64,000 nt of DNA from Hyphomicrobium sp. CS1GBMeth3 (GTDB lineage: Bacteria; Pseudomonadota; Alphaproteobacteria; Rhizobiales; Hyphomicrobiaceae), in contig NZ_FPHO01000003.1 in assembly GCF_900117455.1 (NCBI RefSeq), forward strand, positions 682,001 through 746,000, in the 5' to 3' direction. Of the stretch, positions 1 to 64,000 are shown in pieces (within the stretch, counting starts at the first letter, position 1; each line of letters starts with the position of its first letter). A program made the position numbers and the translations under genes. The notes beneath the pieces were generated by a model. That model had not been told where the DNA came from and did not search any database. It was given only the letters and a program-made list of their open reading frames with translations.

Positions 1-2
1 TC

Positions 3-1844
3 GACCCGCTCGCCGCCATGCAGCCGGGAGCGCCGCTGTTACACAACGATCCGCGGAAGACGGCCACGCAGCCGCATCGAAACATCGTAGCGGAGCTGCA
101 CGGCGATATCGGAGATTCGGATGCCGGCTTCGCCGCCGCGGATTCCATTCACGAGGGCGTCTACGAGAGCCAGCGCGTCCAGCACACACACCTCGAGACA
201 CACGCGTCCCTCGCCTGGGTCGACGACGACGGGCGGCTCAACGTACGCACAAGCTCCCAGGTCCCTTTCCTGGCACGCCGTCGCCTCGCGACCCTGTTCG
301 GCCTCGATCCAAACCGCATCAGGGTGATCTGCGCCCGGGTGGGCGGTGGGTTCGGCGGCAAGCAGGAGCTTCTGACCGAGGACATCACGACGCTTGCCGC
401 GTTGCGTTTAAAACGCCCGGTCAAGCTCGAATTCACACGCGAGGAGCAGTTCATCGGCGCCACCACGCGCCACCCCATGCAGGTCCGGATCCGGCTCGGA
501 GCCAAGAAAGACGGCGCACTAACGGCGATTGAAATGGACGTCGTCTCCAACACCGGAGCCTACGGCAACCATGCCCCCGGCGTCCTGTTCCACGGCTGCA
601 ATGAATCCGTAGCCCTCTACAAATGCCCAAACAAGCGCATCACCGGCTACGCCGTCTATACGAACGCGGTGCCATCCGGCGCCTTCCGCGGTTACGGCCT
701 GAGCCAGATCAACTTCGCAATCGAATCCGCCATCGACGAGCTCGCCCGTACGCTTGCAATCGATCCGTTCGAGATGCGCCGGCGCAATGTCGTGCAGCCC
801 GGAGACCGGATGCTTGCGTATAACGAGCATCCCCATGACGTGGAATTCGGAAGCTACGGCCTCGATCAATGCCTCGACCTGGCCGAGCGCGCGCTCGCGC
901 GCGACCCTGGCCCCACGGTAGATCCCAGCAAATGGCAAACGGGTGAGGGCATGGCCATCGGCATGCTCGACACCATTCCACCGCGCGGCCATCACGCCAA
1001 TGTCGAAGCCCGTTTGGTGGCCGATGGAGCTTACGAGATCGCAACCGGAACTGCCGAATTCGGAAACGGCACGACGACAGTCCACGCACAGCTCGCGGCC
1101 ACCGCGCTGAACACAGATGTCGGCCGGATCCGCGTCGTCCAATCGGACACGGACAAATCAGGCTATGATACGGGCGCCTTCGGATCGACAGGCACGGTCG
1201 TGGCCGGAAAGGCCACGTTCGCAGCCGCGACTCTTCTGAAAGCACGCGTTATCGCGCGGGCAGCCGCTCTGATGAAAGTACCCGAGCAGAGCTGCACGCT
1301 CGTTGCAGACGCCGTCATATCGGGAAACGCGCGCATATCGCTCGAGGAGATCGCACGGGAGAGCGGCATTTCGGCGAGAGGTCAAGACGGGGGAAGCCCG
1401 CGCTCGGTGACATTCAACGTCCAGGCATTCAAGGTCGCCGTTCACCGTGTGACCGGCGTTGTTCGCATCCTCAAAAGCGTGCACGCCGCCGACGCAGGCA
1501 CCGTCATCAACCCGATGCAATGCCGCGGCCAGATCGAAGGCGGTGTCGCTCAGGCCATCGGCGCCGCCCTGTACGAGCACGTCGATATCGACGAGAGCGG
1601 CCGGGTGACGACGAATACGCTGCGCGGCTATCACATCCCCGCATTCGCCGACATTCCCCGAACTGAAGTATTGTTTGCCGACACCAGCGACGCGCTCGGA
1701 CCACTCGGCGCCAAGTCGATGAGCGAGAGCCCGTTCAATCCCGTGGCAGCAGCCCTCGCCAATGCCATTCGCGACGCGACAGGCAGGCGCTTCTTCGCAA
1801 CGCCATTGGCTGCCGACAAGATCTACGCGCGAACGGAGACCTGA
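3..1844 (+). CDS. Molybdenum hydroxylase large subunit (xanthine dehydrogenase/aldehyde oxidase family), 5' end cut by window
   Basis: Molybdopterin-binding catalytic subunit of a xanthine dehydrogenase-type enzyme, which hydroxylates a ring carbon or aldehyde of its substrate. The frame is open from base 3, upstream of the first ATG at 18, so the N-terminal part (about 150-180 residues against a usual 750-800) lies outside the window. Cofactor motifs are GGGFGGKQ (about residue 109 counted from the ATG at 18), AFRGYG (about 222), and GAKSMSESP near 567, whose Glu matches the catalytic base. It is a different paralogue from the large subunit at 6935-9322. It runs towards the minus-strand cluster and could belong to the same pathway. 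The substrate cannot be told from sequence. Confidence 0.9.
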   Translation, partial: DPLAAMQPGAPLLHNDPRKTATQPHRNIVAELHGDIGDSDAGFAAADSIHEGVYESQRVQHTHLETHASLAWVDDDGRLNVRTSSQVPFLARRRLATLFGLDPNRIRVICARVGGGFGGKQELLTEDITTLAALRLKRPVKLEFTREEQFIGATTRHPMQVRIRLGAKKDGALTAIEMDVVSNTGAYGNHAPGVLFHGCNESVALYKCPNKRITGYAVYTNAVPSGAFRGYGLSQINFAIESAIDELARTLAIDPFEMRRRNVVQPGDRMLAYNEHPHDVEFGSYGLDQCLDLAERALARDPGPTVDPSKWQTGEGMAIGMLDTIPPRGHHANVEARLVADGAYEIATGTAEFGNGTTTVHAQLAATALNTDVGRIRVVQSDTDKSGYDTGAFGSTGTVVAGKATFAAATLLKARVIARAAALMKVPEQSCTLVADAVISGNARISLEEIARESGISARGQDGGSPRSVTFNVQAFKVAVHRVTGVVRILKSVHAADAGTVINPMQCRGQIEGGVAQAIGAALYEHVDIDESGRVTTNTLRGYHIPAFADIPRTEVLFADTSDALGPLGAKSMSESPFNPVAAALANAIRDATGRRFFATPLAADKIYARTET

Positions 1845-1885
1845 GCCCTAAGACGACCATCGGCGGGTGCAATCGACCATTCGCC

Positions 1886-2063
1886 TCAATCGATGAGCCC
1901 AGCCTGCTTAGCCTCCGAAGCGAACTCCGCCAGGATTCCGATCGCAAGCGTCGGGCGCGACTTGGCGCCAGGAACAAGCCCGATCGGGCTGCGAATGCGT
2001 GCGATGTCCCCATCGTCGAACCCAAGTTGCTTACGCCACTCAATCAAGGCCGCTCCCGCATGG
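1886..2063 (-). pseudogene. C-terminal remnant of an XdhC/CoxI-type molybdenum cofactor maturation factor
   Basis: The minus strand reads about 55 codons resembling the C-terminus of XdhC proteins: an IEWRKQLGF segment, then DIARIRSPIGLVPGAKS and ILAEFASEAK before a TGA. XdhC ends typically read (R/H)xPIGLxIGAxTPxEIAxSILAE. The upstream part of an xdhC, including its N-terminal and Rossmann-like regions, is absent because the ABC permease gene begins 140 bases away. No start codon with a ribosome site precedes the fragment. XdhC loads the sulfurated molybdenum cofactor into XDH, so this is probably the rest of a maturation gene that once ended the operon. The remainder of 1845-2199 shows nothing recognisable. 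Confidence 0.55.
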
Positions 2064-2199
2064 CAGCTTGATATCGAAATGAGGTGATCCTTTTCTATAT
2101 CGAACCGACCGATTGCGTCCGTTGCGGATTGCATTCTGCGCTTCCAGCGCAACAGCATTCCAGATTGTCGAGCGGCATGGACGCGTCTCGTTCGCCTCT

Positions 2200-3132
2200 C
2201 TAGCGTCGTTCTTCGCGCAAATGCGCCTGACCAAGCGCCTGTGGCTCGTGCAAGCGGCCGCCCGGGCGCAGGCTGGTCCAGATCATGACGGCGAGCGTTG
2301 CCAGATAGGGCGCCATCAGAACGAAGTATTGCGGCACTTGCAGTCCGACCGCAGCAATGCGCGGAATTAGCGCTTCGATGCTGCCGAAGAGAAGAGCGCC
2401 TGCGAGCGCGCGCCATGGGTGCCAGCGCGCAAAGATGACGAGTGCGATCGCAATCCAGCCGCGGCCGCCGGCCATGCCGTCGACCCAGATTCTCGCGACA
2501 CCGACCGACAAGTAGCCGCCGGCCAGTCCAACCAGCGCCGCACCGGCCGCAATGGCGAGATAGCGGTAAAGCGCAACGTTGATACCCGCCGCGTCTGCTG
2601 CATCGGGTCCGTCACCCACGGCACGCAGCCTGAGACCGACCATCGAGCGCGTGAGAACGAACGCGACGAACGCAAAAATCGGACCGGTGAGATAAACGAC
2701 GGCATCGTGATCGAAGAGAAGCGGCCCCAGGACAGGAATATCGGAGAGCGGACCGAGCGGAACCGGCGCAAGCCCGGCAACGGGCTGGTTGGTCCATCCC
2801 TGCTGCGTCGCGATAAGGCCGGTGAGCCCCTGCGCCAGGAACACCATGGCAAGGCCCGCAATGACCTGGTTGACGCGCAGGCTCACCACCATCGCGGCAA
2901 AGATCATCGAAAAGACGGCGGTGGCGAGCGCGGCCACGACTATGGCGAGAAGCGGATAGCCGCCGAGCGTCAACGTGCAGCCGACACCCGCCATGGCGCC
3001 GACCAGCAAATAGCCTTCCGCGCCGAGCGACAGCACACCCGACTTCTCCGTGACGATGAGGCCAAGCGCGGCCAAAGCGAACGGAACCGCGAACGGCGGC
3101 ACATTGGCCATCCAGTTGATGAAGAAGTCCAC
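2200..3132 (-). CDS. BMP-type ABC importer, second permease subunit (YufQ/NupQ-like)
   Basis: Inner-membrane permease of 310 residues with about eight to ten hydrophobic segments, of the BPD_transp_2 (branched-chain/simple-sugar/nucleoside) type. The stretch with LSLGAEGYLLVGAMAG near the N-terminus and RAVGDGPDAADAAGINV in the middle are the usual family signatures, the latter being the coupling region towards the ATPase. It follows the other permease with a 9-base gap and is the last intact gene of the minus-strand operon. Together with the genes at 3142, 4214 and 5734 it forms a complete importer of the type that takes up nucleosides or purines in other bacteria. Confidence 0.88.
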   Translation of the reverse strand: MDFFINWMANVPPFAVPFALAALGLIVTEKSGVLSLGAEGYLLVGAMAGVGCTLTLGGYPLLAIVVAALATAVFSMIFAAMVVSLRVNQVIAGLAMVFLAQGLTGLIATQQGWTNQPVAGLAPVPLGPLSDIPVLGPLLFDHDAVVYLTGPIFAFVAFVLTRSMVGLRLRAVGDGPDAADAAGINVALYRYLAIAAGAALVGLAGGYLSVGVARIWVDGMAGGRGWIAIALVIFARWHPWRALAGALLFGSIEALIPRIAAVGLQVPQYFVLMAPYLATLAVMIWTSLRPGGRLHEPQALGQAHLREERR

Positions 3133-3141
3133 CGCCTCCCC

Positions 3142-4221
3142 CTATCTCAAGAGCCGCAAGCGATGGCGCACGAAGAAATCCGATGACGCAACGCAGATCA
3201 CGATGATCGCCTGCACGAGTTGCACCATCGACCCCGGGATCTGATAGAAGACTTGCAGGCTCTGGCCACCGACAAAGAGCACGGCGACAAGCAACGCGAC
3301 GATGATCGCCGCGATCGGATTGTTGCGGGCCAGGAAGCCGATCAGGATGCCGGAGAACCCGTAGCCGACGAAATAGGATTGAGTGAGCCGGTATTCGACG
3401 CCCGCGCTGATGGCAAAGCCCGCAAGCCCCGAGAGCGCGCCCGACAGCATCGCTGAAATCAGGATGACCGCTGTCACCGGCAATCCTGCCGCCGCCGCCA
3501 TGCGCGGATTGGCATGCACGACGCGCGTGAAGAACCCGAAACGGCTGAGGTTGAGCAGCCACCACGCCAGCAGCGCGAGAACGAGCGCTAGCGGCAGCGC
3601 GTAGGTCAGGTTCTCCCAGCCGACGAGACCGAGGCGCTCCGCCGTACCGAATTGCTCGGAGTTTGGAAAGCTGCTCTTGGGATCGCGCCACGCGCCATAG
3701 AGCAAGTGCAAGAGAAAGTTGAAAGCCACGTAGTTGAGCAGCAGCGTCGAAATGATCTCGTTGATGCCAAGCCGGATGCGCAGCAACGTCGGCACCACGA
3801 TCCAAGCCATTCCGGCCGCCGCTGCGGCGAGCCCCATAAGGAGCAGCCGGATGGATGGCGGGCCGATGTCGTTGATAGCGATCGCCGTCGCAGCGATCGA
3901 GCCGAGAATCATCTGTCCTTCGATGCCGATGTTCCAGAAGCGCACCCGAAACGCCACCGCTGCGCTCAATCCCACAATGAGCAGCGGCGCGGCCTGAACC
4001 AGCACGGCCGAAAGGCTCTGCGGGCTCGAGAAAATCGCAACGACAAACTCGTTGACGAGATCGCCGGGACCGACGCCTGAGGCCATAAGAATCAGCGTCG
4101 CAATGGCGAGACCTATGCCTAGACCGCCAGCAATGATCGCCGCCTGAAGCAGTGGAGATGCATTCTGGCGAAGCTCGATATTGATCCGCTTGGGCGGCAA
4201 CGGCCGCAGGTAATCAGCCAT
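3142..4221 (-). CDS. BMP-type ABC importer, first permease subunit (YufP/NupP-like)
   Basis: Inner-membrane permease of 359 residues. An N-terminal cytoplasmic tail is followed by about nine hydrophobic segments. NIGIEGQMILGSIAATAIA and VVHANPRMAAAAGLPV match the BPD_transp_2 permease pattern. The ATG at 4221 overlaps the end of the ATPase gene by 8 bases, indicating translational coupling. Two different permeases plus one double ATPase is the normal make-up of BMP/Nup importers. Transport of a purine-like or other N-rich ring compound is inferred from the Mo-hydroxylase genes in the same operon. Confidence 0.88.
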   Translation of the reverse strand: MADYLRPLPPKRINIELRQNASPLLQAAIIAGGLGIGLAIATLILMASGVGPGDLVNEFVVAIFSSPQSLSAVLVQAAPLLIVGLSAAVAFRVRFWNIGIEGQMILGSIAATAIAINDIGPPSIRLLLMGLAAAAAGMAWIVVPTLLRIRLGINEIISTLLLNYVAFNFLLHLLYGAWRDPKSSFPNSEQFGTAERLGLVGWENLTYALPLALVLALLAWWLLNLSRFGFFTRVVHANPRMAAAAGLPVTAVILISAMLSGALSGLAGFAISAGVEYRLTQSYFVGYGFSGILIGFLARNNPIAAIIVALLVAVLFVGGQSLQVFYQIPGSMVQLVQAIIVICVASSDFFVRHRLRLLR

Positions 4222-5716
4222 GGTGCACCATCGCCGCTCCGATCGCCTGGCGATCTGCGGGCGCCGTGAACTCGCCCACGATGCGGCCTCGGCTCATCAC
4301 TCCGATGCGATCGGAAAGCAGCATGATCTCGTCGAGATCCTCGCTGATGAGCAGCACGCCCGCACCCGCGTCACGCGCTTCCCGCAAACGCCGATGCACC
4401 TCGCTGGCGGCGCGCACATCGAGCCCGCGGCTCGGGCTGTGCGCCAGCACGATCTTGGGCGCCTGCGAAAACTCGCGGGCGATAACCAGCTTCTGCGCGT
4501 TTCCACCCGACAGGAGAGCAGCCTTCTGGCGCAGGCTGCGCACACCCTGGACATCGAATGCGCCCACGGCATCCGCGGCTTCAACGTCGATCTTTCCGCT
4601 CTCTACCCTGAGCCAACCGCCGAAGCGGCCAGAAAGCACGCCGGTGACCGCGTAGTTATCAGCGATCGAGAGATCACCTGCGAGACCGTATGCGTGACGA
4701 TCGGCAGGGATCGACACCAGCCCGAGATCGCGACGGCGCTTGGGACCATCGGCAACAACGCCCCCCACGCCCGCAATCTCGACGCGGCCGGATAGCGGCG
4801 CACGGACGCCCATCAGGATCTCCGCAAATTCCGTCTGTCCGTTTCCGCCAACGCCCGCGATCGAATAGATTTCTCCGCTCCGCACTGTAAGGCTGGCATT
4901 GTCGAGCGCCTTGAGGCCATCCGCGCGACAGCCGGAAAGACTCGAAACCGTCAGCACCGGCTCGCCCGGCGCCGCGGCCGGAACGCGGTTTTGAGGAATC
5001 GTAGCACCGACCACCATGCTAGTCAGATCGACAATCGAAAGCTCGGAGGGCTTGGCGGTCGCCACCGTGCGTCCGCCACGCATAACCGTGACCTGATCGG
5101 CATACCCCTTCACCTCACCGAGCTTGTGCGTGACGAGAACCACGGCCGCACCATTGTCGGCGAGCTGCCGGATCATCCGAAGCAACGCCTCACCCTCTTT
5201 GTCGGTCAGAACGGCCGTCGGCTCGTCCAGAATCAGGATCTTCGCACCGTCGACGAGCACCTTGAGAATTTCGACACGCTGCTGCTCGGCAACCGACAGG
5301 CTTCCGACGGGACGCGTAAGATCGACGTCGAAGCCCACGGCCTCGCAAGTGCGACGGATCGCGGTCTCGATATCGACAAGCCCCTGTCCATACCGAGCGG
5401 CTCCGCAGGCCAACAAAATATTCTCAACGGCATTGAACGTCTTCACCAGCTTGTAGTGCTGGTGAACCATTCCGATGCCCATCTGCCGTGCCTCGAGAGG
5501 GCCGCTGATGAAAGCCTCTCGACCGTGAATGAGAATGTTTCCTTCGTCGGGGCGATAAAGCCCGCAGGCGACATTCATCAGAGTCGACTTGCCGGCACCG
5601 TTCTCGCCGAGCAAAGCATGAACCTCGCCGGGCGCGACCACGAAGGACGCGCCCGACAGAGCCTTGAAGCCATCGAAGGACTTCGAGATATCAGTCAGTC
5701 TGAGTGCAGACGTCAT
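4214..5716 (-). CDS. BMP-type ABC importer ATPase with two nucleotide-binding domains (YufO/NupO-like)
   Basis: A 500-residue protein with two ABC ATPase domains. The first has Walker A GENGAGKST (about residues 38-46), Q-loop MVHQHYK and Walker B ILILDEPTAVL. The second has the looser P-loop GVGGNGQTE, signature LLSGGNAQK and the AHSPSRGLDVRA stretch usual for the C-terminal half of sugar/nucleoside importers. The frame extends upstream to 6064 but runs there through the binding-protein gene in another frame. The ATG at 5716 begins the normal MTSALRLTDISKSF start and gives the expected length. It lies 17 bases after the binding-protein gene. Confidence 0.9.
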   Translation of the reverse strand: MTSALRLTDISKSFDGFKALSGASFVVAPGEVHALLGENGAGKSTLMNVACGLYRPDEGNILIHGREAFISGPLEARQMGIGMVHQHYKLVKTFNAVENILLACGAARYGQGLVDIETAIRRTCEAVGFDVDLTRPVGSLSVAEQQRVEILKVLVDGAKILILDEPTAVLTDKEGEALLRMIRQLADNGAAVVLVTHKLGEVKGYADQVTVMRGGRTVATAKPSELSIVDLTSMVVGATIPQNRVPAAAPGEPVLTVSSLSGCRADGLKALDNASLTVRSGEIYSIAGVGGNGQTEFAEILMGVRAPLSGRVEIAGVGGVVADGPKRRRDLGLVSIPADRHAYGLAGDLSIADNYAVTGVLSGRFGGWLRVESGKIDVEAADAVGAFDVQGVRSLRQKAALLSGGNAQKLVIAREFSQAPKIVLAHSPSRGLDVRAASEVHRRLREARDAGAGVLLISEDLDEIMLLSDRIGVMSRGRIVGEFTAPADRQAIGAAMVHHG

Positions 5717-5733
5717 CGATACGCCGCGACACC

Positions 5734-6822
5734 TTATTTCTGGCTGATCACGCCGTCGACGAACCAGTCCATCTTCCAGAGATCGGCGTCTCCGAGGACC
5801 TGCCCAGCGGCCACGCGCTCGGTGCCGTCGCGATCCTTGAGCGGACCGGCATAGATCTTCAGCTTGCCGTCGATGATCTCCTGACGGGCCGCCATGATCT
5901 TCTCCTTGGCTTCCGCCGACACGGCCGAGCCGCAGCACGCGATATCGGCGCCGCCCTCGTTGATGGAGAGAAACGCGCCGTACGGCTGCGTCTCCCAGGA
6001 GCCCGACGCGATCTGCTTGATCTCGGGCTCGAGGTAACGGTCCCACACCCAGGCGGACGAGCACTGCACGGCCTTGGGCGCGAATTCCGTCAGATCACGA
6101 TGATGACCCGTGCCGTAGACACCCTTCTCCTGCGCCACGATCTGCGTGGCGGGCGTATCGACGTGTTGACCAATAACATCGATGCCCTGCTCGATCAGAG
6201 CCTCCGCCGCAGCGCGCTCTTTGACGGGATCGTTCCAGGCGCCGGTGAAAATAACCGTCACCGTGGCCTTTGGATTCATCTGGCGCGCCCCGAGCGCATA
6301 GGCATTCACGGTCCAGTTGACGAGACCGAAGGGGTTCGCCGCGACGAAGCCGATCTTGCCGTCCTTCGATGCCGCCCCGGCGGCCATGCCGCACAGATAG
6401 TGGCTCTCGTATGTACGGCCGTAGAAGCTCTGGAGGTTGGGGCCATTCGTGGTGCCGGCCGGATTGAGGAACGCGACGTCGGGATACTTATCGGCCAGCT
6501 CCTTGAAGGTGTCGGAGTAGCCGAACGCCGAGCCGATGATGACGTTGAATCCGCGCTGAATGAACAGTTCGACGGCCGGACGGATTGCAGTCGCATTCTC
6601 CGGCACATTCTCGACCACGGGGATCTTGATCCCCATGCTCTTCTCCATCCGCTGACGCGCTTCGTCCAGCGATTGCGACCAGCCGCCATCATTCTTCTGC
6701 GAGAAGATGATCAAGGCAGGCTTGGGCTCGCCCTTGAGCTTGAAAGCAGCCACGCTGGGCGATGCCAGGACAAGTGTGCCGAGCAGTGCTGTGGCCAGTG
6801 ATTTCGATAACCCTGAGAACAT
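5734..6822 (-). CDS. BMP family ABC transporter substrate-binding protein
   Basis: Periplasmic binding protein of 362 residues in the BMP/PnrA-like family, whose studied members bind nucleosides or purines. A Sec signal peptide covers about residues 1-26 and ends in SPSVAA; it is not a lipoprotein signal. The mature part has the family features FNVIIGSAFGYSD, YPDVAFLNPAG and GYRTYESHYLCG-like segments, and KIGFVAANP near the domain hinge. It is the first gene of the transporter block and lies 112 bases after the Mo-hydroxylase large subunit on the same strand. That association makes the Mo-enzyme's substrate or a precursor the likely ligand, by inference. Confidence 0.88.
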   Translation of the reverse strand: MFSGLSKSLATALLGTLVLASPSVAAFKLKGEPKPALIIFSQKNDGGWSQSLDEARQRMEKSMGIKIPVVENVPENATAIRPAVELFIQRGFNVIIGSAFGYSDTFKELADKYPDVAFLNPAGTTNGPNLQSFYGRTYESHYLCGMAAGAASKDGKIGFVAANPFGLVNWTVNAYALGARQMNPKATVTVIFTGAWNDPVKERAAAEALIEQGIDVIGQHVDTPATQIVAQEKGVYGTGHHRDLTEFAPKAVQCSSAWVWDRYLEPEIKQIASGSWETQPYGAFLSINEGGADIACCGSAVSAEAKEKIMAARQEIIDGKLKIYAGPLKDRDGTERVAAGQVLGDADLWKMDWFVDGVISQK

Positions 6823-6934
6823 AATTGTATTCCCTCGTCTGATGCTGCCCGCCTTGCGGCGGCTAGTGATCGTCGTCTTAGTCCCGCTGGGCTCCGTTCA
6901 ACGCGGAGTCTTCGTCGCGTTGCCCTTTCCCCTC

Positions 6935-9322
6935 TCAAGCCGCAGTGAGTGCGACGTGAATCATGCTCGGTGTGATCGGCACGTGCCGGAATGGCGCCGC
7001 ACCCAGCGGACGCAGCGCGTCCTCGATCGCCGACGCCACGACTGCACCCACTGGAATGCAGCCCGCTTCACCCACGCCCTTGACCCCAAGCGGATTGAGC
7101 GGCGACGGCGTCTCGAGATGCAGGATCTCGACCGGCGGCACTTCGGTCGCGTACGGCACGAGGAAATCGACGAAGCTGGCGTTGATCGGATTGCCCTCGG
7201 CATCAAAATCGATGTGCTCGTAGAGCGCACCTCCAAAACCCTGCGCGATACCGCCCATGATCTGCCCCTCGACGATCGTCGGATTGATCATCTTCCCGCA
7301 ATCATGGACGCAGACGTAGCGCAGCACCTTGACGGCGCATGTCTCCGGATCGACCTCGACAATTCCGGCGTGAACGCCATAGGCCCAGGTCGCGCTCGGC
7401 GGGCTGTAGTAATCGGTTGCCTCGAGGCCCGGATGCTCGCCAGGCCGCAACGATGGTCCGTCGTGCCGGCTCGCCGGAGCGAACTGGGTCGCGGCCTTCG
7501 CTGCCTCGTTGAACGCGTAGCGCAGTGGGTTCGTCGCCGTTGCGATCGCGGCTAGCGAAACGCTGCGATTGGTACCGCGAACCCACGCCGCGCCGCCACG
7601 AAGCTCGATGTCTGCGGGATCCACCTCCAGCATGTTTGATGCGGCTTCTATGGTCTTCTTGCGAACGATCGCCGCCGACTGATGGATGGCGTTGCCCGAG
7701 ACAACCGCCGCGCGGCTGGCAAACGTCGCCACACCCCAGTCATAGGCCTTCGTGTCGCCTTCGACGACGATCACGTCCTCCACCTCGACGCCGAGCTGAT
7801 CGGAAACGATCTGCGCGAAGATCGTGTCGTGTCCTTGGCCTTGCGTCGTTAAACCAGTGTTGACGTACACCTTGCCGGTGATGGGATGAACGCGAACGTG
7901 GCCGCCTTCGTACGGCCCGAGTCCCGTCCCCTCAATGTAGAAGGCAAGTCCAAGTCCGATGTATCGGCCCTCCGCTCGCGCCTTCTCCTGCTCTCTGGCG
8001 AAACCCGACGGGCTAATGGCCTCCGAAACCATCTCGAGCGCACGATGATACTGTCCGCTATCGAGACTGACCGGTAGACCATCGGCGAAGAGCAGGCCTG
8101 CACGTAGAACCGGAAACTCGTGATCAGCGATGAGATTGCGCCGGCGCACCTCAAAACGGTCGAGGCCGAGCTCCAACGCAAGCTGATCCATCGCCCTCTC
8201 GATGGCGAAGTTTGCCTGCGGACGACCGCAACCGCGGTAGGGCGTCACGGGCGTCGTCGGCGTATAGACGGAGCGGAACTCCACATCGATGTGATTGATG
8301 CGGTACGGCCCCGCAATGGACGTCGAAGCCACCTGCGGAATGGCGATGCCATAGGGAATGAACGCACCGGTGTCGTGCAGAAAGGTATCGCGCAAAGCCA
8401 GCACTTCGCCGGTCTTCTTTGCGAACAGCTCGATGGTGTGGATCTGCGTGCGCTCTTGCGACGAGCCGATGAAGTTCTCGCGCCGATCTTCGATGAACTT
8501 GACGGGACGTCCCAAATCCCGCGCCGCCATCGGCACCAGAAGCTCGTCGGGATAGAACTGATAGACCTTCTGGCCGAAACCGCCGCCCACATCGGGGGCG
8601 ATGACACGCACCTTGTCCTCGTCTATATCCAGGATGGACGCCAGGGCACCCCGGACCGAGATCGGCGCTTGCGTGCCGTCCCAGACCGTCAACTCGCCTG
8701 TCGTGGTATCGAAGACTGCTGCCACGGCACGGCATTCCATCGGGGCCGCGGTCGAGCGATCGATCTGCACGCGAATGCGCGTAACATGCTCCGCCTGCGC
8801 AATGGCCGTGTCAGGATCTCCGCAGATCTGCCGGAACTCCGCCGCGATGTTCTTCGGATGCGTCGCGTGAACAAGCGGCGCGTCATCGAGAACCGCCCGC
8901 TCGAGATCGAGCTCGACCGGCAGCGGCTCATAGTCGATGTCGATCAGCGCGGCCGCATCCTCTGCGGCATAGCGATCGACGGCGACGATCATCGCCACCG
9001 GCTGGCCAACGTAGTAGACGTCGCCGCGCGCCAGCGGACGCTGCGTGCGCGGGTCGGTCATCGACGGATGCGGGATGAGCTGCGGCAACTCGCAATCAAG
9101 TGGACCTGAATTGTCGGCCGTGTAAACCGCGGCGACGCCGGGATGGGCCCGGGCAGCCGTCACGTCGATCGAAAGGATCTTGGCGCGCGCGAACGGGCTA
9201 CGCACGAACGCCGCGTGCAGCGGATTGGTCAGCGGAATATCGTCGACAAAAGCTCCCTCGCCGCGCAGGAGCTTGGGATCTATGTTTCGCTTGATGCGGC
9301 TTCCGAAGGCGCGCGTAGACAT
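6935..9322 (-). CDS. Molybdenum hydroxylase large subunit (CoxL-like, molybdopterin-binding)
   Basis: Complete 795-residue catalytic subunit. The N-terminal MSTRAFGSRIKRNIDPKLLRGEGAF-like part is the standard CoxL/XDH start. Cofactor motifs are GGGFGQKVY (about residue 249), PYRGCGRPQ (about 362) and GVKGVGEAGC near the C-terminus, whose Glu is the catalytic base. The AYRCSFR loop of true CO dehydrogenase is absent (PYRGCG instead), so it should not be called CoxL; it is a general hydroxylase acting on an aromatic N-heterocycle or aldehyde. It is the third gene of a medium-small-large set and lies 12 bases after the iron-sulfur subunit. Confidence 0.92.
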   Translation of the reverse strand: MSTRAFGSRIKRNIDPKLLRGEGAFVDDIPLTNPLHAAFVRSPFARAKILSIDVTAARAHPGVAAVYTADNSGPLDCELPQLIPHPSMTDPRTQRPLARGDVYYVGQPVAMIVAVDRYAAEDAAALIDIDYEPLPVELDLERAVLDDAPLVHATHPKNIAAEFRQICGDPDTAIAQAEHVTRIRVQIDRSTAAPMECRAVAAVFDTTTGELTVWDGTQAPISVRGALASILDIDEDKVRVIAPDVGGGFGQKVYQFYPDELLVPMAARDLGRPVKFIEDRRENFIGSSQERTQIHTIELFAKKTGEVLALRDTFLHDTGAFIPYGIAIPQVASTSIAGPYRINHIDVEFRSVYTPTTPVTPYRGCGRPQANFAIERAMDQLALELGLDRFEVRRRNLIADHEFPVLRAGLLFADGLPVSLDSGQYHRALEMVSEAISPSGFAREQEKARAEGRYIGLGLAFYIEGTGLGPYEGGHVRVHPITGKVYVNTGLTTQGQGHDTIFAQIVSDQLGVEVEDVIVVEGDTKAYDWGVATFASRAAVVSGNAIHQSAAIVRKKTIEAASNMLEVDPADIELRGGAAWVRGTNRSVSLAAIATATNPLRYAFNEAAKAATQFAPASRHDGPSLRPGEHPGLEATDYYSPPSATWAYGVHAGIVEVDPETCAVKVLRYVCVHDCGKMINPTIVEGQIMGGIAQGFGGALYEHIDFDAEGNPINASFVDFLVPYATEVPPVEILHLETPSPLNPLGVKGVGEAGCIPVGAVVASAIEDALRPLGAAPFRHVPITPSMIHVALTAA

Positions 9323-9334
9323 CGTCCCCCTCCC

Positions 9335-9865
9335 TCAGCGAATCGCGAGCCGCTCAGCCGCCTGCCGGTAGGCAGCGACGATGTTCTGGTACCCGGTGCA
9401 GCGGCAAAGATTGCCCGCCAGCACATTGCGGATGCCCTCCTCGGAAAGATCCACGGGCTGCCCGGACTCGAAGTGGCTGAGGATGTTCATGATGAAGCCC
9501 GGCGTGCAGTACCCGCACTGCAGGCTATGACAATCGCGAAACGCTTCCTGCAAGGGATGGAGCGCCCCATCTTCCGCCGCAACGGACTCGATGGTGCGGA
9601 CGGTGGCGCCCGAGGCCTGCACCGCCAGCGTCAGACACGAGCGAGCAGCCGCACCATTGATCATAACCGTGCAAGCGCCGCATACGCCGTGCTCGCATCC
9701 CACGTGCGTACCTGTGAGACCGACCTCATGACGCAGGAAATCCGAAAGCAGCATGCGCACACTCACCTCGCGCGTAACCGTTTCGCCGTTGATGGTGAGC
9801 GTCACCTCGGATTTCGGATCCTCCGAGGTCGTGGGTAGCTTGGGTTTTATTTTTCTGCGCTGCAT
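9335..9865 (-). CDS. Molybdenum hydroxylase small subunit, (2Fe-2S)-binding
   Basis: A 176-residue electron-transfer subunit. A plant-type ferredoxin domain carries CEHGVCGACTV with a further Cys at ARSCLT, and a helical domain carries CGYCTPGF and CRCTGY; together these hold the two 2Fe-2S clusters of the family. The frame is open to 10387, but that region belongs to the FAD subunit in another frame. The ATG at 9865 gives the family length, with a somewhat long basic N-terminus (about 20 residues). It sits 8 bases after the FAD subunit. Electrons pass from the Mo centre through this protein to FAD. Confidence 0.92.
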   Translation of the reverse strand: MQRRKIKPKLPTTSEDPKSEVTLTINGETVTREVSVRMLLSDFLRHEVGLTGTHVGCEHGVCGACTVMINGAAARSCLTLAVQASGATVRTIESVAAEDGALHPLQEAFRDCHSLQCGYCTPGFIMNILSHFESGQPVDLSEEGIRNVLAGNLCRCTGYQNIVAAYRQAAERLAIR

Positions 9866-9873
9866 TCTGATTC

Positions 9874-10731
9874 CTAGCTGACCCGCGAAAGAGCTTTGGA
9901 AACGGTTCGCCCGACCAGCGCCGCAACAAGGCGACGGCGATAATCGGCGGTGGCATGGATGTCGTCCGCTGCGGTGACCGCTTGAGCGGCAGCCTTCCCC
10001 GCCTCCGCGAGCTTGCCCGCGGAAAGATCGCTGCCGTTGAGCACGTCTTGCGCAGCCGTGAGGATGATCGGGCGCGAAGAGATGCCGCCGGCTGCCAGTG
10101 AGACTTCGGCACGCCCACCGAAACGGCGCACGATAGCGCCGACAGACGCGATCGCGTAATCCCCATGCCGGCGTGTGAACTCTAGAAATGCCCAGCCCGC
10201 GCCCGGAGGCAGCGCGGGAAAGCGTGCCTCGACAATGATCTCGCCCGGCAGACGCGACGTGGTCATGTGGAAGGTGAAGAAATCGCGCGCTGCGATCTCG
10301 CGGCGGCCTTGTGGGCCTTCGGCAACAACGGCGCCACCGGTCAAAAGCAGAAGCAGAGGCAATTCGGCTGCGGCGTCGGCGTGACACAGACTGCCGACCA
10401 CCGTGCCACGATTTCGTATCGGCACATGCGCGACGTTCGCAATCGTCTCGCGAATGAGCGGGTTGGCTTGAAAGGCCGCGTCACTGAGCTCGAGCTCGCG
10501 GTGACGCGTCATGGCCTTGACGACGATCCGCCCATTGGAGACGTCAATGCCGCGCAACCCGTCGACGTGCTGGATGTCGACGAGCCGGGACGGGCTCGAG
10601 AGGCGAAAGTTCATCGCCGGGATGAGGCTTTGGCCTCCAGCGAGCACCATGGCCCCCGGATCGTTCGCCAGGAGAGAAATAGCTTCGGGTAGGGTCCGCG
10701 GAGCGGAGTACTCGAACAGCGGCGGCTTCAT
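9874..10731 (-). CDS. Molybdenum hydroxylase medium subunit, FAD-binding (CoxM-like)
   Basis: A 285-residue FAD-binding subunit with both family motifs: LAGGQSLIPAMNFRL (about residues 35-49) and RGTVVGSLCHADAAAE (about 110-125), followed by the CO-dehydrogenase flavoprotein C-terminal domain. The ATG at 10731 (MKPPLFEYSAP) is the standard start; an in-frame extension to 10758 lacks support. It is the first gene of the minus-strand operon (medium, small, large, binding protein, ATPase, two permeases), preceded by a 290-base control region with palindromes at 10874 and 10889. Confidence 0.92.
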   Translation of the reverse strand: MKPPLFEYSAPRTLPEAISLLANDPGAMVLAGGQSLIPAMNFRLSSPSRLVDIQHVDGLRGIDVSNGRIVVKAMTRHRELELSDAAFQANPLIRETIANVAHVPIRNRGTVVGSLCHADAAAELPLLLLLTGGAVVAEGPQGRREIAARDFFTFHMTTSRLPGEIIVEARFPALPPGAGWAFLEFTRRHGDYAIASVGAIVRRFGGRAEVSLAAGGISSRPIILTAAQDVLNGSDLSAGKLAEAGKAAAQAVTAADDIHATADYRRRLVAALVGRTVSKALSRVS

Positions 10732-10873
10732 ACGGCCTTCCCTGCGCCGGCGACACACGGGACGCCGGACTTCGATGCACCGAGACCGACGCAGTCACCT
10801 GCACCGACCTCTCCCCTTCCCGTTTCAAGCGCTTCTACTGCTCAAAAGTTGAGCGGCGGCTGCCTGATTTTTG

Positions 10874-10890
10874 TATCCATATATTGGATA
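10874..10890. promoter_or_regulatory. Putative operator: TATCCA-N5-TGGATA inverted repeat before the Mo-hydroxylase/BMP operon
   Basis: The 17-base element TATCCATATATTGGATA has 6-base arms around a 5-base spacer. It lies 143 bases upstream of the FAD-subunit start in an AT-rich patch. Nearly the same sequence (TATCCATATAGTGGATG) occurs before hyuA at 19769, and the same layout (ATCCG-N5-CGGAT) in the IclR/amidase gap at 13400. This fits a binding site for one regulator, most simply the IclR protein at 13464. Binding is inferred. Confidence 0.6.
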
Positions 10891-10910
10891 TCGTATTCGT
10901 TATTACGATA
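10889..10910. promoter_or_regulatory. Second inverted repeat in the Mo-hydroxylase promoter region (TATCGTA-N8-TACGATA)
   Basis: Perfect 7-base arms TATCGTA (10889-10895) and TACGATA (10904-10910), abutting the first operator. It may bind a second regulator or be an extended part of the same site. The remainder of 10732-11025 is AT-rich relative to its surroundings and has no coding signal. Confidence 0.4.
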
Positions 10911-11025
10911 CCGGCACGGTGCCTGATGTCAATCTCCGAAGCTGATTTAAAAGTGAGATTGCGCTTCTGTCGCAGGTTCTGCGCATAAAAAAACGCACAC
11001 GCACGGATACGATCATTCGCTTGTC

Positions 11026-11904
11026 TCATTCCTCGTCCGGAGCGCCGCGATTGACCAACGCCACACCTGCGAGAATGAGGCCAACTGCGATCCAGACATG
11101 GAGCGACAGACGCTCGGAGAAGAACAGCACGGCGAAAGCAACGCCGACGCTCGTATTCACATAGCTGATCTGGCTCAGATAAACGGGTCCACCAACCTGC
11201 TGAAGCCGGAAATAGAATGCATAGCCGATCCCAATGGCGAGACTTTGTAACGCGACGAGGGCGAAGCCGACAGTCGATGGCAATGCAAGAGACGGCGCGA
11301 ATCCCAGCAGTGGCAGCACACTTGCGAGCAGCGCGACGCCGACGGCTGCGCCCGCCAACGTGAGCATCGCAAGCGGCAACGGACCATGACCGGCGGGCCA
11401 ATGCGTCGTGCGGAAAATATTGCCCACTGCAAGTGTAGCCGGCGTCACGAGCGCCAGGAGATACCAGCCGAGATGGGCCTGATTTTGCGCACTGTCGCTG
11501 TTGCGCTCAATGAGAATGACCATCGTACCCGCAAGACCGATCAGCAAACCGGCAACGCGAAGCAGATTCGGCCGCTCGACACCCAACGCGGCGACGAGAC
11601 CAAGCGTGAGAATGGGCGTGAGGGATTGCAGGATGGCGGGAATAGCCGAGCCGAGATGGGGAATGACCAGGAGCATCGTTGCAAACGGTATCGCGAACGT
11701 AAGCGGTCCGGCGATAGCCGCATACACAAGCGTCGAGGCGTCCAAAACAATGGGTTTACCCAAGATCCTGCAAACAACCGCAAGAACCGCGCTCGCACCC
11801 GCAGCCGAGGTTCCCGCGTAGACGAGCGGCGACAAACCCAGGTCGACCGCGATTTTACCGAACGGAAAAATCAGGCCGATGCAGGCGCCGGATGCAAACA
11901 ACAA
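11026..11904 (-). CDS. EamA/DMT family membrane transporter
   Basis: A 292-residue membrane protein with two EamA repeats and about ten hydrophobic segments. The first repeat ends near LAGTMVILIE and the second near VGLILAGVALVNR, the usual repeat ends of drug/metabolite exporters. No ATG is available: the frame opens directly after the amidase stop codon, so the start must be TTG at 11904 or another non-ATG codon between 11905 and 11940. The first helix begins almost at once, so only a few residues can be missing. It shares an operon with the amidase and may export or import a pathway compound; the substrate is unknown. Confidence 0.82.
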   Translation of the reverse strand: MLFASGACIGLIFPFGKIAVDLGLSPLVYAGTSAAGASAVLAVVCRILGKPIVLDASTLVYAAIAGPLTFAIPFATMLLVIPHLGSAIPAILQSLTPILTLGLVAALGVERPNLLRVAGLLIGLAGTMVILIERNSDSAQNQAHLGWYLLALVTPATLAVGNIFRTTHWPAGHGPLPLAMLTLAGAAVGVALLASVLPLLGFAPSLALPSTVGFALVALQSLAIGIGYAFYFRLQQVGGPVYLSQISYVNTSVGVAFAVLFFSERLSLHVWIAVGLILAGVALVNRGAPDEE

Positions 11905-11940
11905 TAGCAGGGGTTCGAGGCGTTGCAGGATCGGAGGGCC

Positions 11941-13359
11941 TTATGCCAGGGTTACCGGATCGACGGGAGCGGAAAGCGCAGAGCCCAGCACCGCCTCGCA
12001 CCAGGCCGCCGTCTGCAACAGCTCCGTTTCGCCATAGGGCCTGCCCACGATCTGCAATCCAATAGGCAAGCCGGATGCCGTCCGCCCGCAAGGAATCGAT
12101 ATAGCGGGACAGCCGCAGACCGTAGCAGCATAGCCAAGCACAAGCCAATCGAGGTAAGTCGAGAGCTTGTGTCCATCTATCTCGTCGACGTATCGCTGCT
12201 CAACGGGAAACGGCGCAACAGGCGCAGTGGGCGTAATCACCGTACAACGCGTTTCGAGAAAAGCGAGCATAGACTGGCGCAACCGCACCCGTTCCTCTTC
12301 CGCCGCCGCGAGATCCGCAGCGGTGAGCTTGAGCCCCTCCTCGATATTCCACACCACCTCGGGCTTGAGTTTGCTGCGAACACGCGCCAGTGCATCGCGT
12401 CTCAGCGCGGCGAACTGAAAAGCCCGCAGCGGACGGAACGCGCGATCGGCCCCGCTCAGATCCGGATGCGCCTCCTCGACTCTGAGCCCCTCACTCGCAA
12501 GACGCTCAACAGCCCGCGTAACAATCGCGCGCACCTCCGGATCGACCTTCGCAATACCGAGATCGATGCTGAAAGCAGCGCGGCGTGGTCGGCGCGGCGC
12601 CAGCGCGGCAGTGAGATAAGACCCACCGTCACGGGATCGGGTCAGCGGATCGCGCGCATCGAAGCGCACCATGCCATCAAGCGCAAAAGCGGCGTCTGCG
12701 ACGCTACGTGCGATGGGACCGACGACGGAAAGCACCTGGAACGGCAGCGCATTCGGTCCTTGCGGGACCAGCCCTGCCGTGGGCCGAAGCCCCACCACGT
12801 TGCAGAATGCCGCCGGATAGCGAAGCGAGCAGGCAAAATCCGATCCCTGCGCCAGAAACGCCATGCCGGTAGCGACGGCCACCGCCGCGCCTCCGGATGA
12901 GCCGCCTGCTGAACGCGTGGGGTCGAAGGGGTTCAAAGTCCGTCCGAACACCTCGTTGAAGGTGTTGGCGCCGGCTTCGAACTCGGGCGTGTTCGATTTG
13001 GCGTACACGATGCCGCCTGCCGCCTCGATCGCCTCCACCGCGTAGTCTGACGTTTCCGCGATGTGATCGGCATACGCCAAGGAGCCATAGGTCGTCCGGA
13101 CGCCCGCCACATCGTAGGAGTCCTTGATCGGCCACGGCAGACCGGCAAACCGGCCGCGTTTCAGCACCGGCCTGGATTCGAGCTCTGCCGCGGCCCGCTC
13201 CGCACGCTCGAAGCAGAGTGTCGGAAGCGCATTGACTTTGGGATTGACCTCCTCGACGCGCTTGCGCACCACGGCAAGCAACTCCCGCGGCAAGAAGTCC
13301 CCTCGAACAAGCCCATGAACAGCGGCCCGCGCTGACATTGCCCACAATGGACCCGTCAT
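11941..13359 (-). CDS. Amidase signature family hydrolase
   Basis: A 472-residue enzyme of the amidase signature family, which hydrolyses amide or carbamoyl bonds with a Ser-cisSer-Lys triad. The Lys lies in PIKDSYDV, the cis-Ser in SAGGSSGGAA, and the nucleophile in GSDFACSLRYPA, where the common TGGS reads FACS. The start at 13359 faces the IclR gene; internal Met codons (for example residue 8) are alternatives. The TAA stop is followed in the same frame by the EamA gene. In this cluster it could hydrolyse an amide made after ring opening, by inference. Confidence 0.88.
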   Translation of the reverse strand: MTGPLWAMSARAAVHGLVRGDFLPRELLAVVRKRVEEVNPKVNALPTLCFERAERAAAELESRPVLKRGRFAGLPWPIKDSYDVAGVRTTYGSLAYADHIAETSDYAVEAIEAAGGIVYAKSNTPEFEAGANTFNEVFGRTLNPFDPTRSAGGSSGGAAVAVATGMAFLAQGSDFACSLRYPAAFCNVVGLRPTAGLVPQGPNALPFQVLSVVGPIARSVADAAFALDGMVRFDARDPLTRSRDGGSYLTAALAPRRPRRAAFSIDLGIAKVDPEVRAIVTRAVERLASEGLRVEEAHPDLSGADRAFRPLRAFQFAALRRDALARVRSKLKPEVVWNIEEGLKLTAADLAAAEEERVRLRQSMLAFLETRCTVITPTAPVAPFPVEQRYVDEIDGHKLSTYLDWLVLGYAATVCGCPAISIPCGRTASGLPIGLQIVGRPYGETELLQTAAWCEAVLGSALSAPVDPVTLA

Positions 13360-13398
13360 GGCACGTGCCTCACCCGGTTATTCGAACTATTAGTATCG

Positions 13399-13415
13399 CA
13401 TCCGTTGAGCGGATA
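13399..13415. promoter_or_regulatory. Putative operator in the amidase/IclR divergent gap (ATCCG-N5-CGGAT)
   Basis: The element CATCCGTTGAGCGGATA contains ATCCG (13400-13404), spacer TTGAG and CGGAT (13410-13414). Its layout equals that of the sites at 10874 and 19769, with G/C replacing A/T at the inner arm position. It lies between the divergent amidase (13359) and IclR (13464) starts, where an autoregulatory site is expected. Confidence 0.5.
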
Positions 13416-13463
13416 GATCTCTTGGCCTATGACAGTGCGGTCCTCCCACTTGGAACGCGGCAT

Positions 13464-14312
13464 ATGACAACCAAAAAATCCACGGCCGGTTCGGGCCGTG
13501 CGGCGAAATCCACCCAGAAGGCCAAAAAATCTACCCCCTCGGCTCTGAAGGACAGTCCGCTTCGAGGAATGGTGCGCTCCTTCGCCGTGCTGGAATACCT
13601 GGCTGCCTCGCCGAGCAGAGTTGTGGAGGTAACGCGAGCGCTCAACCTCCCGTGGGCGACGGTGCATCGCACCATCATCCAGCTTGAAAAGGCGCAGTTT
13701 CTGCGGCGCGATCCTGAGACCAACCGCTACGAGATCGGCCCGCGCCTTTGGTACGTCGGCTCGGCGTATCTCTCCAATCACCGCGTGCTCAAGGTTGCCC
13801 TGCCCTACCTCTCGCGCCTCGAATCCGTGGAGGGCATCGCCATGCAGGTCGTGGAGCGCATCGGCTGGCAATCGGTAGCGATCTATTCTCATCAGCGGGT
13901 CGACGAGGACATCACCAAAGCACACTACGGCTATCACTTCCCGCTCCACTGCAGCTCGAAGGGCCATGTCCTGTTGGCAAACGAGGACCCGGCATTCATC
14001 GAGACCTATCTGAAGCGCGACCTCGAACGCCTGACGCCCGAGACCATCACCGATCCCAAGGTCCTTCGTAATATCCTGGAAGAAGTCCGCGAGGATGACT
14101 TTTCGCTGACGGTTGCCGACGTGCAAATGTTTACCGGATCGATGTCTGCACCGATCCGCGATTCTTCCGGACGCGTGATCGCCTGTCTGAGCTTCGTCTT
14201 CCGCAAGACGTTGCTCAAGAACGAGAAGCGGCGCGACGAGCTGCAGGAGAGGTTGATGCAGGCCGCGCATTCGATCTCGCTGGATCTCGGCTGGCGGCCG
14301 GGCCAACGCTGA
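13464..14312 (+). CDS. IclR family transcriptional regulator
   Basis: A 282-residue regulator. A Lys/Ser-rich N-terminal tail is followed by a winged helix-turn-helix (MVRSFAVLEYLAASPSRVVE to WATVHRTIIQLE, about residues 40-85) and an IclR effector-binding domain (about 105-275) with GYHFPLHCSSKGHVLLA and SAPIRDSSGRVIACLS. The frame is open from 13338, but that would overlap the amidase start; ATG 13464 gives a normal length. It is divergent from the amidase and lies within the catabolic island, so it is the best candidate to read the shared ATCC-N7-GGAT sites. IclR regulators often sense an aromatic or ring-cleavage compound. Confidence 0.9.
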   Translation: MTTKKSTAGSGRAAKSTQKAKKSTPSALKDSPLRGMVRSFAVLEYLAASPSRVVEVTRALNLPWATVHRTIIQLEKAQFLRRDPETNRYEIGPRLWYVGSAYLSNHRVLKVALPYLSRLESVEGIAMQVVERIGWQSVAIYSHQRVDEDITKAHYGYHFPLHCSSKGHVLLANEDPAFIETYLKRDLERLTPETITDPKVLRNILEEVREDDFSLTVADVQMFTGSMSAPIRDSSGRVIACLSFVFRKTLLKNEKRRDELQERLMQAAHSISLDLGWRPGQR

Positions 14313-14375
14313 GACCCACGCGCGTTGCTGCCCATCCGCGCCGGCCGTGAGGCGATGGAGCGGATGGCCCAGCAT

Positions 14376-15188
14376 TCAGCGACGCTCCTCATACGACCCG
14401 CGTAAGTTCCGGAACGTCTCCTCAAGTGCGTCGACGGTCGTCTTGATAAAGGCTTCACCCGCCTCCGCCGTTGCCGGTGTCGGATCACCGAAGATCGCCG
14501 CATGGCCCGCTGCGGGACGGGGACGGCGCACATACGTGCGAACAGGTTCCGTCGGTGCAACGAGATCCCATCCCACGGGGCCGTAGTTGGCACCGGAAAG
14601 ACGATCCATTTTGACGAGATCGGGCCGCGTCGCGAGCTGGAATGCCGTCTCGAACTCGCAGCCATGCCCCATGCCGCCCGCAACGGACTTCCGCATAGCA
14701 TGAATCTTGTCGGCCGCAGGCTCCCAATAGCTGAGTGCCGACACCTTGAAGGTATGCTCCGTATCGAGTTCATCGACGAGATGGCGCGCCACCGCATCGT
14801 TCGCCGTGCCGTTCGGACGATTGCCGTTGAGGATGATCAGGTGCGTGAAGCCCTGCTTGATCAGCGCCGCACCTATCTCGAACAGCATGAGCTGATAAGT
14901 CGGGATAGAAAGCGAGATCGTGCCGGTAAAAAACTCGAACGTTTTGGAAACGCCATAGGCGACGGGCGGAGCTACCAAGGCATTGATACGTTGCGCCAGA
15001 AGCCACGCGATGTGCTCGGCCTGATGCGTGTCCGTATCGGTCGGCATGTGCGGACCATGCGCCTCGGTGGCGCCGGTCGGCAGGATGACGGGACGCTCCG
15101 CCGCGATCGCCGCGGCAATCTCCATCTGCGTCATAAACGACATACGATGTTCCATGGCGGCTCCGTCGATGGCTGCGCTCGGTTTCAC
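14376..15188 (-). CDS. Creatininase family protein (probable amidohydrolase)
   Basis: A 270-residue member of the creatininase family of metal-dependent cyclic amide hydrolases. The N-terminal GATEAHGPHMPTDTD motif (about residues 38-52) supplies the usual Glu, His and Asp metal ligands, and GHGCEFETA supplies the later His/Glu motif. The middle motif, usually NGHGGN, reads NGNRPN, so the His at that position is lost. It is the last gene of the hyuA-hyuB-coxG operon, 7 bases after coxG. The start could also be one of the internal Met codons (residue 12 or 16). Creatininase itself opens creatinine; here the ring substrate is unknown. Confidence 0.82.
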   Translation of the reverse strand: MKPSAAIDGAAMEHRMSFMTQMEIAAAIAAERPVILPTGATEAHGPHMPTDTDTHQAEHIAWLLAQRINALVAPPVAYGVSKTFEFFTGTISLSIPTYQLMLFEIGAALIKQGFTHLIILNGNRPNGTANDAVARHLVDELDTEHTFKVSALSYWEPAADKIHAMRKSVAGGMGHGCEFETAFQLATRPDLVKMDRLSGANYGPVGWDLVAPTEPVRTYVRRPRPAAGHAAIFGDPTPATAEAGEAFIKTTVDALEETFRNLRGSYEERR

Positions 15189-15195
15189 AAGCGGT

Positions 15196-15774
15196 CTAAT
15201 CCTGTAGGGAAGGTTTGCGGCGGCGGAAGAGAGAGGCGATCAGCAGGCCAATAAGGCGAAGAATGCTGATGTCGTTCGACTTGCCCGTCGACGCTTGCGA
15301 CTCCGCGGCCGGCGCCGTGTCCGGCAAAGCCTCCAATCTCTGCTCGACGTTGCGGGCAAACTGTTCGACCAGGATGCCTGCCGTCTCCGTGATGATGCCG
15401 GTACGCCCGAATTGCGTGATGGGTCCGGAAAGCTGCACGTCGGCATCAATGTCGACCTGCGTCGTGCTCGCCCCGGCCTCCGAGACCTTGTAATCGAGCA
15501 CGAGCTTCGAGCGGCTTCCCCCACGCTTGTCGAGGCCACGCCCTTCGACACGGCCGCTATGGTCAGCTTCGTTCTGTGTAACTTTCGCCTCGCCTTCGAA
15601 CGACGCACTGAAGGGCCCGAGCTTGATACCGACGCGCCCCGCGTAGGCGCCGTCCCCCTTATCCTCCGTCAGCTCGGCACCCGGCATGCATGCCGCAACC
15701 GTTGGGATGTCCTGCATCAGAGCCCAGACGGCCGGCAAAGGACGGGCGACTTGAAACGACTTCGTGATCTTCAT
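15196..15774 (-). CDS. CoxG/SRPBCC family protein with C-terminal membrane anchor
   Basis: A 192-residue CoxG family protein. The SRPBCC domain starts at MKITKSFQVARPLPAVWALM and includes DIPTVAACMPGAEL, the typical CoxG opening. A linker rich in Ala/Ser and a hydrophobic, then basic tail (ILRLIGLLIASLFRRRK) suggest a membrane anchor. CoxG proteins accompany molybdenum hydroxylases and are thought to recruit the enzyme to the membrane. Its place in the hyu operon therefore ties that operon to the Mo-hydroxylase genes. ATG 15774 is chosen over the in-frame extension to 15900, which overlaps hyuB. Confidence 0.88.
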   Translation of the reverse strand: MKITKSFQVARPLPAVWALMQDIPTVAACMPGAELTEDKGDGAYAGRVGIKLGPFSASFEGEAKVTQNEADHSGRVEGRGLDKRGGSRSKLVLDYKVSEAGASTTQVDIDADVQLSGPITQFGRTGIITETAGILVEQFARNVEQRLEALPDTAPAAESQASTGKSNDISILRLIGLLIASLFRRRKPSLQD

Positions 15775-15799
15775 GTCGAACCCCCGAGCTATATCGAGA

Positions 15800-17692
15800 T
15801 TAGAGGACGGGCCGCGCCGACCAGCCCGCTTCGGGATCAGCCCAGTCCTCGGGCCGGGACACTTTCCCCTCGGCCTTGAGCTTTTCGTAATAAGGGCCAC
15901 GGTCGAACATGGGAGCCGTGCCGCGCGCGTCGATCAACGACTTGCGCCGCGCCTCGGTTGCGGCGAGATCCGCCGTCCACTTGCGTCCCTCCGCCTTCAA
16001 TACGACGCCGTAGTTGTCATGCGCGGATTGCGGCGAGATGAGCCCACACTGCACGTCGTAGACGACTTTCTCGACCGGCCGCTGCAGCGGATCGCCCCAG
16101 CCGCCCCCGCCTGTCGTTATGATGCGGACAGACGAGCCGGGCGCTACCGTGACGGTGTCGCACATGCCGGGATGAACCGTTTCCGTCCCGTCCGCTTGGA
16201 TGACGGAGACCTGATAATTCGCACCGGCCTTGCCGCCGTTGACGCCGTAGCAGCCCAGCAGCGACCGATCGGCGTTCGAGATCAGGCGGCATTCGCCGAG
16301 CGTCTTGATGCGCTTGTCGTAGCCCATACCGCCCCGATGATAGCCGGGCCCGCCGGATCCCTCCTTGAGGGCGAGCTGCTCGACAAGGATCGGATAGCGC
16401 GTCTCGGAAAACTCGGCCGGCAGGTTCTTTGAGTTCGGAACGATGTGCACCACATCCGAGCCGTCCGCCCACGGCCGGCCAGGGCTTCCGCCGCCGAGAA
16501 CCTCGCGGAACAGATAAAAGTCTTCCGAGCTGCGTCCGCCCGTGAGCCCCCAGATGCGGATGGTCTCATGGTCCGCCGGCATACGCCCGTCCGTCGCCTT
16601 GGAGAGACAAGCGGCAAAGCAGCCGAGCGTACGCAACATGAGGAAAAAGCGCATGCCCGTGGGTTTTCCGAAGGTCGGCGTGATCAGCGTTCCCTTTTGC
16701 GGAAAGACCACCTCGAGAACGTCGAGAACGCCCTCGTTGGAATCGATTTCCGCCGCCCGCTCCGGCGAGTCCGCGAGCGAGCGGAGCGTCGGTGCCAACC
16801 ATTTGCGGAAGTAGCGGCCATCGGCTTCGTCGAGCGACCAGTTGATCGGTCCCTTCGCTTCGGGATCGGTGCCGGTGAAATCGAGCACGATCTTTTCCGG
16901 CGTCTTGATCATCTTCACGCGCAAGGCGTGCAGCCGCGGCTCGTCGACGCCGTCGGCCTCGATGTAGTCCTCGAAATGATACTCGCCGTCCTCGATGCGA
17001 GGTAGAATCTCGCGGCGGAAAATCTCCGTCGTATTCTTGAGGATCTGATCGAAAGCCGCCTCGAGCGTGTCGACGCCGTAGCGCTCCGCCAGAGCAACGA
17101 TACGGCGCGAGCCGAGCATGGCGGCTCCGATCTCGGCATCGAGATCGCCAGCAAGATGATCGGAAAGCCGCGAGTTTCTGACGATGATGCGGAACGCGGC
17201 CTCATTGAGCTTGCCACGCTCATAGAGCTTGATCGGCGGAATGAGCACGCCTTCCATCCAGCTGTCCGTGGCGTGCACCGGCAGGCTGCCCGGCACCGCA
17301 CCACCGACGTCATCGTGATGGCCGAACACCTGGCTGAATCCGATCAGCCGCTCGCCGTGGAAGATCGGCACCGTCGTGCACAAATCCGGCACATGGCCGA
17401 TCGAGCCGCAAGAGTTGTAGGGATCGTTCCAGAAGAATACGTCCCCCGGATGAATGTTGTCGGCACCGAAGTATTCGAACACCGGCTCTACAATGGCCGA
17501 ATAGGAGCGCCCCGTGAGCTTGCGTCCACGCGCATCGAACAGTGCAACGCGATAATCGTGCTGGTCGCGGATCATCGGCGAGCGGGCCGTTCGCTCCACG
17601 GCCGCTTCGATCTCAAGCTCCGCCGCGCGGATGGTGCCATGGATGACTTCGAGCTCGATTGGCCCCAGTGCAGCGCGTGTTTGCTTCAACAT
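15800..17692 (-). CDS. hyuB: Hydantoinase B/oxoprolinase family protein (HyuB-like)
   Basis: A 630-residue B subunit of the ATP-dependent N-methylhydantoinase/5-oxoprolinase/acetone carboxylase family. The start MLKQTRAALGPIELEVIHG, the PIRDQHD-like segment, PYNSCGSIGHVPD, and TGGRSSEDFYLF with GGSGGPGYHRGG-type glycine motifs are family marks. The ATG at 17692 lies 11 bases after hyuA; a longer open frame to 17857 overlaps hyuA. With HyuA it should open a cyclic imide or lactam using ATP. It is followed by coxG and the creatininase-family gene. The exact substrate (hydantoin, N-methylhydantoin, oxoproline or a related ring) cannot be read from sequence. Confidence 0.9.
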   Translation of the reverse strand: MLKQTRAALGPIELEVIHGTIRAAELEIEAAVERTARSPMIRDQHDYRVALFDARGRKLTGRSYSAIVEPVFEYFGADNIHPGDVFFWNDPYNSCGSIGHVPDLCTTVPIFHGERLIGFSQVFGHHDDVGGAVPGSLPVHATDSWMEGVLIPPIKLYERGKLNEAAFRIIVRNSRLSDHLAGDLDAEIGAAMLGSRRIVALAERYGVDTLEAAFDQILKNTTEIFRREILPRIEDGEYHFEDYIEADGVDEPRLHALRVKMIKTPEKIVLDFTGTDPEAKGPINWSLDEADGRYFRKWLAPTLRSLADSPERAAEIDSNEGVLDVLEVVFPQKGTLITPTFGKPTGMRFFLMLRTLGCFAACLSKATDGRMPADHETIRIWGLTGGRSSEDFYLFREVLGGGSPGRPWADGSDVVHIVPNSKNLPAEFSETRYPILVEQLALKEGSGGPGYHRGGMGYDKRIKTLGECRLISNADRSLLGCYGVNGGKAGANYQVSVIQADGTETVHPGMCDTVTVAPGSSVRIITTGGGGWGDPLQRPVEKVVYDVQCGLISPQSAHDNYGVVLKAEGRKWTADLAATEARRKSLIDARGTAPMFDRGPYYEKLKAEGKVSRPEDWADPEAGWSARPVL

Positions 17693-17703
17693 TGCCGCTT
17701 CCC

Positions 17704-19755
17704 TCAGACGTTCTTTTCCAGGATGAGATTGCCATAGGCATCCGTGCGCACGCGCCAGCGATCCGGCACCACGACGGTCGAGCCGTACTCTTCGACGATG
17801 GCCGGCCCTTGGACAGACTGATCTGTCGCGAGTTCGTTCCTTCTGTAGAGCGGACAATCAACCCATCCGCTCTGGCGCCAATAGGCCTTGCGTGTTGCAA
17901 ACGGTTGCGCCACCTCCTGCCGCGTAGCGTTGGGCTTGAGCGACGGACGGTGCTGGACACCGATCGCCTGCACGCGCAGATTCACGAGCTCGACGTCCTG
18001 TTTGCCCTCGTAGTGGAACCCGAAAGTCTGATCGTGCACGCGGTGGAAATCCTTCCACATATGCGCAATCGCCTGCTCGCCCGAGAGGTCTGCAGGGATA
18101 TCGACCTGCACCTCATGGCCCTCGCCGAAATAACGCACGTCCGCAATGCGGCGGATCTGGATCCGCTCCGCCGGAATATTCTCGGCCGAAATATCCGCAA
18201 CGCCGGATGCCGCCAGCTCATCCCATGCCTTGAGGATCTCACCTGTGTCGGCCGTCGACTGCTGACACACGAGCGTGCGGATATAGTCGCGCCGCACATC
18301 CGAGACATGCAGTCCCAGCGCGCAGAGATTGCCGGGATTGGGCGGTGAGATGATCGTCCGGATATCGAGAAAATCCGCAACCTCTGTGGCGAACAATCCG
18401 CCGGCGCCGCCGAACGACACCATGGCAAACGCCGAAGGATTCCGCCCGCGCGTCGTGGTGACCTGGCGAATGCCGAACACCTGGTTGACGGCGGCGATCT
18501 CGAGCACACCCGCCGCAACTTCCTCGGCCGTCATGTCGAGGTTGCGGCCGAACGCGACGTAGGCCGCCCGCGCGGCTTCCGCGTCAAGCTTGATGCTGCC
18601 GCCAACCAACGCAGTCGGAAGGCGCCCGAGCGTGATGGCAGCGTCCGTTACTGTGGGTTGAGTACCGCCACGACCGTAACAGATCGGGCCGGGATCCGCG
18701 CCGGCACTCTGCGGGCCGACTTTGAGCTGACCATAAGCGTCGACCCACGCGATTGAGCCGCCGCCCGACCCCACGGTGACGATGTCCAGCATCGGCGTCT
18801 TGACCGGATAGCTCTCGACCATCGATGCCGACGTGTAGGACGGCTTCAAGTCTTCGATAATCGCCACGTCGGTCGATGTCCCGCCGACATCGATCGTCAG
18901 GATGTCCCGATAACCAGCAAGCTCGGCCATGTGGATCGAGCCCAGAATGCCTGCCGCCGGCCCTGACAGCAGCATCGTCACTGGCCGGTCGCCGGCTGTT
19001 GAATGCTTCACCACCCCGCCGTTCGACTGCATGATCAGAAACGGAATGTTGCCGGCTTGCGCGCGAATGCGGTCTGCGGCGCTCTGCAGATAGGTCTTGC
19101 AGTAAGGCTTCACCAGGACGTCAACCAGCGTCGTCATCGCGCGCTCATACTCGCGATATTCCGGCAGCACTACCGACGACAGAGAGACGAAAACGTCGGG
19201 AAAATTGGCCTTTAGCAGCTCACCAACCCGCTGCTCGTGGGCGGCATTCGCGTACGAATGAAGCAGGCACACGCCGATGCAGCGAGCGCCATCTTCCACA
19301 AGCTCCCGCGCGGCCTCGATGACCGCCTCCTCATCGAGCGGCTCGAGCTCGGAGCCGTCGAACGCCATGCGGCCAGGCACCTCGCGCACCAGATGCAGGG
19401 GCACGAGACGCGGCGGCTTCACCCAGAAAAACGAGTTGCCGTAACCATCCGGAACGGACTGGCGCGCGATCTCGATCATGTGCCGAAAACCGCGGGTAAC
19501 AAGAAGGCCGAGCCCGGCGAACTTGTGCTCGAGCACTGCATTGGTAGCAACCGTCGATCCATGCAGCAGCATGCGCACATCGCTGTCCGCGCCGCCGACT
19601 TCCGCCAGCGCCTTCCGCACTCCTTCAAGGAGACCGATGCTCGGGTCACCGGGTGTCGATGGCGTTTTGACGGCGGTAATCGCCCCTGTGCCCTCGTCGA
19701 TGGCGACGACGTCCGTGAAAGTTCCGCCTGTATCGATGGCGATCCGCAGCCCCAT
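17704..19755 (-). CDS. hyuA: Hydantoinase/oxoprolinase family protein, A subunit (HyuA-like)
   Basis: ATP-binding A subunit of about 683 residues. It has the actin-like nucleotide fold: phosphate 1 loop RIAIDTGGTFTDVV at the N-terminus, LHGSTVATNAVLE, the second loop TIDVGGTSTDVAII and SFGGAGGLFA. The ATG at 19755 (MGLRIAIDTGG) is preferred; an in-frame extension of 11 residues reaches into the operator. HyuA phosphorylates the ring carbonyl and HyuB completes hydrolysis in this family. It is the first gene of the hyuA-hyuB-coxG-creatininase operon. It faces the isochorismatase-family gene across a 260-base gap holding the shared operator. Confidence 0.9.
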   Translation of the reverse strand: MGLRIAIDTGGTFTDVVAIDEGTGAITAVKTPSTPGDPSIGLLEGVRKALAEVGGADSDVRMLLHGSTVATNAVLEHKFAGLGLLVTRGFRHMIEIARQSVPDGYGNSFFWVKPPRLVPLHLVREVPGRMAFDGSELEPLDEEAVIEAARELVEDGARCIGVCLLHSYANAAHEQRVGELLKANFPDVFVSLSSVVLPEYREYERAMTTLVDVLVKPYCKTYLQSAADRIRAQAGNIPFLIMQSNGGVVKHSTAGDRPVTMLLSGPAAGILGSIHMAELAGYRDILTIDVGGTSTDVAIIEDLKPSYTSASMVESYPVKTPMLDIVTVGSGGGSIAWVDAYGQLKVGPQSAGADPGPICYGRGGTQPTVTDAAITLGRLPTALVGGSIKLDAEAARAAYVAFGRNLDMTAEEVAAGVLEIAAVNQVFGIRQVTTTRGRNPSAFAMVSFGGAGGLFATEVADFLDIRTIISPPNPGNLCALGLHVSDVRRDYIRTLVCQQSTADTGEILKAWDELAASGVADISAENIPAERIQIRRIADVRYFGEGHEVQVDIPADLSGEQAIAHMWKDFHRVHDQTFGFHYEGKQDVELVNLRVQAIGVQHRPSLKPNATRQEVAQPFATRKAYWRQSGWVDCPLYRRNELATDQSVQGPAIVEEYGSTVVVPDRWRVRTDAYGNLILEKNV

Positions 19756-19768
19756 GCCGTTCTCCGAA

Positions 19769-19785
19769 TATCCATATAGTGGATG
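19769..19785. promoter_or_regulatory. Putative operator before hyuA (TATCCA-N5-TGGATG)
   Basis: TATCCATATAGTGGATG matches the element at 10874 in 15 of 17 positions, including both inner arms ATCCA/TGGAT. It lies 14 bases upstream of the hyuA start, where bound repressor would block transcription or initiation. A second inverted repeat follows at 19793. Confidence 0.6.
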
Positions 19786-19792
19786 CAATATT

Positions 19793-19807
19793 CATATTAT
19801 GTATATG
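19793..19807. promoter_or_regulatory. AT-rich inverted repeat CATAT-N5-ATATG in the hyuA/isochorismatase gap
   Basis: CATATTATGTATATG has 5-base arms with the same 5-base spacer as the neighbouring operator, 8 bases away. It could be a weaker second site for the same protein or promoter DNA. The rest of 19808-20015 shows no other signal beyond a ribosome site (AGAGGA, 20001-20006) for the divergent gene. Confidence 0.3.
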
Positions 19808-20015
19808 CGGGAGGGCAAAGGCAAGCTAGGATCGAGGGCGTGAGACGGGACGGAAAGCCGCGGGGATGGGGATCGGGTCGACACATCGCACAGCGTCTGA
19901 AAACGGCGCGATCCGCTTCGGAAAGCGATCATCGTGCACCGTCCGCATGCACGAACTGCGTCTATTTCGGGCGCGACCCGATCACTCGTGACCAATGCTG
20001 AGAGGATGAGAAGTG

Positions 20016-20687
20016 ATGCGAGCCTACATTGACGGAAAGCCGCGTGACCTGGGACCGGAGTTCGCCCCTTATTTCGACAAGTCGAAGCTCGCGATCGTAT
20101 CCATCGACCTGCATCGTGGGCATCTCGAGGACTCCCCGGATTGCCCTTGTCCCGCGCCGCGCGCGAGAGAGATCGTTCCCGCAGTTGATACCTTTCACGA
20201 CAAAGCTCGCGCCCTCGGCATTCCGATCATTCATGTGCGCAGCATTCTGCGCAAAGGCGGCGTCGATGACATCAACGGCCTGAAAGCCGCGTGGCGCCTC
20301 GTCTTTCCACTCCACGTCGGGCCGATCCCGAACGCCGACGAGCACGCAATCGCAGGAACTCGCTGGAACGAGTTCGTTACCCGCGTCGATGACAGCGATC
20401 TCATCGTCGAGACCAAGAAGCGCCTGACGGCATTTTATCCGAGCGATCTCGACTTCCTGCTTCGCAACATGGGCGTGAAGGCGCTGATCCTGGACGGATG
20501 CCTCACGGATTGCTGCGTCTTGAACACGGCGTTCGACGCATCAAACCTCGGCTATCGCGTTACCGTTGTTCGCGATCTCGTTCGCGGGACAACCGCGGAG
20601 ATGGAAGACGCAGCCCTGCGCATCGTCGCTCTGCATCTCGGCCTTGTCGTCGATGCCGAGATGGCCCTGAGTAACCTGTCGTCCTAG
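20016..20687 (+). CDS. Isochorismatase family cysteine hydrolase
   Basis: A 223-residue cysteine hydrolase. The triad is Asp in VSIDLHRGH (about residue 32), Lys in ETKKRLTAF (about 130) and Cys in DGCLTDCCVLNTA (about 166). This family includes N-carbamoylsarcosine amidohydrolase, maleamate amidohydrolase and biuret hydrolase. Beside HyuA/HyuB the first is attractive, because N-methylhydantoinase produces N-carbamoylsarcosine, but this is inference from context. ATG 20016 has AGAGGA upstream; GTG 20013 is an alternative. It is divergent from hyuA and so may share the operator at 19769. Confidence 0.88.
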   Translation: MRAYIDGKPRDLGPEFAPYFDKSKLAIVSIDLHRGHLEDSPDCPCPAPRAREIVPAVDTFHDKARALGIPIIHVRSILRKGGVDDINGLKAAWRLVFPLHVGPIPNADEHAIAGTRWNEFVTRVDDSDLIVETKKRLTAFYPSDLDFLLRNMGVKALILDGCLTDCCVLNTAFDASNLGYRVTVVRDLVRGTTAEMEDAALRIVALHLGLVVDAEMALSNLSS

Positions 20688-20721
20688 AAGTCAATTCTTT
20701 CGGCGAAAATCACGCGGGCAT

Positions 20722-20890
20722 CTATTTCGCGAATCGCAAAAGGACGAGATGCACGCTCTCCGGCCCGTGGGCGGGACGCACAATGACGCCCCCCACGTCG
20801 TTCGTGACGATGATGTTCGAGCCGGTCTCGGCCACAAGAAATTTGCGCCCGTGATCCCGACGTCGGCCGCGAAATACTGTCGTCTAAGCG
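20722..20890 (-). pseudogene. Frameshifted fragment of lutB/lldF (Fe-S lactate utilization protein)
   Basis: On the minus strand one frame reads LRRQYFAADVGITGANFL, and a neighbouring frame continues VAETGSNIIVTND and on to ESVHLVLLRFAK before a stop. LutB proteins carry (A)DVGITGANFAVAETGT.xxVTNEGN as one continuous motif, so the two frames are a single ancestral coding stretch broken by a frameshift near 20835. The N-terminus, the ferredoxin-type cysteine clusters and the C-terminus are missing. It lies between the isochorismatase-family gene and the tetR gene. The rest of 20688-21014 holds nothing recognisable. Confidence 0.6.
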
Positions 20891-21014
20891 AAGCGGACCA
20901 AGTTACACGCGCGGATAGGCAGCGCGCCGAGCAGCCGCAAGACCATGCCACGACGCCATGGCAGAGGCGATCTTTCACCATCCCGCCAGGGTCGCTGCCG
21001 AAACTATACTCAAA

Positions 21015-21584
21015 CTATACCGTCAGACTTTCGACGATGTCCCGTAAGGGCGCTTTGATCGCGCCCGCGTCCTTCAAAGCCCACGCAACAAGGCTTGCTC
21101 CCTGCAGCGTGCTGAGCATGAGCACGGCTGCGCGGTCAGGCTTGAGATCGGGACGCACGTCGCCCCGGGCGAGGCCCGCCCGCAATTCCTTCTCAAGCCA
21201 AGCGAGATGCGTTTTGAAAAAGCGCTCCACACGCTTCTGCATCGAGACGGGCAAGTCGGCCGAACCTGCGGCCAGAGCCCCGCAAAGCGGCATCAGTCCG
21301 TCACGCAGCCCACCGGCGAAGAATTCACCGTAGGCTGCGAGCTTGCCCCGCGTGTCGAGGCGCCGGTCCGACAGCCGCTCGAGCTCAACCGTAAAGCGTA
21401 CGAGGTAAGCATCGATAAGCGCGTTGCCCAGCGCTTCCTTGGTGGGAAAGTGATGGTGAATGCTCGCCTTGCGGATGCCCACCCGCTCCGAAAGATCGGC
21501 GTAGCTGAAGGCCGTGTAGCCCACAGTGCGCACAAGCGTCTCCGCCTCGGCGAGCAGCGCGGATTTCATATCGACCGTCGACAT
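21015..21584 (-). CDS. TetR/AcrR family transcriptional regulator
   Basis: A 189-residue regulator. The N-terminal helix-turn-helix covers about residues 8-52 (YTAFSYADLSERVGIRKASIHHHFPTKEAL region, with the typical Tyr/His-Phe end), and the C-terminal part is helical. A perfect inverted repeat at 21597-21612 lies 13 bases upstream of its start, suggesting autorepression. No intact target gene is adjacent: upstream lies the divergent remainder of the region and downstream the lutB fragment. The effector is unknown. Confidence 0.88.
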   Translation of the reverse strand: MSTVDMKSALLAEAETLVRTVGYTAFSYADLSERVGIRKASIHHHFPTKEALGNALIDAYLVRFTVELERLSDRRLDTRGKLAAYGEFFAGGLRDGLMPLCGALAAGSADLPVSMQKRVERFFKTHLAWLEKELRAGLARGDVRPDLKPDRAAVLMLSTLQGASLVAWALKDAGAIKAPLRDIVESLTV

Positions 21585-21596
21585 GGCCTCGGTCTA

Positions 21597-21612
21597 CCTA
21601 CCAACCGGTAGG
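21597..21612. promoter_or_regulatory. Palindrome at the tetR promoter (CCTACC-N4-GGTAGG)
   Basis: CCTACCAACCGGTAGG has 6-base perfect arms and a 4-base spacer, directly before the tetR start. TetR-family proteins commonly bind such a palindrome at their own promoter. Confidence 0.55.
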
Positions 21613-21668
21613 CTTGTCAATTCGCCGCGAAGGCGCACCGTCCGCGAACGACGCCCGCGATGCGCGAC

Positions 21669-22817
21669 CTACTTAAAGAGCGAGGTAAACGAGAACGAAG
21701 ACGCGACCACGACGGGGGGCGCCTCGGCGACCTGCGGATGAGGCTCGTCGATATAAACGTTGAGGCTCGTCGCGCGCCCGTCCTTGATCAACGAGGCGAC
21801 ATAATTCCAGCCTTTGGGCTCGAGACCGATGCAGGCTTCCGACATCTCGCCCTTGAGGCGCACATGGATCGCAATATTGCCGCGCTTCAGGATGGCGGCA
21901 GTCTGCGCCGCGTTGAAACGCTCCTTGTTCCAAAGCTCTTTCAGATAGACGGCCGCCACATGCCGTTTGGTCTTCGGCCCCCAACTCACCCGGTGAGGCG
22001 GCGCAGCAAAAGCGTATTTTCCGGGCGGCAACGGGCCGATAGCCCGAGCAGCAAAGCAGTCCGGATCCGGATTGTTGCGGCAAATATCGCGGCCCGAAAG
22101 CCCCCAGGCAACCGTCTGCCCGTTTGCCTTCGGATCGTCCGAGATGACGAACAGGCGCCCAGTCTTAATCGTGTAACCAAGCTGGAAGCTCGCGACGGAC
22201 GCCGGCACCTCCCGCACCACGTCCTGGAACGGACTGCAGATCTCCCCGCCGGTCAGCTTCCGCTCGTAGCCGTTGAGCTTCACGGTGACGTAGTCGACGC
22301 CGGACGCGCAATCCCATTGCGCCAGCCCCTTCTTGCCCTTGAGTGCGATGGCCGGCGGCGGCTGCGCAGGCGCCTTTTCCTTGGGCAAAGCTGCGATCGC
22401 CGGCTTGGGCGGTGAGGGCTGCGTAGAGGTCGCCCAATCCGAGCCGACCGGCGGTTCTCCCCCGTCCGGCGCGCGCCGGACCTGCTCGCACTTTTCGGAA
22501 AGCTTGGGAGGCTGGATCTGCGTTGCGGCAAGCCTCCGTGCGACGGCGCTGGTGGCCCCGCGCTCCACATACGATTGGATTAGGGCCGCCTGGATGAGGA
22601 CCTGCTCCTCCGAAAGCTCGAAGATGCATTCTTCATAGATCTGATCGCCGACTTTGCTGAAAATCTCGGCGATTTCAGCCGCCGCCGCGGACGCGGCACC
22701 CGCGGGGTCTTCGGCCACCGGCTGCCCCCACCCGGCACGGGGAGCAAACACGACAAGAGCCGTCGCCGCTGCAAGCGCAGCGGTCCCGATCCTCGTCTTG
22801 GCGGCTTTTCGAGACAC
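21669..22817 (-). CDS. Secreted protein with Tlde1/DUF2778-like (L,D-transpeptidase-like) C-terminal domain
   Basis: A 382-residue protein. Residues 1-31 are a signal peptide (basic start, Ala/Val-rich core, ending GWGQ). The middle is Pro/Ala-rich (about 115-160). The C-terminal half reads like a DUF2778/Tlde1 domain: LFVISDDPKANGQ, GPLPPGKYAFAAP, then GNIAIHVRLKGEMSEACIGL, with a candidate catalytic His and Cys in the order seen in L,D-transpeptidase-like folds. A role in cutting or exchanging peptidoglycan peptides is inferred. The assignment is by motif only, and several family positions differ. The 239 bases upstream to the LysR gene hold no other feature. Confidence 0.6.
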   Translation of the reverse strand: MSRKAAKTRIGTAALAAATALVVFAPRAGWGQPVAEDPAGAASAAAAEIAEIFSKVGDQIYEECIFELSEEQVLIQAALIQSYVERGATSAVARRLAATQIQPPKLSEKCEQVRRAPDGGEPPVGSDWATSTQPSPPKPAIAALPKEKAPAQPPPAIALKGKKGLAQWDCASGVDYVTVKLNGYERKLTGGEICSPFQDVVREVPASVASFQLGYTIKTGRLFVISDDPKANGQTVAWGLSGRDICRNNPDPDCFAARAIGPLPPGKYAFAAPPHRVSWGPKTKRHVAAVYLKELWNKERFNAAQTAAILKRGNIAIHVRLKGEMSEACIGLEPKGWNYVASLIKDGRATSLNVYIDEPHPQVAEAPPVVVASSFSFTSLFK

Positions 22818-23056
22818 GCAAGGCCCCCGGCATGGTCAAAAGCGTCGTCTGACCTCCCCTTCTACGCGAGGAGTCGGGCCAAGAGTAAGGCCTTGGTGAG
22901 AGAAAGCTGGCGACAATCACCAGCGGGCATTGCGAAAAGCACAAGGCGGGCCTCAACTTAGGATCGAGACATATCGCCCCACGACGAAGCCCTGGGAATG
23001 CAAGGCCGGCGCGGGTGTTATGCTCATCCCGTCTCTTCCGAAAGGCAGCATGGGTG

Positions 23057-24001
23057 ATGCCTGATCAGATCCGCACCTCGAGGAATGGCCAGGTCTTCGC
23101 GCGCAACCTGGACTGGAATCTGGTCAAGCTGTTCCTGAGCATCGTTCGCTCGGGTGGCATCAGCACCGCAGCCAGGGCCTTGAACAAGCAGCAACCGACC
23201 GTCAGCGCCGGATTGAAACGACTCGAGGAGCACGTCGGCGCTGCCCTGTTCGTGCGCACTGCGCGCGGCGTCGCCCTGACGCCCGCGGGACGTACCTTCC
23301 TCGCCGCTGCGGAGGAGATCGAGGTGCTGATCTCCGGCATGCCGGGCGAAGCGGCGCGCGCATCGGGACGCTTACAGGGCGTTGTGACGGTGCGCGTGAT
23401 CTCCGATCTCGTGTCGCCGGAGTTCGACAGCGCCATGGTCGCCTTTCATCAGCTGCACCCGGAGGTCGAGATCCGCCTCGACATCGCGCCCTGGCGCGAC
23501 GTCGTCCTGTCGGTCAAGGACGGCAGCGCCGACCTCGGCATTGCTTGCGACAGCGTCACAAGCCCGGAGCTGCGCTACCGCCCCCTGATGCGCGAGGAGC
23601 AGCAGCTTTATTGCGGCAAGGCTCACGCCGCATTCGGCAAGACCAGCTGCGATCCGGAAGCGCTCGCCAAGGAGGTCTTTGTTCTGACCGGAGAGGACGA
23701 GCCGGCGGAGCTGACGAGCTTTCGCCAGCGATACGGGCTTGGCGAGTACGTCGGCGGCTCGGCGGAGACCCTGCACGAGGTCAAACGGCTCATCCAGATC
23801 GGGATCGGCATCGGCTTCCTGCCGACCGTTGTCGCGCAAGATGCCGTGGCGGCTGATGAGCTTTGGCCAGTGCTGCGCCCCGATCTTCTGCCCACCTACC
23901 ACGTCCACCTGATCACGCGCGATACGGGCCTCAGCGCGCCCGCCCGCACGTTACTCGACGTCATCGAGGCACACCTGCAGCCCGAAGAGGTCGCAGGCTG
24001 A
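23057..24001 (+). CDS. LysR family transcriptional regulator
   Basis: A 314-residue LysR-type regulator. The helix-turn-helix lies at about residues 15-75 (NLDWNLVKLFLSIVRSGGIS, AARALNKQQPTVSAGLKRLE, LFVRTARGVALTPAG), followed by the substrate-binding-like effector domain. ATG 23057 is chosen over an upstream codon at 23015 because of length and AAAGG at 23041. The helix-turn-helix contains QQPTVSAGL where QPAVSxxI is usual. It is co-directional with, and just upstream of, the operon at 24099, whose promoter holds a perfect T-N11-A palindrome. Confidence 0.9.
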   Translation: MPDQIRTSRNGQVFARNLDWNLVKLFLSIVRSGGISTAARALNKQQPTVSAGLKRLEEHVGAALFVRTARGVALTPAGRTFLAAAEEIEVLISGMPGEAARASGRLQGVVTVRVISDLVSPEFDSAMVAFHQLHPEVEIRLDIAPWRDVVLSVKDGSADLGIACDSVTSPELRYRPLMREEQQLYCGKAHAAFGKTSCDPEALAKEVFVLTGEDEPAELTSFRQRYGLGEYVGGSAETLHEVKRLIQIGIGIGFLPTVVAQDAVAADELWPVLRPDLLPTYHVHLITRDTGLSAPARTLLDVIEAHLQPEEVAG

Positions 24002-24023
24002 GCGACACCCTGGCGGACGGGCC

Positions 24024-24040
24024 CATAGATCCAATCTATG
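24024..24040. promoter_or_regulatory. Perfect palindrome with LysR-box layout (CATAGAT-N3-ATCTATG)
   Basis: CATAGATCCAATCTATG has 7-base perfect arms. Within it, T24026 and A24038 are 11 bases apart, the T-N11-A layout of LysR-type binding sites. It sits between the LysR gene end and the next gene, so the LysR protein probably controls the 24099-27087 operon through it. Confidence 0.6.
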
Positions 24041-24098
24041 AGTCATATTGAGCGACGACGGCTTCTGCTGTGCCGGAGAGGCCTCCATCGTACGGCCC

Positions 24099-24947
24099 AT
24101 GAGAAGACCTGTTACCGAAATCAGCGAAACATTTGGCCTCTGGGAACGCTCGCTGATCGCCTGGCCCGATGGCCGGCAAGACACGACGACATTCGCCGCC
24201 TGGCTGCAGGGACCCACCCTGTTTGCCGACCTCCGCCAACCCGACGATCCCCCGTCGTTCGCCGGCGTCTCGTGCCTCGAGCATCTTGGCCCCGAGCACT
24301 TCGACTGGCTTGCGCGACAGGAGGGCTTCGCCGGTCGGTTCGTACGCGCCGGCGGCGCCTACGAATGGCAACGCATGATCGACTTTCAGTGCCCGACCTC
24401 CGCCAGCGACGCCGGCTATCTGGAATTCGATAACGGCGTGCTGGTCGAGGAAGGTCGCGATATCCCCTATATCGAGCACTGGCATCACACCTCGCGCGAC
24501 CTCACCCCGCTGTTTGCGCTGCGCATGCAGGATGCGAATGCCTGCACCGGCTTTCTGGTGCGAGTGGGCGAGCTCTTCATGTTCGTTCGTCCACGCGCTG
24601 AGCCGCTGCCGCACGGCGCGTCTCTCCCCGACCTCGTCGCGAACACAACACCGGACGTGGCACGCACGCTCCTCGATTGCGAGATCTCTCTCGGACGCGT
24701 GACCGGAGACGTCTGGAGCATCGAGCGATCGAGCCTACCCTATCGCGTCGGAGCGGACCTCGCGCCAACCGTCACGAGCGCACATCCGATCTTCACTACC
24801 CAAGACATCACCCGTGACGGCAAGCCTTTCACCAGGGCCTGGACCGTCGTCGAGTTTGACCCCGCTTCACAACGAGAGACCGACAAAGAACAAGGAAACG
24901 ACCACGGGCTTTCATCATTCCAGCCAGCTACCGGGAGAGCCTCATGA
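24099..24947 (+). CDS. Conserved-looking protein of unknown function
   Basis: A 282-residue soluble protein with no signal peptide or membrane segment; I do not recognise its family. Visible features are an N-terminal LWERSLIAWPDG and a TLFADLRQP segment, a Trp/His-rich middle (IPYIEHWHHTSRDLTPLFAL), and a likely beta-rich composition. It is first in an operon whose next gene overlaps it by 4 bases (ATGA at 24944), so its role is tied to the binding protein and dioxygenase that follow. The start may be TTG at 24048, adding 17 residues; ATG 24099 is preferred because the residues between look poorly constrained. Confidence 0.7.
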   Translation: MRRPVTEISETFGLWERSLIAWPDGRQDTTTFAAWLQGPTLFADLRQPDDPPSFAGVSCLEHLGPEHFDWLARQEGFAGRFVRAGGAYEWQRMIDFQCPTSASDAGYLEFDNGVLVEEGRDIPYIEHWHHTSRDLTPLFALRMQDANACTGFLVRVGELFMFVRPRAEPLPHGASLPDLVANTTPDVARTLLDCEISLGRVTGDVWSIERSSLPYRVGADLAPTVTSAHPIFTTQDITRDGKPFTRAWTVVEFDPASQRETDKEQGNDHGLSSFQPATGRAS

Positions 24948-26014
24948 CACCACACTTCGTTCGGCGCACCGTCGCCGCCATCGTCGTTCTGCTCTGCACA
25001 GCTGTCGCGCCAATCGCCTCAGCGCAGGCCGAGCCGACGTTCAAGATCGCGTGGTCGGTCTATACCGGTTACATGCCGTGGCCCTATGCGAAACACGCTG
25101 GCATCATCGACAAGTGGGCCGACAAATACGGCATCAAGATCGAGGTGACGCAGATCAACGATTACGTTGAAGCCATCAATCAGTACACCGGCGGCAAGTT
25201 CGACGGCGTCACGGCGACGACGATGGACGCCCTGACGCTGCCGGCGACCGGCGGCATCGACACGACCATCCTCATCATCTGCAATTATTCGAACGGCAAC
25301 GATGGCATCGTCCTCAAGGGCAAGGATAAAACGATCGCCGACCTAAAGGGCAAGAAGGTCAACCTCGTCCAATACTCGATCTCGCATTACATGCTGGCGC
25401 GCGCCTTCCAGCAGCGCGGTGTAAGCCTCGAGGATGTCAAACTCCAGAACATCTCGGACGCAGACTTCATCGCCGCTTTCCAGTCCGACGATATCGACGC
25501 CGTCGTCGCTTGGAACCCCGCCTACATCGAGCTCAAGAAGCTCCCTGACATTTCGGTCGTCTACGACTCGAAGGAGATGCCGGGCGAGCTGGTCGACGGC
25601 TTCCTCATCAACACCGAAACGCTGAAAAAGCACCCTGAGCTCGGCAAGGCGCTTGTCGGCGCCTGGTACGAAACGCTCGCCACCATGAGCGCCAACGATG
25701 AGAAGGGTAAGGCCGCGCGCAAGTACATGGCCGAGCTATCGGGCACGAGCGTCGAAAGCTTCGACGCCCAGCTCGCGACCACCTCATTCTATGAGCCAAC
25801 CGCGGGCGCAGCTTTTGCGCGGTCGCCCGAAATGGTGACGGCCATGGATCACGTCCGCACCTTCTCATTCGAAAATGAGCTGATGGGCGGTTCCGCGAAG
25901 TCAAAGGATGCGGTCGGCATCGCGCTTCCCGGCACGACCCTTGGCGATACGTCGAACGTCAAGCTCCGCTTCGACGACACCTTCATGCAGCTCGCCGCCG
26001 ACGGCAAACTATAA
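24944..26014 (+). CDS. Periplasmic binding protein of the urea-carboxylase-associated (urea/guanidine-type) ABC family
   Basis: A 356-residue NitT/TauT-like binding protein with a signal peptide (about 1-29, ending ASAQA). FKIAWSVYTGYMPWPYAKHAG, NDYVEAINQYTGGKFDG and TTMDALTLPATGG are marks of the family found beside urea (now known often to be guanidine) carboxylases. The Gly-Lys-rich DLKGKKVNLVQYSISHY follows. No permease or ATPase gene is next to it, so it must use a remote transporter or act as a sensor. It overlaps the unknown gene before it and is followed after 38 bases by the dioxygenase. Binding of a guanidino or urea-like compound is inferred. Confidence 0.82.
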   Translation: MTPHFVRRTVAAIVVLLCTAVAPIASAQAEPTFKIAWSVYTGYMPWPYAKHAGIIDKWADKYGIKIEVTQINDYVEAINQYTGGKFDGVTATTMDALTLPATGGIDTTILIICNYSNGNDGIVLKGKDKTIADLKGKKVNLVQYSISHYMLARAFQQRGVSLEDVKLQNISDADFIAAFQSDDIDAVVAWNPAYIELKKLPDISVVYDSKEMPGELVDGFLINTETLKKHPELGKALVGAWYETLATMSANDEKGKAARKYMAELSGTSVESFDAQLATTSFYEPTAGAAFARSPEMVTAMDHVRTFSFENELMGGSAKSKDAVGIALPGTTLGDTSNVKLRFDDTFMQLAADGKL

Positions 26015-26052
26015 ATCCTGCACAGGCGCGCCCCTGATCTGAGAGGACTGCA

Positions 26053-27087
26053 ATGACCATCCCCGGAAATTTCTCATCCATTCCGATTGTCGACATCACC
26101 AAGCTCCGCACCGGAAGCCTGCCCGAGCAGAAAGCCGTTGCGGAAGAGCTGGGCAAGGCCGCGCGCGGCGTCGGTTTCATCTACGTCACCGGAGGCGGCA
26201 TCGACGAATCCCTGTTCGAGGGCGTTCTCGATGCCGCCAAGCGCTTCTTCGCCCAGTCCGAGGAAGACAAGATGAAGGTCTACATCGGCAACTCGCGCTG
26301 CCACCGTGGTTATGTCCCCGAAGGCGAGGAGGTTTTCGCCTCAGGCACCAAGGATAAGAAAGAAGCCTACGATCTTTCGATCGACCTGCCGGCGAACGAT
26401 CCGGATTACGTTGGCGGCAACCCGCTGCTCGGCCCGAACCAGTGGCCGGACCTGCCGGGCTTCAAGGAGCAGGTAGATACCTATTATACGGCCGTGTTTG
26501 GCCTTGGGCGCGTACTGCTGCGCGGCTTCGCCATGGCGATTGGCGAGGAGCCGACCTTCTTCGATCGCTACGTCACCAAGCCGCCGAGCCAGCTCCGGCT
26601 GATCCATTACCCCCTCGATTCGAGCGCCGAGGATCGCCCCGGCATCGGCGCCCACACGGACTACGAATGCTTCACGCTGCTGCGCTCGACGTCGCCGGGT
26701 CTCGAGGTCATGAACGGTGCAGGCGAATGGATCGACGCACCGCCGGTTCCCGGCGCCTACGTGGTCAACATCGGCGACATGATGGAGATCTGGACCAACG
26801 GCGAGTTCATCGCCACCTCGCACCGCGTGCGCAAGGTCTCGGAAGAGCGCTACTCGTTCCCGCTCTTCTTCGCGGCCGACTACGATACCGTCGTCGCACC
26901 GCTGCCGCGTTTTGCCGAGGAGGGAAAGCCGGCCCGCAAGGCCCTGAAAGCCGGCGAGCATCTCTTCGCGCAGACCATGCAGAGCTTCACCTATCTTAAG
27001 GAACGCCGCGCCCGCGGCGAGATCGTGCTTCCCGATGGCTCGGCCCCCTTGTCATCGTTCGGACAAGAGGCACAGCAGAAATACTGA
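26053..27087 (+). CDS. 2-oxoglutarate/Fe(II)-dependent dioxygenase, isopenicillin N synthase family
   Basis: A 344-residue non-haem iron oxygenase. An N-terminal DIOX_N region (FSSIPIVDITKL to GFIYVTGGGI) is followed by the 2OG-Fe(II) domain. Iron ligands are His and Asp in GIGAHTDYECFTLL and His in FIATSHRV; the 2-oxoglutarate-binding Arg-x-Ser lies in RYSFPLFF. Relatives include ethylene-forming enzyme and plant homoarginine hydroxylase, both of which can release guanidine from arginine-like substrates. Because it sits in an operon with a urea/guanidine-type binding protein, a guanidino substrate is worth testing, but the sequence does not prove it. AGAGGA at 26041-26046 precedes the ATG. 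Confidence 0.88.
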   Translation: MTIPGNFSSIPIVDITKLRTGSLPEQKAVAEELGKAARGVGFIYVTGGGIDESLFEGVLDAAKRFFAQSEEDKMKVYIGNSRCHRGYVPEGEEVFASGTKDKKEAYDLSIDLPANDPDYVGGNPLLGPNQWPDLPGFKEQVDTYYTAVFGLGRVLLRGFAMAIGEEPTFFDRYVTKPPSQLRLIHYPLDSSAEDRPGIGAHTDYECFTLLRSTSPGLEVMNGAGEWIDAPPVPGAYVVNIGDMMEIWTNGEFIATSHRVRKVSEERYSFPLFFAADYDTVVAPLPRFAEEGKPARKALKAGEHLFAQTMQSFTYLKERRARGEIVLPDGSAPLSSFGQEAQQKY

Positions 27088-27160
27088 CCGACTAACCGGC
27101 GTAAGCTTCATCCCCGGCCGAGACGGCATACCCGTCCTGGCCGGGGTTCGTCTCTCAGAC

Positions 27161-28078
27161 CTATCCCGCCACCTTGAGACCGAGCCGTTTCGGACCGAAC
27201 AGGCACGCCAACAGCAGGATGATGCCTGACACGGTCGCAATCATACCCGCCGCACTGACGCTCGACTGCCCGCCGAGCCAGAGCGGCCCGTAGCCGGCGA
27301 GCACGTATCCGAGCACCGCAGACGCCGCGGCAAAGACGACGCTCCACACGATCTGAGATCCCATGCGGTCGGTCATTAGGCGCGCCGCAGCCGGCGGACA
27401 GATGAACATCGCAATGACGATGATCGAGCCCACCGCATCGAAGGCTGCTACAGCAGCAACTGCGACCATGATCACCAAACCGAAGCTCACCGCCGCCGGC
27501 CGCGCACCGATGCTCGCCGCGAATTCGGGATCGAACGTACCGATCACCAACTCTTTCCAAAGGAGCGCGATGAACAGCGCAACGGCAAGAAGCACCAGCG
27601 CAAGGCGTGGGAGCTGCACCGGAAGCTCCGCCAGCGCCGCGGGATCGAAAAGCGACGCCCAGCTGTCTCCGGCGAACCAAATCAGGCTTTCCAGATTGCC
27701 GTAAAGCGCGTGCTCGACGTCGAGATGCACGTGGCTCGTATCCGTGCGTTCGAGTAACAGCACGCCTGCCGCGAACATCGCCGTGAAGACCACACCCATG
27801 GCCGCGCCCGGCTCGACGTTGCCGAGCTTTCGGACAAGCTCGATCAGCAAAACCGCGACCACCGCCGCTACACCTGCACCGAGGAGCATCGGCCCAGCCG
27901 CGATCGTGCCCGTAACCAGGAACGCGGCCACGATCCCCGGCAACGCGACGTGCGCCACCGCATCCCCGATCAGGCTCTGACGCCTGAGCACGAGAAAGTT
28001 CCCGAGCAAGGCGCACGACACCGACGCCAACGTGCCGATGAGCAACGGCGCAAGCGAGAGCTGAACGAACTCGCTCAT
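27161..28078 (-). CDS. Metal ABC transporter permease (MntD/ZnuB-like, ABC-3 family)
   Basis: A 305-residue inner-membrane permease with about eight hydrophobic segments. LRRQSLIGDAVAHVALPGI, with the buried Asp/His used by ABC-3 permeases, and the FDPEFAASIG coupling segment identify the family. It overlaps the other permease by 4 bases (ATGA) and is the last gene of a four-gene minus-strand operon. Mn(II) is the more likely metal, given the regulator-type operator at 31254; Zn remains possible. Confidence 0.9.
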   Translation of the reverse strand: MSEFVQLSLAPLLIGTLASVSCALLGNFLVLRRQSLIGDAVAHVALPGIVAAFLVTGTIAAGPMLLGAGVAAVVAVLLIELVRKLGNVEPGAAMGVVFTAMFAAGVLLLERTDTSHVHLDVEHALYGNLESLIWFAGDSWASLFDPAALAELPVQLPRLALVLLAVALFIALLWKELVIGTFDPEFAASIGARPAAVSFGLVIMVAVAAVAAFDAVGSIIVIAMFICPPAAARLMTDRMGSQIVWSVVFAAASAVLGYVLAGYGPLWLGGQSSVSAAGMIATVSGIILLLACLFGPKRLGLKVAG

Positions 28079-29283
28079 GCCTTGCCTCCTGCAAGACTGA
28101 GACGACGATCGAGATCGGCGACCACATCTGCCGGCAGCGCCCGGGAGATCGACGTCACGCCCTGGTGCGCCATACCCGCGGCTTCCTCAGGATTGAGCTT
28201 GCGGAAAAGCGTCCATCGGGCTTCGTCGCGCACCGCTTCGGCGGCCGCGCCGCGCCCCTCGAGGGTTGCAACACCATCGCCGCGGATGAAGCCCTTGAGA
28301 CGCAGGACGCGCAGCGTCAGCGCATCATAGATCGGCTCACCTCGCGCGATCGCCAACAGCCCCTGCCGCTCGTGCACCTGGATCTGAAAAAGTCGCCGCT
28401 CGACAGTGCGCGCCAGAAGACCGCGCCGTGGCGAGACCAGCATGGAGACAACGAACAGCCCGAACGCCATGAGGACGATCAGAGCCCCGGTGGGGAGCCC
28501 TCTGTCGAGCGACGAGATCACGGCGCCGAGATAGGCGGAGAGCACACCGAGACCGGCGGCAACCAGCACCATCGGCTCCACCCGATCCGTCCAGAACCGC
28601 GCCGCGACAGGCGGAATAATGGTCAGCGCCACGATCAGAACGAGCCCTGCGACCTTGAGCCCGATGACGGTCACGGCCAAGAGCAGCACCATCATCGCGA
28701 GATCGGTAGCCCTGAGGTTGACGCCTCGTACCGAGGCGTACTCCGGATCGAAGCAGATGAGCGTGAAGGGCCGACGCAGGAGAAAGATCGCAGCCCCCGA
28801 GATCAGGGCACCGAGCGCGATGGTCTCCGCCTCGCTCCGGAGCATGCTGGCTGTCGATCCGACCAGATAACCGGAAATCCCGGCCTGCCCGCCCGTGTCG
28901 AGCGTCTGAATCACCGTAAGGAGTACGATCCCGAAACCGAAGAAGACCGAAAGCACGGCACCGATCGCGGCATCCTCTGAGAGGCGCGTGCGCCGGCTGA
29001 TCCACTCCACGATCAGAAGGCCGAGCGCCGCGCTGCCGGCCGCTCCAATCATCAGTCCCGCGATCCAACGCCCGTCGCCGGTCAGCGCCGTCATTCCGAT
29101 GAACGCCAAGCAAAGGCCCGGCAGGGTCGCGTGGCTGATCGCATCGCTGACAAGGGAGCGCTTGCGCAACAGCACGAAGGTGCCGATGGCCGCCGCACTT
29201 GCCCCGAGGATTGCCGAGCCAAGCGTCACCAGCGTCGTGTTGTAGCCGGCCTGCAGGAAGAACGCGGAGAAGAAAGCCTCCAT
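28075..29283 (-). CDS. Metal ABC transporter permease with C-terminal cytoplasmic domain (MntC-like)
   Basis: A 402-residue protein. Residues 1-285 form an ABC-3 permease (RKRSLVSDAISHATLPGLCL, CFDPEYASVRGVNL). About 115 extra residues follow, soluble and charged (RRLFQIQVHERQ to LDRRLSLAGG), which resemble the winged-helix tails of some MntC/TroC permeases. Such tails may sense metal or contact a regulator; that function is inference. A 32-base gap separates it from the ATPase gene. Confidence 0.88.
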   Translation of the reverse strand: MEAFFSAFFLQAGYNTTLVTLGSAILGASAAAIGTFVLLRKRSLVSDAISHATLPGLCLAFIGMTALTGDGRWIAGLMIGAAGSAALGLLIVEWISRRTRLSEDAAIGAVLSVFFGFGIVLLTVIQTLDTGGQAGISGYLVGSTASMLRSEAETIALGALISGAAIFLLRRPFTLICFDPEYASVRGVNLRATDLAMMVLLLAVTVIGLKVAGLVLIVALTIIPPVAARFWTDRVEPMVLVAAGLGVLSAYLGAVISSLDRGLPTGALIVLMAFGLFVVSMLVSPRRGLLARTVERRLFQIQVHERQGLLAIARGEPIYDALTLRVLRLKGFIRGDGVATLEGRGAAAEAVRDEARWTLFRKLNPEEAAGMAHQGVTSISRALPADVVADLDRRLSLAGGKA

Positions 29284-29315
29284 TCCGTCAGCTCCAAAGC
29301 CCGCGCTGCGGAAAG

Positions 29316-30140
29316 TCAGCGGGCATCGGCGATCCTACCCGTGGTCGCGAGCGACTCGAGCTGAGCCGCAGCAAGCTTGCCGCCATAGGTCGCCTGCAGA
29401 TTCTCCGCCGTGAAGGTCGTCGCAACGGGACCACTCGCGACCTTGCGCACATTGAGAAGCAGCACATGATCGAAATAGTCGGTAACCGTCGCGAGGTCGT
29501 GGTGCACGCAGATGATCGTCTTGCCCGCGGCATTGAGTTCCTTCAAGACCGAAATGATCGCCCGCTCGGTCGCCGCATCGACGCCCGCAAACGGCTCGTC
29601 CATGACATAGAGATCGGCATCCTGCGCCAGCGCGCGAGCCAGGAACACGCGCTGGCGCTGGCCGCCCGAGAGCTGGCCGATCTGGCGATCGGCAAAACTC
29701 GCCATACCGACCCGTTCCAGGCACGCCAACGCCGCCTGCCGGTGCTGCCGGCCGGCGAAGCGAAAGAGCCCAATCTCGCGATAGAGGCCCATCATCACCA
29801 CGTCACGCACCGTCGCCGGGAAATCCCAATCGACATTCGCCCGCTGCGGGACGTAGGCGATGCGGGAACGCACCTCGGCGCAAGACTTGCCGAACGACGT
29901 CACGTCCCCGCTGATCCGCGGCACGATGCCGAGTGCAGCCTTGATCAGCGTCGACTTGCCCGCGCCGTTCGGCCCGACGATCGCCACCATGCTTCCGGGC
30001 GGCGTCACGAAGTCGATCGAGAATAGAACCGGTTTCTCGCCATAGGAAACCGTGAGCCCCGCGATCGCGAGCGGACTGTCGGGATGTTCGTCCGCCAGCG
30101 TCGCTCCGTCTCGACTGACAAGCTTCACGGCAGGATCCAT
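29316..30140 (-). CDS. Metal ABC transporter ATP-binding protein (MntB/ZnuC-like)
   Basis: A 274-residue single-domain ABC ATPase. Walker A GPNGAGKST (about residues 57-65), Q-loop AYVPQRANVDWDFP (a Mn/Zn-subfamily signature), signature LSGGQRQRV and Walker B LYVMDEPFAGVD are complete, with the switch His in CVHHDL. It lies 18 bases downstream of the binding-protein gene. It energises import through the two permeases that follow. Confidence 0.92.
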   Translation of the reverse strand: MDPAVKLVSRDGATLADEHPDSPLAIAGLTVSYGEKPVLFSIDFVTPPGSMVAIVGPNGAGKSTLIKAALGIVPRISGDVTSFGKSCAEVRSRIAYVPQRANVDWDFPATVRDVVMMGLYREIGLFRFAGRQHRQAALACLERVGMASFADRQIGQLSGGQRQRVFLARALAQDADLYVMDEPFAGVDAATERAIISVLKELNAAGKTIICVHHDLATVTDYFDHVLLLNVRKVASGPVATTFTAENLQATYGGKLAAAQLESLATTGRIADAR

Positions 30141-30158
30141 GGGGGCGAGCGACCTTCC

Positions 30159-31145
30159 TTAAAGTTTCGAGCGCGACTGCAGAGCCGCGAGCTTGTTGTT
30201 GAGGCCCCGTTCGGGCGCCTCACCGCCGAGCGCACGCGTAATGACAGTGGCGTTGTGGTCGATCATGCCGATGTAGGTGCCTTCATACGTGCCCGGCGCC
30301 CCCATCGCATCGGAATAGAGCTCTCCACCGATCACGACCGTGTGGCCCTTCGCACCGGCGCCTTCGATCAACGCCCGCACATTCCGGTCCGAGACCGAGC
30401 TCTCGACGAAAATAGCACTGATCTTCTTCTGCACGATGATATCGACGAGGGCTTCGATCTGCTTGAGACCAGCTTCGCTCTCGGTTGAGATGCCCTGAAT
30501 GCCGAGCACCTCATAGCCGTAGGCCTTGCCGAAATAGCCGAACGCATCGTGTGCCGTCACAAGCACGCGCGAGCCTTCGGGAACGGTTGCGAACGCCTTG
30601 TCGGAATACGTAGCGAGCGTGTCGATTTCCGCAAGATGCCGATCGGCGTTGGCCTTGAACGTGTCAGCTCCATCGGGATCGAGCGCAATCAGCGCATCTC
30701 GCGCAGCCACGACGACGCCCTTCCAAAGGCGCGGATCCATCCACACGTGCGGATCGTAGCGGCCGGGATAGTCCTTGTTCGAAAGGAGCTGCTCTTTGGG
30801 CAGGCTCTCGGCAAGCGCGACAACGGTCTTCTTCTTTCCGAGGTCGCGCAGGAAATCCTCGAGCTGCGCTTCGAGATAGAGCCCGTGCCAGAACACCGCC
30901 TTGGCTTTGATCATGGCTGCGATGTCCGAGCGGGTCTGTCGGTAGGTATGCGGGTCCACGCCCGGGCCCATGAGCGCGGTCACAGACACACGCTCCCCAC
31001 CGACTTGCTTAACGGCGTCGGCAATCATTCCGGTGGTCGCAACGATGCTGATTTTCTCGTCCGCCTTCGCACCCCCGGTCGCGAAGCCAATCGCAAATAG
31101 AGCCGCCATCAGTGGCAGGCACTGAAGGCGCATTCGGGCGATCAT
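30159..31145 (-). CDS. Manganese/zinc ABC transporter substrate-binding protein (MntA/SitA-like, cluster A-I)
   Basis: A 328-residue periplasmic metal-binding protein with a Sec signal peptide (about 1-26). Candidate metal ligands are His in GPGVDPHTY, His in RYDPHVWMD, Glu in IFVESSVSDRN and Asp in GMIDHNATV. The absence of the long His-rich loop seen in many ZnuA proteins, together with the Glu/Asp ligands, favours Mn. Of several in-frame ATGs, 31145 is chosen because GAGGAG stands 6 bases before it. It is the first gene of the operon. Confidence 0.88.
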   Translation of the reverse strand: MIARMRLQCLPLMAALFAIGFATGGAKADEKISIVATTGMIADAVKQVGGERVSVTALMGPGVDPHTYRQTRSDIAAMIKAKAVFWHGLYLEAQLEDFLRDLGKKKTVVALAESLPKEQLLSNKDYPGRYDPHVWMDPRLWKGVVVAARDALIALDPDGADTFKANADRHLAEIDTLATYSDKAFATVPEGSRVLVTAHDAFGYFGKAYGYEVLGIQGISTESEAGLKQIEALVDIIVQKKISAIFVESSVSDRNVRALIEGAGAKGHTVVIGGELYSDAMGAPGTYEGTYIGMIDHNATVITRALGGEAPERGLNNKLAALQSRSKL

Positions 31146-31253
31146 CCGCATCTCCTCATAAGATTCCCTCATTTAAGCGCGGCACCGACACCTGATCGCA
31201 ACTGAAAACGAGAAGCAATCCAGCCTGATGGCGCGAAACTGAAGCTAATGCAA

Positions 31254-31270
31254 TTGCGAATGATTTGCAA
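31254..31270. promoter_or_regulatory. Mur/Fur-like operator before the metal ABC operon
   Basis: TTGCGAATGATTTGCAA is a 17-base inverted repeat (8-base arms with one mismatch around a central G), similar to alphaproteobacterial Fur/Mur boxes of the TGCAAAT-type. It lies 109 bases upstream of the binding-protein start, within 31146-31456. The same region also contains GCAATTGC at 31250-31257. Manganese-responsive repression is inferred. No gene was found in this 311-base gap. Confidence 0.5.
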
Positions 31271-31456
31271 GTAAGGCCGCCATCGCCACGTCACGCTCTG
31301 GTCCCATCAGTGACTTTTGGGAACCACTGTTCAGCTCGACAACATCGAGGATGGACAATGGGGGACAACGGAAATTAACCCCATCGAACGTTCCAATCAC
31401 AATCGCGGGCTCGCTGAACCCAGCTTTGGCCGGTACGAATTTTCTTTGAGGGATCA

Positions 31457-32524
31457 ATGCACTCGATGCTCCACCCTTTCCGCCGGAGCGGACTTGCCGG
31501 CTCAGCCCTGACGCTGGCGGCAGCCGCGAGCCTGACACTCGCCTCGACCAGCACCGAAGCCCAGCGCACCCGCCGCGGCCCGGCGACCGAGCCAATCGTC
31601 TCTGTTTATGAGGTGAAGACGGAGCCGGTACGCGAGCGGGTGGCCGCCGTCGGTTCGGGCCGGGCCCTCGCCCAGGTGACGCTCACGACACGCGTCGCGG
31701 GCGTCATCTCGGAGGTCCTCTTCAAGGGCGGAGATCGCGTCGAGAAGGATCAGGTCCTGGTCCGGCTCGCCTCCGAGCCGGAGGCCATCGCTGTCGAGAC
31801 GGCAGAGGCCCAGCGCGCCCAAGCCTTCGATCAGGTTGAGCGCTACAAGCAGCTCAACGAAGCCTCGGTTTCGCGCGTGGTGCGGGCCGAAGCCGAAACG
31901 GCACTCAAGGTTGCCGACGCCGCCTTGCGGCGGGCGCGCGAGGAGCTTGATCGTATGACGATCAAGGCGCCCTTCGCCGGCATCGTCGGACTGACCAACC
32001 TGCAGACTGGCGACTACCTCGCCGTGGGCAACCCGATCGCGACGCTCGATGACCGCTCGACCATCGTCATCGAGTTCACGGTTCCGGAAGCGGTGGCGCC
32101 GCAGATCACCACCGGCATGCCGGTTCGCGCCAGCCTCGCCGCCCGCCCCGGCGAGATCTACAACGGCAAGGTCGCGGGGGTTGGCACGCGCATCGATCCC
32201 ATCACCCGCACGCTCTCGGTGCGCGGCGAGATCCCAAACCCCGATCTGAAGCTCATCCCGGGCTCGACATTCTCTGTCACCGTCCAGCTCTCGGGCGATA
32301 AGTCGCCGGTCGTGCCCGGCCTCGCCATCCAATGGGACCGCTCCGGCGCCTACGTGTGGCGTCTCACCGCCGACGACACCGTCGAACGCGTCGATGCGGC
32401 CATTCTCGCCCGCGATGGCGACCGAGTCTTCATCGAGGCCAAGCTCGCGCCTGGCGATCGCGTCGTCCATGAAGGCGGCGGCCTCCTGACTGTCGGCCAG
32501 AAAGTGAAAATCCTGGGGTCCTGA
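31457..32524 (+). CDS. RND efflux periplasmic adaptor subunit (HlyD/MFP family)
   Basis: A 355-residue membrane-fusion protein with a signal sequence (about 1-35, ending STEAQ). It has a biotinyl-lipoyl-like half motif (ISEVLFKGGDRVEKDQVLVRL), an alpha-helical hairpin (about 105-150), the second lipoyl half (MTIKAPFAGIVGLTNLQTGDYL) and a beta-barrel. TGAGGG stands just before the ATG. It links the inner-membrane pump encoded 50 bases downstream to an outer-membrane channel, which is not encoded here. The substrate is unknown. Confidence 0.9.
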   Translation: MHSMLHPFRRSGLAGSALTLAAAASLTLASTSTEAQRTRRGPATEPIVSVYEVKTEPVRERVAAVGSGRALAQVTLTTRVAGVISEVLFKGGDRVEKDQVLVRLASEPEAIAVETAEAQRAQAFDQVERYKQLNEASVSRVVRAEAETALKVADAALRRAREELDRMTIKAPFAGIVGLTNLQTGDYLAVGNPIATLDDRSTIVIEFTVPEAVAPQITTGMPVRASLAARPGEIYNGKVAGVGTRIDPITRTLSVRGEIPNPDLKLIPGSTFSVTVQLSGDKSPVVPGLAIQWDRSGAYVWRLTADDTVERVDAAILARDGDRVFIEAKLAPGDRVVHEGGGLLTVGQKVKILGS

Positions 32525-32574
32525 GCGGGCATCCAACCTGATCATCAAAACCATTCGACGACGGAGCCCGCTCC

Positions 32575-35500
32575 ATGAGCACCCCTGCGCAAACCCCGAG
32601 CCCGCCCCGCCAGTCCGGCGATGATGGCGGCTGGGTCGGCATCTTCGTTCGCCGGCCGATCCTGGCCATGGTGCTCAACCTGCTCGTCATTATCGCCGGC
32701 GTCGCCGCGGTGCAGTCCATCGAAATCCGCGAGCTTCCGGACGTCGACCGACCCGTCGTCACCGTACGAACGAGCTATCCGGGCGCGTCCCCCGAAAGCA
32801 TGGACGCCCAGATCACCGCGATCATCGAGAGTGCGGTCTCCCGCGTACAGGGCGTGACCAGCATCACTTCGAACTCGTCCTACGGCTCGAGCCGCGTTGC
32901 CGTCGAGTTCTCGACCGATACCGATATGCAGGTCGCGGCGATGGACGTGCGCGACGCCGTCGCCGGCGTCACCAATCAATTGCCGAATGACATGGACGAC
33001 GAACCGCGCGTCGTGAAGGCCGATGCGGACGCTCAGCCCATCATGCGCCTGTCGGTTGCTTCCGAAACGCTCTCCGAGAGCGAGCTGACGGATCTCGTAA
33101 ACGACGTCATCGAGGATAGGCTTGCAGCAGTCGAAGGCGTCGCCGCAGCCAACTCCTACGGCCTGCGCGCGCGAACCATCGAGGTCCGCGTTTCTCCGGT
33201 CGCTCTCGCAGCTCGCGGACTGGCCCTGAGCGACCTCATCGACACCATCGGCAAGGCATCCGTGACGGCGCCATCAGGCGCCCTCGAGAACGCGACCCAG
33301 CAATTGATCGTCCGCGCAGAAGCGCCGGTCGATACCCCGCAGGAGGTCGCTGCGCTCGAGATCAACGCGCAGACAACGGTTGGAGACGTCGCGTTCGTCC
33401 GCTGGGCGTTCCAGGAAGCGACAGCCATCACGCGCCTCGACGGGCAAACCGCTATCGGCGTCGAGATCGTCCGTCAGGCCAAGGCCAACACCATCGCCAT
33501 CTCGGACGGCGTACGCGCTGCCGTCACCGAGTTGCAGCAATCACTGCCGGAAGGCGTTAGCATTGCGGTCACCTCCGACGACGCAATCTTCATCCGCGAG
33601 TCCGTCCGCGAGGTCGTCATCTCGCTGCTGCTCGCGACCATCATCGTCATTCTCATCATCTTCTCCTTCCTCGGCTCCGCACGCGAAACCGTGGCGCCGG
33701 CGTTTTCGATCCCGGTCTCGCTGATCGGCACCCTGGCCGCCATCTGGTTCGCCGGTTTCTCGCTCAACGTGCTGACGTTGCTCGCGCTCGTGATCGCCAC
33801 CGGCCTCGTCGTCGACGACGCCATCATCGTGGTCGAAAACATCGCGCGTCACCGTGCGCTTGGCGCAGGCCGGCGCGCCGCGGCCGTGATCGGCACGCGC
33901 GAGATCGTCTTTGCCGTTCTCGCCACCACTGCCACGCTCGTCGCCGTCTTTGTACCGATCTCGTTCATGCCGGGCATGGTCGGCAGCCTGTTCTCTGAGT
34001 TCGGCTTCGTCCTTGCATTCGCCGTCGCGATTTCCTCCGTTGTAGCGCTGACGGTCTGTCCCATGCTCGCTGCACGCCTTGCGGCCGACACGCCGCACGG
34101 CATGGCCTCCGGAAAGGAGGGCTGGTTCACACGCCTGTCGAACGGTCTCGCCTCTGTTTACGCGCGCGCGCTCGATCTCTCGCTCAAAGCGCGCTACCTC
34201 GTGGTGGCGATCTGCCTCGGCTTCGCCGCCCTGGGCTGGACCACTTACAAGATCCTTCCACAGGAGATCACACCATCCGAAGACCGGGGCGTGATCCAGA
34301 TCATGTTGCGGACCCAGCAGGGCGCCAACCTGGAGTACATGTCCGGGCTCACCGAAAAGGTCGAGGAGGCCCTCGCCCCCCTCAGGAAAACCGGCGAGAT
34401 AACCGGCGTGCTCGCAACCGTCGGTGCCGGCGGCACCAATAGCGCCTCCGTCGTCGCCGCGCTCGCCGACTGGAGCCAGCGCAAGCGTACCCAGCAGCAG
34501 ATCCAGGCCGAGTTACAGCAGAAGCTCTCCGGCATTCCGGGACTGCAGGTCTCGCTACGATCCGCGAACAGCCTCGGCATTCGCGGCGGCGGCCAGGGAC
34601 TTCGCTTCGCCATCGCCGGACCGGACTACGACCGCCTGGCCGACGTGGCCGCCAAGCTGACGAGCCGGCTCGCGACCACGCCCGGCTTCCGCAACACACG
34701 CACGGACTACGATACGACGCAGCCGCAGCTCTCCGTGCGCATCAACCGTGAAGCGGCAACCAAGCTCGGCGTACCGATCGACACGATCACCAGCCTGATC
34801 AACACCATGGTCGACTACCAGAAGGCCGCGGATCTGTTCATCGGCGACGAGATCGTAGAGGTCCAGGTCAAGGCGGGCGGCCGGCCGATCAACGATCCAA
34901 GCGATCTCGGCAATCTGTTCGTGAAGACCAACAACGGCAATTTCATCAGCCTGTCCTCGCTGGTCACGATCAAGGAGAATGCGATTTCGCCTACGCTCGG
35001 CCGCGAGGACCGTCAGCGCTCGGTCGCGATCACGGCGAACCTCGACGAAGGCATGGTGCTGGGCGACGCTGTCGAAACCATGCGTTCCATTGCGGCCGAG
35101 GTGCTCGAACCGCAAATGTCGATCATCCTGCTCGGCGAAGCGCGGACGTTGTCGGAAACCTCGCAGAACACTGCGTTCGTCTTCGGCATCGCGCTACTTG
35201 TCGTCTTCCTGGTGCTTGCGGCGCAGTTCGAGAGCACGGTCAGCGCTCTTGTCATTATCGTAACGGTACCATTCGCCCTTGCGGCCGCTGTCCTTGCCAT
35301 TTTCCTGAGCGGCGGCACGATGAACATTTACAGCCAGATCGGGCTTGTCCTGCTGGTCGGCATCATGGCCAAGAACGGTATCCTGATCGTCGAGTTCGCC
35401 AACCAGCGCCGTGACGAAGGCGCGGACATCGACACGGCCATTCGCGAAGCGGCAACAACGCGCCTCCGCCCCGTCATCATGACGATGGCAGCGTCCGTGC

Positions 35501-35715
35501 TCGGCGCCATCCCGCTGGTGATCGCGACCGGAGCGGGCGCCGAGGCGCGTCTGGCCCTCGGCTGGGTTATCGTAGGGGGCCTCGGGATCGCAACGGTCTT
35601 CACGCTGTTCCTGGCGCCGATCGCCTATCGCTTCCTCGCGCCGCTATCGAAACCGCGCGTGCACGAGACGGACCTGCTGGTCAAGGAACTCGCCGCCGCG
35701 CAGCAGAAGGAGTGA
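32575..35715 (+). CDS. RND family efflux permease (AcrB/MexB-like superfamily)
   Basis: A 1046-residue inner-membrane pump of full family length, with twelve expected membrane segments and two large periplasmic loops. The N-terminus IFVRRPILAMVLNLLVIIAG and the TM4 motif GLVVDDAIIVVENI, with two Asp for proton relay, are clear. The GIMAKNGILIVEFANQ segment in TM10 completes the proton path. It probably forms a tripartite exporter with the adaptor before it. Drug, solvent or metabolite export is possible; the divisome-like or heavy-metal (CzcA) signatures are absent. Confidence 0.92.
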   Translation: MSTPAQTPSPPRQSGDDGGWVGIFVRRPILAMVLNLLVIIAGVAAVQSIEIRELPDVDRPVVTVRTSYPGASPESMDAQITAIIESAVSRVQGVTSITSNSSYGSSRVAVEFSTDTDMQVAAMDVRDAVAGVTNQLPNDMDDEPRVVKADADAQPIMRLSVASETLSESELTDLVNDVIEDRLAAVEGVAAANSYGLRARTIEVRVSPVALAARGLALSDLIDTIGKASVTAPSGALENATQQLIVRAEAPVDTPQEVAALEINAQTTVGDVAFVRWAFQEATAITRLDGQTAIGVEIVRQAKANTIAISDGVRAAVTELQQSLPEGVSIAVTSDDAIFIRESVREVVISLLLATIIVILIIFSFLGSARETVAPAFSIPVSLIGTLAAIWFAGFSLNVLTLLALVIATGLVVDDAIIVVENIARHRALGAGRRAAAVIGTREIVFAVLATTATLVAVFVPISFMPGMVGSLFSEFGFVLAFAVAISSVVALTVCPMLAARLAADTPHGMASGKEGWFTRLSNGLASVYARALDLSLKARYLVVAICLGFAALGWTTYKILPQEITPSEDRGVIQIMLRTQQGANLEYMSGLTEKVEEALAPLRKTGEITGVLATVGAGGTNSASVVAALADWSQRKRTQQQIQAELQQKLSGIPGLQVSLRSANSLGIRGGGQGLRFAIAGPDYDRLADVAAKLTSRLATTPGFRNTRTDYDTTQPQLSVRINREAATKLGVPIDTITSLINTMVDYQKAADLFIGDEIVEVQVKAGGRPINDPSDLGNLFVKTNNGNFISLSSLVTIKENAISPTLGREDRQRSVAITANLDEGMVLGDAVETMRSIAAEVLEPQMSIILLGEARTLSETSQNTAFVFGIALLVVFLVLAAQFESTVSALVIIVTVPFALAAAVLAIFLSGGTMNIYSQIGLVLLVGIMAKNGILIVEFANQRRDEGADIDTAIREAATTRLRPVIMTMAASVLGAIPLVIATGAGAEARLALGWVIVGGLGIATVFTLFLAPIAYRFLAPLSKPRVHETDLLVKELAAAQQKE

Positions 35716-35732
35716 GCAGCGAGAGCGGTGGG

Positions 35733-36212
35733 CTACGCCACGCGAAAGCGGCGTACTGCGGCCCAGCCGAGCAGCAGGAAAGCCACCAACGTTATCCCCT
35801 GCGTTACCGCGAATGGCAGCTCCGACTGCGTCGGCGCCAGCGCCAGCAGAGCCGAATTCTTGATGAAGGTCTGCACGATCAGAACGAACACGTTGAGGTA
35901 GAGCGCCGTCGTCGCGCTTACGACGAAGATCGACCTCCACCGACCCACAAGGTCGGTGAAGTAGTACGCATAGATGGCGACGGCCAAAACCGCGAGCGAG
36001 ATGAGCCCCGTGATGTGCGAGGGCAGAAGATCGACAAACGGGAACAGGAAACCTGTGAGGCTCGTGGCCGCCGTTGTCACGAGAAAGAGATGCGTCGCGC
36101 CATTGAGCCGCGCGTTCGACAGAAAACCGCCGACGACGACAAACCCGGCCGCGATCCCAACCAGACTGAGCGCGATGTGGAAGAGCGTGAAACCGTCGAG
36201 CCCGAAGATCAT
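35733..36212 (-). CDS. Small membrane protein of unknown function
   Basis: A 159-residue protein with about five hydrophobic segments (FHIALSLVGIAAGFVVVGGF, LVTTAATSLTGFLFPF, ITGLISLAVLAVAIYAYY, FVVSATTALYLNVFVLIV and VTQGITLVAFLLLGWA). I do not recognise a named family or a catalytic motif. It converges on the RND gene, 17 bases apart. A function cannot be given. Confidence 0.7.
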   Translation of the reverse strand: MIFGLDGFTLFHIALSLVGIAAGFVVVGGFLSNARLNGATHLFLVTTAATSLTGFLFPFVDLLPSHITGLISLAVLAVAIYAYYFTDLVGRWRSIFVVSATTALYLNVFVLIVQTFIKNSALLALAPTQSELPFAVTQGITLVAFLLLGWAAVRRFRVA

Positions 36213-36371
36213 GTGCCACTCCCGATGCGGACCTAGGCCGAACCAATCTCAGCCGTGCGGATCCACGCAACAAGGAAACTCATTGCGGGTCAGCGCTCAA
36301 GCGGCACGTTGAGCCAACCGTCAAAATTCATCCGATAGCGGCCTATCGCGGTCTTGTTCGATTTTGCACAT

Positions 36372-37682
36372 CTAAGCGGCAGCGGCTGCAAGTGCGCTGC
36401 GCTTCGGCCCTTCGATGCCCCGCAACACCAGGAAAGCCAACGCCGCGGCAACACAAAGAACTCCGGCCAGGAAGAAAGCCGGGAGATAAGTGTCGTAGAC
36501 TGTCCGCGTCAGGCCCGCGCCATAAGCCGCAGCCGCGGCACCGAGCTGGTGGCCCGCAAAGATCCAACCAAACACCACATTGGCGCGTCCGTCACCGAAA
36601 CGCTCGGCCGTAAGCTTGACCGTCGGCGGAACCGTGGCGATCCAGTCGAGCCCATAGAAAACCGAGAAGATGGTGAGCGCGAGCAAAGAGAAATCGCTGA
36701 ACGGCAGATAGATGAGCGATAGCCCGCGGAGCCCATAATACCAGAACAGAAGCCAACGGCTGTCGAAGCGGTCCGACAGCCACCCCGAGCCGAGCGTTCC
36801 GACGAAATCGAACACGCCCATCAGCGCGAGAATTCCTGCGGCGCTGACCGCCATCACACCGTAGTCGCCGCAAAGCGGGATGAAGTGCGTTTGGATGAGG
36901 CCGCTGGTGCTGAGGCCACAGATAAAGAATGTACCGAACAGCACCCAGAATGCCCCCGACCGGGAAACGTCCTTGAGCACGACCAGCGGGGCCAGCAGCG
37001 CGGCTCCAAAGCCACCGGTTTGCACCACCGGCGTCACCGACCCGATGTCGCGCGCTCCATAGACGGGCAAGCCGACCTCTGACGGTCGCTCCCGCATAAG
37101 CGCCAACACGGCGAGCGCCGCCACAAAGAGCGCCACACACACGAGCCCCACCGCAACCCGCCATCCATAGGCTTCCGTGAGCTGCGCCAGCGCCGGCAGA
37201 AAAACGAGCTGACCGGACGCCGTGCTGGCAGTCAGCAATCCGAGAACGAGCCCGCGCCGCGCCGAGAACCAGCGCATGGCAACCGTCGCGCCGAGAACCA
37301 TGGCCATGAGCCCGGTGCCGATGCCAACCACGACACCCCATAGCAGAATAAGCTGCCACACGCGGTCCATGACGAGCGACACCGCGAGCGCCGCGCCGAT
37401 GATGGACAAGGCGACGAGCACCACACGCCGTACGCCGAAGCGGTTCATGAAAATTGCCGCGAACGGCCCCATGAGGCCGAACAACATGAAGCGGATGGCC
37501 AGCGCCGACGAGATATCGTCGCGTTGCCAACCGAACTCCTTCTCGAGCGGAACGATGAAAACGCCAGGCGCACCGACCGCCCCCGCCGTCACCAGCATGA
37601 CGAGGAATGTGACAGCGACCACAACCCATCCGTAGTGGACGTCACGCGCCCTGAGCGCATGCGCAACCCGCCCGGCCATCAT
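36372..37682 (-). CDS. MFS transporter
   Basis: A 436-residue transporter of the major facilitator superfamily with about twelve hydrophobic segments. The opening HYGWVVVAVTFLVMLVTAGA and the loop FMNRFGVRRVVL between TM2 and TM3 are typical of the oxalate/monocarboxylate-like (OFA/MCT-type) branch, which often moves organic anions. Two adjacent ATG codons (37682, 37679) could start it; an upstream in-frame ATG at 37721 is less likely. It stands alone between the small membrane protein and the secDF region. The substrate is unknown. Confidence 0.88.
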   Translation of the reverse strand: MMAGRVAHALRARDVHYGWVVVAVTFLVMLVTAGAVGAPGVFIVPLEKEFGWQRDDISSALAIRFMLFGLMGPFAAIFMNRFGVRRVVLVALSIIGAALAVSLVMDRVWQLILLWGVVVGIGTGLMAMVLGATVAMRWFSARRGLVLGLLTASTASGQLVFLPALAQLTEAYGWRVAVGLVCVALFVAALAVLALMRERPSEVGLPVYGARDIGSVTPVVQTGGFGAALLAPLVVLKDVSRSGAFWVLFGTFFICGLSTSGLIQTHFIPLCGDYGVMAVSAAGILALMGVFDFVGTLGSGWLSDRFDSRWLLFWYYGLRGLSLIYLPFSDFSLLALTIFSVFYGLDWIATVPPTVKLTAERFGDGRANVVFGWIFAGHQLGAAAAAYGAGLTRTVYDTYLPAFFLAGVLCVAAALAFLVLRGIEGPKRSALAAAAA

Positions 37683-37896
37683 GAGCGGGAGATCCGTGAG
37701 ACAGCAGCCATGCGCGCGCACCCTCGTTGAGCCACGGCGCCACGAGCAACCTGCACGCCGACCGGCCGCCCCATATCTGATCGTTCCTCGCTACGCCAGT
37801 TCCCTCGAAACGGATCTGCTTTGCCCCGTAGCCACAGAAATTATCTTTGAAAGTCAGGTCAATAATCGTGGGCTAGCTATTTCCGCAGCGGACCTT

Positions 37897-38301
37897 ATGT
37901 TTCAGGCACACCGACGTAGGACAAGATCCGTGGCCAGTCCCCGCAACCGGCAGCGAAGCCGGAGTTCTTGGTCTGCTCTGCTGGCTGCCGTGCTCGGCGC
38001 GCTGGCGAGCGTCTCTACGCTCGGCTTTAGCCCGACCTTCGCCGGTGGATTGTCCGTTGCCGAGCGCGGCGCCGACGTGCGCGCCACAAGCAAGGCAGCC
38101 TCCCTGCGGCAGGACCTTTTCGATCCGTCCCTGCGGCTCGGCGGCCCCAGCGACGGCGACCCCGCAGTCGATCCGCGAGACAACGAAGCCGACGCCTGGG
38201 CGTGTGCCCTCCGCTCGCTTCCTGCCCCCTCTGTCCGCGTGCTTCCCGTCAGCGTCGAGCGCGTCCGCGACGGCCGCACCCGCGCGCCGCCTGCCGCCTG
38301 A
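37897..38301 (+). CDS. Possible short exported protein of unknown function
   Basis: From ATG 37897 the frame encodes about 134 residues. A very basic start (RRRTRSVASPRNRQRSRSSW) precedes a hydrophobic stretch (ALLAAVLGALASVSTLGF) and SPTFAGG, like a signal peptide, then a mixed hydrophilic region with one Cys. No family is recognised, and the ribosome site is weak (GCGGA 8 bases before). The 716-base interval 37683-38399 would otherwise be empty. High Arg content leaves open that this is not a gene. Confidence 0.35.
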   Translation: MFQAHRRRTRSVASPRNRQRSRSSWSALLAAVLGALASVSTLGFSPTFAGGLSVAERGADVRATSKAASLRQDLFDPSLRLGGPSDGDPAVDPRDNEADAWACALRSLPAPSVRVLPVSVERVRDGRTRAPPAA

Positions 38302-38399
38302 TTCAATCCCGCTTCACCACACAACCACACACTTTTGATCTCGCGTCGCGCCGCCCCGCCTCATGGCCAGGGTGGCTACAGCGCCATGGGGATTTGATC

Positions 38400-40928
38400 A
38401 TGCTACATTTCTCGCGCTTCAAGACGGCGCTGGTCCTAGGCGTCTGCCTGCTCGGCACCCTGCTCTCGATCTCGAACCTTATCCCACACGGCACGCTTCC
38501 CACGTGGGTTCCGCAGCCACGCGTCAACCTCGGCCTCGATCTCCAAGGCGGCTCCTACCTGCTGCTCGAGGTCGACATGAACTCCGTCATCAAGGAGCGC
38601 ATAGCCGGCGCCCGCGTCGCCGTAGCCGAGACACTCCGCAAGGCCAAGATCCCGTTCACCTCGGTGGTCGCCAACAAGGACAGCGTCGCCCTGACCGCAG
38701 CAGACCCGCAGCAGCGCGCGACAGCCCGCGAGGCGCTCCGCGACATCCTTGCCGAGCGGCTCGATGGACCCGGCAACTCACTGGTGTTCGCCGAGACCGC
38801 CAACGGCAACACGCTGACCCTGAAGCTCAATCCCCAGGCGGTGACCGAACTTGCGACCAAGGCTGTCGAGCAGTCCATCTCGATTGTCCGCCGCCGCATC
38901 GACGAGACCGGCGTCAACGAGCCCGTCGTCGCCCGCCAGGGCCAGAACCGGGTGCTGGTCGAGCTTCCCGGCGTCTCCGATCCGGACCGCGTCAAGCGCC
39001 TGCTCGGCTCAACGGCCAAGATGACGTTCCGCCTCGTGGCGCCGGAAGGCACGCAATACGGTCCCGACGTCGAGCTCCTGCCGATGACGGATCGAGCCGA
39101 AGGCGCGCAGAAGATCCCGGTCCGCCACCACGTCGAGGTCGACGGCATGAACCTCACGCGCGCGACCGCGGCCCTGGATCATCAACAGGGCGGCTGGGTC
39201 GTTAACTTCGCGCTCGATTCCGTTGGCACCCGCCGCTTCGCCAACGTCAGCACCCGCCACGTCGGCGAGCCGTTTGCCATCGTGCTCGACAACAAGGTGA
39301 TCAGCGCACCCGTCATCCGCGAGCCGATCATCGGCGGACAGGGACAGATCAGCGGCAACTTCACGATCGAGGAGGCCAACGACCTCGCCGTGCTGCTGCG
39401 GGCCGGCGCATTGCCCGCTCCGCTGACCATCGTCGAGGAACGCTCGATCGGACCGAGCCTCGGCGCCGACGCGATCCGCGCCGGATTGTACTCGATCATC
39501 GCCGGCTTCTCGCTGGTCGTCGGCTTCATGATCGCGACCTACGGCCGCTTCGGCCTGTTCGCCGCCGCGGCACTGCTCGTCAATCTGGCACTGACGATCT
39601 CCGGCCTATCGATGCTCGGCGCCACGCTGACGCTTCCGGGCATGGCCGGCATCCTGCTGGCGCTCGGCATGGCGGTCGACGCCAACATCCTTATCAACGA
39701 GCGCACACGCGAGGAGCTCGGCAAGCGCAACGGCGTCATCTCATCCATCGAGACCGGCTTCCGGCGAGCCTACACGACGATCATGGACGCTAACCTCACG
39801 ACGCTGATCAAGATGCTGATCCTGTTCTTCGTCGGCGTCGGCGCCATCCGCGGCTTCGCCGTTACCATCAGCCTCGGCATCGTGGTGTCGATCTTTACCG
39901 CCATCGTTCTCGTTCGCTGGCTCACTTCGGTCTGGCTGAAGCGCGCGCGACCAAAGTCACTGACCATCGGCACGCGCTTCCGCTTCTTCCCGGAGCACAC
40001 GTCGATCCAGTTCATGAAGGCGCGCTACTCGGGATTGATCGTCTCCGCTCTGATCAGCCTGGCGTCGCTGGGCCTCGCCTTTCATCCTGGCCTCCGGATG
40101 GGCGTGGACTTCGCGGGCGGTGTCGTGATCGAAGCCAAGACGCCGGCCACGGCCGATGCGCCAACTCTGCAGGGCGCACTGGCGAACGCGGGGCTCGGTC
40201 CGGTCCAGGTGCAACGCTTCGGCGCCGATGACGACGTGCTCTTGCGCTTCGAGCACCCGCACGGCACGGCCGAGGAGCAGCAGGCAGCGCTGCGCAAGGC
40301 GCGCGAGACGGTCGAGCAGGCGGTGCCCGGCACCGAGATCCGGCGCGTCGAGGTCGTAGGACCGTCGGTCGGCGCTGAACTCTTGAGCGACGGACTATGG
40401 GCGCTCGGCCTCGCGGCCATCGCCATGTTCGCCTACATCACGTTCCGCTTCGAATGGCCGTTCGCCGTTGGCGCCGTGGCGACGATGTTTCTCGATCTCA
40501 CGAAGACGGTTGGCTTCCTGGCCATTACAGGCTTCGAGTTCAACCTCACCTCGATCGCGGCAATCCTCACCATCATGGGCTTCTCGATCAACGACAAGGT
40601 CGTGGTCTATGATCGCGTCCGAGAGAACCTGATACGATACAAAAAGACGCCGCTCCGCGACGTTATCGATCGCAGCATCAACGAGACACTGTCGCGCACC
40701 ATAGGCACATCGGTCGCCTTGTTCCTGGCGATCGCGCCGCTGGCCCTGTTCGGCGGCCCTGCTCTTCGCGAGTTCGCGCTGACCCTGCTGTTCGGCCTCG
40801 TGCTCGCGACGAGTTCTTCGGTCTTCATCGCAGCGCCGATCCTTCTCAATATCGGCGAGCGCTACCTGCGCCGCAGCACGCCGGCACCCGCCGCAGCAAC
40901 GCCTGCAGCGGACCCGTTGAAGGCCTGA
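38400..40928 (+). CDS. secDF: Fused protein-export membrane protein SecDF
   Basis: An 842-residue fusion of SecD and SecF, which uses proton flow to pull exported proteins across the membrane with SecYEG. The SecD part has NLGLDLQGGSYLLLEV (about 45-60), the P1 head and GMAVDANILINERTREE in TM4. The SecF part starts near residue 535 with RMGVDFAGGVVIE and has FSINDKVVVYDRVRENL in its TM4. ATG 38400 is chosen; the upstream open frame overlaps a non-homologous stretch. No yajC lies upstream, although yajC-secDF pairs are common. A strong terminator follows. Confidence 0.93.
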   Translation: MLHFSRFKTALVLGVCLLGTLLSISNLIPHGTLPTWVPQPRVNLGLDLQGGSYLLLEVDMNSVIKERIAGARVAVAETLRKAKIPFTSVVANKDSVALTAADPQQRATAREALRDILAERLDGPGNSLVFAETANGNTLTLKLNPQAVTELATKAVEQSISIVRRRIDETGVNEPVVARQGQNRVLVELPGVSDPDRVKRLLGSTAKMTFRLVAPEGTQYGPDVELLPMTDRAEGAQKIPVRHHVEVDGMNLTRATAALDHQQGGWVVNFALDSVGTRRFANVSTRHVGEPFAIVLDNKVISAPVIREPIIGGQGQISGNFTIEEANDLAVLLRAGALPAPLTIVEERSIGPSLGADAIRAGLYSIIAGFSLVVGFMIATYGRFGLFAAAALLVNLALTISGLSMLGATLTLPGMAGILLALGMAVDANILINERTREELGKRNGVISSIETGFRRAYTTIMDANLTTLIKMLILFFVGVGAIRGFAVTISLGIVVSIFTAIVLVRWLTSVWLKRARPKSLTIGTRFRFFPEHTSIQFMKARYSGLIVSALISLASLGLAFHPGLRMGVDFAGGVVIEAKTPATADAPTLQGALANAGLGPVQVQRFGADDDVLLRFEHPHGTAEEQQAALRKARETVEQAVPGTEIRRVEVVGPSVGAELLSDGLWALGLAAIAMFAYITFRFEWPFAVGAVATMFLDLTKTVGFLAITGFEFNLTSIAAILTIMGFSINDKVVVYDRVRENLIRYKKTPLRDVIDRSINETLSRTIGTSVALFLAIAPLALFGGPALREFALTLLFGLVLATSSSVFIAAPILLNIGERYLRRSTPAPAAATPAADPLKA

Positions 40929-40936
40929 TGCCAAAG

Positions 40937-40975
40937 ACGCGCGCGGAACCCCTCAGGAACCGCGCGCGTTTATTT
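40937..40975 (+). terminator. Intrinsic terminator after secDF
   Basis: ACGCGCGCGG (40937-40946) pairs perfectly with CCGCGCGCGT (40960-40969) around a 13-base loop, followed by TTATTTC. It lies 8 bases after the secDF stop. Confidence 0.8.
40945..40970 (+). promoter_or_regulatory. Putative EcfG (general stress) promoter before the DUF2171 gene
   Basis: GGAAC (40945-40949), 17 bases, CGTT (40967-40970). This is the alphaproteobacterial EcfG/SigT pattern GGAAC-N16/17-CGTT. It overlaps the secDF terminator hairpin and stands 37 bases before the ATG at 41008. Confidence 0.5.
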
Positions 40976-41007
40976 CCCATGCGCGATGAAGAACTTGGGA
41001 GCGAACC

Positions 41008-41475
41008 ATGAGCAGCGCCAAAAATAAAAGGAACGATGTAAAGCACTCGGGCGAGACTCCAGAAAGCGCCACGGACATCGAGAAGACTCGTGCCGACGAC
41101 GAGGCGGTGAAAGCCGCTGTAACCGCGGAGAATGGCGTCAAATCGGTCCTCCCCGGACCTCCGATCCCTCCTGAACTGCAGGCTCGGATCAAGGCGGCGT
41201 CCGGCAGCAATGCAAGGCAAGAAAGCAAGAAGAAACGTGGAGGAAATCCGATGGTCAATCCATCCGAGATTAAGGAGCACATGGAGGTCGTCGGGTCCGA
41301 CGGCGACCACGTCGGTACCGTGGACCGCTGCGAGGGCGACAACCTCAAGCTGACAAAAAACGACCCGGCTGCGGGCGGCAAGCATCACTACATTCCGCTC
41401 GCGTGGGTAAACACGGTCGACCAACGGGTCCACTTGGCCCATCCGGGTAGCGAAGCGCGGGCCCAGTGGGGTTAA
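41008..41475 (+). CDS. DUF2171 domain protein, possibly with two translation starts
   Basis: A 155-residue protein whose C-terminal half (from about residue 82, MVNPSEIKEHMEVVGSDGDH, GTVDRCEGDNLKLTKNDP) is a DUF2171 domain, a small beta-rich PRC-barrel-like fold with no known reaction. The N-terminal 80 residues are charged and low in complexity. ATG 41251 starts exactly at the domain and has GGAGGA (41239-41244) 6 bases before it, so a 74-residue form is likely made too or instead. It follows an EcfG-like promoter. Confidence 0.78.
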   Translation: MSSAKNKRNDVKHSGETPESATDIEKTRADDEAVKAAVTAENGVKSVLPGPPIPPELQARIKAASGSNARQESKKKRGGNPMVNPSEIKEHMEVVGSDGDHVGTVDRCEGDNLKLTKNDPAAGGKHHYIPLAWVNTVDQRVHLAHPGSEARAQWG

Positions 41476-41555
41476 CCCCCGCTCAATAGGAACGCACTTG
41501 AAACCGCGGCACCGAATAGGGCCGCGGTTCTTTCCGCGTGTTGGCTGACCATCAG

Positions 41556-41903
41556 CTATTGGGGTTGACGATCCTGATTGCCACCCGGCTCGCCCGGCGG
41601 CGGAATAACCGGCGTCTTGCCTTTGAAGTCCTCGGGCGGCGCTTTCTCGATCCCGGGATCGACGCCGCGCGGTGGCTCGAGCACACCCTCATTCTCCTTG
41701 AGCTCTTTCGTGAGCGGTGGCTTCTCCGCTCGACCGGCATTCGTCCCCGGGTCCGCCGGCGGCACCGGGTTTTCGTTCGGCGGCTCCATCACCTCAGGCG
41801 GCGCAGGCGGCAACGGCTTCGGCGTCGACTGCGCCGCGGCAGGTGAAACAAGCGAGGCCGACAGCAGAGCTGCATGCACGATTAACCAGCCTCGGGTGGG
41901 CAT
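41556..41903 (-). CDS. Small proline-rich secreted protein of unknown function
   Basis: A 115-residue protein with a clear signal peptide (MPTRGWLIVHAALLSASLVS, ending PAAAQ) and a mature part that is about one quarter Pro with many Glu/Lys and no Cys. No family is recognised; it looks disordered and periplasmic. GAAGAGG lies upstream of the ATG at 41903, and a good EcfG-type promoter stands at 41964-41940 on the minus strand. Stress-linked expression is inferred. Confidence 0.7.
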   Translation of the reverse strand: MPTRGWLIVHAALLSASLVSPAAAQSTPKPLPPAPPEVMEPPNENPVPPADPGTNAGRAEKPPLTKELKENEGVLEPPRGVDPGIEKAPPEDFKGKTPVIPPPGEPGGNQDRQPQ

Positions 41904-41939
41904 GACGAAAACCTCTTCTCCGAAGTTTCTCTATAGAGA

Positions 41940-41964
41940 AACGGCCCGCAGCCGCCTCCGTTCC
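41940..41964 (-). promoter_or_regulatory. Putative EcfG promoter for the proline-rich protein
   Basis: On the minus strand GGAAC (41964-41960), 16 bases, CGTT (41943-41940), 36 bases before the start at 41903. Exact match to GGAAC-N16-CGTT. Confidence 0.55.
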
Positions 41965-41982
41965 GCTACCGAAGCATCTATT

Positions 41983-42007
41983 GAAACCTCAAACGCTCCA
42001 TCGCGTT
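41983..42007 (+). promoter_or_regulatory. Near-consensus EcfG promoter for the SDR gene
   Basis: GAAAC (41983-41987), 16 bases, CGTT (42004-42007), 31 bases before the SDR start. One base off the GGAAC consensus, with right spacing and distance. Confidence 0.4.
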
Positions 42008-42038
42008 TCGTCCTCATCGGGAGGTTGGAGGCAAAAAA

Positions 42039-43034
42039 ATGAGTCAACAAAACCCGATGCCGCGTGCAAAGCGCATTGCCGAGCAGGGACGACGCATTCA
42101 GTCCCACATCGATGAGATCGACAAGCGGAAACGGGACTCATCCAAGGACGATAAAGAGAAGCAGAAGCCCGTCCAGGTTGGCCAAAGGAAATACCCCGAG
42201 ACGCTCGACGACACGCACCTCGAAAAGCCGGGGCTTGAGAAGGACCTCGAAACGGCTCCTATGTACGATGCGCCGGAGTACAAAGGCTCCGAAAAGCTCA
42301 AGGACATGGTAGCTCTGATCACCGGCGGCGATTCTGGCATCGGACGCGCGGTCGCCGTGCTGTTTGCACGCGAAGGCGCCGACGTTGCGATCGCCTATCT
42401 TGAAGAATCCGAGGACGCACGCGAGACGAAGAGCGCGATCGAAGCCGAAGGTCGCCGCTGTTTGCTCCTCCCTGGCGATGTGTCGGACCCTACCTACTGC
42501 AACGACGCAGTCCGCAAGACCATCGATGCGTTCGGAAGCCTCGACATTCTCGTCAACAACGCTGCCTTTCAGGAGCACGCCGGCGACATCACCGATATCA
42601 CCGACGAGCACTTCGACCGCACGCTGAAAACGAACCTCTACGGCTACTTTTATCTTACGCGTGCAGCCGTCCCGCACATGAAGTCCGGTAGCTCCATCAT
42701 CATGACCGGCTCCGTCACTGGCTTCCGGGGCAGCAAGAAGCTTCTCGATTATTCGATGACGAAGGGCGGCATCCACGCCTTTGCGCGCTCGTTGTCCGCG
42801 AACCTTTTGCCTCGAGGCATCCGCGTAAACGCCGTTGCACCCGGTCCGGTATGGACCCCGCTCAATCCTGCCGACCGCCCGGCAGAAGAAGTGCGAAAAT
42901 TCGGCTCCAGCACGCCAATGAAGCGAGCCGCCCAACCCGAAGAGATAGCTCCCGCTTACGTGTTTCTCGCCGCGCCCTCATGCTCGAGCTACATCACTGG
43001 CGAGTTGCTGCCCATCATCGGCGGTTACGATTGA
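42039..43034 (+). CDS. SDR family oxidoreductase, general-stress type (YdaD/YhdF-like)
   Basis: A 331-residue short-chain dehydrogenase. A 90-residue charged N-terminus rich in Gln and Lys (as in Bacillus general stress protein 39) precedes the Rossmann domain: GGDSGIGRAVAVLF for NAD(P), NNAAFQ, then the Ser/Tyr/Lys triad in TGSVTGFRG and DYSMTKGG. GGAGG upstream of ATG 42039 is strong. Members are induced by osmotic, ethanol or oxidative stress; the substrate is unknown. It follows a near-consensus EcfG promoter. Confidence 0.9.
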   Translation: MSQQNPMPRAKRIAEQGRRIQSHIDEIDKRKRDSSKDDKEKQKPVQVGQRKYPETLDDTHLEKPGLEKDLETAPMYDAPEYKGSEKLKDMVALITGGDSGIGRAVAVLFAREGADVAIAYLEESEDARETKSAIEAEGRRCLLLPGDVSDPTYCNDAVRKTIDAFGSLDILVNNAAFQEHAGDITDITDEHFDRTLKTNLYGYFYLTRAAVPHMKSGSSIIMTGSVTGFRGSKKLLDYSMTKGGIHAFARSLSANLLPRGIRVNAVAPGPVWTPLNPADRPAEEVRKFGSSTPMKRAAQPEEIAPAYVFLAAPSCSSYITGELLPIIGGYD

Positions 43035-43103
43035 CCGCACGCAGGAACCAACTCCAGATCGACGAATTGATCAGAGAACAAAGATATTTCACTGGAGGCC
43101 CTC

Positions 43104-43310
43104 GTGTACGAGCTCATCTTCACCGTTTGTTCATTGGTTGCAGGGGCCTCGTGCTACGAGGAGCATCCGATCCAGCTCGAGCAGCATGTCGGACTGACCG
43201 GATGTCTGATCGCCTCGCAGATTGAAGGCAGCAAATGGACGAACGCGCATCCCAATTTCTACGTAGCGCGCTACACGTGCCAACCCGCGAAGACATTCGC
43301 TAAGACGTAA
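43104..43310 (+). CDS. Small cysteine-containing protein of unknown function
   Basis: A 68-residue protein with a GTG start (43104) and TGGAGG 5 bases before it. A short hydrophobic N-terminus (YELIFTVCSLVAGASC) and four Cys in all could allow disulfides if exported. A Trp-containing C-terminal half follows. I do not recognise the family. It lies 69 bases downstream of the SDR gene on the same strand and may be cotranscribed. Confidence 0.6.
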   Translation: MYELIFTVCSLVAGASCYEEHPIQLEQHVGLTGCLIASQIEGSKWTNAHPNFYVARYTCQPAKTFAKT

Positions 43311-43322
43311 CCGCGCCCTCTG

Positions 43323-45164
43323 TCATCCGCGCTTCGTGTCCAGCACTTCGCGGATCTTGATTGAAAGTTCCTCGAGCGAAAACGGCTTCGCGAGGAAATG
43401 TACGCCCGGATCGAGCACCCCGTTGTGCACGACGGCATTCTTGGTGAAACCCGTCATGAACATGATCTTGAGATCGCGCCGAAGTTCTGACGCCGCATCT
43501 GCGAGCTTGCGCCCATTCATCTCCGGCATCACGATATCCGTGAGCAGGAGGTCTATATCTACGTCGCTCTTGAGGCGTTCGATGGCTTCCTTGGCGCTGG
43601 CCGCCTCGATCACCGTATAACCGAGTTCCCGCAATCCCGCAGCAGTGAGCTCCAGCACGCGTTCTTCGTCCTCGACCAGAAGCACGGTCTCCGTACCCGT
43701 GCTCTCGTGCACCTCGGTATCGATCTCGGGACGAACGGCATCGGCAGCGTAATGGCGAGGCAGGTAGATCTTCACAGTCGTGCCTTGCCCGACCTCCGAA
43801 TAGACCTTCACGTGCCCACCGCTCTGCTTGACGAACCCGTAGACCTGCGACAGACCAAGCCCGGTGCCCTTGCTCTGCTCTTTTGTCGTAAAGAACGGAT
43901 CGAACGCCTTGGCCAGCACCTCGGGCGTCATACCGGTGCCGGTGTCGGTCACAGCGATCAGCACATATTGCCCGGCCGGAACATCCGGATGCTGGCGTGA
44001 ATAGCGATCGTCGAGATGGCAGTTCGCAGTCTCGATGGTGAGACGCCCGCCCTCCGCCATCGCATCCCGCGAGTTGACGCACAAATTGAGCAGTGAGCTT
44101 TCGAGCTGCACCGGATCGGCATGAGTGAGCCAGAGACCTCCCCCAAGTATGGTCTCGACGCTGATCGACTCGCCTATGGCCCGCGAGATCAGGTCCGATA
44201 TTCCGGAAACGAACTTATTCGCATCGATGGGTTTCGGCGCCAGCGGCTGCTGCCGCGAGAACGCCAGCAGCCTTTTGACCAGCGTTGCCGCGCGGCTGGC
44301 GCCGTCGAGAGCCCCCGCAAGCATTTCCTCTGCGCCCTCCTGCCCGCGCGCCATGCGTTTCTGCGCCAGGCCGATGCCGCTCATGATCACCGCCAGCATG
44401 TTGTTGAAGTCGTGCGCGATGCCTCCGGTGAGCTGGCCGATCGCCTCGACCTTTTGCATCTGACGGATCTGCTTCTCGGCGTCCTCGCGCTCCGCGATGG
44501 ACTCGGTCAGCAATCGGTGGGCCTTCGCAAGCTCCCGCGTGCTACGGCGCGCGTTTATGATCCACATCACGAGGGCCGCGAGCGTCGCAGAAAACGCGAG
44601 GAAAACAGCGACCGCAAGAACGGAGATCGTCTGCAACGCTGCAGTTTCGCGCGCCACGAGCAGGTTCCGCTCCGTCTTGCGCATGTCGGCAAACCGTGCC
44701 GCAAGATCGCTCATCAATCGTCGACCTTCGCCCTGCTGAACCTTCGCACGCGCCGCATCGAACCCCTGCGTCCGGCGCAACGAGATCGTCTCGGCGGCGA
44801 ACGCAAGACGCTGCGCAATGATGGAGCTTGCATTCTCGACAGCCCTGGCTTGATCCGCGTCATCGGCGGTCAGCTGCTGCAGGGTCTCGATGGCTTTTGG
44901 CAACTTTTGAAGCGCGTTGGCGTAAGGTTCAAGAAATGCCTCGTCCCCTGTCAAGACGAAGCTGCGCTGACCGATCTCGGCATCTTGCAACAGCAACCAC
45001 GTATCCGAAATCGCCGTGTCGACCTGGAGAGTATGGCGCACCCAATCCGCCTGGTTGATGTAGCGGGTGCCTATCCAGAGCGTCATAGCGAAAATAGTAA
45101 GCAGAGCCAGGCCGCCCATCTCCGGGACGCGGCTCCCAACCGCCTTCGACACCCTGTTCAGCAT
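43323..45164 (-). CDS. CHASE3-type hybrid sensor histidine kinase with C-terminal receiver
   Basis: A 613-residue sensor kinase. TM1 (about 16-33), a CHASE3-type sensory region (WLLLQDAEIGQRSFVLTGDE, residues 55-75), TM2 (about 180-203), HisKA with GGIAHDFNNMLAVI (phospho-His), HATPase with LNLCVNSRDAM (N box), TDTGTGM and GTGLGLSQVYG. The C-terminal receiver (about 493-610) has LLVEDEE, phospho-Asp in LLLTDIVMP and Lys in LAKPF. Both ends of the phosphorelay are in one protein. No paired response regulator is adjacent. The signal is unknown. Confidence 0.92.
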   Translation of the reverse strand: MLNRVSKAVGSRVPEMGGLALLTIFAMTLWIGTRYINQADWVRHTLQVDTAISDTWLLLQDAEIGQRSFVLTGDEAFLEPYANALQKLPKAIETLQQLTADDADQARAVENASSIIAQRLAFAAETISLRRTQGFDAARAKVQQGEGRRLMSDLAARFADMRKTERNLLVARETAALQTISVLAVAVFLAFSATLAALVMWIINARRSTRELAKAHRLLTESIAEREDAEKQIRQMQKVEAIGQLTGGIAHDFNNMLAVIMSGIGLAQKRMARGQEGAEEMLAGALDGASRAATLVKRLLAFSRQQPLAPKPIDANKFVSGISDLISRAIGESISVETILGGGLWLTHADPVQLESSLLNLCVNSRDAMAEGGRLTIETANCHLDDRYSRQHPDVPAGQYVLIAVTDTGTGMTPEVLAKAFDPFFTTKEQSKGTGLGLSQVYGFVKQSGGHVKVYSEVGQGTTVKIYLPRHYAADAVRPEIDTEVHESTGTETVLLVEDEERVLELTAAGLRELGYTVIEAASAKEAIERLKSDVDIDLLLTDIVMPEMNGRKLADAASELRRDLKIMFMTGFTKNAVVHNGVLDPGVHFLAKPFSLEELSIKIREVLDTKRG

Positions 45165-45302
45165 AGATAGCCTGACATCCAGACCGCCAACTCCGGTTCC
45201 GGATCATACACAAGCTCACGACCCGTGCCAGTTCGCCGAAAAGGACGGGGCTCAAGGGACGAACAGCTCACAGCAAAACTCCCTTCCGTATAGCGAAAGA
45301 CC

Positions 45303-45328
45303 GGAACCGCCCAATCGGGAAAAACGTT
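45303..45328 (+). promoter_or_regulatory. Putative EcfG promoter for the cytochrome c gene
   Basis: GGAAC (45303-45307), 17 bases, CGTT (45325-45328), 39 bases before the start at 45368. Exact match to the pattern. Confidence 0.55.
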
Positions 45329-45367
45329 TCAGGAAAAAGAAGCTCCAACCCAATGGAGACCTGCACA

Positions 45368-45760
45368 ATGCTTAGCAAAAGAAACGTCCTGACCACGTGG
45401 CTCGCAGCCGCGATAGTCTCGCTTGGCCCGATCTCCGCCACGGCGGAGGACGATGCAGGTGAGGTCGCCTTCAACACCCACTGCCGCAATTGTCACTCGG
45501 TTAAGCCGGACGACAATCGCCTTGGACCGACCTTGCATGGGATTGTCGGCAAGCCCGCAGGACAGGCCAAAGGCTTCGCCAACTACTCGGGAGGCCTGAC
45601 CGAGGACATCATCTGGGACGAGGCCACCCTCGACAAGTTCATCGAAAACCCGAAGGCGATCGCGTCAAACACCACCATGACACCGTTCGCGGGAATTCCG
45701 GATGCCGAGCAACGAAAGCTGATCATTGACTACTTGAAGTCTCAGGGCAAAGATTCCTGA
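45368..45760 (+). CDS. Class I cytochrome c (periplasmic, single haem)
   Basis: A 130-residue cytochrome with a signal peptide (about 1-27, ending TATA-like, ISATAE) and one haem site CRNCH. The axial Met is in NTTMTPFAG near residue 107, and the LGPTLHGIVGKPAG, FANYSGGL and IWDEATLDKFIENP stretches are typical of mitochondrial-type cytochrome c. ATG 45368 has GGAG 9 bases before it; an in-frame ATG at 45353 is weaker. It transfers electrons in the periplasm, with a likely stress promoter. A strong terminator follows. Confidence 0.9.
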   Translation: MLSKRNVLTTWLAAAIVSLGPISATAEDDAGEVAFNTHCRNCHSVKPDDNRLGPTLHGIVGKPAGQAKGFANYSGGLTEDIIWDEATLDKFIENPKAIASNTTMTPFAGIPDAEQRKLIIDYLKSQGKDS

Positions 45761-45781
45761 GCGCTCGGAACAACAGCACAG

Positions 45782-45823
45782 AAACGCCCGAGGGAACCGC
45801 GCATCTTCCTCGGGCGTTTTTGT
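45782..45823 (+). terminator. Intrinsic terminator after the cytochrome c gene
   Basis: AAACGCCCGAGG (45782-45793) pairs with CCTCGGGCGTTT (45808-45819) around a 14-base loop, followed by TTGTT. Twelve perfect base pairs. Confidence 0.85.
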
Positions 45824-45894
45824 TCCTGCCGAGCGACCGAAAGCCTTAATGTTCAGGCATCCATCTACCTCGGCATTCCAGCGAGAGGGTCTCC

Positions 45895-47160
45895 ATGGCG
45901 AAATGGGCTGCAGCGCTGAAGAGCGTGCTGCCCGGCCGACCGGGCAGCAATCAGTCGTCCCGTGCCGAAGGTGACCGGCAAAGCCGCGACACCGCATCGG
46001 ACCTCTCCGACGAGCAGATCCACACATACGCTCCCGTCGTCTGGCTTCTCGGCAAGGTCCAAAGCGGCAAGACGTCGATCATCCGCGCCGTCACCGGCGC
46101 CACTGACGCCGAGATCGGCGACGGCTTCCGGCCCTGCACGCGCACGTCGCGCATCTACGCGTTCCCCTCGGAGATGCCGGTGCTGCGTTTTCTCGATACC
46201 CGTGGCCTCGGAGAAGCGGACTACGATCCCGCGGAGGATCTCGCCTTCGCGGAGGGCGCAGCCCACCTCGTGCTCGCGGTCGTGCGTGCCATGGATGCCG
46301 ACCAGCGCGCCGTCTTCGAGGCCCTGCGCGCCGTCCGCCAGCGCCACCCCGATTGGCCCATCGTCGTCGCCCAGACCAGCCTTCACGACGGCTACCCACC
46401 CGGACAGGACCATATCATCCCTTATCCGTTCGAGCCGCATGCACCGCCGGAGGTCATCGCCCGTATTCCGACCGATCTGATGCGGGCGCTCGCCCACCAG
46501 CGCGCACTGTTCGACAAGCTGCCGGGCAAGGGCGCACTCCTCTTCGCCCCCGTTGACCTGACCAAACCGGACGATGGCCTGCCGCCCTCCGAGTACGGGC
46601 TTGAGGCGCTCACCGAGGCGCTGGCGACGGTCGCACCCGCGGGCATGCTGGCAGCGCTCGGCGCGCTACCGGGTTTCAAGGCCGATCCCAAGGCACGCGC
46701 TGCCGATCCCATCGTCATGGGCCACGCCATGGCCGCGGCCGGCGGCGACCTTGTGCCGATTCCGGTAGCCGGCGCCATCGCCGCCTCGACCGTCCAGGCG
46801 CGCATGCTGAGCCGCCTCGGCCGCCTTTATGGAATCGAATGGGACAAGCGCGCCTATGCCGAGCTGACCGCCGCCATCGGGGCAGGCACGGTCGCGAAGG
46901 TGGCAGCCGGCATCGGCTTGCGTCAGCTCGCCAAGATGCTGCCAGTCTACGGCCAGACCGCGGGCGCCGCGGCGTCAGCCGCGGCCAGCTTCGCCATTAC
47001 CTATGCCCTCGGCAAAGCGGCCGTATACTACCTGCACGGCCGCCGCCTCGGCACCGCCGACCGTGGCGGCATCGCCAACGCCTACCAGGAGGCTCTACGA
47101 GAAGCCTTTCGCATGGCCCGGGAGCGTAAGTCCGGGCAACATCGGGAGGCGAGCCCATGA
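45895..47160 (+). CDS. P-loop GTPase with C-terminal DUF697-like membrane-active domain
   Basis: A 421-residue GTPase. The G domain has G1 GKVQSGKTS (about residues 53-61), G3 DTRGLGE (about 101) and AQTSLHDG as a poor G4. The C-terminal part (about 255-400) is Ala/Gly-rich with helices as in DUF697/YcjF (AGGDLVPIPVAGAIAASTVQ, TAGAAASAAASFAITYALG). It overlaps the next GTPase gene by 4 bases, so the two proteins probably work together. Role in membrane stress or cell envelope maintenance is inferred. Confidence 0.82.
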   Translation: MAKWAAALKSVLPGRPGSNQSSRAEGDRQSRDTASDLSDEQIHTYAPVVWLLGKVQSGKTSIIRAVTGATDAEIGDGFRPCTRTSRIYAFPSEMPVLRFLDTRGLGEADYDPAEDLAFAEGAAHLVLAVVRAMDADQRAVFEALRAVRQRHPDWPIVVAQTSLHDGYPPGQDHIIPYPFEPHAPPEVIARIPTDLMRALAHQRALFDKLPGKGALLFAPVDLTKPDDGLPPSEYGLEALTEALATVAPAGMLAALGALPGFKADPKARAADPIVMGHAMAAAGGDLVPIPVAGAIAASTVQARMLSRLGRLYGIEWDKRAYAELTAAIGAGTVAKVAAGIGLRQLAKMLPVYGQTAGAAASAAASFAITYALGKAAVYYLHGRRLGTADRGGIANAYQEALREAFRMARERKSGQHREASP

Positions 47161-48755
47161 GCGACAAGATGAGCGACAACAAGAAACCGCCCGGCGCGCG
47201 GCGCGCAGCTTTCCTCATCCTGCTCGCTTTCGGCCTCCTGATCCCCGCATTGTCGCTGATCCCGCTCGGCAGCCTTTGGCTCTGGCAGAATGGGTATCTG
47301 CTGTACTGGACGGGCTTCGCGCTGGCCGCAGTCGCAGTCGTCTATTTTACTCAGCGCCAGCTCCTGCCGGACTCCGCGCCACCACCTGACGTACAGGACA
47401 CACCGCCCCCCTCGACGGCCACCGAGGAGGCCCAGCGCCTCGGCTGGTCGCCGATCGAGGAGCAGGCCTGGGCGGATGTCGAAACGCTCGCACGTAAGAC
47501 GGAGCCCGAGCGCATCTCAAGCACGGACGGCTTGCTCGCCCTCGGCCGCGAGACCATTGAGACCGTGGCGCGGCGTCTGCACGCCGAGCGCAAGGATCCG
47601 TTATGGCAATTCACGACGCCGGAAGCGCTCGCCATCATCGAGCGCGTAAGCCGCCGCCTGCGCCTCTTCGTTCTCGACAACGTGCCGTTCGGCGACCGCC
47701 TGACCGTCGCTCAGGCGCTGACACTCTACCGCTGGCGCGGCGCGATCGACTGGGCCGAGCGGGCCTACGACGTCTGGCGCGTCATCCGTCTTGCCAATCC
47801 GGCAACCGCCGCCGCCAACGAGGCACGCGAGCAGCTCTCCAAGGCGATGATGCAGTGGGGACGCGACGCCATCGCCCGCAAGCTCGTCGAGGCGTACGTG
47901 CTGGAGATCGGCCGCGCCGCCATCGATCTCTACGGCGGGCGATTGCGTGTTTCGTCCATGGCGTTGAGCGGATACGTGTCGGAGGAGTCGGCCGCCGACG
48001 AGGAAGTTATGCGCCAGTCCCGGGCCGAGCCGCTGCGCATCCTCGTCGCTGGCCAGACGGGCGTCGGCAAGTCGTCTCTGGTCAATGCACTCGCGAAGGA
48101 GGCTCGCGCCGCGACCGACGCACTGCCGGCCACCTCGAAGTTCACGCCCTACGTGCTGCAGCGCGAAGGCCTTCCCGCCGCGTTCGTCATCGATAGCCCC
48201 GGTCTCGACGCGGACGCGAAAGCGTTGGCGGAGCTTGTCGAGCGCGCGGCCGATAGCGACCTCGTGCTCTGGGTCGTAGCCGCCCACCGCGCCGACCGCG
48301 AGGTCGATCGTAACGCTCTGGAAGCCGTGCGCACCCACTTCGCCACGCGCCTCAACCGGCGCCGTCCGCCGCTCGTTCTGGTCGCCACGCACGTCGACCG
48401 GCTGCGCCCGTTCGGGGAATGGGCCCCACCCTATGACCTCGTCAGCGATCATCGCGAAAAGGCGCGCAACATCCGGGACGCCATAAAGGCCGCGGCTGCC
48501 GATCTCGGCTTCTCACCCGACGAGGTCGTGCCGGTGAGCCTCGCCGAAGCGCATGCCCCCTATAACGTCGAGCAGCTCTGGCAGCGCATCGCCGACGCAC
48601 TGCCCGAAGCCACACGCGCTCAGCTTTTGCGCCTGCTTCACGATCTCAAAGGAACTTGGAACTGGAGATCGGTTTTCTCTCAAGCCGCAGGGGCCGGACG
48701 CACGATCGCCGGCGCCTTCGGCAAGAAGACATCGAAAGGCGGACGCGAACCCTGA
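47157..48755 (+). CDS. Membrane-anchored GTPase (HSR1/YjfP-like G domain)
   Basis: A 532-residue protein. Two N-terminal membrane segments (residues 17-37 and 44-63), a helical middle, then a G domain with G1 ILVAGQTGVGKSS (about residue 298), a switch Thr region, G3 VIDSPGLDAD, and G4-like VATHVDRL. The C-terminus is basic. It is coupled to the preceding soluble GTPase by the ATGA overlap. Related GTPase pairs are seen in other alphaproteobacteria; I do not know a tested function. Confidence 0.82.
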   Translation: MSDKMSDNKKPPGARRAAFLILLAFGLLIPALSLIPLGSLWLWQNGYLLYWTGFALAAVAVVYFTQRQLLPDSAPPPDVQDTPPPSTATEEAQRLGWSPIEEQAWADVETLARKTEPERISSTDGLLALGRETIETVARRLHAERKDPLWQFTTPEALAIIERVSRRLRLFVLDNVPFGDRLTVAQALTLYRWRGAIDWAERAYDVWRVIRLANPATAAANEAREQLSKAMMQWGRDAIARKLVEAYVLEIGRAAIDLYGGRLRVSSMALSGYVSEESAADEEVMRQSRAEPLRILVAGQTGVGKSSLVNALAKEARAATDALPATSKFTPYVLQREGLPAAFVIDSPGLDADAKALAELVERAADSDLVLWVVAAHRADREVDRNALEAVRTHFATRLNRRRPPLVLVATHVDRLRPFGEWAPPYDLVSDHREKARNIRDAIKAAAADLGFSPDEVVPVSLAEAHAPYNVEQLWQRIADALPEATRAQLLRLLHDLKGTWNWRSVFSQAAGAGRTIAGAFGKKTSKGGREP

Positions 48756-48790
48756 CGAATAACAAGAGCTGAACGTGTGGAGTTCAAGCC

Positions 48791-49915
48791 ATGACCATAG
48801 CCGCAGACGCGACGTCCCAAGCCAGAGCGCGCAACGGCGACGAGGAGGCGCGCAACGGCGAGCAGGAAATGAAGTCTGCCGCCGAGACCTGGCAGATCGT
48901 CGGAGATGTCGCTGTAACAGGCTTGTTTGCGTTGGCGGTGCTAGCCGCGCTCTACCTCATGAAGGAGGTTGTGGTGCCGATCATCCTGGCGTGGGTGGTT
49001 GCCAACATCCTGCTTCCCGTCGTGAACGCGATGGAACGAAACGGAATGCCGCGCGTGGCCTCAGTCGGCGTCGTAACCCTCGCCCTGATGATCATTCTGT
49101 TGACGATCGTCATGCTTCTCTCGCTACCACTGACCTATTGGCTTAGCCGGGCCACGGAGCTCGGCGCGGTCCTGCGCGAGAAACTTCGATCGATGGCAGG
49201 TCCGTTCGATTTTTTGAACGAGCTGTCACGCTCAATCGGCCAGATCACGGGCTCTCCGGGCACCGGCCTCCACGTCGAGGAGAACACCAACATCGTGAGC
49301 GGCATCATCAGCATTTTGACGCCCGCCGTCACACAAGGCGTCCTGTTTCTCGGCGCCTTAATCTTCTATTTGATTTACCAAAAGAAGATCAAAAATCGGT
49401 CCGTGCTTGTGCTTCCGACGCGCGACGCGCGACTTACCTCGCTCCGCATCTACGCCGATATCGAACACAACACGACCGTCTATTTCGGCACCTTCACCAT
49501 CGTCAACCTGGGCCTTGGTGTCGTGACGACCTTGCTCGCCTGGGCCGTAGGTCTGCCCAATCCCATGCTGTGGGGCGTACTCGCCGCCGTTCTGAATTAC
49601 ATCCCCTACATCGGCGCCGCGCTGATGATTGCCATCCTATTCCTGGTCGGACTCTTCACCTTCTCCGCAACGTCCGAGGCCCTCGTCGCCCCGCTGGTCT
49701 ACATTGGCATCAGCACCGTCGAAGGCCACTTCATCACCCCCGCGCTGATGGGGCGGCGCATGACTATGAACCCCTTTGCGGTATTCCTGGCCATCGGCTT
49801 CTGGACCTGGATGTGGGGGCCGATCGGCGCGTTCGTCGCCGTCCCGATCCTGATGACGACCATCGTCACCTTCCGCCATCTGTTTCCACGGGATACGCCC
49901 GAGCTGCCAGACTGA
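48791..49915 (+). CDS. AI-2E family transporter (PerM/TqsA-like)
   Basis: A 374-residue membrane protein of the AI-2E family with about seven to eight hydrophobic segments. LYLMKEVVVPIILAWVVANIL at the start and the C-terminal EGHFITPALMGRRMTMNPFAV and GPIGAFVAVPILM are family marks. Members export small solutes (AI-2) or Na+/H+; the substrate here is unknown. It follows the GTPase pair with a 35-base gap and may share its transcript. Confidence 0.9.
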   Translation: MTIAADATSQARARNGDEEARNGEQEMKSAAETWQIVGDVAVTGLFALAVLAALYLMKEVVVPIILAWVVANILLPVVNAMERNGMPRVASVGVVTLALMIILLTIVMLLSLPLTYWLSRATELGAVLREKLRSMAGPFDFLNELSRSIGQITGSPGTGLHVEENTNIVSGIISILTPAVTQGVLFLGALIFYLIYQKKIKNRSVLVLPTRDARLTSLRIYADIEHNTTVYFGTFTIVNLGLGVVTTLLAWAVGLPNPMLWGVLAAVLNYIPYIGAALMIAILFLVGLFTFSATSEALVAPLVYIGISTVEGHFITPALMGRRMTMNPFAVFLAIGFWTWMWGPIGAFVAVPILMTTIVTFRHLFPRDTPELPD

Positions 49916-49934
49916 GGCCATTTCCGCCCAGCGT

Positions 49935-49960
49935 GAAACCCGGCCCGCATTCAAGGCGTT
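49935..49960 (+). promoter_or_regulatory. Near-consensus EcfG promoter for the DUF883/YqjE-like genes
   Basis: GAAAC (49935-49939), 17 bases, CGTT (49957-49960), 58 bases before the DUF883 start. One base off GGAAC, same variant as at 41983. Confidence 0.4.
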
Positions 49961-50018
49961 TAGCTGTCTGACGGCGGAAAGCGCCGTCCCACCATAAAAA
50001 AGGAGCTGCGTTTTCCCA

Positions 50019-50288
50019 ATGGCACAGACCACATCGAGCACTAACACGCGCAATGCGGCCGATGACCTGGCCGACAAGGCAGCGAACCTGGCAGAGCGAA
50101 CCGGTGAGCAGATCGAGCGCACCGTTCAGAATTTCGCCGACCAGGGACGCCAAGCCACCGAGCACGTCCAGGTCGTGGCCGAGAATTTCAAAACCGCCGT
50201 CGACAAGTCGGTGAAGGATCAGCCATTGACCACGCTCGCCATAGCGGCCGGCATTGGCTTCGTCATCGGAGCATTGTGGAAATCATAG
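50019..50288 (+). CDS. ElaB/YqjD/DUF883 family membrane-anchored protein
   Basis: An 89-residue protein with a long amphipathic helix (about residues 10-68, heptad Ala/Val/Phe pattern) and one C-terminal membrane segment (LTTLAIAAGIGFVIGALWKS). E. coli ElaB/YqjD members are tail-anchored, bind ribosomes and are stress/stationary-phase induced. AAAAAGGAG precedes the ATG. It is paired with the YqjE-like gene downstream, as in E. coli yqjD-yqjE. Confidence 0.85.
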   Translation: MAQTTSSTNTRNAADDLADKAANLAERTGEQIERTVQNFADQGRQATEHVQVVAENFKTAVDKSVKDQPLTTLAIAAGIGFVIGALWKS

Positions 50289-50352
50289 CCGCTGTCTTCG
50301 GTAAAGCCCGACCGGGTGCGGGTTCGGCACAGACGAGGAGAGGACTTTCCGG

Positions 50353-50895
50353 ATGTTTCAAGGTCTCCTGAGACGCGCAGAGCGTTCGGTCAATCAGGTT
50401 ATTGCTAGAGCCCTCGAGCGCGCCCTCGTGGCCGTCCCTCTCCTCGTTGCGGCGGGCTTCGCGACGGCGGCGCTCACCGTAAAGCTCGTCGAGCTGTATG
50501 GATCGGTGACCGCCTACGGAGTGATGGCCGCGATCTTTGCCGTAATCGGTTTGGTGACTATGGCTGTCGTGGGGGTCGGCACGAGTGAACCGGGTGCCGC
50601 GGAAGACCAATCTTCTGCAGAGAGCGAGCAGCCCTCTCCAGCGGAGGGCCTGATCGATGATGCCGCGGATTTCCTGACGCCGGAGGTGAGATCGGTTCTC
50701 GCCTCCCTAGCGCCAATGGCGCTTCCCGGTGTCATACGCAGCGTGGGCCGCAACCTGCCGCTCGTACTCATATTGGCGGTGGCGGCCTTCGTAATCTCGC
50801 GCTTTGGCGAAACCGGCGAGGAGGCAGCCCCGGTATCCAATCCCGACAACGGAGACGAAGCCGCTGTGCCACCCGAGAGACGCGCGGCAGCCTGA
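50353..50895 (+). CDS. YqjE-like/phage-holin-like membrane protein
   Basis: A 180-residue protein with about three hydrophobic segments (VPLLVAAGFATAALTVKLVE, YGVMAAIFAVIGLVTMAVVG and LPLVLILAVAAFVIS) separated by an acidic loop and ending in a hydrophilic tail. AGGAGAGGA lies before the ATG. By order and layout it corresponds to YqjE after YqjD. A family-level function is not known. Confidence 0.72.
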   Translation: MFQGLLRRAERSVNQVIARALERALVAVPLLVAAGFATAALTVKLVELYGSVTAYGVMAAIFAVIGLVTMAVVGVGTSEPGAAEDQSSAESEQPSPAEGLIDDAADFLTPEVRSVLASLAPMALPGVIRSVGRNLPLVLILAVAAFVISRFGETGEEAAPVSNPDNGDEAAVPPERRAAA

Positions 50896-50956
50896 CCAAC
50901 AAGGTCTTGCGGATCTTACGGCAAATGTAAGGTCGGAGACATAAGCGGGTAAGATC

Positions 50957-51120
50957 GGGTGTCTAGTGTACCTTCTGGGCAGCCTCTGAGAGTGAGCGTC
51001 CCTAGTGACACTCACAGCCAGCTCCTGAACAATGGTCCCCCTCGAAGGCTGCCCTTCAGATACCCAACCCTTGCAGGGTATCAGAGCCCGAACGCCTTGC
51101 GCGTTCGGGCTCTTTGCTTT
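50957..51120 (+). ncRNA. Putative structured RNA (sRNA or leader) ending in a strong terminator
   Basis: In the 311-base gap before the response regulator, pairs nest as follows: GGGTGTCT (50957-50964) with AGATACCC (51058-51065, one G-U), GGGCAGCCT (50977-50985) with AGGCTGCCC (51046-51054), and GTGAG (50992) with CTCAC (51011). GATACCC (51059-51065) can instead pair with GGGTATC (51076-51082), which abuts the terminator hairpin at 51083. Such exclusive pairing is typical of riboswitch/attenuator leaders, and a long imperfect hairpin is typical of free sRNAs. No Rfam family was recognised by eye. Its 5' end is unknown. Confidence 0.55.
51083..51120 (+). terminator. Intrinsic terminator before the two-component genes
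   Basis: AGAGCCCGAACGC (51083-51095) pairs perfectly with GCGTTCGGGCTCT (51101-51113), loop of 5, followed by TTGCTTT. Thirteen base pairs; it ends the structured element at 50957. Confidence 0.85.
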
Positions 51121-51206
51121 ACCGGGCATCCGCAGGATTTGAGATGCAGCAAAGGGTGCGGTAAACCGGCACTGACGGCCGCTTTGGCCACAACGGAGCC
51201 CTCCAC

Positions 51207-51884
51207 ATGCGGCTGCTTCTGGTCGAGGACGATAAAGACACCGCACGCTACATTTCGAAAGGCCTCGTGCAGGCCGGCCATACGATCGACGTCGTGCACG
51301 ATGGCAAGGACGGACTGGCGCTGGCCATCCGCGAAACCTACGACCTCATCATTCTCGACCGTATGCTGCCGGGCCTCGACGGCCTGTCGCTCGCCCGCAT
51401 GATCAGGACCGCTGGTAGCCGGGTATCGATCTTGTTCCTCACATCCCTCGGAGGCGTGAACGATCGCGTCCAGGGCCTGGACGTCGGCGGCGACGACTAC
51501 CTCGTAAAGCCGTTTGCCTTCGCAGAACTCTTGGCGCGCGTCAACGCCCTTGGCCGACGCCCGCCGATGCGCTCGGATAGCGATATCCTGCGTGCTGGCG
51601 ATCTCGAGCTCGATGTGGCGAGCCGCAAGGTCACGCGCGGACAGGAGCGCATCGAGCTCCAGCCCAAGGAGTTCGTACTTCTCGAAACGCTGATGCGCAA
51701 TAAGGGCCGTGTGGTCACCCGCACCATGCTGCTCGAACGCGTCTGGGGCTTCCACTTCGACCCACGCACGAGTGTCGTCGAAACACATATCTCGCGCTTG
51801 CGCGCCAAGATTGACAAGCCATTCGACAAACAGCTCCTTCATACCGTCCGTGGCAGTGGCTATTCCATCAATGACAGCGCGTGA
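51207..51884 (+). CDS. OmpR/PhoB family response regulator
   Basis: A 225-residue regulator. Receiver domain (residues 1-115): LLVEDDKDTARY, phospho-Asp in LIILDRMLPGLDG (about residue 51), Lys in YLVKPFAF. C-terminal winged helix (about 125-222) with LQPKEFVLLETLMRNKGRVV and VVETHISRLRAKI. It binds DNA when phosphorylated by the kinase whose gene overlaps its 3' end by 14 bases. CGGAG lies upstream of the ATG. The regulated genes are not known. Confidence 0.93.
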   Translation: MRLLLVEDDKDTARYISKGLVQAGHTIDVVHDGKDGLALAIRETYDLIILDRMLPGLDGLSLARMIRTAGSRVSILFLTSLGGVNDRVQGLDVGGDDYLVKPFAFAELLARVNALGRRPPMRSDSDILRAGDLELDVASRKVTRGQERIELQPKEFVLLETLMRNKGRVVTRTMLLERVWGFHFDPRTSVVETHISRLRAKIDKPFDKQLLHTVRGSGYSINDSA

Positions 51885-53247
51885 TCTGTTCAGGCGCACG
51901 CAGGTCCGCTCTGCCGTCGCGTTCACTTTGATCATAACTGTTGCCGTCACAGCGTTGTTCGCTGTGATGATCGCGCGCCTGACGGACGGCATTAAAGACG
52001 GCGTGCGCGCGCGCGTACTTAACACACGCGACGCGCTGCTGGCCATCGATCGTCGCTACGGCTTTGACGAGCTGGTCAAAGTCGTCGTTGATGAAGCAGA
52101 ATCCGTGCGCGATGCCGACAGCATCTTCGCCTTGATCGACGCTAAGGGAGACATCGTCGCCGGTAACATCCGCACAGAGCAGCCGTTCGAGGGTTGGCGC
52201 GAGCTGGAACGCTCACGCTTGCCGGACATCGCAAATGGCGCTCCGATCCGCGATCGCTTCCTCGCTATTTGGTCCCCGGTTTCAACGGGTACGCTGCTGG
52301 TCGGCCGTTCGGATCGCGAAGTTTCCGAAGCGCGGCGTATCCTAACGCGCAGCCTCGGTTGGGGCTTGCTGTTCACGGTAATCCTGGGAGTCGGCTCCGG
52401 CATTTATCTGGCGCGGGGCGCGCAGAGAAGGATCGACGACATCTCGAGCACGCTCTCCGCAGTCACCGACGGAGCACTTCACCGTCGCATTCCGATAAGG
52501 CATCCGCGCCACGACCTCGACGAGGTCAGCGAGCGCATAAACTCCATGCTGACCCAGCTCGAGCGCCTCGTTCAAAGCGCCAATCAATCGTCGACCGACA
52601 TCGCCCACGATCTGAAGCGCCCGATGACCCGCCTCCGCCAGCAGCTCGAAGGCGCAAGTGACGTCGCCGGCGCCAGCCCGGAGATGAAGCAAATCCTCGA
52701 GGACGCGATCGGAGAGGTGGACAGCATCGTCGCCACGTTCGAGGCGCTGCTCAACATCGGCCAGCTCGAGGCCGGAGACCGCCGCGCACGCTTTGTCGAC
52801 ATCGATCTCAAGCAGGTTTTGAACGATGCCGTGGAAGCCTATGCGCCTGTCATTGAGGACGACGGCTTCAAGCTCGTCTGGGCTGGAGCGCGCGGCACGG
52901 TTCCCGTGATCCGCGGCGATCAAGAGCTTCTACTGCAGCTATTCGCCAACCTGATCGAGAACGTGCTCCAGCATTGCCCCAAAGGAACGACGATCTCGAT
53001 CGCGCTCTCGGGATCCGCACGCAGCGCGGCCGTATGCGTCGCAGACGACGGTCCTGGCATCCCGCCGGCCGAGCACGAAAACGTCTTCCGCCGCTTCTAT
53101 CGCCTCGAACGCGAGCGTTCGACCCCCGGGCACGGCCTAGGCCTCAGCCTCGTGCGTGCAATCGCCGACCTGCACGGCGCCGTCGTAACGCTGTCCGATA
53201 ACAAACCGGGCCTCAAGGTCGCAATTTCGTTTCCGACGCGTTCCTGA
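51871..53247 (+). CDS. Sensor histidine kinase, partner of the OmpR-type regulator
   Basis: A 458-residue kinase. TM1 (about 15-37), periplasmic domain (about 38-165), TM2 (about 166-188), HAMP (about 189-240), HisKA with SSTDIAHDLKRPMTRLR (phospho-His), and HATPase with LFANLIENVLQHC, VADDGPGIP and GHGLGLSLVRAI. ATG 51871 is inside the regulator gene and gives the natural MTARDLFRRTQVRSAVAF start; an upstream open frame is unlikely. It detects a periplasmic or membrane signal. Confidence 0.92.
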   Translation: MTARDLFRRTQVRSAVAFTLIITVAVTALFAVMIARLTDGIKDGVRARVLNTRDALLAIDRRYGFDELVKVVVDEAESVRDADSIFALIDAKGDIVAGNIRTEQPFEGWRELERSRLPDIANGAPIRDRFLAIWSPVSTGTLLVGRSDREVSEARRILTRSLGWGLLFTVILGVGSGIYLARGAQRRIDDISSTLSAVTDGALHRRIPIRHPRHDLDEVSERINSMLTQLERLVQSANQSSTDIAHDLKRPMTRLRQQLEGASDVAGASPEMKQILEDAIGEVDSIVATFEALLNIGQLEAGDRRARFVDIDLKQVLNDAVEAYAPVIEDDGFKLVWAGARGTVPVIRGDQELLLQLFANLIENVLQHCPKGTTISIALSGSARSAAVCVADDGPGIPPAEHENVFRRFYRLERERSTPGHGLGLSLVRAIADLHGAVVTLSDNKPGLKVAISFPTRS

Positions 53248-53329
53248 CGACCAACGTTGCGCCCTCACCCCGCAAGATGCGATTCGTTACACTGATCGAG
53301 GAAACCAGCCTCGGCGGATGGTACGGTGC

Positions 53330-53716
53330 ATGGCAGACATCGACGACATCCTGGTGCGCCTGTCGCAATCCCCTTTCCGACGGCGCTTTGTGCTGTCTGG
53401 CGCGGACCGCGCCTACCTCGCGCGCAAGGGGCTCGATGCCGTGCTCGATCACGCACGTAGCTTCATCGAGGGGCGGCTTGCACCGGCCAATCCCGTACAC
53501 GATGGGAAGCAGACGCCGTTCCGCGGCCATCCGGTCTTTGTCGCCCAGCACGCCACCGCAACCTGCTGCCGCGGATGCCTCGCCAAATGGCACGACATCC
53601 CGCGCGGGCAACCGCTCGATGGCGCAGCGCAAGCCTACATCCTGGCCGTCATCGAGAAATGGCTAAGGCAGCAAGGAGGAGAGGACACCGGTCCGGCCGA
53701 GCCTCGTCTGCTTTGA
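53330..53716 (+). CDS. DUF4186 family protein
   Basis: A 128-residue protein. The pattern RRRFVLSGADRAYLARKGLD, then HPVFVAQHATATCCRGCLAKWHDIPRG matches DUF4186, whose function is unknown; the Cys-Cys-x2-Cys with nearby His may bind a metal. An in-frame ATG at 53318 would add four residues. It lies 82 bases after the kinase gene. Confidence 0.8.
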   Translation: MADIDDILVRLSQSPFRRRFVLSGADRAYLARKGLDAVLDHARSFIEGRLAPANPVHDGKQTPFRGHPVFVAQHATATCCRGCLAKWHDIPRGQPLDGAAQAYILAVIEKWLRQQGGEDTGPAEPRLL

Positions 53717-53899
53717 GTGGACGCCTCATTTCAGCCCAAATCACCACCACGAGTGCAGAATTGCAACAGTGGACGGGACTAGGCTCTCTGTAGGGATTAC
53801 CCCGAGCTTGCTTCGGAATCGTACGGAATGCACCCTGACGGCAAAGTGCGTCGCGGCCTGTCCCGCCACGCGCGGACAATGAACCACGGAGTTCCCCGC

Positions 53900-54499
53900 A
53901 TGACGATCGAGCGTTCGAGGTTCGGCAACGCCCACCGAGCTGCGGCTCGCCGCTTCACCGTGCTGGCTGCATTCGCGATGTTGCTGTCCACTCTCTCCGC
54001 GCAGAAAGCATCCGCACAGGACTTCTTCTCGTTCCTTTGGGACGGCGGTTCACGATCCGTTGTGCCCTTCAGCTCGAACTATGCGCCGCGCCAGGTCATT
54101 GTCTCGTTCGGCGACAGAAAACTGTACTGGATCCACCGCAAGGGCGAAGCGATCAGCTATCCGATCGCTGTTCCGCGCGAGGAGAGCCGCTGGTCCGGCG
54201 CAACCACGGTCACGAGCAAACGCGTCAACCCATCTTGGACACCGACCCCGACCATGCTGCGCGAGAACCCGCGTCTTCCGAGCTGGGTACCGGGCGGCCA
54301 TCCGATGAACCCGCTCGGCGTACGCGCGCTCTACCTCGGCTCGAGCCTCTATCGCATCCACGGCACCGATGCCCCCTGGACCATCGGCACTGCCGCCTCC
54401 AAGGGCTGCATCCGCATGTACAACGAGGACGTGCTGGATCTCTATCCGCGTGTGCCCGTGGGCACCAAAGTCACGGTCACCTGGCAGCGCTTCCGCTGA
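53900..54499 (+). CDS. L,D-transpeptidase (YkuD domain)
   Basis: A 199-residue enzyme with a signal or anchor sequence (about 16-42, FTVLAAFAMLLSTLSAQ) and a YkuD domain (about 70-195). The catalytic motif HGTDAPWTIGTAASKGCIRM holds the His and the Cys nucleophile, with Arg two positions on. It cross-links or remodels peptidoglycan (3-3 links) or attaches proteins to it. ATG 53900 has GGAG 9 bases before; in-frame ATGs at 53828 and 53879 are less likely. A hairpin follows the stop. Confidence 0.92.
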   Translation: MTIERSRFGNAHRAAARRFTVLAAFAMLLSTLSAQKASAQDFFSFLWDGGSRSVVPFSSNYAPRQVIVSFGDRKLYWIHRKGEAISYPIAVPREESRWSGATTVTSKRVNPSWTPTPTMLRENPRLPSWVPGGHPMNPLGVRALYLGSSLYRIHGTDAPWTIGTAASKGCIRMYNEDVLDLYPRVPVGTKVTVTWQRFR

Positions 54500-54510
54500 C
54501 CTTCCGTCCC

Positions 54511-54542
54511 TGAAGCCCGGCGCTGTTGCCGCCGGGCCTTCA
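54511..54542 (+). terminator. Probable terminator hairpin after the L,D-transpeptidase gene
   Basis: TGAAGCCCGGCG (54511-54522) pairs with CGCCGGGCCTTCA (54530-54542) with one bulged C. No clear T-run follows, so it may be a weaker or Rho-assisted stop. Confidence 0.5.
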
Positions 54543-54731
54543 ACCGCATCTTCCGAGTTGTAGCACACCTCGCGCCTCAAGCCTCGCTCAAGGCAAATCG
54601 GAGAAGTCTCAAACTTGGCTTCTGGCGCGCCGACAGCGCCGCTGTGTCCTTGCGTATTCACTGGCAGCGATTGAGCGGCTCGATGAGGGCCGGCGGGACG
54701 GCGTCTCCAACGATGGCACTTTGAGCGACGG

Positions 54732-55775
54732 ATGACCCAGGCGCAGGCCGAGAGACGATCGACCAGAAGCGAGGACGCTTCGGAGCCGATGGAGCTGACC
54801 GGCCCGAAGAAAGTGGCTGCGCTGCTCTTGTCCATGGACAAGAAAGTCGCGTCCCGCATCCTGAAGCACTTCGACGAAGATGACATCAAGCTCATCGCCC
54901 AGACGGCGACGGATCTCGGCGCCGTCTCGAAGCAGACGCTCGACGCCCTGATCGAGGAGTTTGCCCAGCACCTGCGCACGGGCGGCGACCTGATAGCAAC
55001 CGCGCACGAGGTCGAAGCCCTGCTGTCCGGCGTCGTGCCGCCCGAGCAGATCGCCGAGATCATGACGCAGGTGCGCTCGAAATCCCTGCAGTCGATCTGG
55101 ATCAAGCTCGGCGAGGTTCCGGAGCTGTCGACCGCCCAGTATCTCGCCAAAGAGCACCCGCAGGTTTCCGCGCTCGTCCTGTCGCGCACGCCCCCTGCTT
55201 ATGCCGCCGCGGCGCTCAAAATGCTGCCCGGCCCACTGCGCAACGAGATCATGCGCCGCATGCTGGCGCTCAAGATCGTGCTCGAAAAGCCGATCCAGAT
55301 CCTGGAAGGCGCGGTCAAGGAAGAGCTCCTCTACAAGAGCGCCAAGAACACCGGCCCCACGATTCACGCCCGGCTTGCAGATATCATCAACAAGATGGAG
55401 CGCAAGCAGATGGACGAGATCCTGACCGATCTCGACCAGCATCGCCCGAAGGAAGCAGAGCTTGTCCGCAGCCTCCTGTTCACCTTCGACGATATCGCGC
55501 GCCTGTCGCAGCCGGCACTCGTCACGCTGTTCGACAGCGTCCCCGCCGACCGCACGATTGCCGCGTTGTTCGGCGCCGAGCCGAGGATGATTGACCTGAT
55601 CCTCGAAGCGACGCCCGGCCGCGCCCGCCGCATGATCGAGCAGGAGCTGGCGACGGGCAAGAAGCCGTCTCCGAAAGAGATCCAGAAGGCCCGTCGCGCG
55701 ATCGCCGACGCGGCCATGGAGATGATCGAGAAGGGCATCATCGAGGTCGGCAATCCCGAGGAGGATGAGGAGTGA
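54732..55775 (+). CDS. fliG: Flagellar motor switch protein FliG
   Basis: A 347-residue FliG of normal length. The N-terminal domain (about 22-110), middle domain with the EHPQ motif (AKEHPQVSALVLS, about 137) and C-terminal torque domain (about 245-340) with FDDIARLSQPALVTLF and a charged helix (RAIADAAMEMIEKGIIEV) are all present. FliG couples rotor and stator and sets rotation direction. FliM overlaps it by one base, showing cotranslation. Confidence 0.95.
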   Translation: MTQAQAERRSTRSEDASEPMELTGPKKVAALLLSMDKKVASRILKHFDEDDIKLIAQTATDLGAVSKQTLDALIEEFAQHLRTGGDLIATAHEVEALLSGVVPPEQIAEIMTQVRSKSLQSIWIKLGEVPELSTAQYLAKEHPQVSALVLSRTPPAYAAAALKMLPGPLRNEIMRRMLALKIVLEKPIQILEGAVKEELLYKSAKNTGPTIHARLADIINKMERKQMDEILTDLDQHRPKEAELVRSLLFTFDDIARLSQPALVTLFDSVPADRTIAALFGAEPRMIDLILEATPGRARRMIEQELATGKKPSPKEIQKARRAIADAAMEMIEKGIIEVGNPEEDEE

Positions 55776-56731
55776 TGCGGGAGCAGTATGCGGACATCCG
55801 CGACTCCGGTGGTCAGCCCGGAACCGATAAGCTTCTCGAGCCGCCAAAGCTTGAGGTCGAGCGCCTGCACGTCCTGAAAGGGGTGCTTGAGCGCCTGGTC
55901 ACGACACTCGCCGAGCGGTTCCGTGACTATTGCAACGTCCCCTCGTCGTTCTTCGTCAATCAGATAGAGAGTGGCAATTCGTGGGACGTCCTCGAATCCT
56001 ACGAGGACAGCATCGCCGGCATCTTTTACTGCCGCCAGTGGGACTCGAAAATCGTCGTCGGCATCGACCGCCGCTTCGTCTTCTCTTTGATCGACGCTGC
56101 TTTCGGCGGCGACGGCAGCATGCCGCCGTTCGAATCCGATCGCCCCTTCACTTCTCTTGAAGCCCGCCTCGCCCGCAGCGTCTTCAACATCGTCATCGAC
56201 GAGCTCGAGGAGCTGCTCAATCCCATCACGCCCGTGAACCTCGAACTGGAGAAGCTGGAAACCAAACTGGACTTCCAGATCCTCGGGCAGACCGACATTC
56301 CCGTCATCGCCGTTCAGATCCTGTTCCAGATCCTCGACAACGGCGGCCGCATGTTCATGATCATTCCACAAGCGGCCCTACATCCGATCCGCAAGCTGCT
56401 TGAGCGCACGCGTGCCCTGGACGGAACCTCCGTCGATCCCGAGTGGCAGAAGAAGATGCAGGACGGCCTGGCGTCGTCGCACATGCTGCTCGAAGGCGTG
56501 CTCGATGGCCCGGACATGACACTCGACCAGATTGCGAGCCTCGAGGCGGGCCAGATCCTGCGCCTCAACGTCGATACCAAGAGCCTGATCCCGCTCGAGT
56601 GTCAGGACGAGCGCATTTTCCTGTGCCGCCTGGCGCAGGCCAAAGGTCAGTTCGCGCTCGTCGTCGAGCAGCCGGTCGACCGCGAGAAGGAGCTGGTCGC
56701 CGATCTCATCTCGGGTTCCCAAACGCGCTGA
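55775..56731 (+). CDS. fliM: Flagellar motor switch protein FliM
   Basis: A 318-residue FliM. The middle CheC-like domain (about 55-230) and C-terminal SpoA/FliN-like domain (about 245-310) with LEAGQILRLNVDTKSLIPLE are visible. The N-terminal CheY-binding LSQxEID motif is not clear (the start reads MREQYADIRDSGG). ATG 55775 shares its A with the fliG stop; GTG 55772 is possible, and GAGGATGAGGAG upstream supports the ATG. A terminator follows at 56868. Confidence 0.92.
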   Translation: MREQYADIRDSGGQPGTDKLLEPPKLEVERLHVLKGVLERLVTTLAERFRDYCNVPSSFFVNQIESGNSWDVLESYEDSIAGIFYCRQWDSKIVVGIDRRFVFSLIDAAFGGDGSMPPFESDRPFTSLEARLARSVFNIVIDELEELLNPITPVNLELEKLETKLDFQILGQTDIPVIAVQILFQILDNGGRMFMIIPQAALHPIRKLLERTRALDGTSVDPEWQKKMQDGLASSHMLLEGVLDGPDMTLDQIASLEAGQILRLNVDTKSLIPLECQDERIFLCRLAQAKGQFALVVEQPVDREKELVADLISGSQTR

Positions 56732-56867
56732 CGAGACCCGCCTTCGGGCGCGCTTCACCTCATATATCTTCTCTCTCGGCATGGAACCGAAAGCCAGGCC
56801 CTGCGTTGCATCTGCAGAGCCGGCGCTTCATTCCCTCCCCAGACAAAACAGCCGGCTTAATACCCCG

Positions 56868-56902
56868 CGCCCCCGGTTCCCCCCGCCGGGGGCGTTCTGT
56901 TC
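56868..56902 (+). terminator. Intrinsic terminator after fliM
   Basis: CGCCCCCGG (56868-56876) pairs perfectly with CCGGGGGCG (56886-56894), 9-base loop, followed by TTCTGTTCC. It ends the fliG-fliM transcript 137 bases after the fliM stop. Confidence 0.75.
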
Positions 56903-57288
56903 CAAGCCATGGAAGAAGTTGATGCCGCAACCGAAGAAAAAGAGCATCTCGGCCGCGGGAAGGCCAGCGCGAGCAATACGGAGAAGGCAACGCGTACCGC
57001 AAAGAAGATCTGACCAGGGGAGCCGACAAGGCCAACAACCTGGGAGGCTTCGCGGGTAGCAAGCATCCGAAGAAACCCTTACCGGACCCGCAGGAACCGG
57101 AAGGCGATTGCGCACATCAGAGAGAGTTCGGCTCAGATCTTTTCAAATTTCGCTACCGTGTATATCCGACCTTCACCATGAAGTCGGCCACAGCCTGACG
57201 CATATCGTCCCTTTGCAGATATTCGTAACCGATTTTTAGCTAACGCCATGGAGTATCGTCGGAATTATTCCACGATAGTCCAACGCGG
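56903..57288 (+). other. Interval with coding-like remnants, no intact gene
   Basis: Right after the fliM terminator, ATG 56909 opens a 34-residue frame (MEEVDAATEEKEHLGRG...). The +2 frame is open from 56923 to a TGA at 57196 without a start and reads as a hydrophilic protein (REGQREQYGEGNAYRKED, RGADKANNLGGFAGSKHPKK). The first and second frames look like a single coding stretch split by a frameshift, that is, a gene fragment. The remaining bases to the next gene hold no recognisable signal. Confidence 0.35.
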
Positions 57289-57297
57289 GTGGCGAGA

Positions 57298-57831
57298 ATG
57301 GGAATGGCTGAGAACGACGCCGTGGCAAACAACGGCGCGACCGACACGCTTGAAGAGCGCGCTGCAAACTTGGTCAACCCCGCATCGGGCATCGCCAACG
57401 ATTACTTGAATCACTTCAACGAGGTTCTCCTTCTGATCGAGAACCTGCCGACGCTCCTTCCCGAGATGCTCGACGAGCTTCTGGAATGGCGCCCTGTCAC
57501 CTACCGCGAGTACTTCGCCAAGTCGCTGCTGCCCGGCAGCGCGCGCGCGCTTGAAATCTATGACGGCCTCGACGAGAGCTTCCGCCGCGATTTCGAAAGC
57601 ATCATCGACGGCGTCAACGCGATGGCGATGGCCTCGATCGACGTCATCCGCGCCCACAGGGGGCCGGACGGCGAGGTCGATCCTTCGAAAGTTTCCGATT
57701 TCTGCGAGAACGCCTCGTGCGCCATCCGGAGCGCCCTGAACCGCGCCTCCGATCTCGTGAACAATGGAAGAGAGCAAGCAGCCGAGACACCGCAAGGCAT
57801 GGCGGACCGGCTGATTCCATGCGTGGCGTAG
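57298..57831 (+). CDS. Conserved-looking protein of unknown function in the chemotaxis cluster
   Basis: About 177 residues, mostly alpha-helical by composition, with no signal peptide or membrane segment. Segments LNHFNEVLLLIENLPTLLPE and ALEIYDGLDESFRRDFESII suggest a small helical bundle. I do not recognise a family. It stands between fliM and cheA, 36 bases before cheA on the same strand, so it may be a partner or regulator of the chemotaxis complex. Starts at GTG 57289, ATG 57298 and ATG 57304 are all possible. Confidence 0.7.
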   Translation: MGMAENDAVANNGATDTLEERAANLVNPASGIANDYLNHFNEVLLLIENLPTLLPEMLDELLEWRPVTYREYFAKSLLPGSARALEIYDGLDESFRRDFESIIDGVNAMAMASIDVIRAHRGPDGEVDPSKVSDFCENASCAIRSALNRASDLVNNGREQAAETPQGMADRLIPCVA

Positions 57832-57867
57832 GGTAAGCGACCGCTGGATGCCGAGGGGGGACTTCCA

Positions 57868-60516
57868 ATGGATGAACTGCTGAAAGACTTTTTGACGGAA
57901 ACGACCGAGCACATCGAAGGTGCGGAGACGCAGCTCGTGATGTTCGAGCGCAATCCGTCCGACGCGTCGCTGATCACGAGCATTTTCCGGCTCGTTCACA
58001 CCATCAAGGGCACGTCCAGCTTCCTCGGCCTCGAGCGCCTCGAGCGCGTCGGCCACGCTGCTGAATCGGTGATGGGCATGCTGCGCGACGGCGTGCCCCC
58101 AACACAGCATTCCGTCACCATCATTCTCGCCGCCATCGATCGCATCAAAACGATCATCGAGGAGATCGGCCAGTACGGCTCTGAACCTCCGGGCGACGAC
58201 AGCGGGATCATCAACGCGCTTGAAGCCTATTACGCTGCAGGTTCCGAGGCCGCTGCTGCAGCCGCAGCCTCTGAGGCGAGCGCCAAAGCCGATGCACCGG
58301 TCGTGAGCGCCATCGCCGAGCCGGCGATCGTGGAGCACGAGCCTGTTGCTTCCAAAGCCGCCCCCGCCCCCGAGGTGATTGCGATCGCCGAAGCAACCCT
58401 CGAGCCGACCGCCGCAAAAGAGACTGCGAAAGCATCCGACGCGGCCCCTGCGCAAGGCAAGGCAGCCGGCGGGTCCACAGCAAACCAGGAATCGATCCGC
58501 GTCTCGGTCGAGACCATCGAGCGCATGATGCAGCTCGTCTCCGAACTCGTGCTCTCGCGCAACCAGCTGCTCGAAATCGCGCGCCACCGCGAGGACGACA
58601 GCATCAAGACGCCCCTTCAGCACCTCTCGACACTGACCAGCGACCTGCAGGACGCTGTCATGCGTGCACGCATGCAGCCCGTTGGCCGCCTCTACGCCAA
58701 TCTTCCGCGCCTCGTGCGCGAGCTCTCGACGAGCCTCGGCAAGAGCATCGACCTCGTCACAGAAGGTGCAGACACCGAGCTCGATCGCCAGCTCATCGAG
58801 GTCATTCGTGATCCGCTGACTCACATCATCCGCAATTGCGCTGACCACGGCATCGAAAAGCCCGAGGACCGCGTTGTCAGGGGCAAGCCCGAGCGCGGCG
58901 AGATCCGCGTCTCTGCGGCACATGAAGCCGGTCAGATCACCATCGACATCGCCGACGATGGCAAGGGCCTCGACATCGAGCGCATCAAAGCCAAGATTCT
59001 CGCTCAAGGCCTCGCGACGGAGCAGGATCTCCGCGCCATGAGCAACGAGGAGATCTACCGCTTCATCTTCGAGCCGGGCTTCTCCACCGCCCAGGTCGTT
59101 TCCAACGTCTCCGGCCGCGGCGTCGGCATGGACGTCGTACGCACCAACATCGAGGCCATTGGTGGCTCGGTGTCGCTCTCGTCCGTCGAAGGCAAGGGCA
59201 GCCGCTTCTCGCTCCGCATCCCGCTGACGCTCGCCATCGCGCCGGCCCTGATCATCGAGGTCGCCGGCCAGCGCTTCGCCCTGCCGCAGACCTCCGTTGT
59301 CGAGGCTGTTAGCCTCGGCAAGAACTACAAGGATCTCATCCAGAACGTTCAGAACGCCCTGGTGCTGAAGCTGCGCGAGGAAGTGATCCCCGCCGTGGAG
59401 TTGCGCGACGTCGTTGCACTCTCCGACGTCGCGGAGAACGAAGCGAACGACAAGCTCGCGGTCGTCATGCGCGTCGGCACGGACTCGTTCTGCATCATCG
59501 TCGACGGCGTCGCCGATATCCAGGAGATCGTCGTCAAGCCGCTTTCCGCCTCGCTGGCCCATCTCAAGGTCTTCAGCGGCCATACCATCCTGGGCGACGG
59601 CTCGGTGGTGCTGATCCTCGACCCGGCCGGCCTCGCCGCCAGCCTTGGCATCGAGAAATCGACAGAGAAGAAGCGCGTCGAGACCCGCGACCAGAGCGCA
59701 TACGAGCGCCGCCGCCTCGTCATGTTCAAGGCCGGCTCGGGAGCCCCCAAGGTTCTGCCGCTGTCGCTCGTCTCGCGCATCGAGATGGTCGAGACCGACC
59801 GCATCGAGCAGTCCGACGGCCGCCAGATGGTCCTGCTTCAAGGCCGCCTGATGCCGATCGTGCCGATCTCGCCCGAGATCGACATGTCGAAGCCGGCCTA
59901 TCCGGTGCTTGTCGTCGCCACGGACCAGCGCGCCATCGGCCTCATGGCCGACGAGATCGTCGACATCCTCGAGGAGAAGCTCGAGATCCAGCTGACAAGC
60001 AACAACTCCGCGCTGGTGGGCTCCGCCGAGATCCGCGGCGAAGCGGTCGAGCTCATCGACGTCTCGCACTTCATCCGCATGGCCGACTCCGCCGGCAGCG
60101 CGGCGCCGACGCCGCAGCGTATCCTGTTCGCCTCCGACGACATGCTGGTGCGTGACATGCTCTGCCCCGCCCTTTCGGCGGCCGGCTACAGCGTGACCGC
60201 GACATCCGTCGGCAGCGACATCAACGAGCTGCTGGCACAGAGCGCAACGTTCGACGCCGTAATCATAGATACCGACACGCCGCTGCTGGCCAGCCCTGCC
60301 GCGCTACGAGCCTTGCAGGCGCGCAAGGACGCCGCCAGCATCCCGGCTTTCGGCGTCAGCAGGAATCCGACACCCCGCGCAGCCCGCATCGCGAGCGAGC
60401 ACGGCTTGACCGCGCTGATCAGCAAGCACGAGCGCCACATGCTGCTTGATACGCTTGCCCACGCGCTCGATGCCGCCGCCGACGCCAAGGCTACGTCCAT
60501 GGAGCTTGCCGCATGA
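57868..60516 (+). CDS. cheA: Chemotaxis histidine kinase CheA with C-terminal receiver-like domain
   Basis: An 882-residue CheA. HPt domain with phospho-His in RLVHTIKGTSSFLG (residue 44), an Ala/Glu-rich linker (about 125-210) without an obvious CheY-binding P2 domain, dimerisation helices (ESIRVSVETIERMMQLVSEL), HATPase with NCADHGIEKPEDR, IADDGKGLD and RGVGMDVVR, then CheW-like domains (about 475-735). The tail (about 750-870) looks like a receiver: RILFASDDMLVRDML, Asp in VIIDTDTP and Lys in LISKHER. Its phosphoryl group goes to CheY. CheW overlaps its end by 4 bases. Confidence 0.93.
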   Translation: MDELLKDFLTETTEHIEGAETQLVMFERNPSDASLITSIFRLVHTIKGTSSFLGLERLERVGHAAESVMGMLRDGVPPTQHSVTIILAAIDRIKTIIEEIGQYGSEPPGDDSGIINALEAYYAAGSEAAAAAAASEASAKADAPVVSAIAEPAIVEHEPVASKAAPAPEVIAIAEATLEPTAAKETAKASDAAPAQGKAAGGSTANQESIRVSVETIERMMQLVSELVLSRNQLLEIARHREDDSIKTPLQHLSTLTSDLQDAVMRARMQPVGRLYANLPRLVRELSTSLGKSIDLVTEGADTELDRQLIEVIRDPLTHIIRNCADHGIEKPEDRVVRGKPERGEIRVSAAHEAGQITIDIADDGKGLDIERIKAKILAQGLATEQDLRAMSNEEIYRFIFEPGFSTAQVVSNVSGRGVGMDVVRTNIEAIGGSVSLSSVEGKGSRFSLRIPLTLAIAPALIIEVAGQRFALPQTSVVEAVSLGKNYKDLIQNVQNALVLKLREEVIPAVELRDVVALSDVAENEANDKLAVVMRVGTDSFCIIVDGVADIQEIVVKPLSASLAHLKVFSGHTILGDGSVVLILDPAGLAASLGIEKSTEKKRVETRDQSAYERRRLVMFKAGSGAPKVLPLSLVSRIEMVETDRIEQSDGRQMVLLQGRLMPIVPISPEIDMSKPAYPVLVVATDQRAIGLMADEIVDILEEKLEIQLTSNNSALVGSAEIRGEAVELIDVSHFIRMADSAGSAAPTPQRILFASDDMLVRDMLCPALSAAGYSVTATSVGSDINELLAQSATFDAVIIDTDTPLLASPAALRALQARKDAASIPAFGVSRNPTPRAARIASEHGLTALISKHERHMLLDTLAHALDAAADAKATSMELAA

Positions 60517-60983
60517 GCACAGCCGTCGCCATCCCTTCCGCCTCGGACGTTCCGACAGCCGGGGAAGAAAGCTACTTCACCGTCTTCGCCGGCGGCGAGG
60601 CCTTCGGCCTTTCCGTCCTGCAGACACAGACCATTTTCCGCATCCAGAGCGTGACCCCGATCCCGCTCGGCCCCGCCGACATCGTGGGCCTCGTCAACCT
60701 ACGCGGCAAGATCGTCACCGCCGTCAGCTTGCGCCGTCGCCTCTGCATCCCCGTCGACGAGGTACACAACTCGCTGGCCATCGGCATCGAGCACAAGGGC
60801 GAGAACTTCGCGCTAATCGTTGACGAGGTCGGCGACGTGCTGACGCTCGACGCCTCGATGAAGGTTCCGATCCCGGCCCACTTCGACCCGACCCGCTCGC
60901 GCCTGATGTCCGGACTCTACAAAGTCGGCAATCTTCTCGTTCCGGCGCTCAACATCGAAGCGCTCTTCGATTTCACGAACTAA
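60513..60983 (+). CDS. cheW: Chemotaxis adaptor CheW
   Basis: A 156-residue CheW domain protein that links receptors to CheA. The order YFTVFAGGEAFGLSVLQ, VTPIPLGPADIVGLVNLRGKI and IVDEVGDVLTLD to MSGLYKVGNLLVPALNIEAL is typical. The ATG overlaps the cheA stop, so the pair is translated together. Confidence 0.93.
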   Translation: MSTAVAIPSASDVPTAGEESYFTVFAGGEAFGLSVLQTQTIFRIQSVTPIPLGPADIVGLVNLRGKIVTAVSLRRRLCIPVDEVHNSLAIGIEHKGENFALIVDEVGDVLTLDASMKVPIPAHFDPTRSRLMSGLYKVGNLLVPALNIEALFDFTN

Positions 60984-61063
60984 GCCGACCGCTGCGGGCA
61001 CGCCCCGCAGCGCAAGCCTTCGACGACCAAGGGTGTTTGCCAGTAAGAGTAAAGGTGAGTGAC

Positions 61064-61429
61064 ATGAAGACAGCGCTCGTCGTGGATGACTCCTCCTTCA
61101 TCCGCAAGATCGCAAGGCAGATCCTCGACAACATGGGCTTCGAGGTATCGGAAGCCGCGGACGGCTCCGATGCGCTCGCGCAATGCCAAAAGGGATTTCC
61201 CGATCTCATCCTGCTCGACTGGAACATGCCGGTGATGAGCGGGCTCGAGTTCTTGACCAAGCTGCGCAAGATGCCGGGCGGCGACGCACCCCAGGTCGTC
61301 TTCTGCACGACCGAGAACACGCGCGACAAAATCCTGACAGCGCTCGAAGCTGGCGCCACCGAGTACATCATGAAGCCCTTCGACCAGGAAATCATCCGCA
61401 CGAAGCTCGAGCAGATCGGAATGGTCTGA
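61064..61429 (+). CDS. cheY: Chemotaxis response regulator CheY
   Basis: A 121-residue single receiver domain: ALVVDDSSFIRKI with the acidic pair, phospho-Asp in LILLDWNMPVMSG (about residue 52), Thr in FCTTENT and Lys in YIMKPFD. ATG 61064 has AAAGGTGAG before it; TTG 61037 is a less likely start. Phospho-CheY binds the FliM/FliN switch to change motor rotation. Confidence 0.93.
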   Translation: MKTALVVDDSSFIRKIARQILDNMGFEVSEAADGSDALAQCQKGFPDLILLDWNMPVMSGLEFLTKLRKMPGGDAPQVVFCTTENTRDKILTALEAGATEYIMKPFDQEIIRTKLEQIGMV

Positions 61430-61510
61430 GAGCGACGGCGTAAGGCGAGGCTCCGCGAGCACCAGAGCAACGCAAACGGCTCAACCCCAAAAAGAGCAGC
61501 GATACTTGCC

Positions 61511-62437
61511 ATGTCCCAAGCGTTTGATGCCCTTTGCGACTATCTGCGCCGCCAATCCGGCCTCGTGATGGATCAGAGCAAGAAGTATCTCGTCGATAGC
61601 CGCGTCATGCCGATCGTACGGCGTGAGCGCCTGTCCGGCCTCGAAGAGCTCGTGGCGCTGCTGCAAAAAGGACAATCGCCGAAGCTCGCCAAGGACGTCA
61701 TCGAGGCGATGACCGTCAACGAAACCTACTTCTTCCGCGACAAGGCCCCCTTCGACCAGTTCCGCTCCGTCATGCTGCCGGCCCTCCTGACGGCACGGCA
61801 GAACGAGAAGCGCCTGCGCATCTGGTCCGCCGCCGCGTCGACGGGGCAAGAAGCCTACTCGCTGGCCATGATCCTCGAAGAGTTCGCCGCAAAGCTCGCC
61901 GGGTGGAAGATCGACATCGTCGCCACCGACCTTTCGGAGCAGGTGCTCGAGAAGGCAAAGAAGGGCATCTACTCGCAGTTCGAGGTCCAGCGCGGCCTGC
62001 CGACGCCGATGCTACTGCGTCATTTCAATCAGATCGGCGAAAGCTGGCAATTGTCTGACCACATTCGCTCGAAGGTGACCTTCCGGCAGCTGAACCTGCT
62101 CTCGGACTTTACGGTGCTCGGCCGCTTCGACGTCATTCTCTGCCGCAACGTGCTGATCTACTTCGACGCCGCGCGAAAGACGGACATCCTGGCCCGCATG
62201 ACCCGCGTGCTGGCACCCGACGGCTTCCTGACGCTCGGAGCCTCCGAGAGCCTCATCGGCCTCAAGACGGACCTTGTCGCCCATCCCGAGCACCGTGGCA
62301 TCTTCGCGCGCGCCGCTGCGGCTGCGGCCTCGACACCCCGCTTCACGCCGCGCACTGATCAGCCCAGCGCGACACTGCCGCCGGGCTTCGGCGCTACCGC
62401 GTTGTCCGCAGCGGCTCGCCTGCGCACCACCGGCTGA
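61511..62437 (+). CDS. cheR: Chemotaxis protein methyltransferase CheR
   Basis: A 308-residue SAM-dependent enzyme that methylates glutamates of chemoreceptors. The N-terminal CheR_N domain (about 1-60) and the catalytic domain with RIWSAAASTGQEAYSLAM (SAM site) and LCRNVLIYFD are clear. A Pro/Ala-rich tail extends beyond the usual 280 residues. No cheB lies in the window, so the matching methylesterase must be elsewhere. It ends 42 bases from the convergent lysozyme gene. Confidence 0.92.
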   Translation: MSQAFDALCDYLRRQSGLVMDQSKKYLVDSRVMPIVRRERLSGLEELVALLQKGQSPKLAKDVIEAMTVNETYFFRDKAPFDQFRSVMLPALLTARQNEKRLRIWSAAASTGQEAYSLAMILEEFAAKLAGWKIDIVATDLSEQVLEKAKKGIYSQFEVQRGLPTPMLLRHFNQIGESWQLSDHIRSKVTFRQLNLLSDFTVLGRFDVILCRNVLIYFDAARKTDILARMTRVLAPDGFLTLGASESLIGLKTDLVAHPEHRGIFARAAAAAASTPRFTPRTDQPSATLPPGFGATALSAAARLRTTG

Positions 62438-62478
62438 TCGCCAGTCAATGATCTGGGATTATTACGCGGCGGCGAACC

Positions 62479-63240
62479 TCAAACCCGCTGCGTTTCGTTG
62501 TCCGCCCGCTCCTGGCCGGAACGCGCGAGCTCGCTGCCCCGGTCAAGCTGGGCAAGGCGCGCAATGTCCGCCACGCGATCAGGCGCGAGAGCGTCCGTTC
62601 CGATCAAGGCGATCAGGGCGTCGCTCGATACATTGCCCATGGCTCCGGCGAGCGCCGCGCGCTCGACCCGAGGCCCGCGCTGGACAAGTGACTCGGGCGC
62701 TGGCGTAGCCTCAGCCGGCCGTGAGCGGATCAGGTCGGCCACCTGGCGCGCACTCTGGTCGCGCTCGGCCACGACAGGAGGCAGCCCAGTTGCCGCCCCC
62801 GCGTCCACGCGCGATGCAGACGCGATCATGTCCGGATTACCGATCCACTCGGCTTCCTGCGTCCGGCGGCTGACGAGCCCCTGCAGAACCTCCCCGCCAG
62901 CCTTGTTGTATTGAACGAAGATATCGCGCACGGCATCAAGATCACCGCGACGCACGGCATCGCCGAGCCCGCTGCCGATCCATGCCGTGCCAGCGTTGTA
63001 GGTGAGAGACGTGAGCGCAGCCTTGGTGCCCTCGTCCGTATGTCCCGCCGCCTTTTCGACGATGGCGCGTGCCGACGAGACCTCGGCATGGAAGCGCCGC
63101 TCCGCCTCGGCGCGGTCGATCACCTCACCGGCGAACTGGGCGCGCGTGCCATATCCGTTCGAGAACTGAGCATAGTCCCAGCTCGCTTGAGGCGTATAGC
63201 CCTCGAAGTTGCGGATCGCGTCCAGATAAAAGCTGTGCAT
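62479..63240 (-). CDS. GH24 (T4/lambdoid-type) lysozyme-like protein
   Basis: A 253-residue protein. The first 130 residues match GH24 endolysins: the Glu in NFEGYTP (residue 13) and the Asp nine positions later (WDYAQ, residue 22) correspond to Glu11/Asp20 of T4 lysozyme, followed by NGYGT, LTSLTYNAGTAWIGSG and GLVSRRTQEAEW. The remaining 120 residues are Ala/Arg-rich with no known domain. No signal peptide is seen. Its position beside flagellar genes suggests local peptidoglycan opening for the flagellum, but a phage remnant is also possible. It converges on cheR. Confidence 0.75.
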   Translation of the reverse strand: MHSFYLDAIRNFEGYTPQASWDYAQFSNGYGTRAQFAGEVIDRAEAERRFHAEVSSARAIVEKAAGHTDEGTKAALTSLTYNAGTAWIGSGLGDAVRRGDLDAVRDIFVQYNKAGGEVLQGLVSRRTQEAEWIGNPDMIASASRVDAGAATGLPPVVAERDQSARQVADLIRSRPAEATPAPESLVQRGPRVERAALAGAMGNVSSDALIALIGTDALAPDRVADIARLAQLDRGSELARSGQERADNETQRV

Positions 63241-63370
63241 GGCAGGGATCGAAGGCCTCCGGCCAGTCTTGTTAACGCGACGCCCTTGCGCAAACCTTGC
63301 CGCTCGCCGGCCCTCTCAGAGCTGGCACGTCAGTTGCGTAATCGGGATAGTGTCCTCGTTTGGTGCAACC

Positions 63371-63643
63371 ATGCAGCTTTCGGCAAGGCTTCGCGCTCGA
63401 ATCTCCGCTCTCGGCGAGCTCTCCCGACCTCTGGGAGAGCCCCGTGCGGCTGCCCTTGCTCGCAGCCTAGCCAATGCCGTTGCCGCCGACGTCGCCCGTG
63501 GCTACGACCCCGACGCCACCATCGACGACTGGATTCGCCGCATCGCCGAGGAGATCGTAAAGCACTCCCGCGCGAGCTCGACCGCGCCCGGCAAGGCTGC
63601 CCGCATGCGCCGCATCGGAGACGTCCTTCCCGAGGTCTACTGA
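63371..63643 (+). CDS. Small protein of unknown function
   Basis: A 90-residue basic, helical protein (MQLSARLRARISALGELSRP to GDVLPEVY) with no signal peptide, membrane segment or known domain. Its divergent neighbour is the lysozyme-like gene, 130 bases away. ATG 63371 is chosen because the open frame upstream to 63239 overlaps the start of that gene. No family is recognised. Confidence 0.55.
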   Translation: MQLSARLRARISALGELSRPLGEPRAAALARSLANAVAADVARGYDPDATIDDWIRRIAEEIVKHSRASSTAPGKAARMRRIGDVLPEVY

Positions 63644-63825
63644 GCCGATTTGTTGACAGGCTCTCAAAGGCTGTCCCATTCCGACACAAAAAATTCGATA
63701 AAATTTGAGCCAAGTTTTCGTCTGCGGCCTAAGCCACCTGCAACAGCCCTCGGGTTACAAAGTACCAGACTGCCGCAGCACAAAAAGCGGCAGACCGAAA
63801 AGCAGGGGTCGAGGGTCAGTTAAAC

Positions 63826-64000
63826 ATGTCGGATTCATCCAAGGTAGGTTTGCTCCGCCAGCGTCGCGACAACATTCGCGAGTGGCTTGACGAGGAAGCC
63901 CCCTACACCGAAGTCGACCAGCGTCATCTCGATGCGCACACGCCGGAGCGGGCCTACTGGCACCACGGCTATCAGGCTGCACTAACGGACGTAATGGCTA
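63826..64000 (+). CDS. Small protein of unknown function, 3' end outside window
   Basis: From ATG 63826, preceded by GAGGG at 63811, the frame is open to the window end (58 codons). It reads MSDSSKVGLLRQRRDNIREW, then DEEAPYTEVDQRHLDAHTPE and AYWHHGYQAAL, a charged helical start with His/Tyr-rich end. No known domain. The 182 bases before it contain only an AT-rich patch near 63690. Confidence 0.55.
   Translation, partial: MSDSSKVGLLRQRRDNIREWLDEEAPYTEVDQRHLDAHTPERAYWHHGYQAALTDVMA

Follow-up and report, generated by a model that had tools for sequence, protein, structure and literature searches.

The closest described relatives of the system reported here are the tandem operators of IclR-family regulators. 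The tandem 'group 1' sites, which Suvorova and Gelfand (2021, PMC8222616) predict in 94 of 181 orthologous groups, lie 18–22 nt apart between centres, and IclR proteins are reported there to bind tandem sites as tetramers. According to the same paper, the TtgV-DNA complex (2XRO, Lu et al. 2010) is a cooperative tetramer on DNA with the recognition helix in the major groove, and TtgV controls efflux transporters.

Here we describe a catabolic island in a 64,000-nt stretch of the Hyphomicrobium sp. CS1GBMeth3 genome (contig NZ_FPHO01000003.1, positions 682,001 to 746,000; hereafter the window). Its double operators resemble group 1, as presented in PMC8222616, in being built of odd-length 17-bp palindromes with a YCR...YGR core, in a distance of 20 nt between centres, within the 18–22 nt range, and in lying near the gene start of catabolic target genes. 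In the proximal consensus of 23 pairs, the group 1 core YCRYW3-4RYGR is matched at all positions but one, the Y next to YCR, which is not conserved. Unlike the four main group 1 subgroups (TGT/ACA, GTT/AAC, WTT/AAW and NGT/ACN; PMC8222616), the outer bases here are TAT...ATA. The strings 'hydantoin', 'molybd' and 'creatinin' are absent from the main text of that paper, the part to which this comparison extends, and a literature search over titles and abstract beginnings found no paper on this regulon.

The predicted regulator is like TtgV, as described in PMC8222616, in being an IclR protein whose recognition helix would lie in the major groove, and a tetramer is proposed here as well. It is unlike TtgV in its targets and in having Trp/His where TtgV has Arg47/Gln51 (our own Pro-anchored alignment). 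Its best NCBIfam match is PcaR/PcaU/PobR (TIGR02431), likewise catabolic regulators, at 113.6 bits, far below the membership cutoff of 284.75. We regard it as well supported that the regulon would add a further instance to a type of gene switch already known, under an uncharacterised regulator.

Three inverted repeats and a proposed paired recognition unit

An earlier note on this DNA described one inverted repeat, ATCCR-N5-YGGAT, at three promoters of the island. The three 17-mers were located in the window sequence at 10874, 13399 and 19769, as the note had it (Table 1), and those at 10874 and 19769 are identical at 15 of 17 bases. The note's remark that these are the only long intergenic regions of the island is slightly loose: by ORF coordinates, the gap between the molybdopterin subunit and the BMP gene (112 bp, without a site) matches in length the iclR/amidase gap (104 bp), which has one.

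Table 1. Predicted genes, operator boxes and one promoter element of the catabolic island, in window coordinates (. marks boxes given without a strand).
Feature	Coordinates	Strand	Basis or remark
BMP-type substrate-binding protein, ABC ATPase, two permeases	2200..6822	-	domain searches
Mo-hydroxylase molybdopterin subunit, CoxL-like	6935..9322	-	domain and family searches
ORF with Mo-hydroxylase [2Fe-2S] subunit	9335..10387	-	Pfam domains in residues 198-340 of 350
Mo-hydroxylase FAD subunit, first gene of operon	9874..10731	-	ORF from 10758; ATG at 10731 chosen by hand
Proximal strong box, Mo-hydroxylase operon operator	10874..10890	-	12/12 consensus positions
Distal box, Mo-hydroxylase operon operator	10894..10910	-	20-bp register, 10/12; overlaps -10-like TATCGT 10905-10910
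-35-like TTGACA, Mo-hydroxylase (FAD) operon	10927..10932	-	by eye; 16 bp from -10-like TATCGT
EamA-type transporter, downstream of amidase	11026..11904	-	domain search
Amidase-signature hydrolase	11941..13359	-	Pfam Amidase
Amidase-side box, amidase/iclR operator	13379..13395	.	20-bp register, 10/12 positions
Strong box, amidase/iclR operator	13399..13415	.	11/12 positions; overlaps iclR -35-like TTGAGC 13405-13410
IclR-family regulator, proposed binder	13464..14312	+	HTH_IclR and IclR_C
Creatininase-family hydrolase	14376..15188	-	domain and family searches
CoxG-like protein	15196..15900	-	domain search
HyuB ORF, hydantoinase B family	15800..17857	-	nearest NCBIfam model caprolactamase beta, below cutoff
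HyuA, hydantoinase A family	17704..19755	-	caprolactamase-alpha / N-methylhydantoinase-like, below equivalog cutoff
Proximal box, hyuA operator	19769..19785	-	11/12 positions; ends 13 nt before hyuA ATG (19755)
Distal box, hyuA operator	19789..19805	-	11/12 positions; contains -10-like CATAAT 19796-19801
Isochorismatase-family hydrolase, divergent from hyuA	20013..20687	+	domain search; relatives in L025 and L077 islands

The 15-mer matches the window three times against a shuffle mean of 0.49 (at least three matches in 1 of 100 shuffles). The whole genome of 4,029,367 bp contains 32 such sites, close to the ~31 extrapolated from the window shuffles, and the pattern read backwards, a second control, matches it twice. 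Where the two controls disagree we prefer the shuffles, which keep dinucleotide content. Of the 29 matches outside the island, 15 were inspected, and 13 of these are spanned by a stop-free frame at least 300 codons long. By a hand estimate, three of 32 random sites would fall within 9 kb about 0.08 times across the genome. By itself, the clustering of the three sites included, the 15-mer is suggestive and not specific, and its 32 genome matches rule it out as the complete operator. Because a single 17-mer with at most one mismatch still finds 45 genome sites (22 for the reversed control), specificity resides in the pair and not in the single box.

Each repeat is accompanied by a weaker second 17-bp box at an exact 20-bp register. 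Boxes were scored against TATYCR-N5-YGRATA, with 12 positions per 17-mer and 24 per pair; the only window pairs at 20 bp that score at least 19 of 24 are the three sites (22, 21 and 22), the next best reaching 18. At up to 3 mismatches in 24, the resulting 37-bp pattern has three matches in the 4.03-Mb genome, all in the island, and its reversed control has none. By the refuting condition set in the earlier note, the 15-mer would fail and the 37-mer succeeds. The pattern was fitted after the window's own sites had been seen, so independent support must come from relatives. The best-supported recognition unit is a predicted 37-bp pair of 17-bp boxes with 20 bp between centres, not the 15-mer.

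A profile of 23 oriented pairs, built without the amidase/iclR pairs, L024 and all pairs of L075-L077, gives the proximal consensus TATCCA.taTgTGGATA, with A as the second base in 23/23 proximal boxes. The proximal box holds 28.0 bits of information and the distal box 19.1 bits, a difference to be expected from a distal box that has to double as a −10 element.

Conservation of the pairs in related loci

We selected nine loci (L021-L029) by their IclR protein, which is 65–78% identical to that of the window. Seven are from Aminobacter niigataensis, Mesorhizobium ephedrae, Rhizobiales bacterium Y(2018), Aestuariivirga sp., Methylobacterium dankookense, Hyphomicrobium sp. NDB2Meth4 and Methylorubrum zatmanii, and two are from Bauldia MAGs. 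All nine contain pairs at the 20-bp register (27 pairs scoring at least 19), none of them inside tblastn matches to island genes. Eight non-window loci (150,872 bp, L024 dropped as a near copy of L023) yield 20 pairs of at least 20/24 at 20 bp; other spacings from 17 to 60 yield a maximum of 2 (mean 0.49), and 40 dinucleotide shuffles yield none. Adding L024 and the first 26 kb of the window brings the count to 27 pairs of at least 20; no other spacing exceeds 2, and the reversed consensus yields none.

A pair precedes the FAD-subunit gene in L021-L024, L026, L028 and L029, and a comparison of the regions upstream of this gene shows one in 8 related loci. The amidase/iclR gap holds one in L021-L024, L028 and L029, with a box resembling the window's strong box. 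Pairs before hyuA are found in L022-L027, L025 and L027 showing the hyuA pair alone; gene content varies by locus. In 9/9 orthologous loci, then, at least one of these genes is preceded by a pair, which supports the earlier proposal that uptake, oxidation and hydrolysis genes share a single regulator. The iclR gap of L025, L026 and L027 holds no pair of at least 19 (L027 has one single box there); an operator ahead of iclR is therefore not a constant feature, which counts against the proposed regulon.

Genes for malonyl-CoA decarboxylase (MCD) and/or MatB adjoin the creatininase gene in L021, L022 (assigned by Pfam), L023, L024, L028 and L029, with a further pair in that gap. In L051 (G179), MatB and MCD follow a pair in the iclR gap. 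Of the 17 other loci examined, 7 have MCD and/or MatB adjoining a double operator, 5 of them with both genes; L023 and L024 count separately here although one is a near copy of the other.

L052 has a pair at 14254 (207154 of G179:C33), two pairs of 20 occur in L055 (G318), L054 (G443) has a 7+12 pair alone, before hyuA, and L075 and L077 hold pairs (including 12+10; 10+11 and 7+12). A pair of 19 at 8719 of L051 falls within a match to the FAD subunit, and we treat it as background. L076 (G634) encodes an IclR of 49% identity with the helix WATVHRT, hyuAB and a Mo-hydroxylase, and shows no pair of at least 18 in 19.9 kb; the lack of sites despite this IclR counts against the proposed regulon, as do the lone 7+12 pair of L054 and the L051 pair in coding sequence.

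Co-occurrence of IclR and operator across genomes

Among the 103 genomes of the family set, IclR (E up to 1e-30) is present in 2 and the 37-bp pattern in the same 2, with the reversed control in 1/103. Apart from the window's genome this test comprises one genome, G039, apparently the same as that of L026. In the order set (n = 397), IclR (E up to 1e-60) occurs in 5 genomes, the pattern in 16 and the reversed control in 10. The window's own genome (3 matches), G179 (3) and G277 (2) carry the pattern on the IclR contig; the IclR-positive G318 and G443 have no match at up to 3 mismatches. The 392 IclR-negative genomes contain 14 scattered matches in 13 genomes, no two of them close together. These matches, and the lack of any in G318 and G443, speak against the proposed link. 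The class set (n = 385) has IclR in 5 genomes, the window's included, and flanks were inspected for three of the other four (L075-L077). L074 (G841), whose match starts at contig base 2, was left out. Plasmid records contain IclR homologues of just 28–30% identity (in 7 records).

The predicted regulator and its promoters

The proposed binder scores 33.8 bits for HTH_IclR (cutoff 22) and 98.7 bits for IclR_C (cutoff 24), which places it in the IclR family. It is the one IclR_C match in its genome; seven other genome stretches match HTH_IclR (21.6–29.1 bits, six over the cutoff), none with an IclR_C match. Its recognition helix reads WATVHRT, and WAT-x-HRT is invariant in 13/13 aligned orthologues and recurs in L075-L077, including L076 with no recognisable site. 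In PMC8222616, Arg at helix positions 28/32 and Lys at 28 are tied to G/C at or beside the outermost bases. By our own alignment these positions here are Trp/His, and the operator bases there are T/A, which is consistent, though weakly, with the published helix-base rules. PMC8222616 also gives His32 a weak preference for C at position 10, which is not seen, the base here being T. Co-occurrence in the family, the published IclR spacing and core, and the sole IclR_C in the genome all point to this protein, as the earlier note had inferred, as the predicted regulator.

The promoter hexamers were all picked out by eye. The TTGACA upstream of the FAD gene is likewise readable in the same 8 relatives whose FAD gene is preceded by a pair. 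For hyuA, a −35-like TTGCCT (19819-19824) stands at a 17-bp spacing from the CATAAT in the distal box. For iclR, the −35-like TTGAGC lies inside the strong box and is followed, after 17 bp, by a −10-like TATGAC (13428-13433). In both the Mo-hydroxylase and the hyuA promoter, the predicted −10 is overlapped by the distal box, while the predicted start region and the early leader fall under the proximal box.

From this arrangement and the conservation above, we think it very probable that the double operators are bound by the neighbouring IclR, which would repress the catabolic gene set until relieved by a pathway metabolite. Two IclR dimers, probably as one tetramer, would occupy one face of the DNA; the 20 bp between centres is about two turns. 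Binding at boxes that span the predicted −10 and start would block RNA polymerase; the same position at hyuA and the Mo-hydroxylase operon makes repression relieved by a ligand likely. Release of IclR by the metabolite would switch on the uptake, oxidation and hydrolysis genes together, and the operator on the predicted iclR promoter would give autoregulation in this genome.

PobR and PcaU are precedents for an IclR-family activator or dual regulator. An activating or dual role of the same IclR at some of these operators appears unlikely, though it is the strongest of the alternatives; it shares its binder with repression by IclR, so the two overlap in probability. The best NCBIfam match, PcaR/PcaU/PobR although below cutoff, fits such a role, as does the order of strong and weak boxes relative to amidase, which varies among loci in the iclR/amidase gap. 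However, an activator is not expected on the predicted −10 and start, where the boxes lie at hyuA and the FAD gene with a −35 readable by eye.

Binding by another regulator, for example the LysR protein encoded at 23015, is very improbable. T-N11-A is a LysR-type pattern. The LysR gene is ~3.2 kb from the hyuA site, and T-N11-A (as ATC-N9-GAT) fits all three strong boxes. Against this, the stretches of the 17 other loci (two from one contig) contain no relative of this LysR at E up to 1e-8 (tblastn), the boxes lie by eye on the predicted −10 and start and not upstream of the −35, pattern presence tracks IclR in the family genomes, and two palindromes 20 bp apart match the IclR pattern published in PMC8222616. 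Chance would explain a frequent 15-mer, whose 32 genome copies are near the window-shuffle rate, coming together three times by luck, but we give it almost no credence with a 37-bp pattern confined to the island in this genome, a register conserved in relatives and 40 shuffles yielding no pair of at least 20. Repression by the neighbouring IclR remains the preferred reading, and it supplies this uncharacterised protein with an exact predicted recognition sequence of 37 bp.

Island genes and a candidate pathway

The Mo-hydroxylase large subunit scores above the NCBIfam cutoff for CODH_aero_grp5, and its nearest solved sequences are 6-hydroxypseudooxynicotine dehydrogenase and quinoline oxidoreductase; the nearest solved sequence to HyuA is named N-methylhydantoinase. 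The isochorismatase gene is a possible member of the regulon.

The malonyl-CoA genes in relatives make a route from an N-heterocycle to malonate plausible, and we tentatively suggest, as a possibility with less than even prospects, that the genes of the regulon trace such a route, oxidative and so far undescribed. The Mo-hydroxylase would oxidise the ring, the ATP-dependent HyuAB and/or the creatininase-like enzyme would open it, and the amidase- and isochorismatase-type hydrolases would then release ammonia or urea. MatB and malonyl-CoA decarboxylase would complete the route, and a pathway intermediate may serve as the IclR ligand. A search of the window's genome, run without a positive control, found no malonyl-CoA decarboxylase. 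A pyrimidine- or barbiturate-type compound would fit as the putative substrate of the island pathway.

The predicted 37-bp sequence would mark the member genes of one uncharacterised catabolic pathway, scattered among genomes of the class, and its possible products are narrowed by the malonate genes that accompany the regulon in relatives. One further ORF, 2419-3186 (+), seemed common to the islands; it has no Pfam family, lies opposite the permease ORF 2200-3132 (-) and was set aside as a probable antisense artefact.

Malonate genes and variation among related islands

Malonyl-CoA decarboxylase and/or MatB genes adjoin the double operator in the related islands L021, L022, L023, L024, L028, L029 and L051, a position pointing to malonate as an end product. 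A search of the window's own genome found no malonyl-CoA decarboxylase.

In the order genome G179 (L051), the regulator, hyuAB and creatininase are retained but the Mo-hydroxylase is a different one. Its subunits show 25-40% identity, a pattern that would fit an exchange of the oxidation module.

The class-level locus L076 (G634:C1 82000-101900) carries an island with a 49% identical IclR, hyuAB and Mo-hydroxylase. No recognisable double operator was found in this region, though the IclR helix reads WATVHRT, making L076 a counter-example.

In Hyphomicrobium sp. NDB2Meth4 (L026), two boxes (17456 and 19252) match all 12 consensus positions. One is half of a 7+12 pair upstream of an isochorismatase gene; the other falls in the N-terminal part of the ORF listed as XdhC, preceding its XdhC domain. 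Judging from these boxes, both genes are possible additional regulon members.

Mo-hydroxylase ORFs in the window

The [2Fe-2S] subunit ORF (9335-10387) overlaps the FAD-subunit gene, and its Pfam domains span roughly half of it. As several relatives match only from residue ~174 onward, the subunit probably starts close to 9866.

Locations of malonate and Mo-hydroxylase features
Feature	Location	Remark
Malonyl-CoA decarboxylase and/or MatB region	L022 12062-15325	adjoining double operator
Malonyl-CoA decarboxylase and/or MatB region	L051 15824-18678	adjoining double operator
Different Mo-hydroxylase of G179	L051 7740-11269	subunits 25-40% identical
Second molybdopterin-binding subunit, belonging to another Mo-hydroxylase (ORF of 608 aa)	window 18-1844	left edge of window
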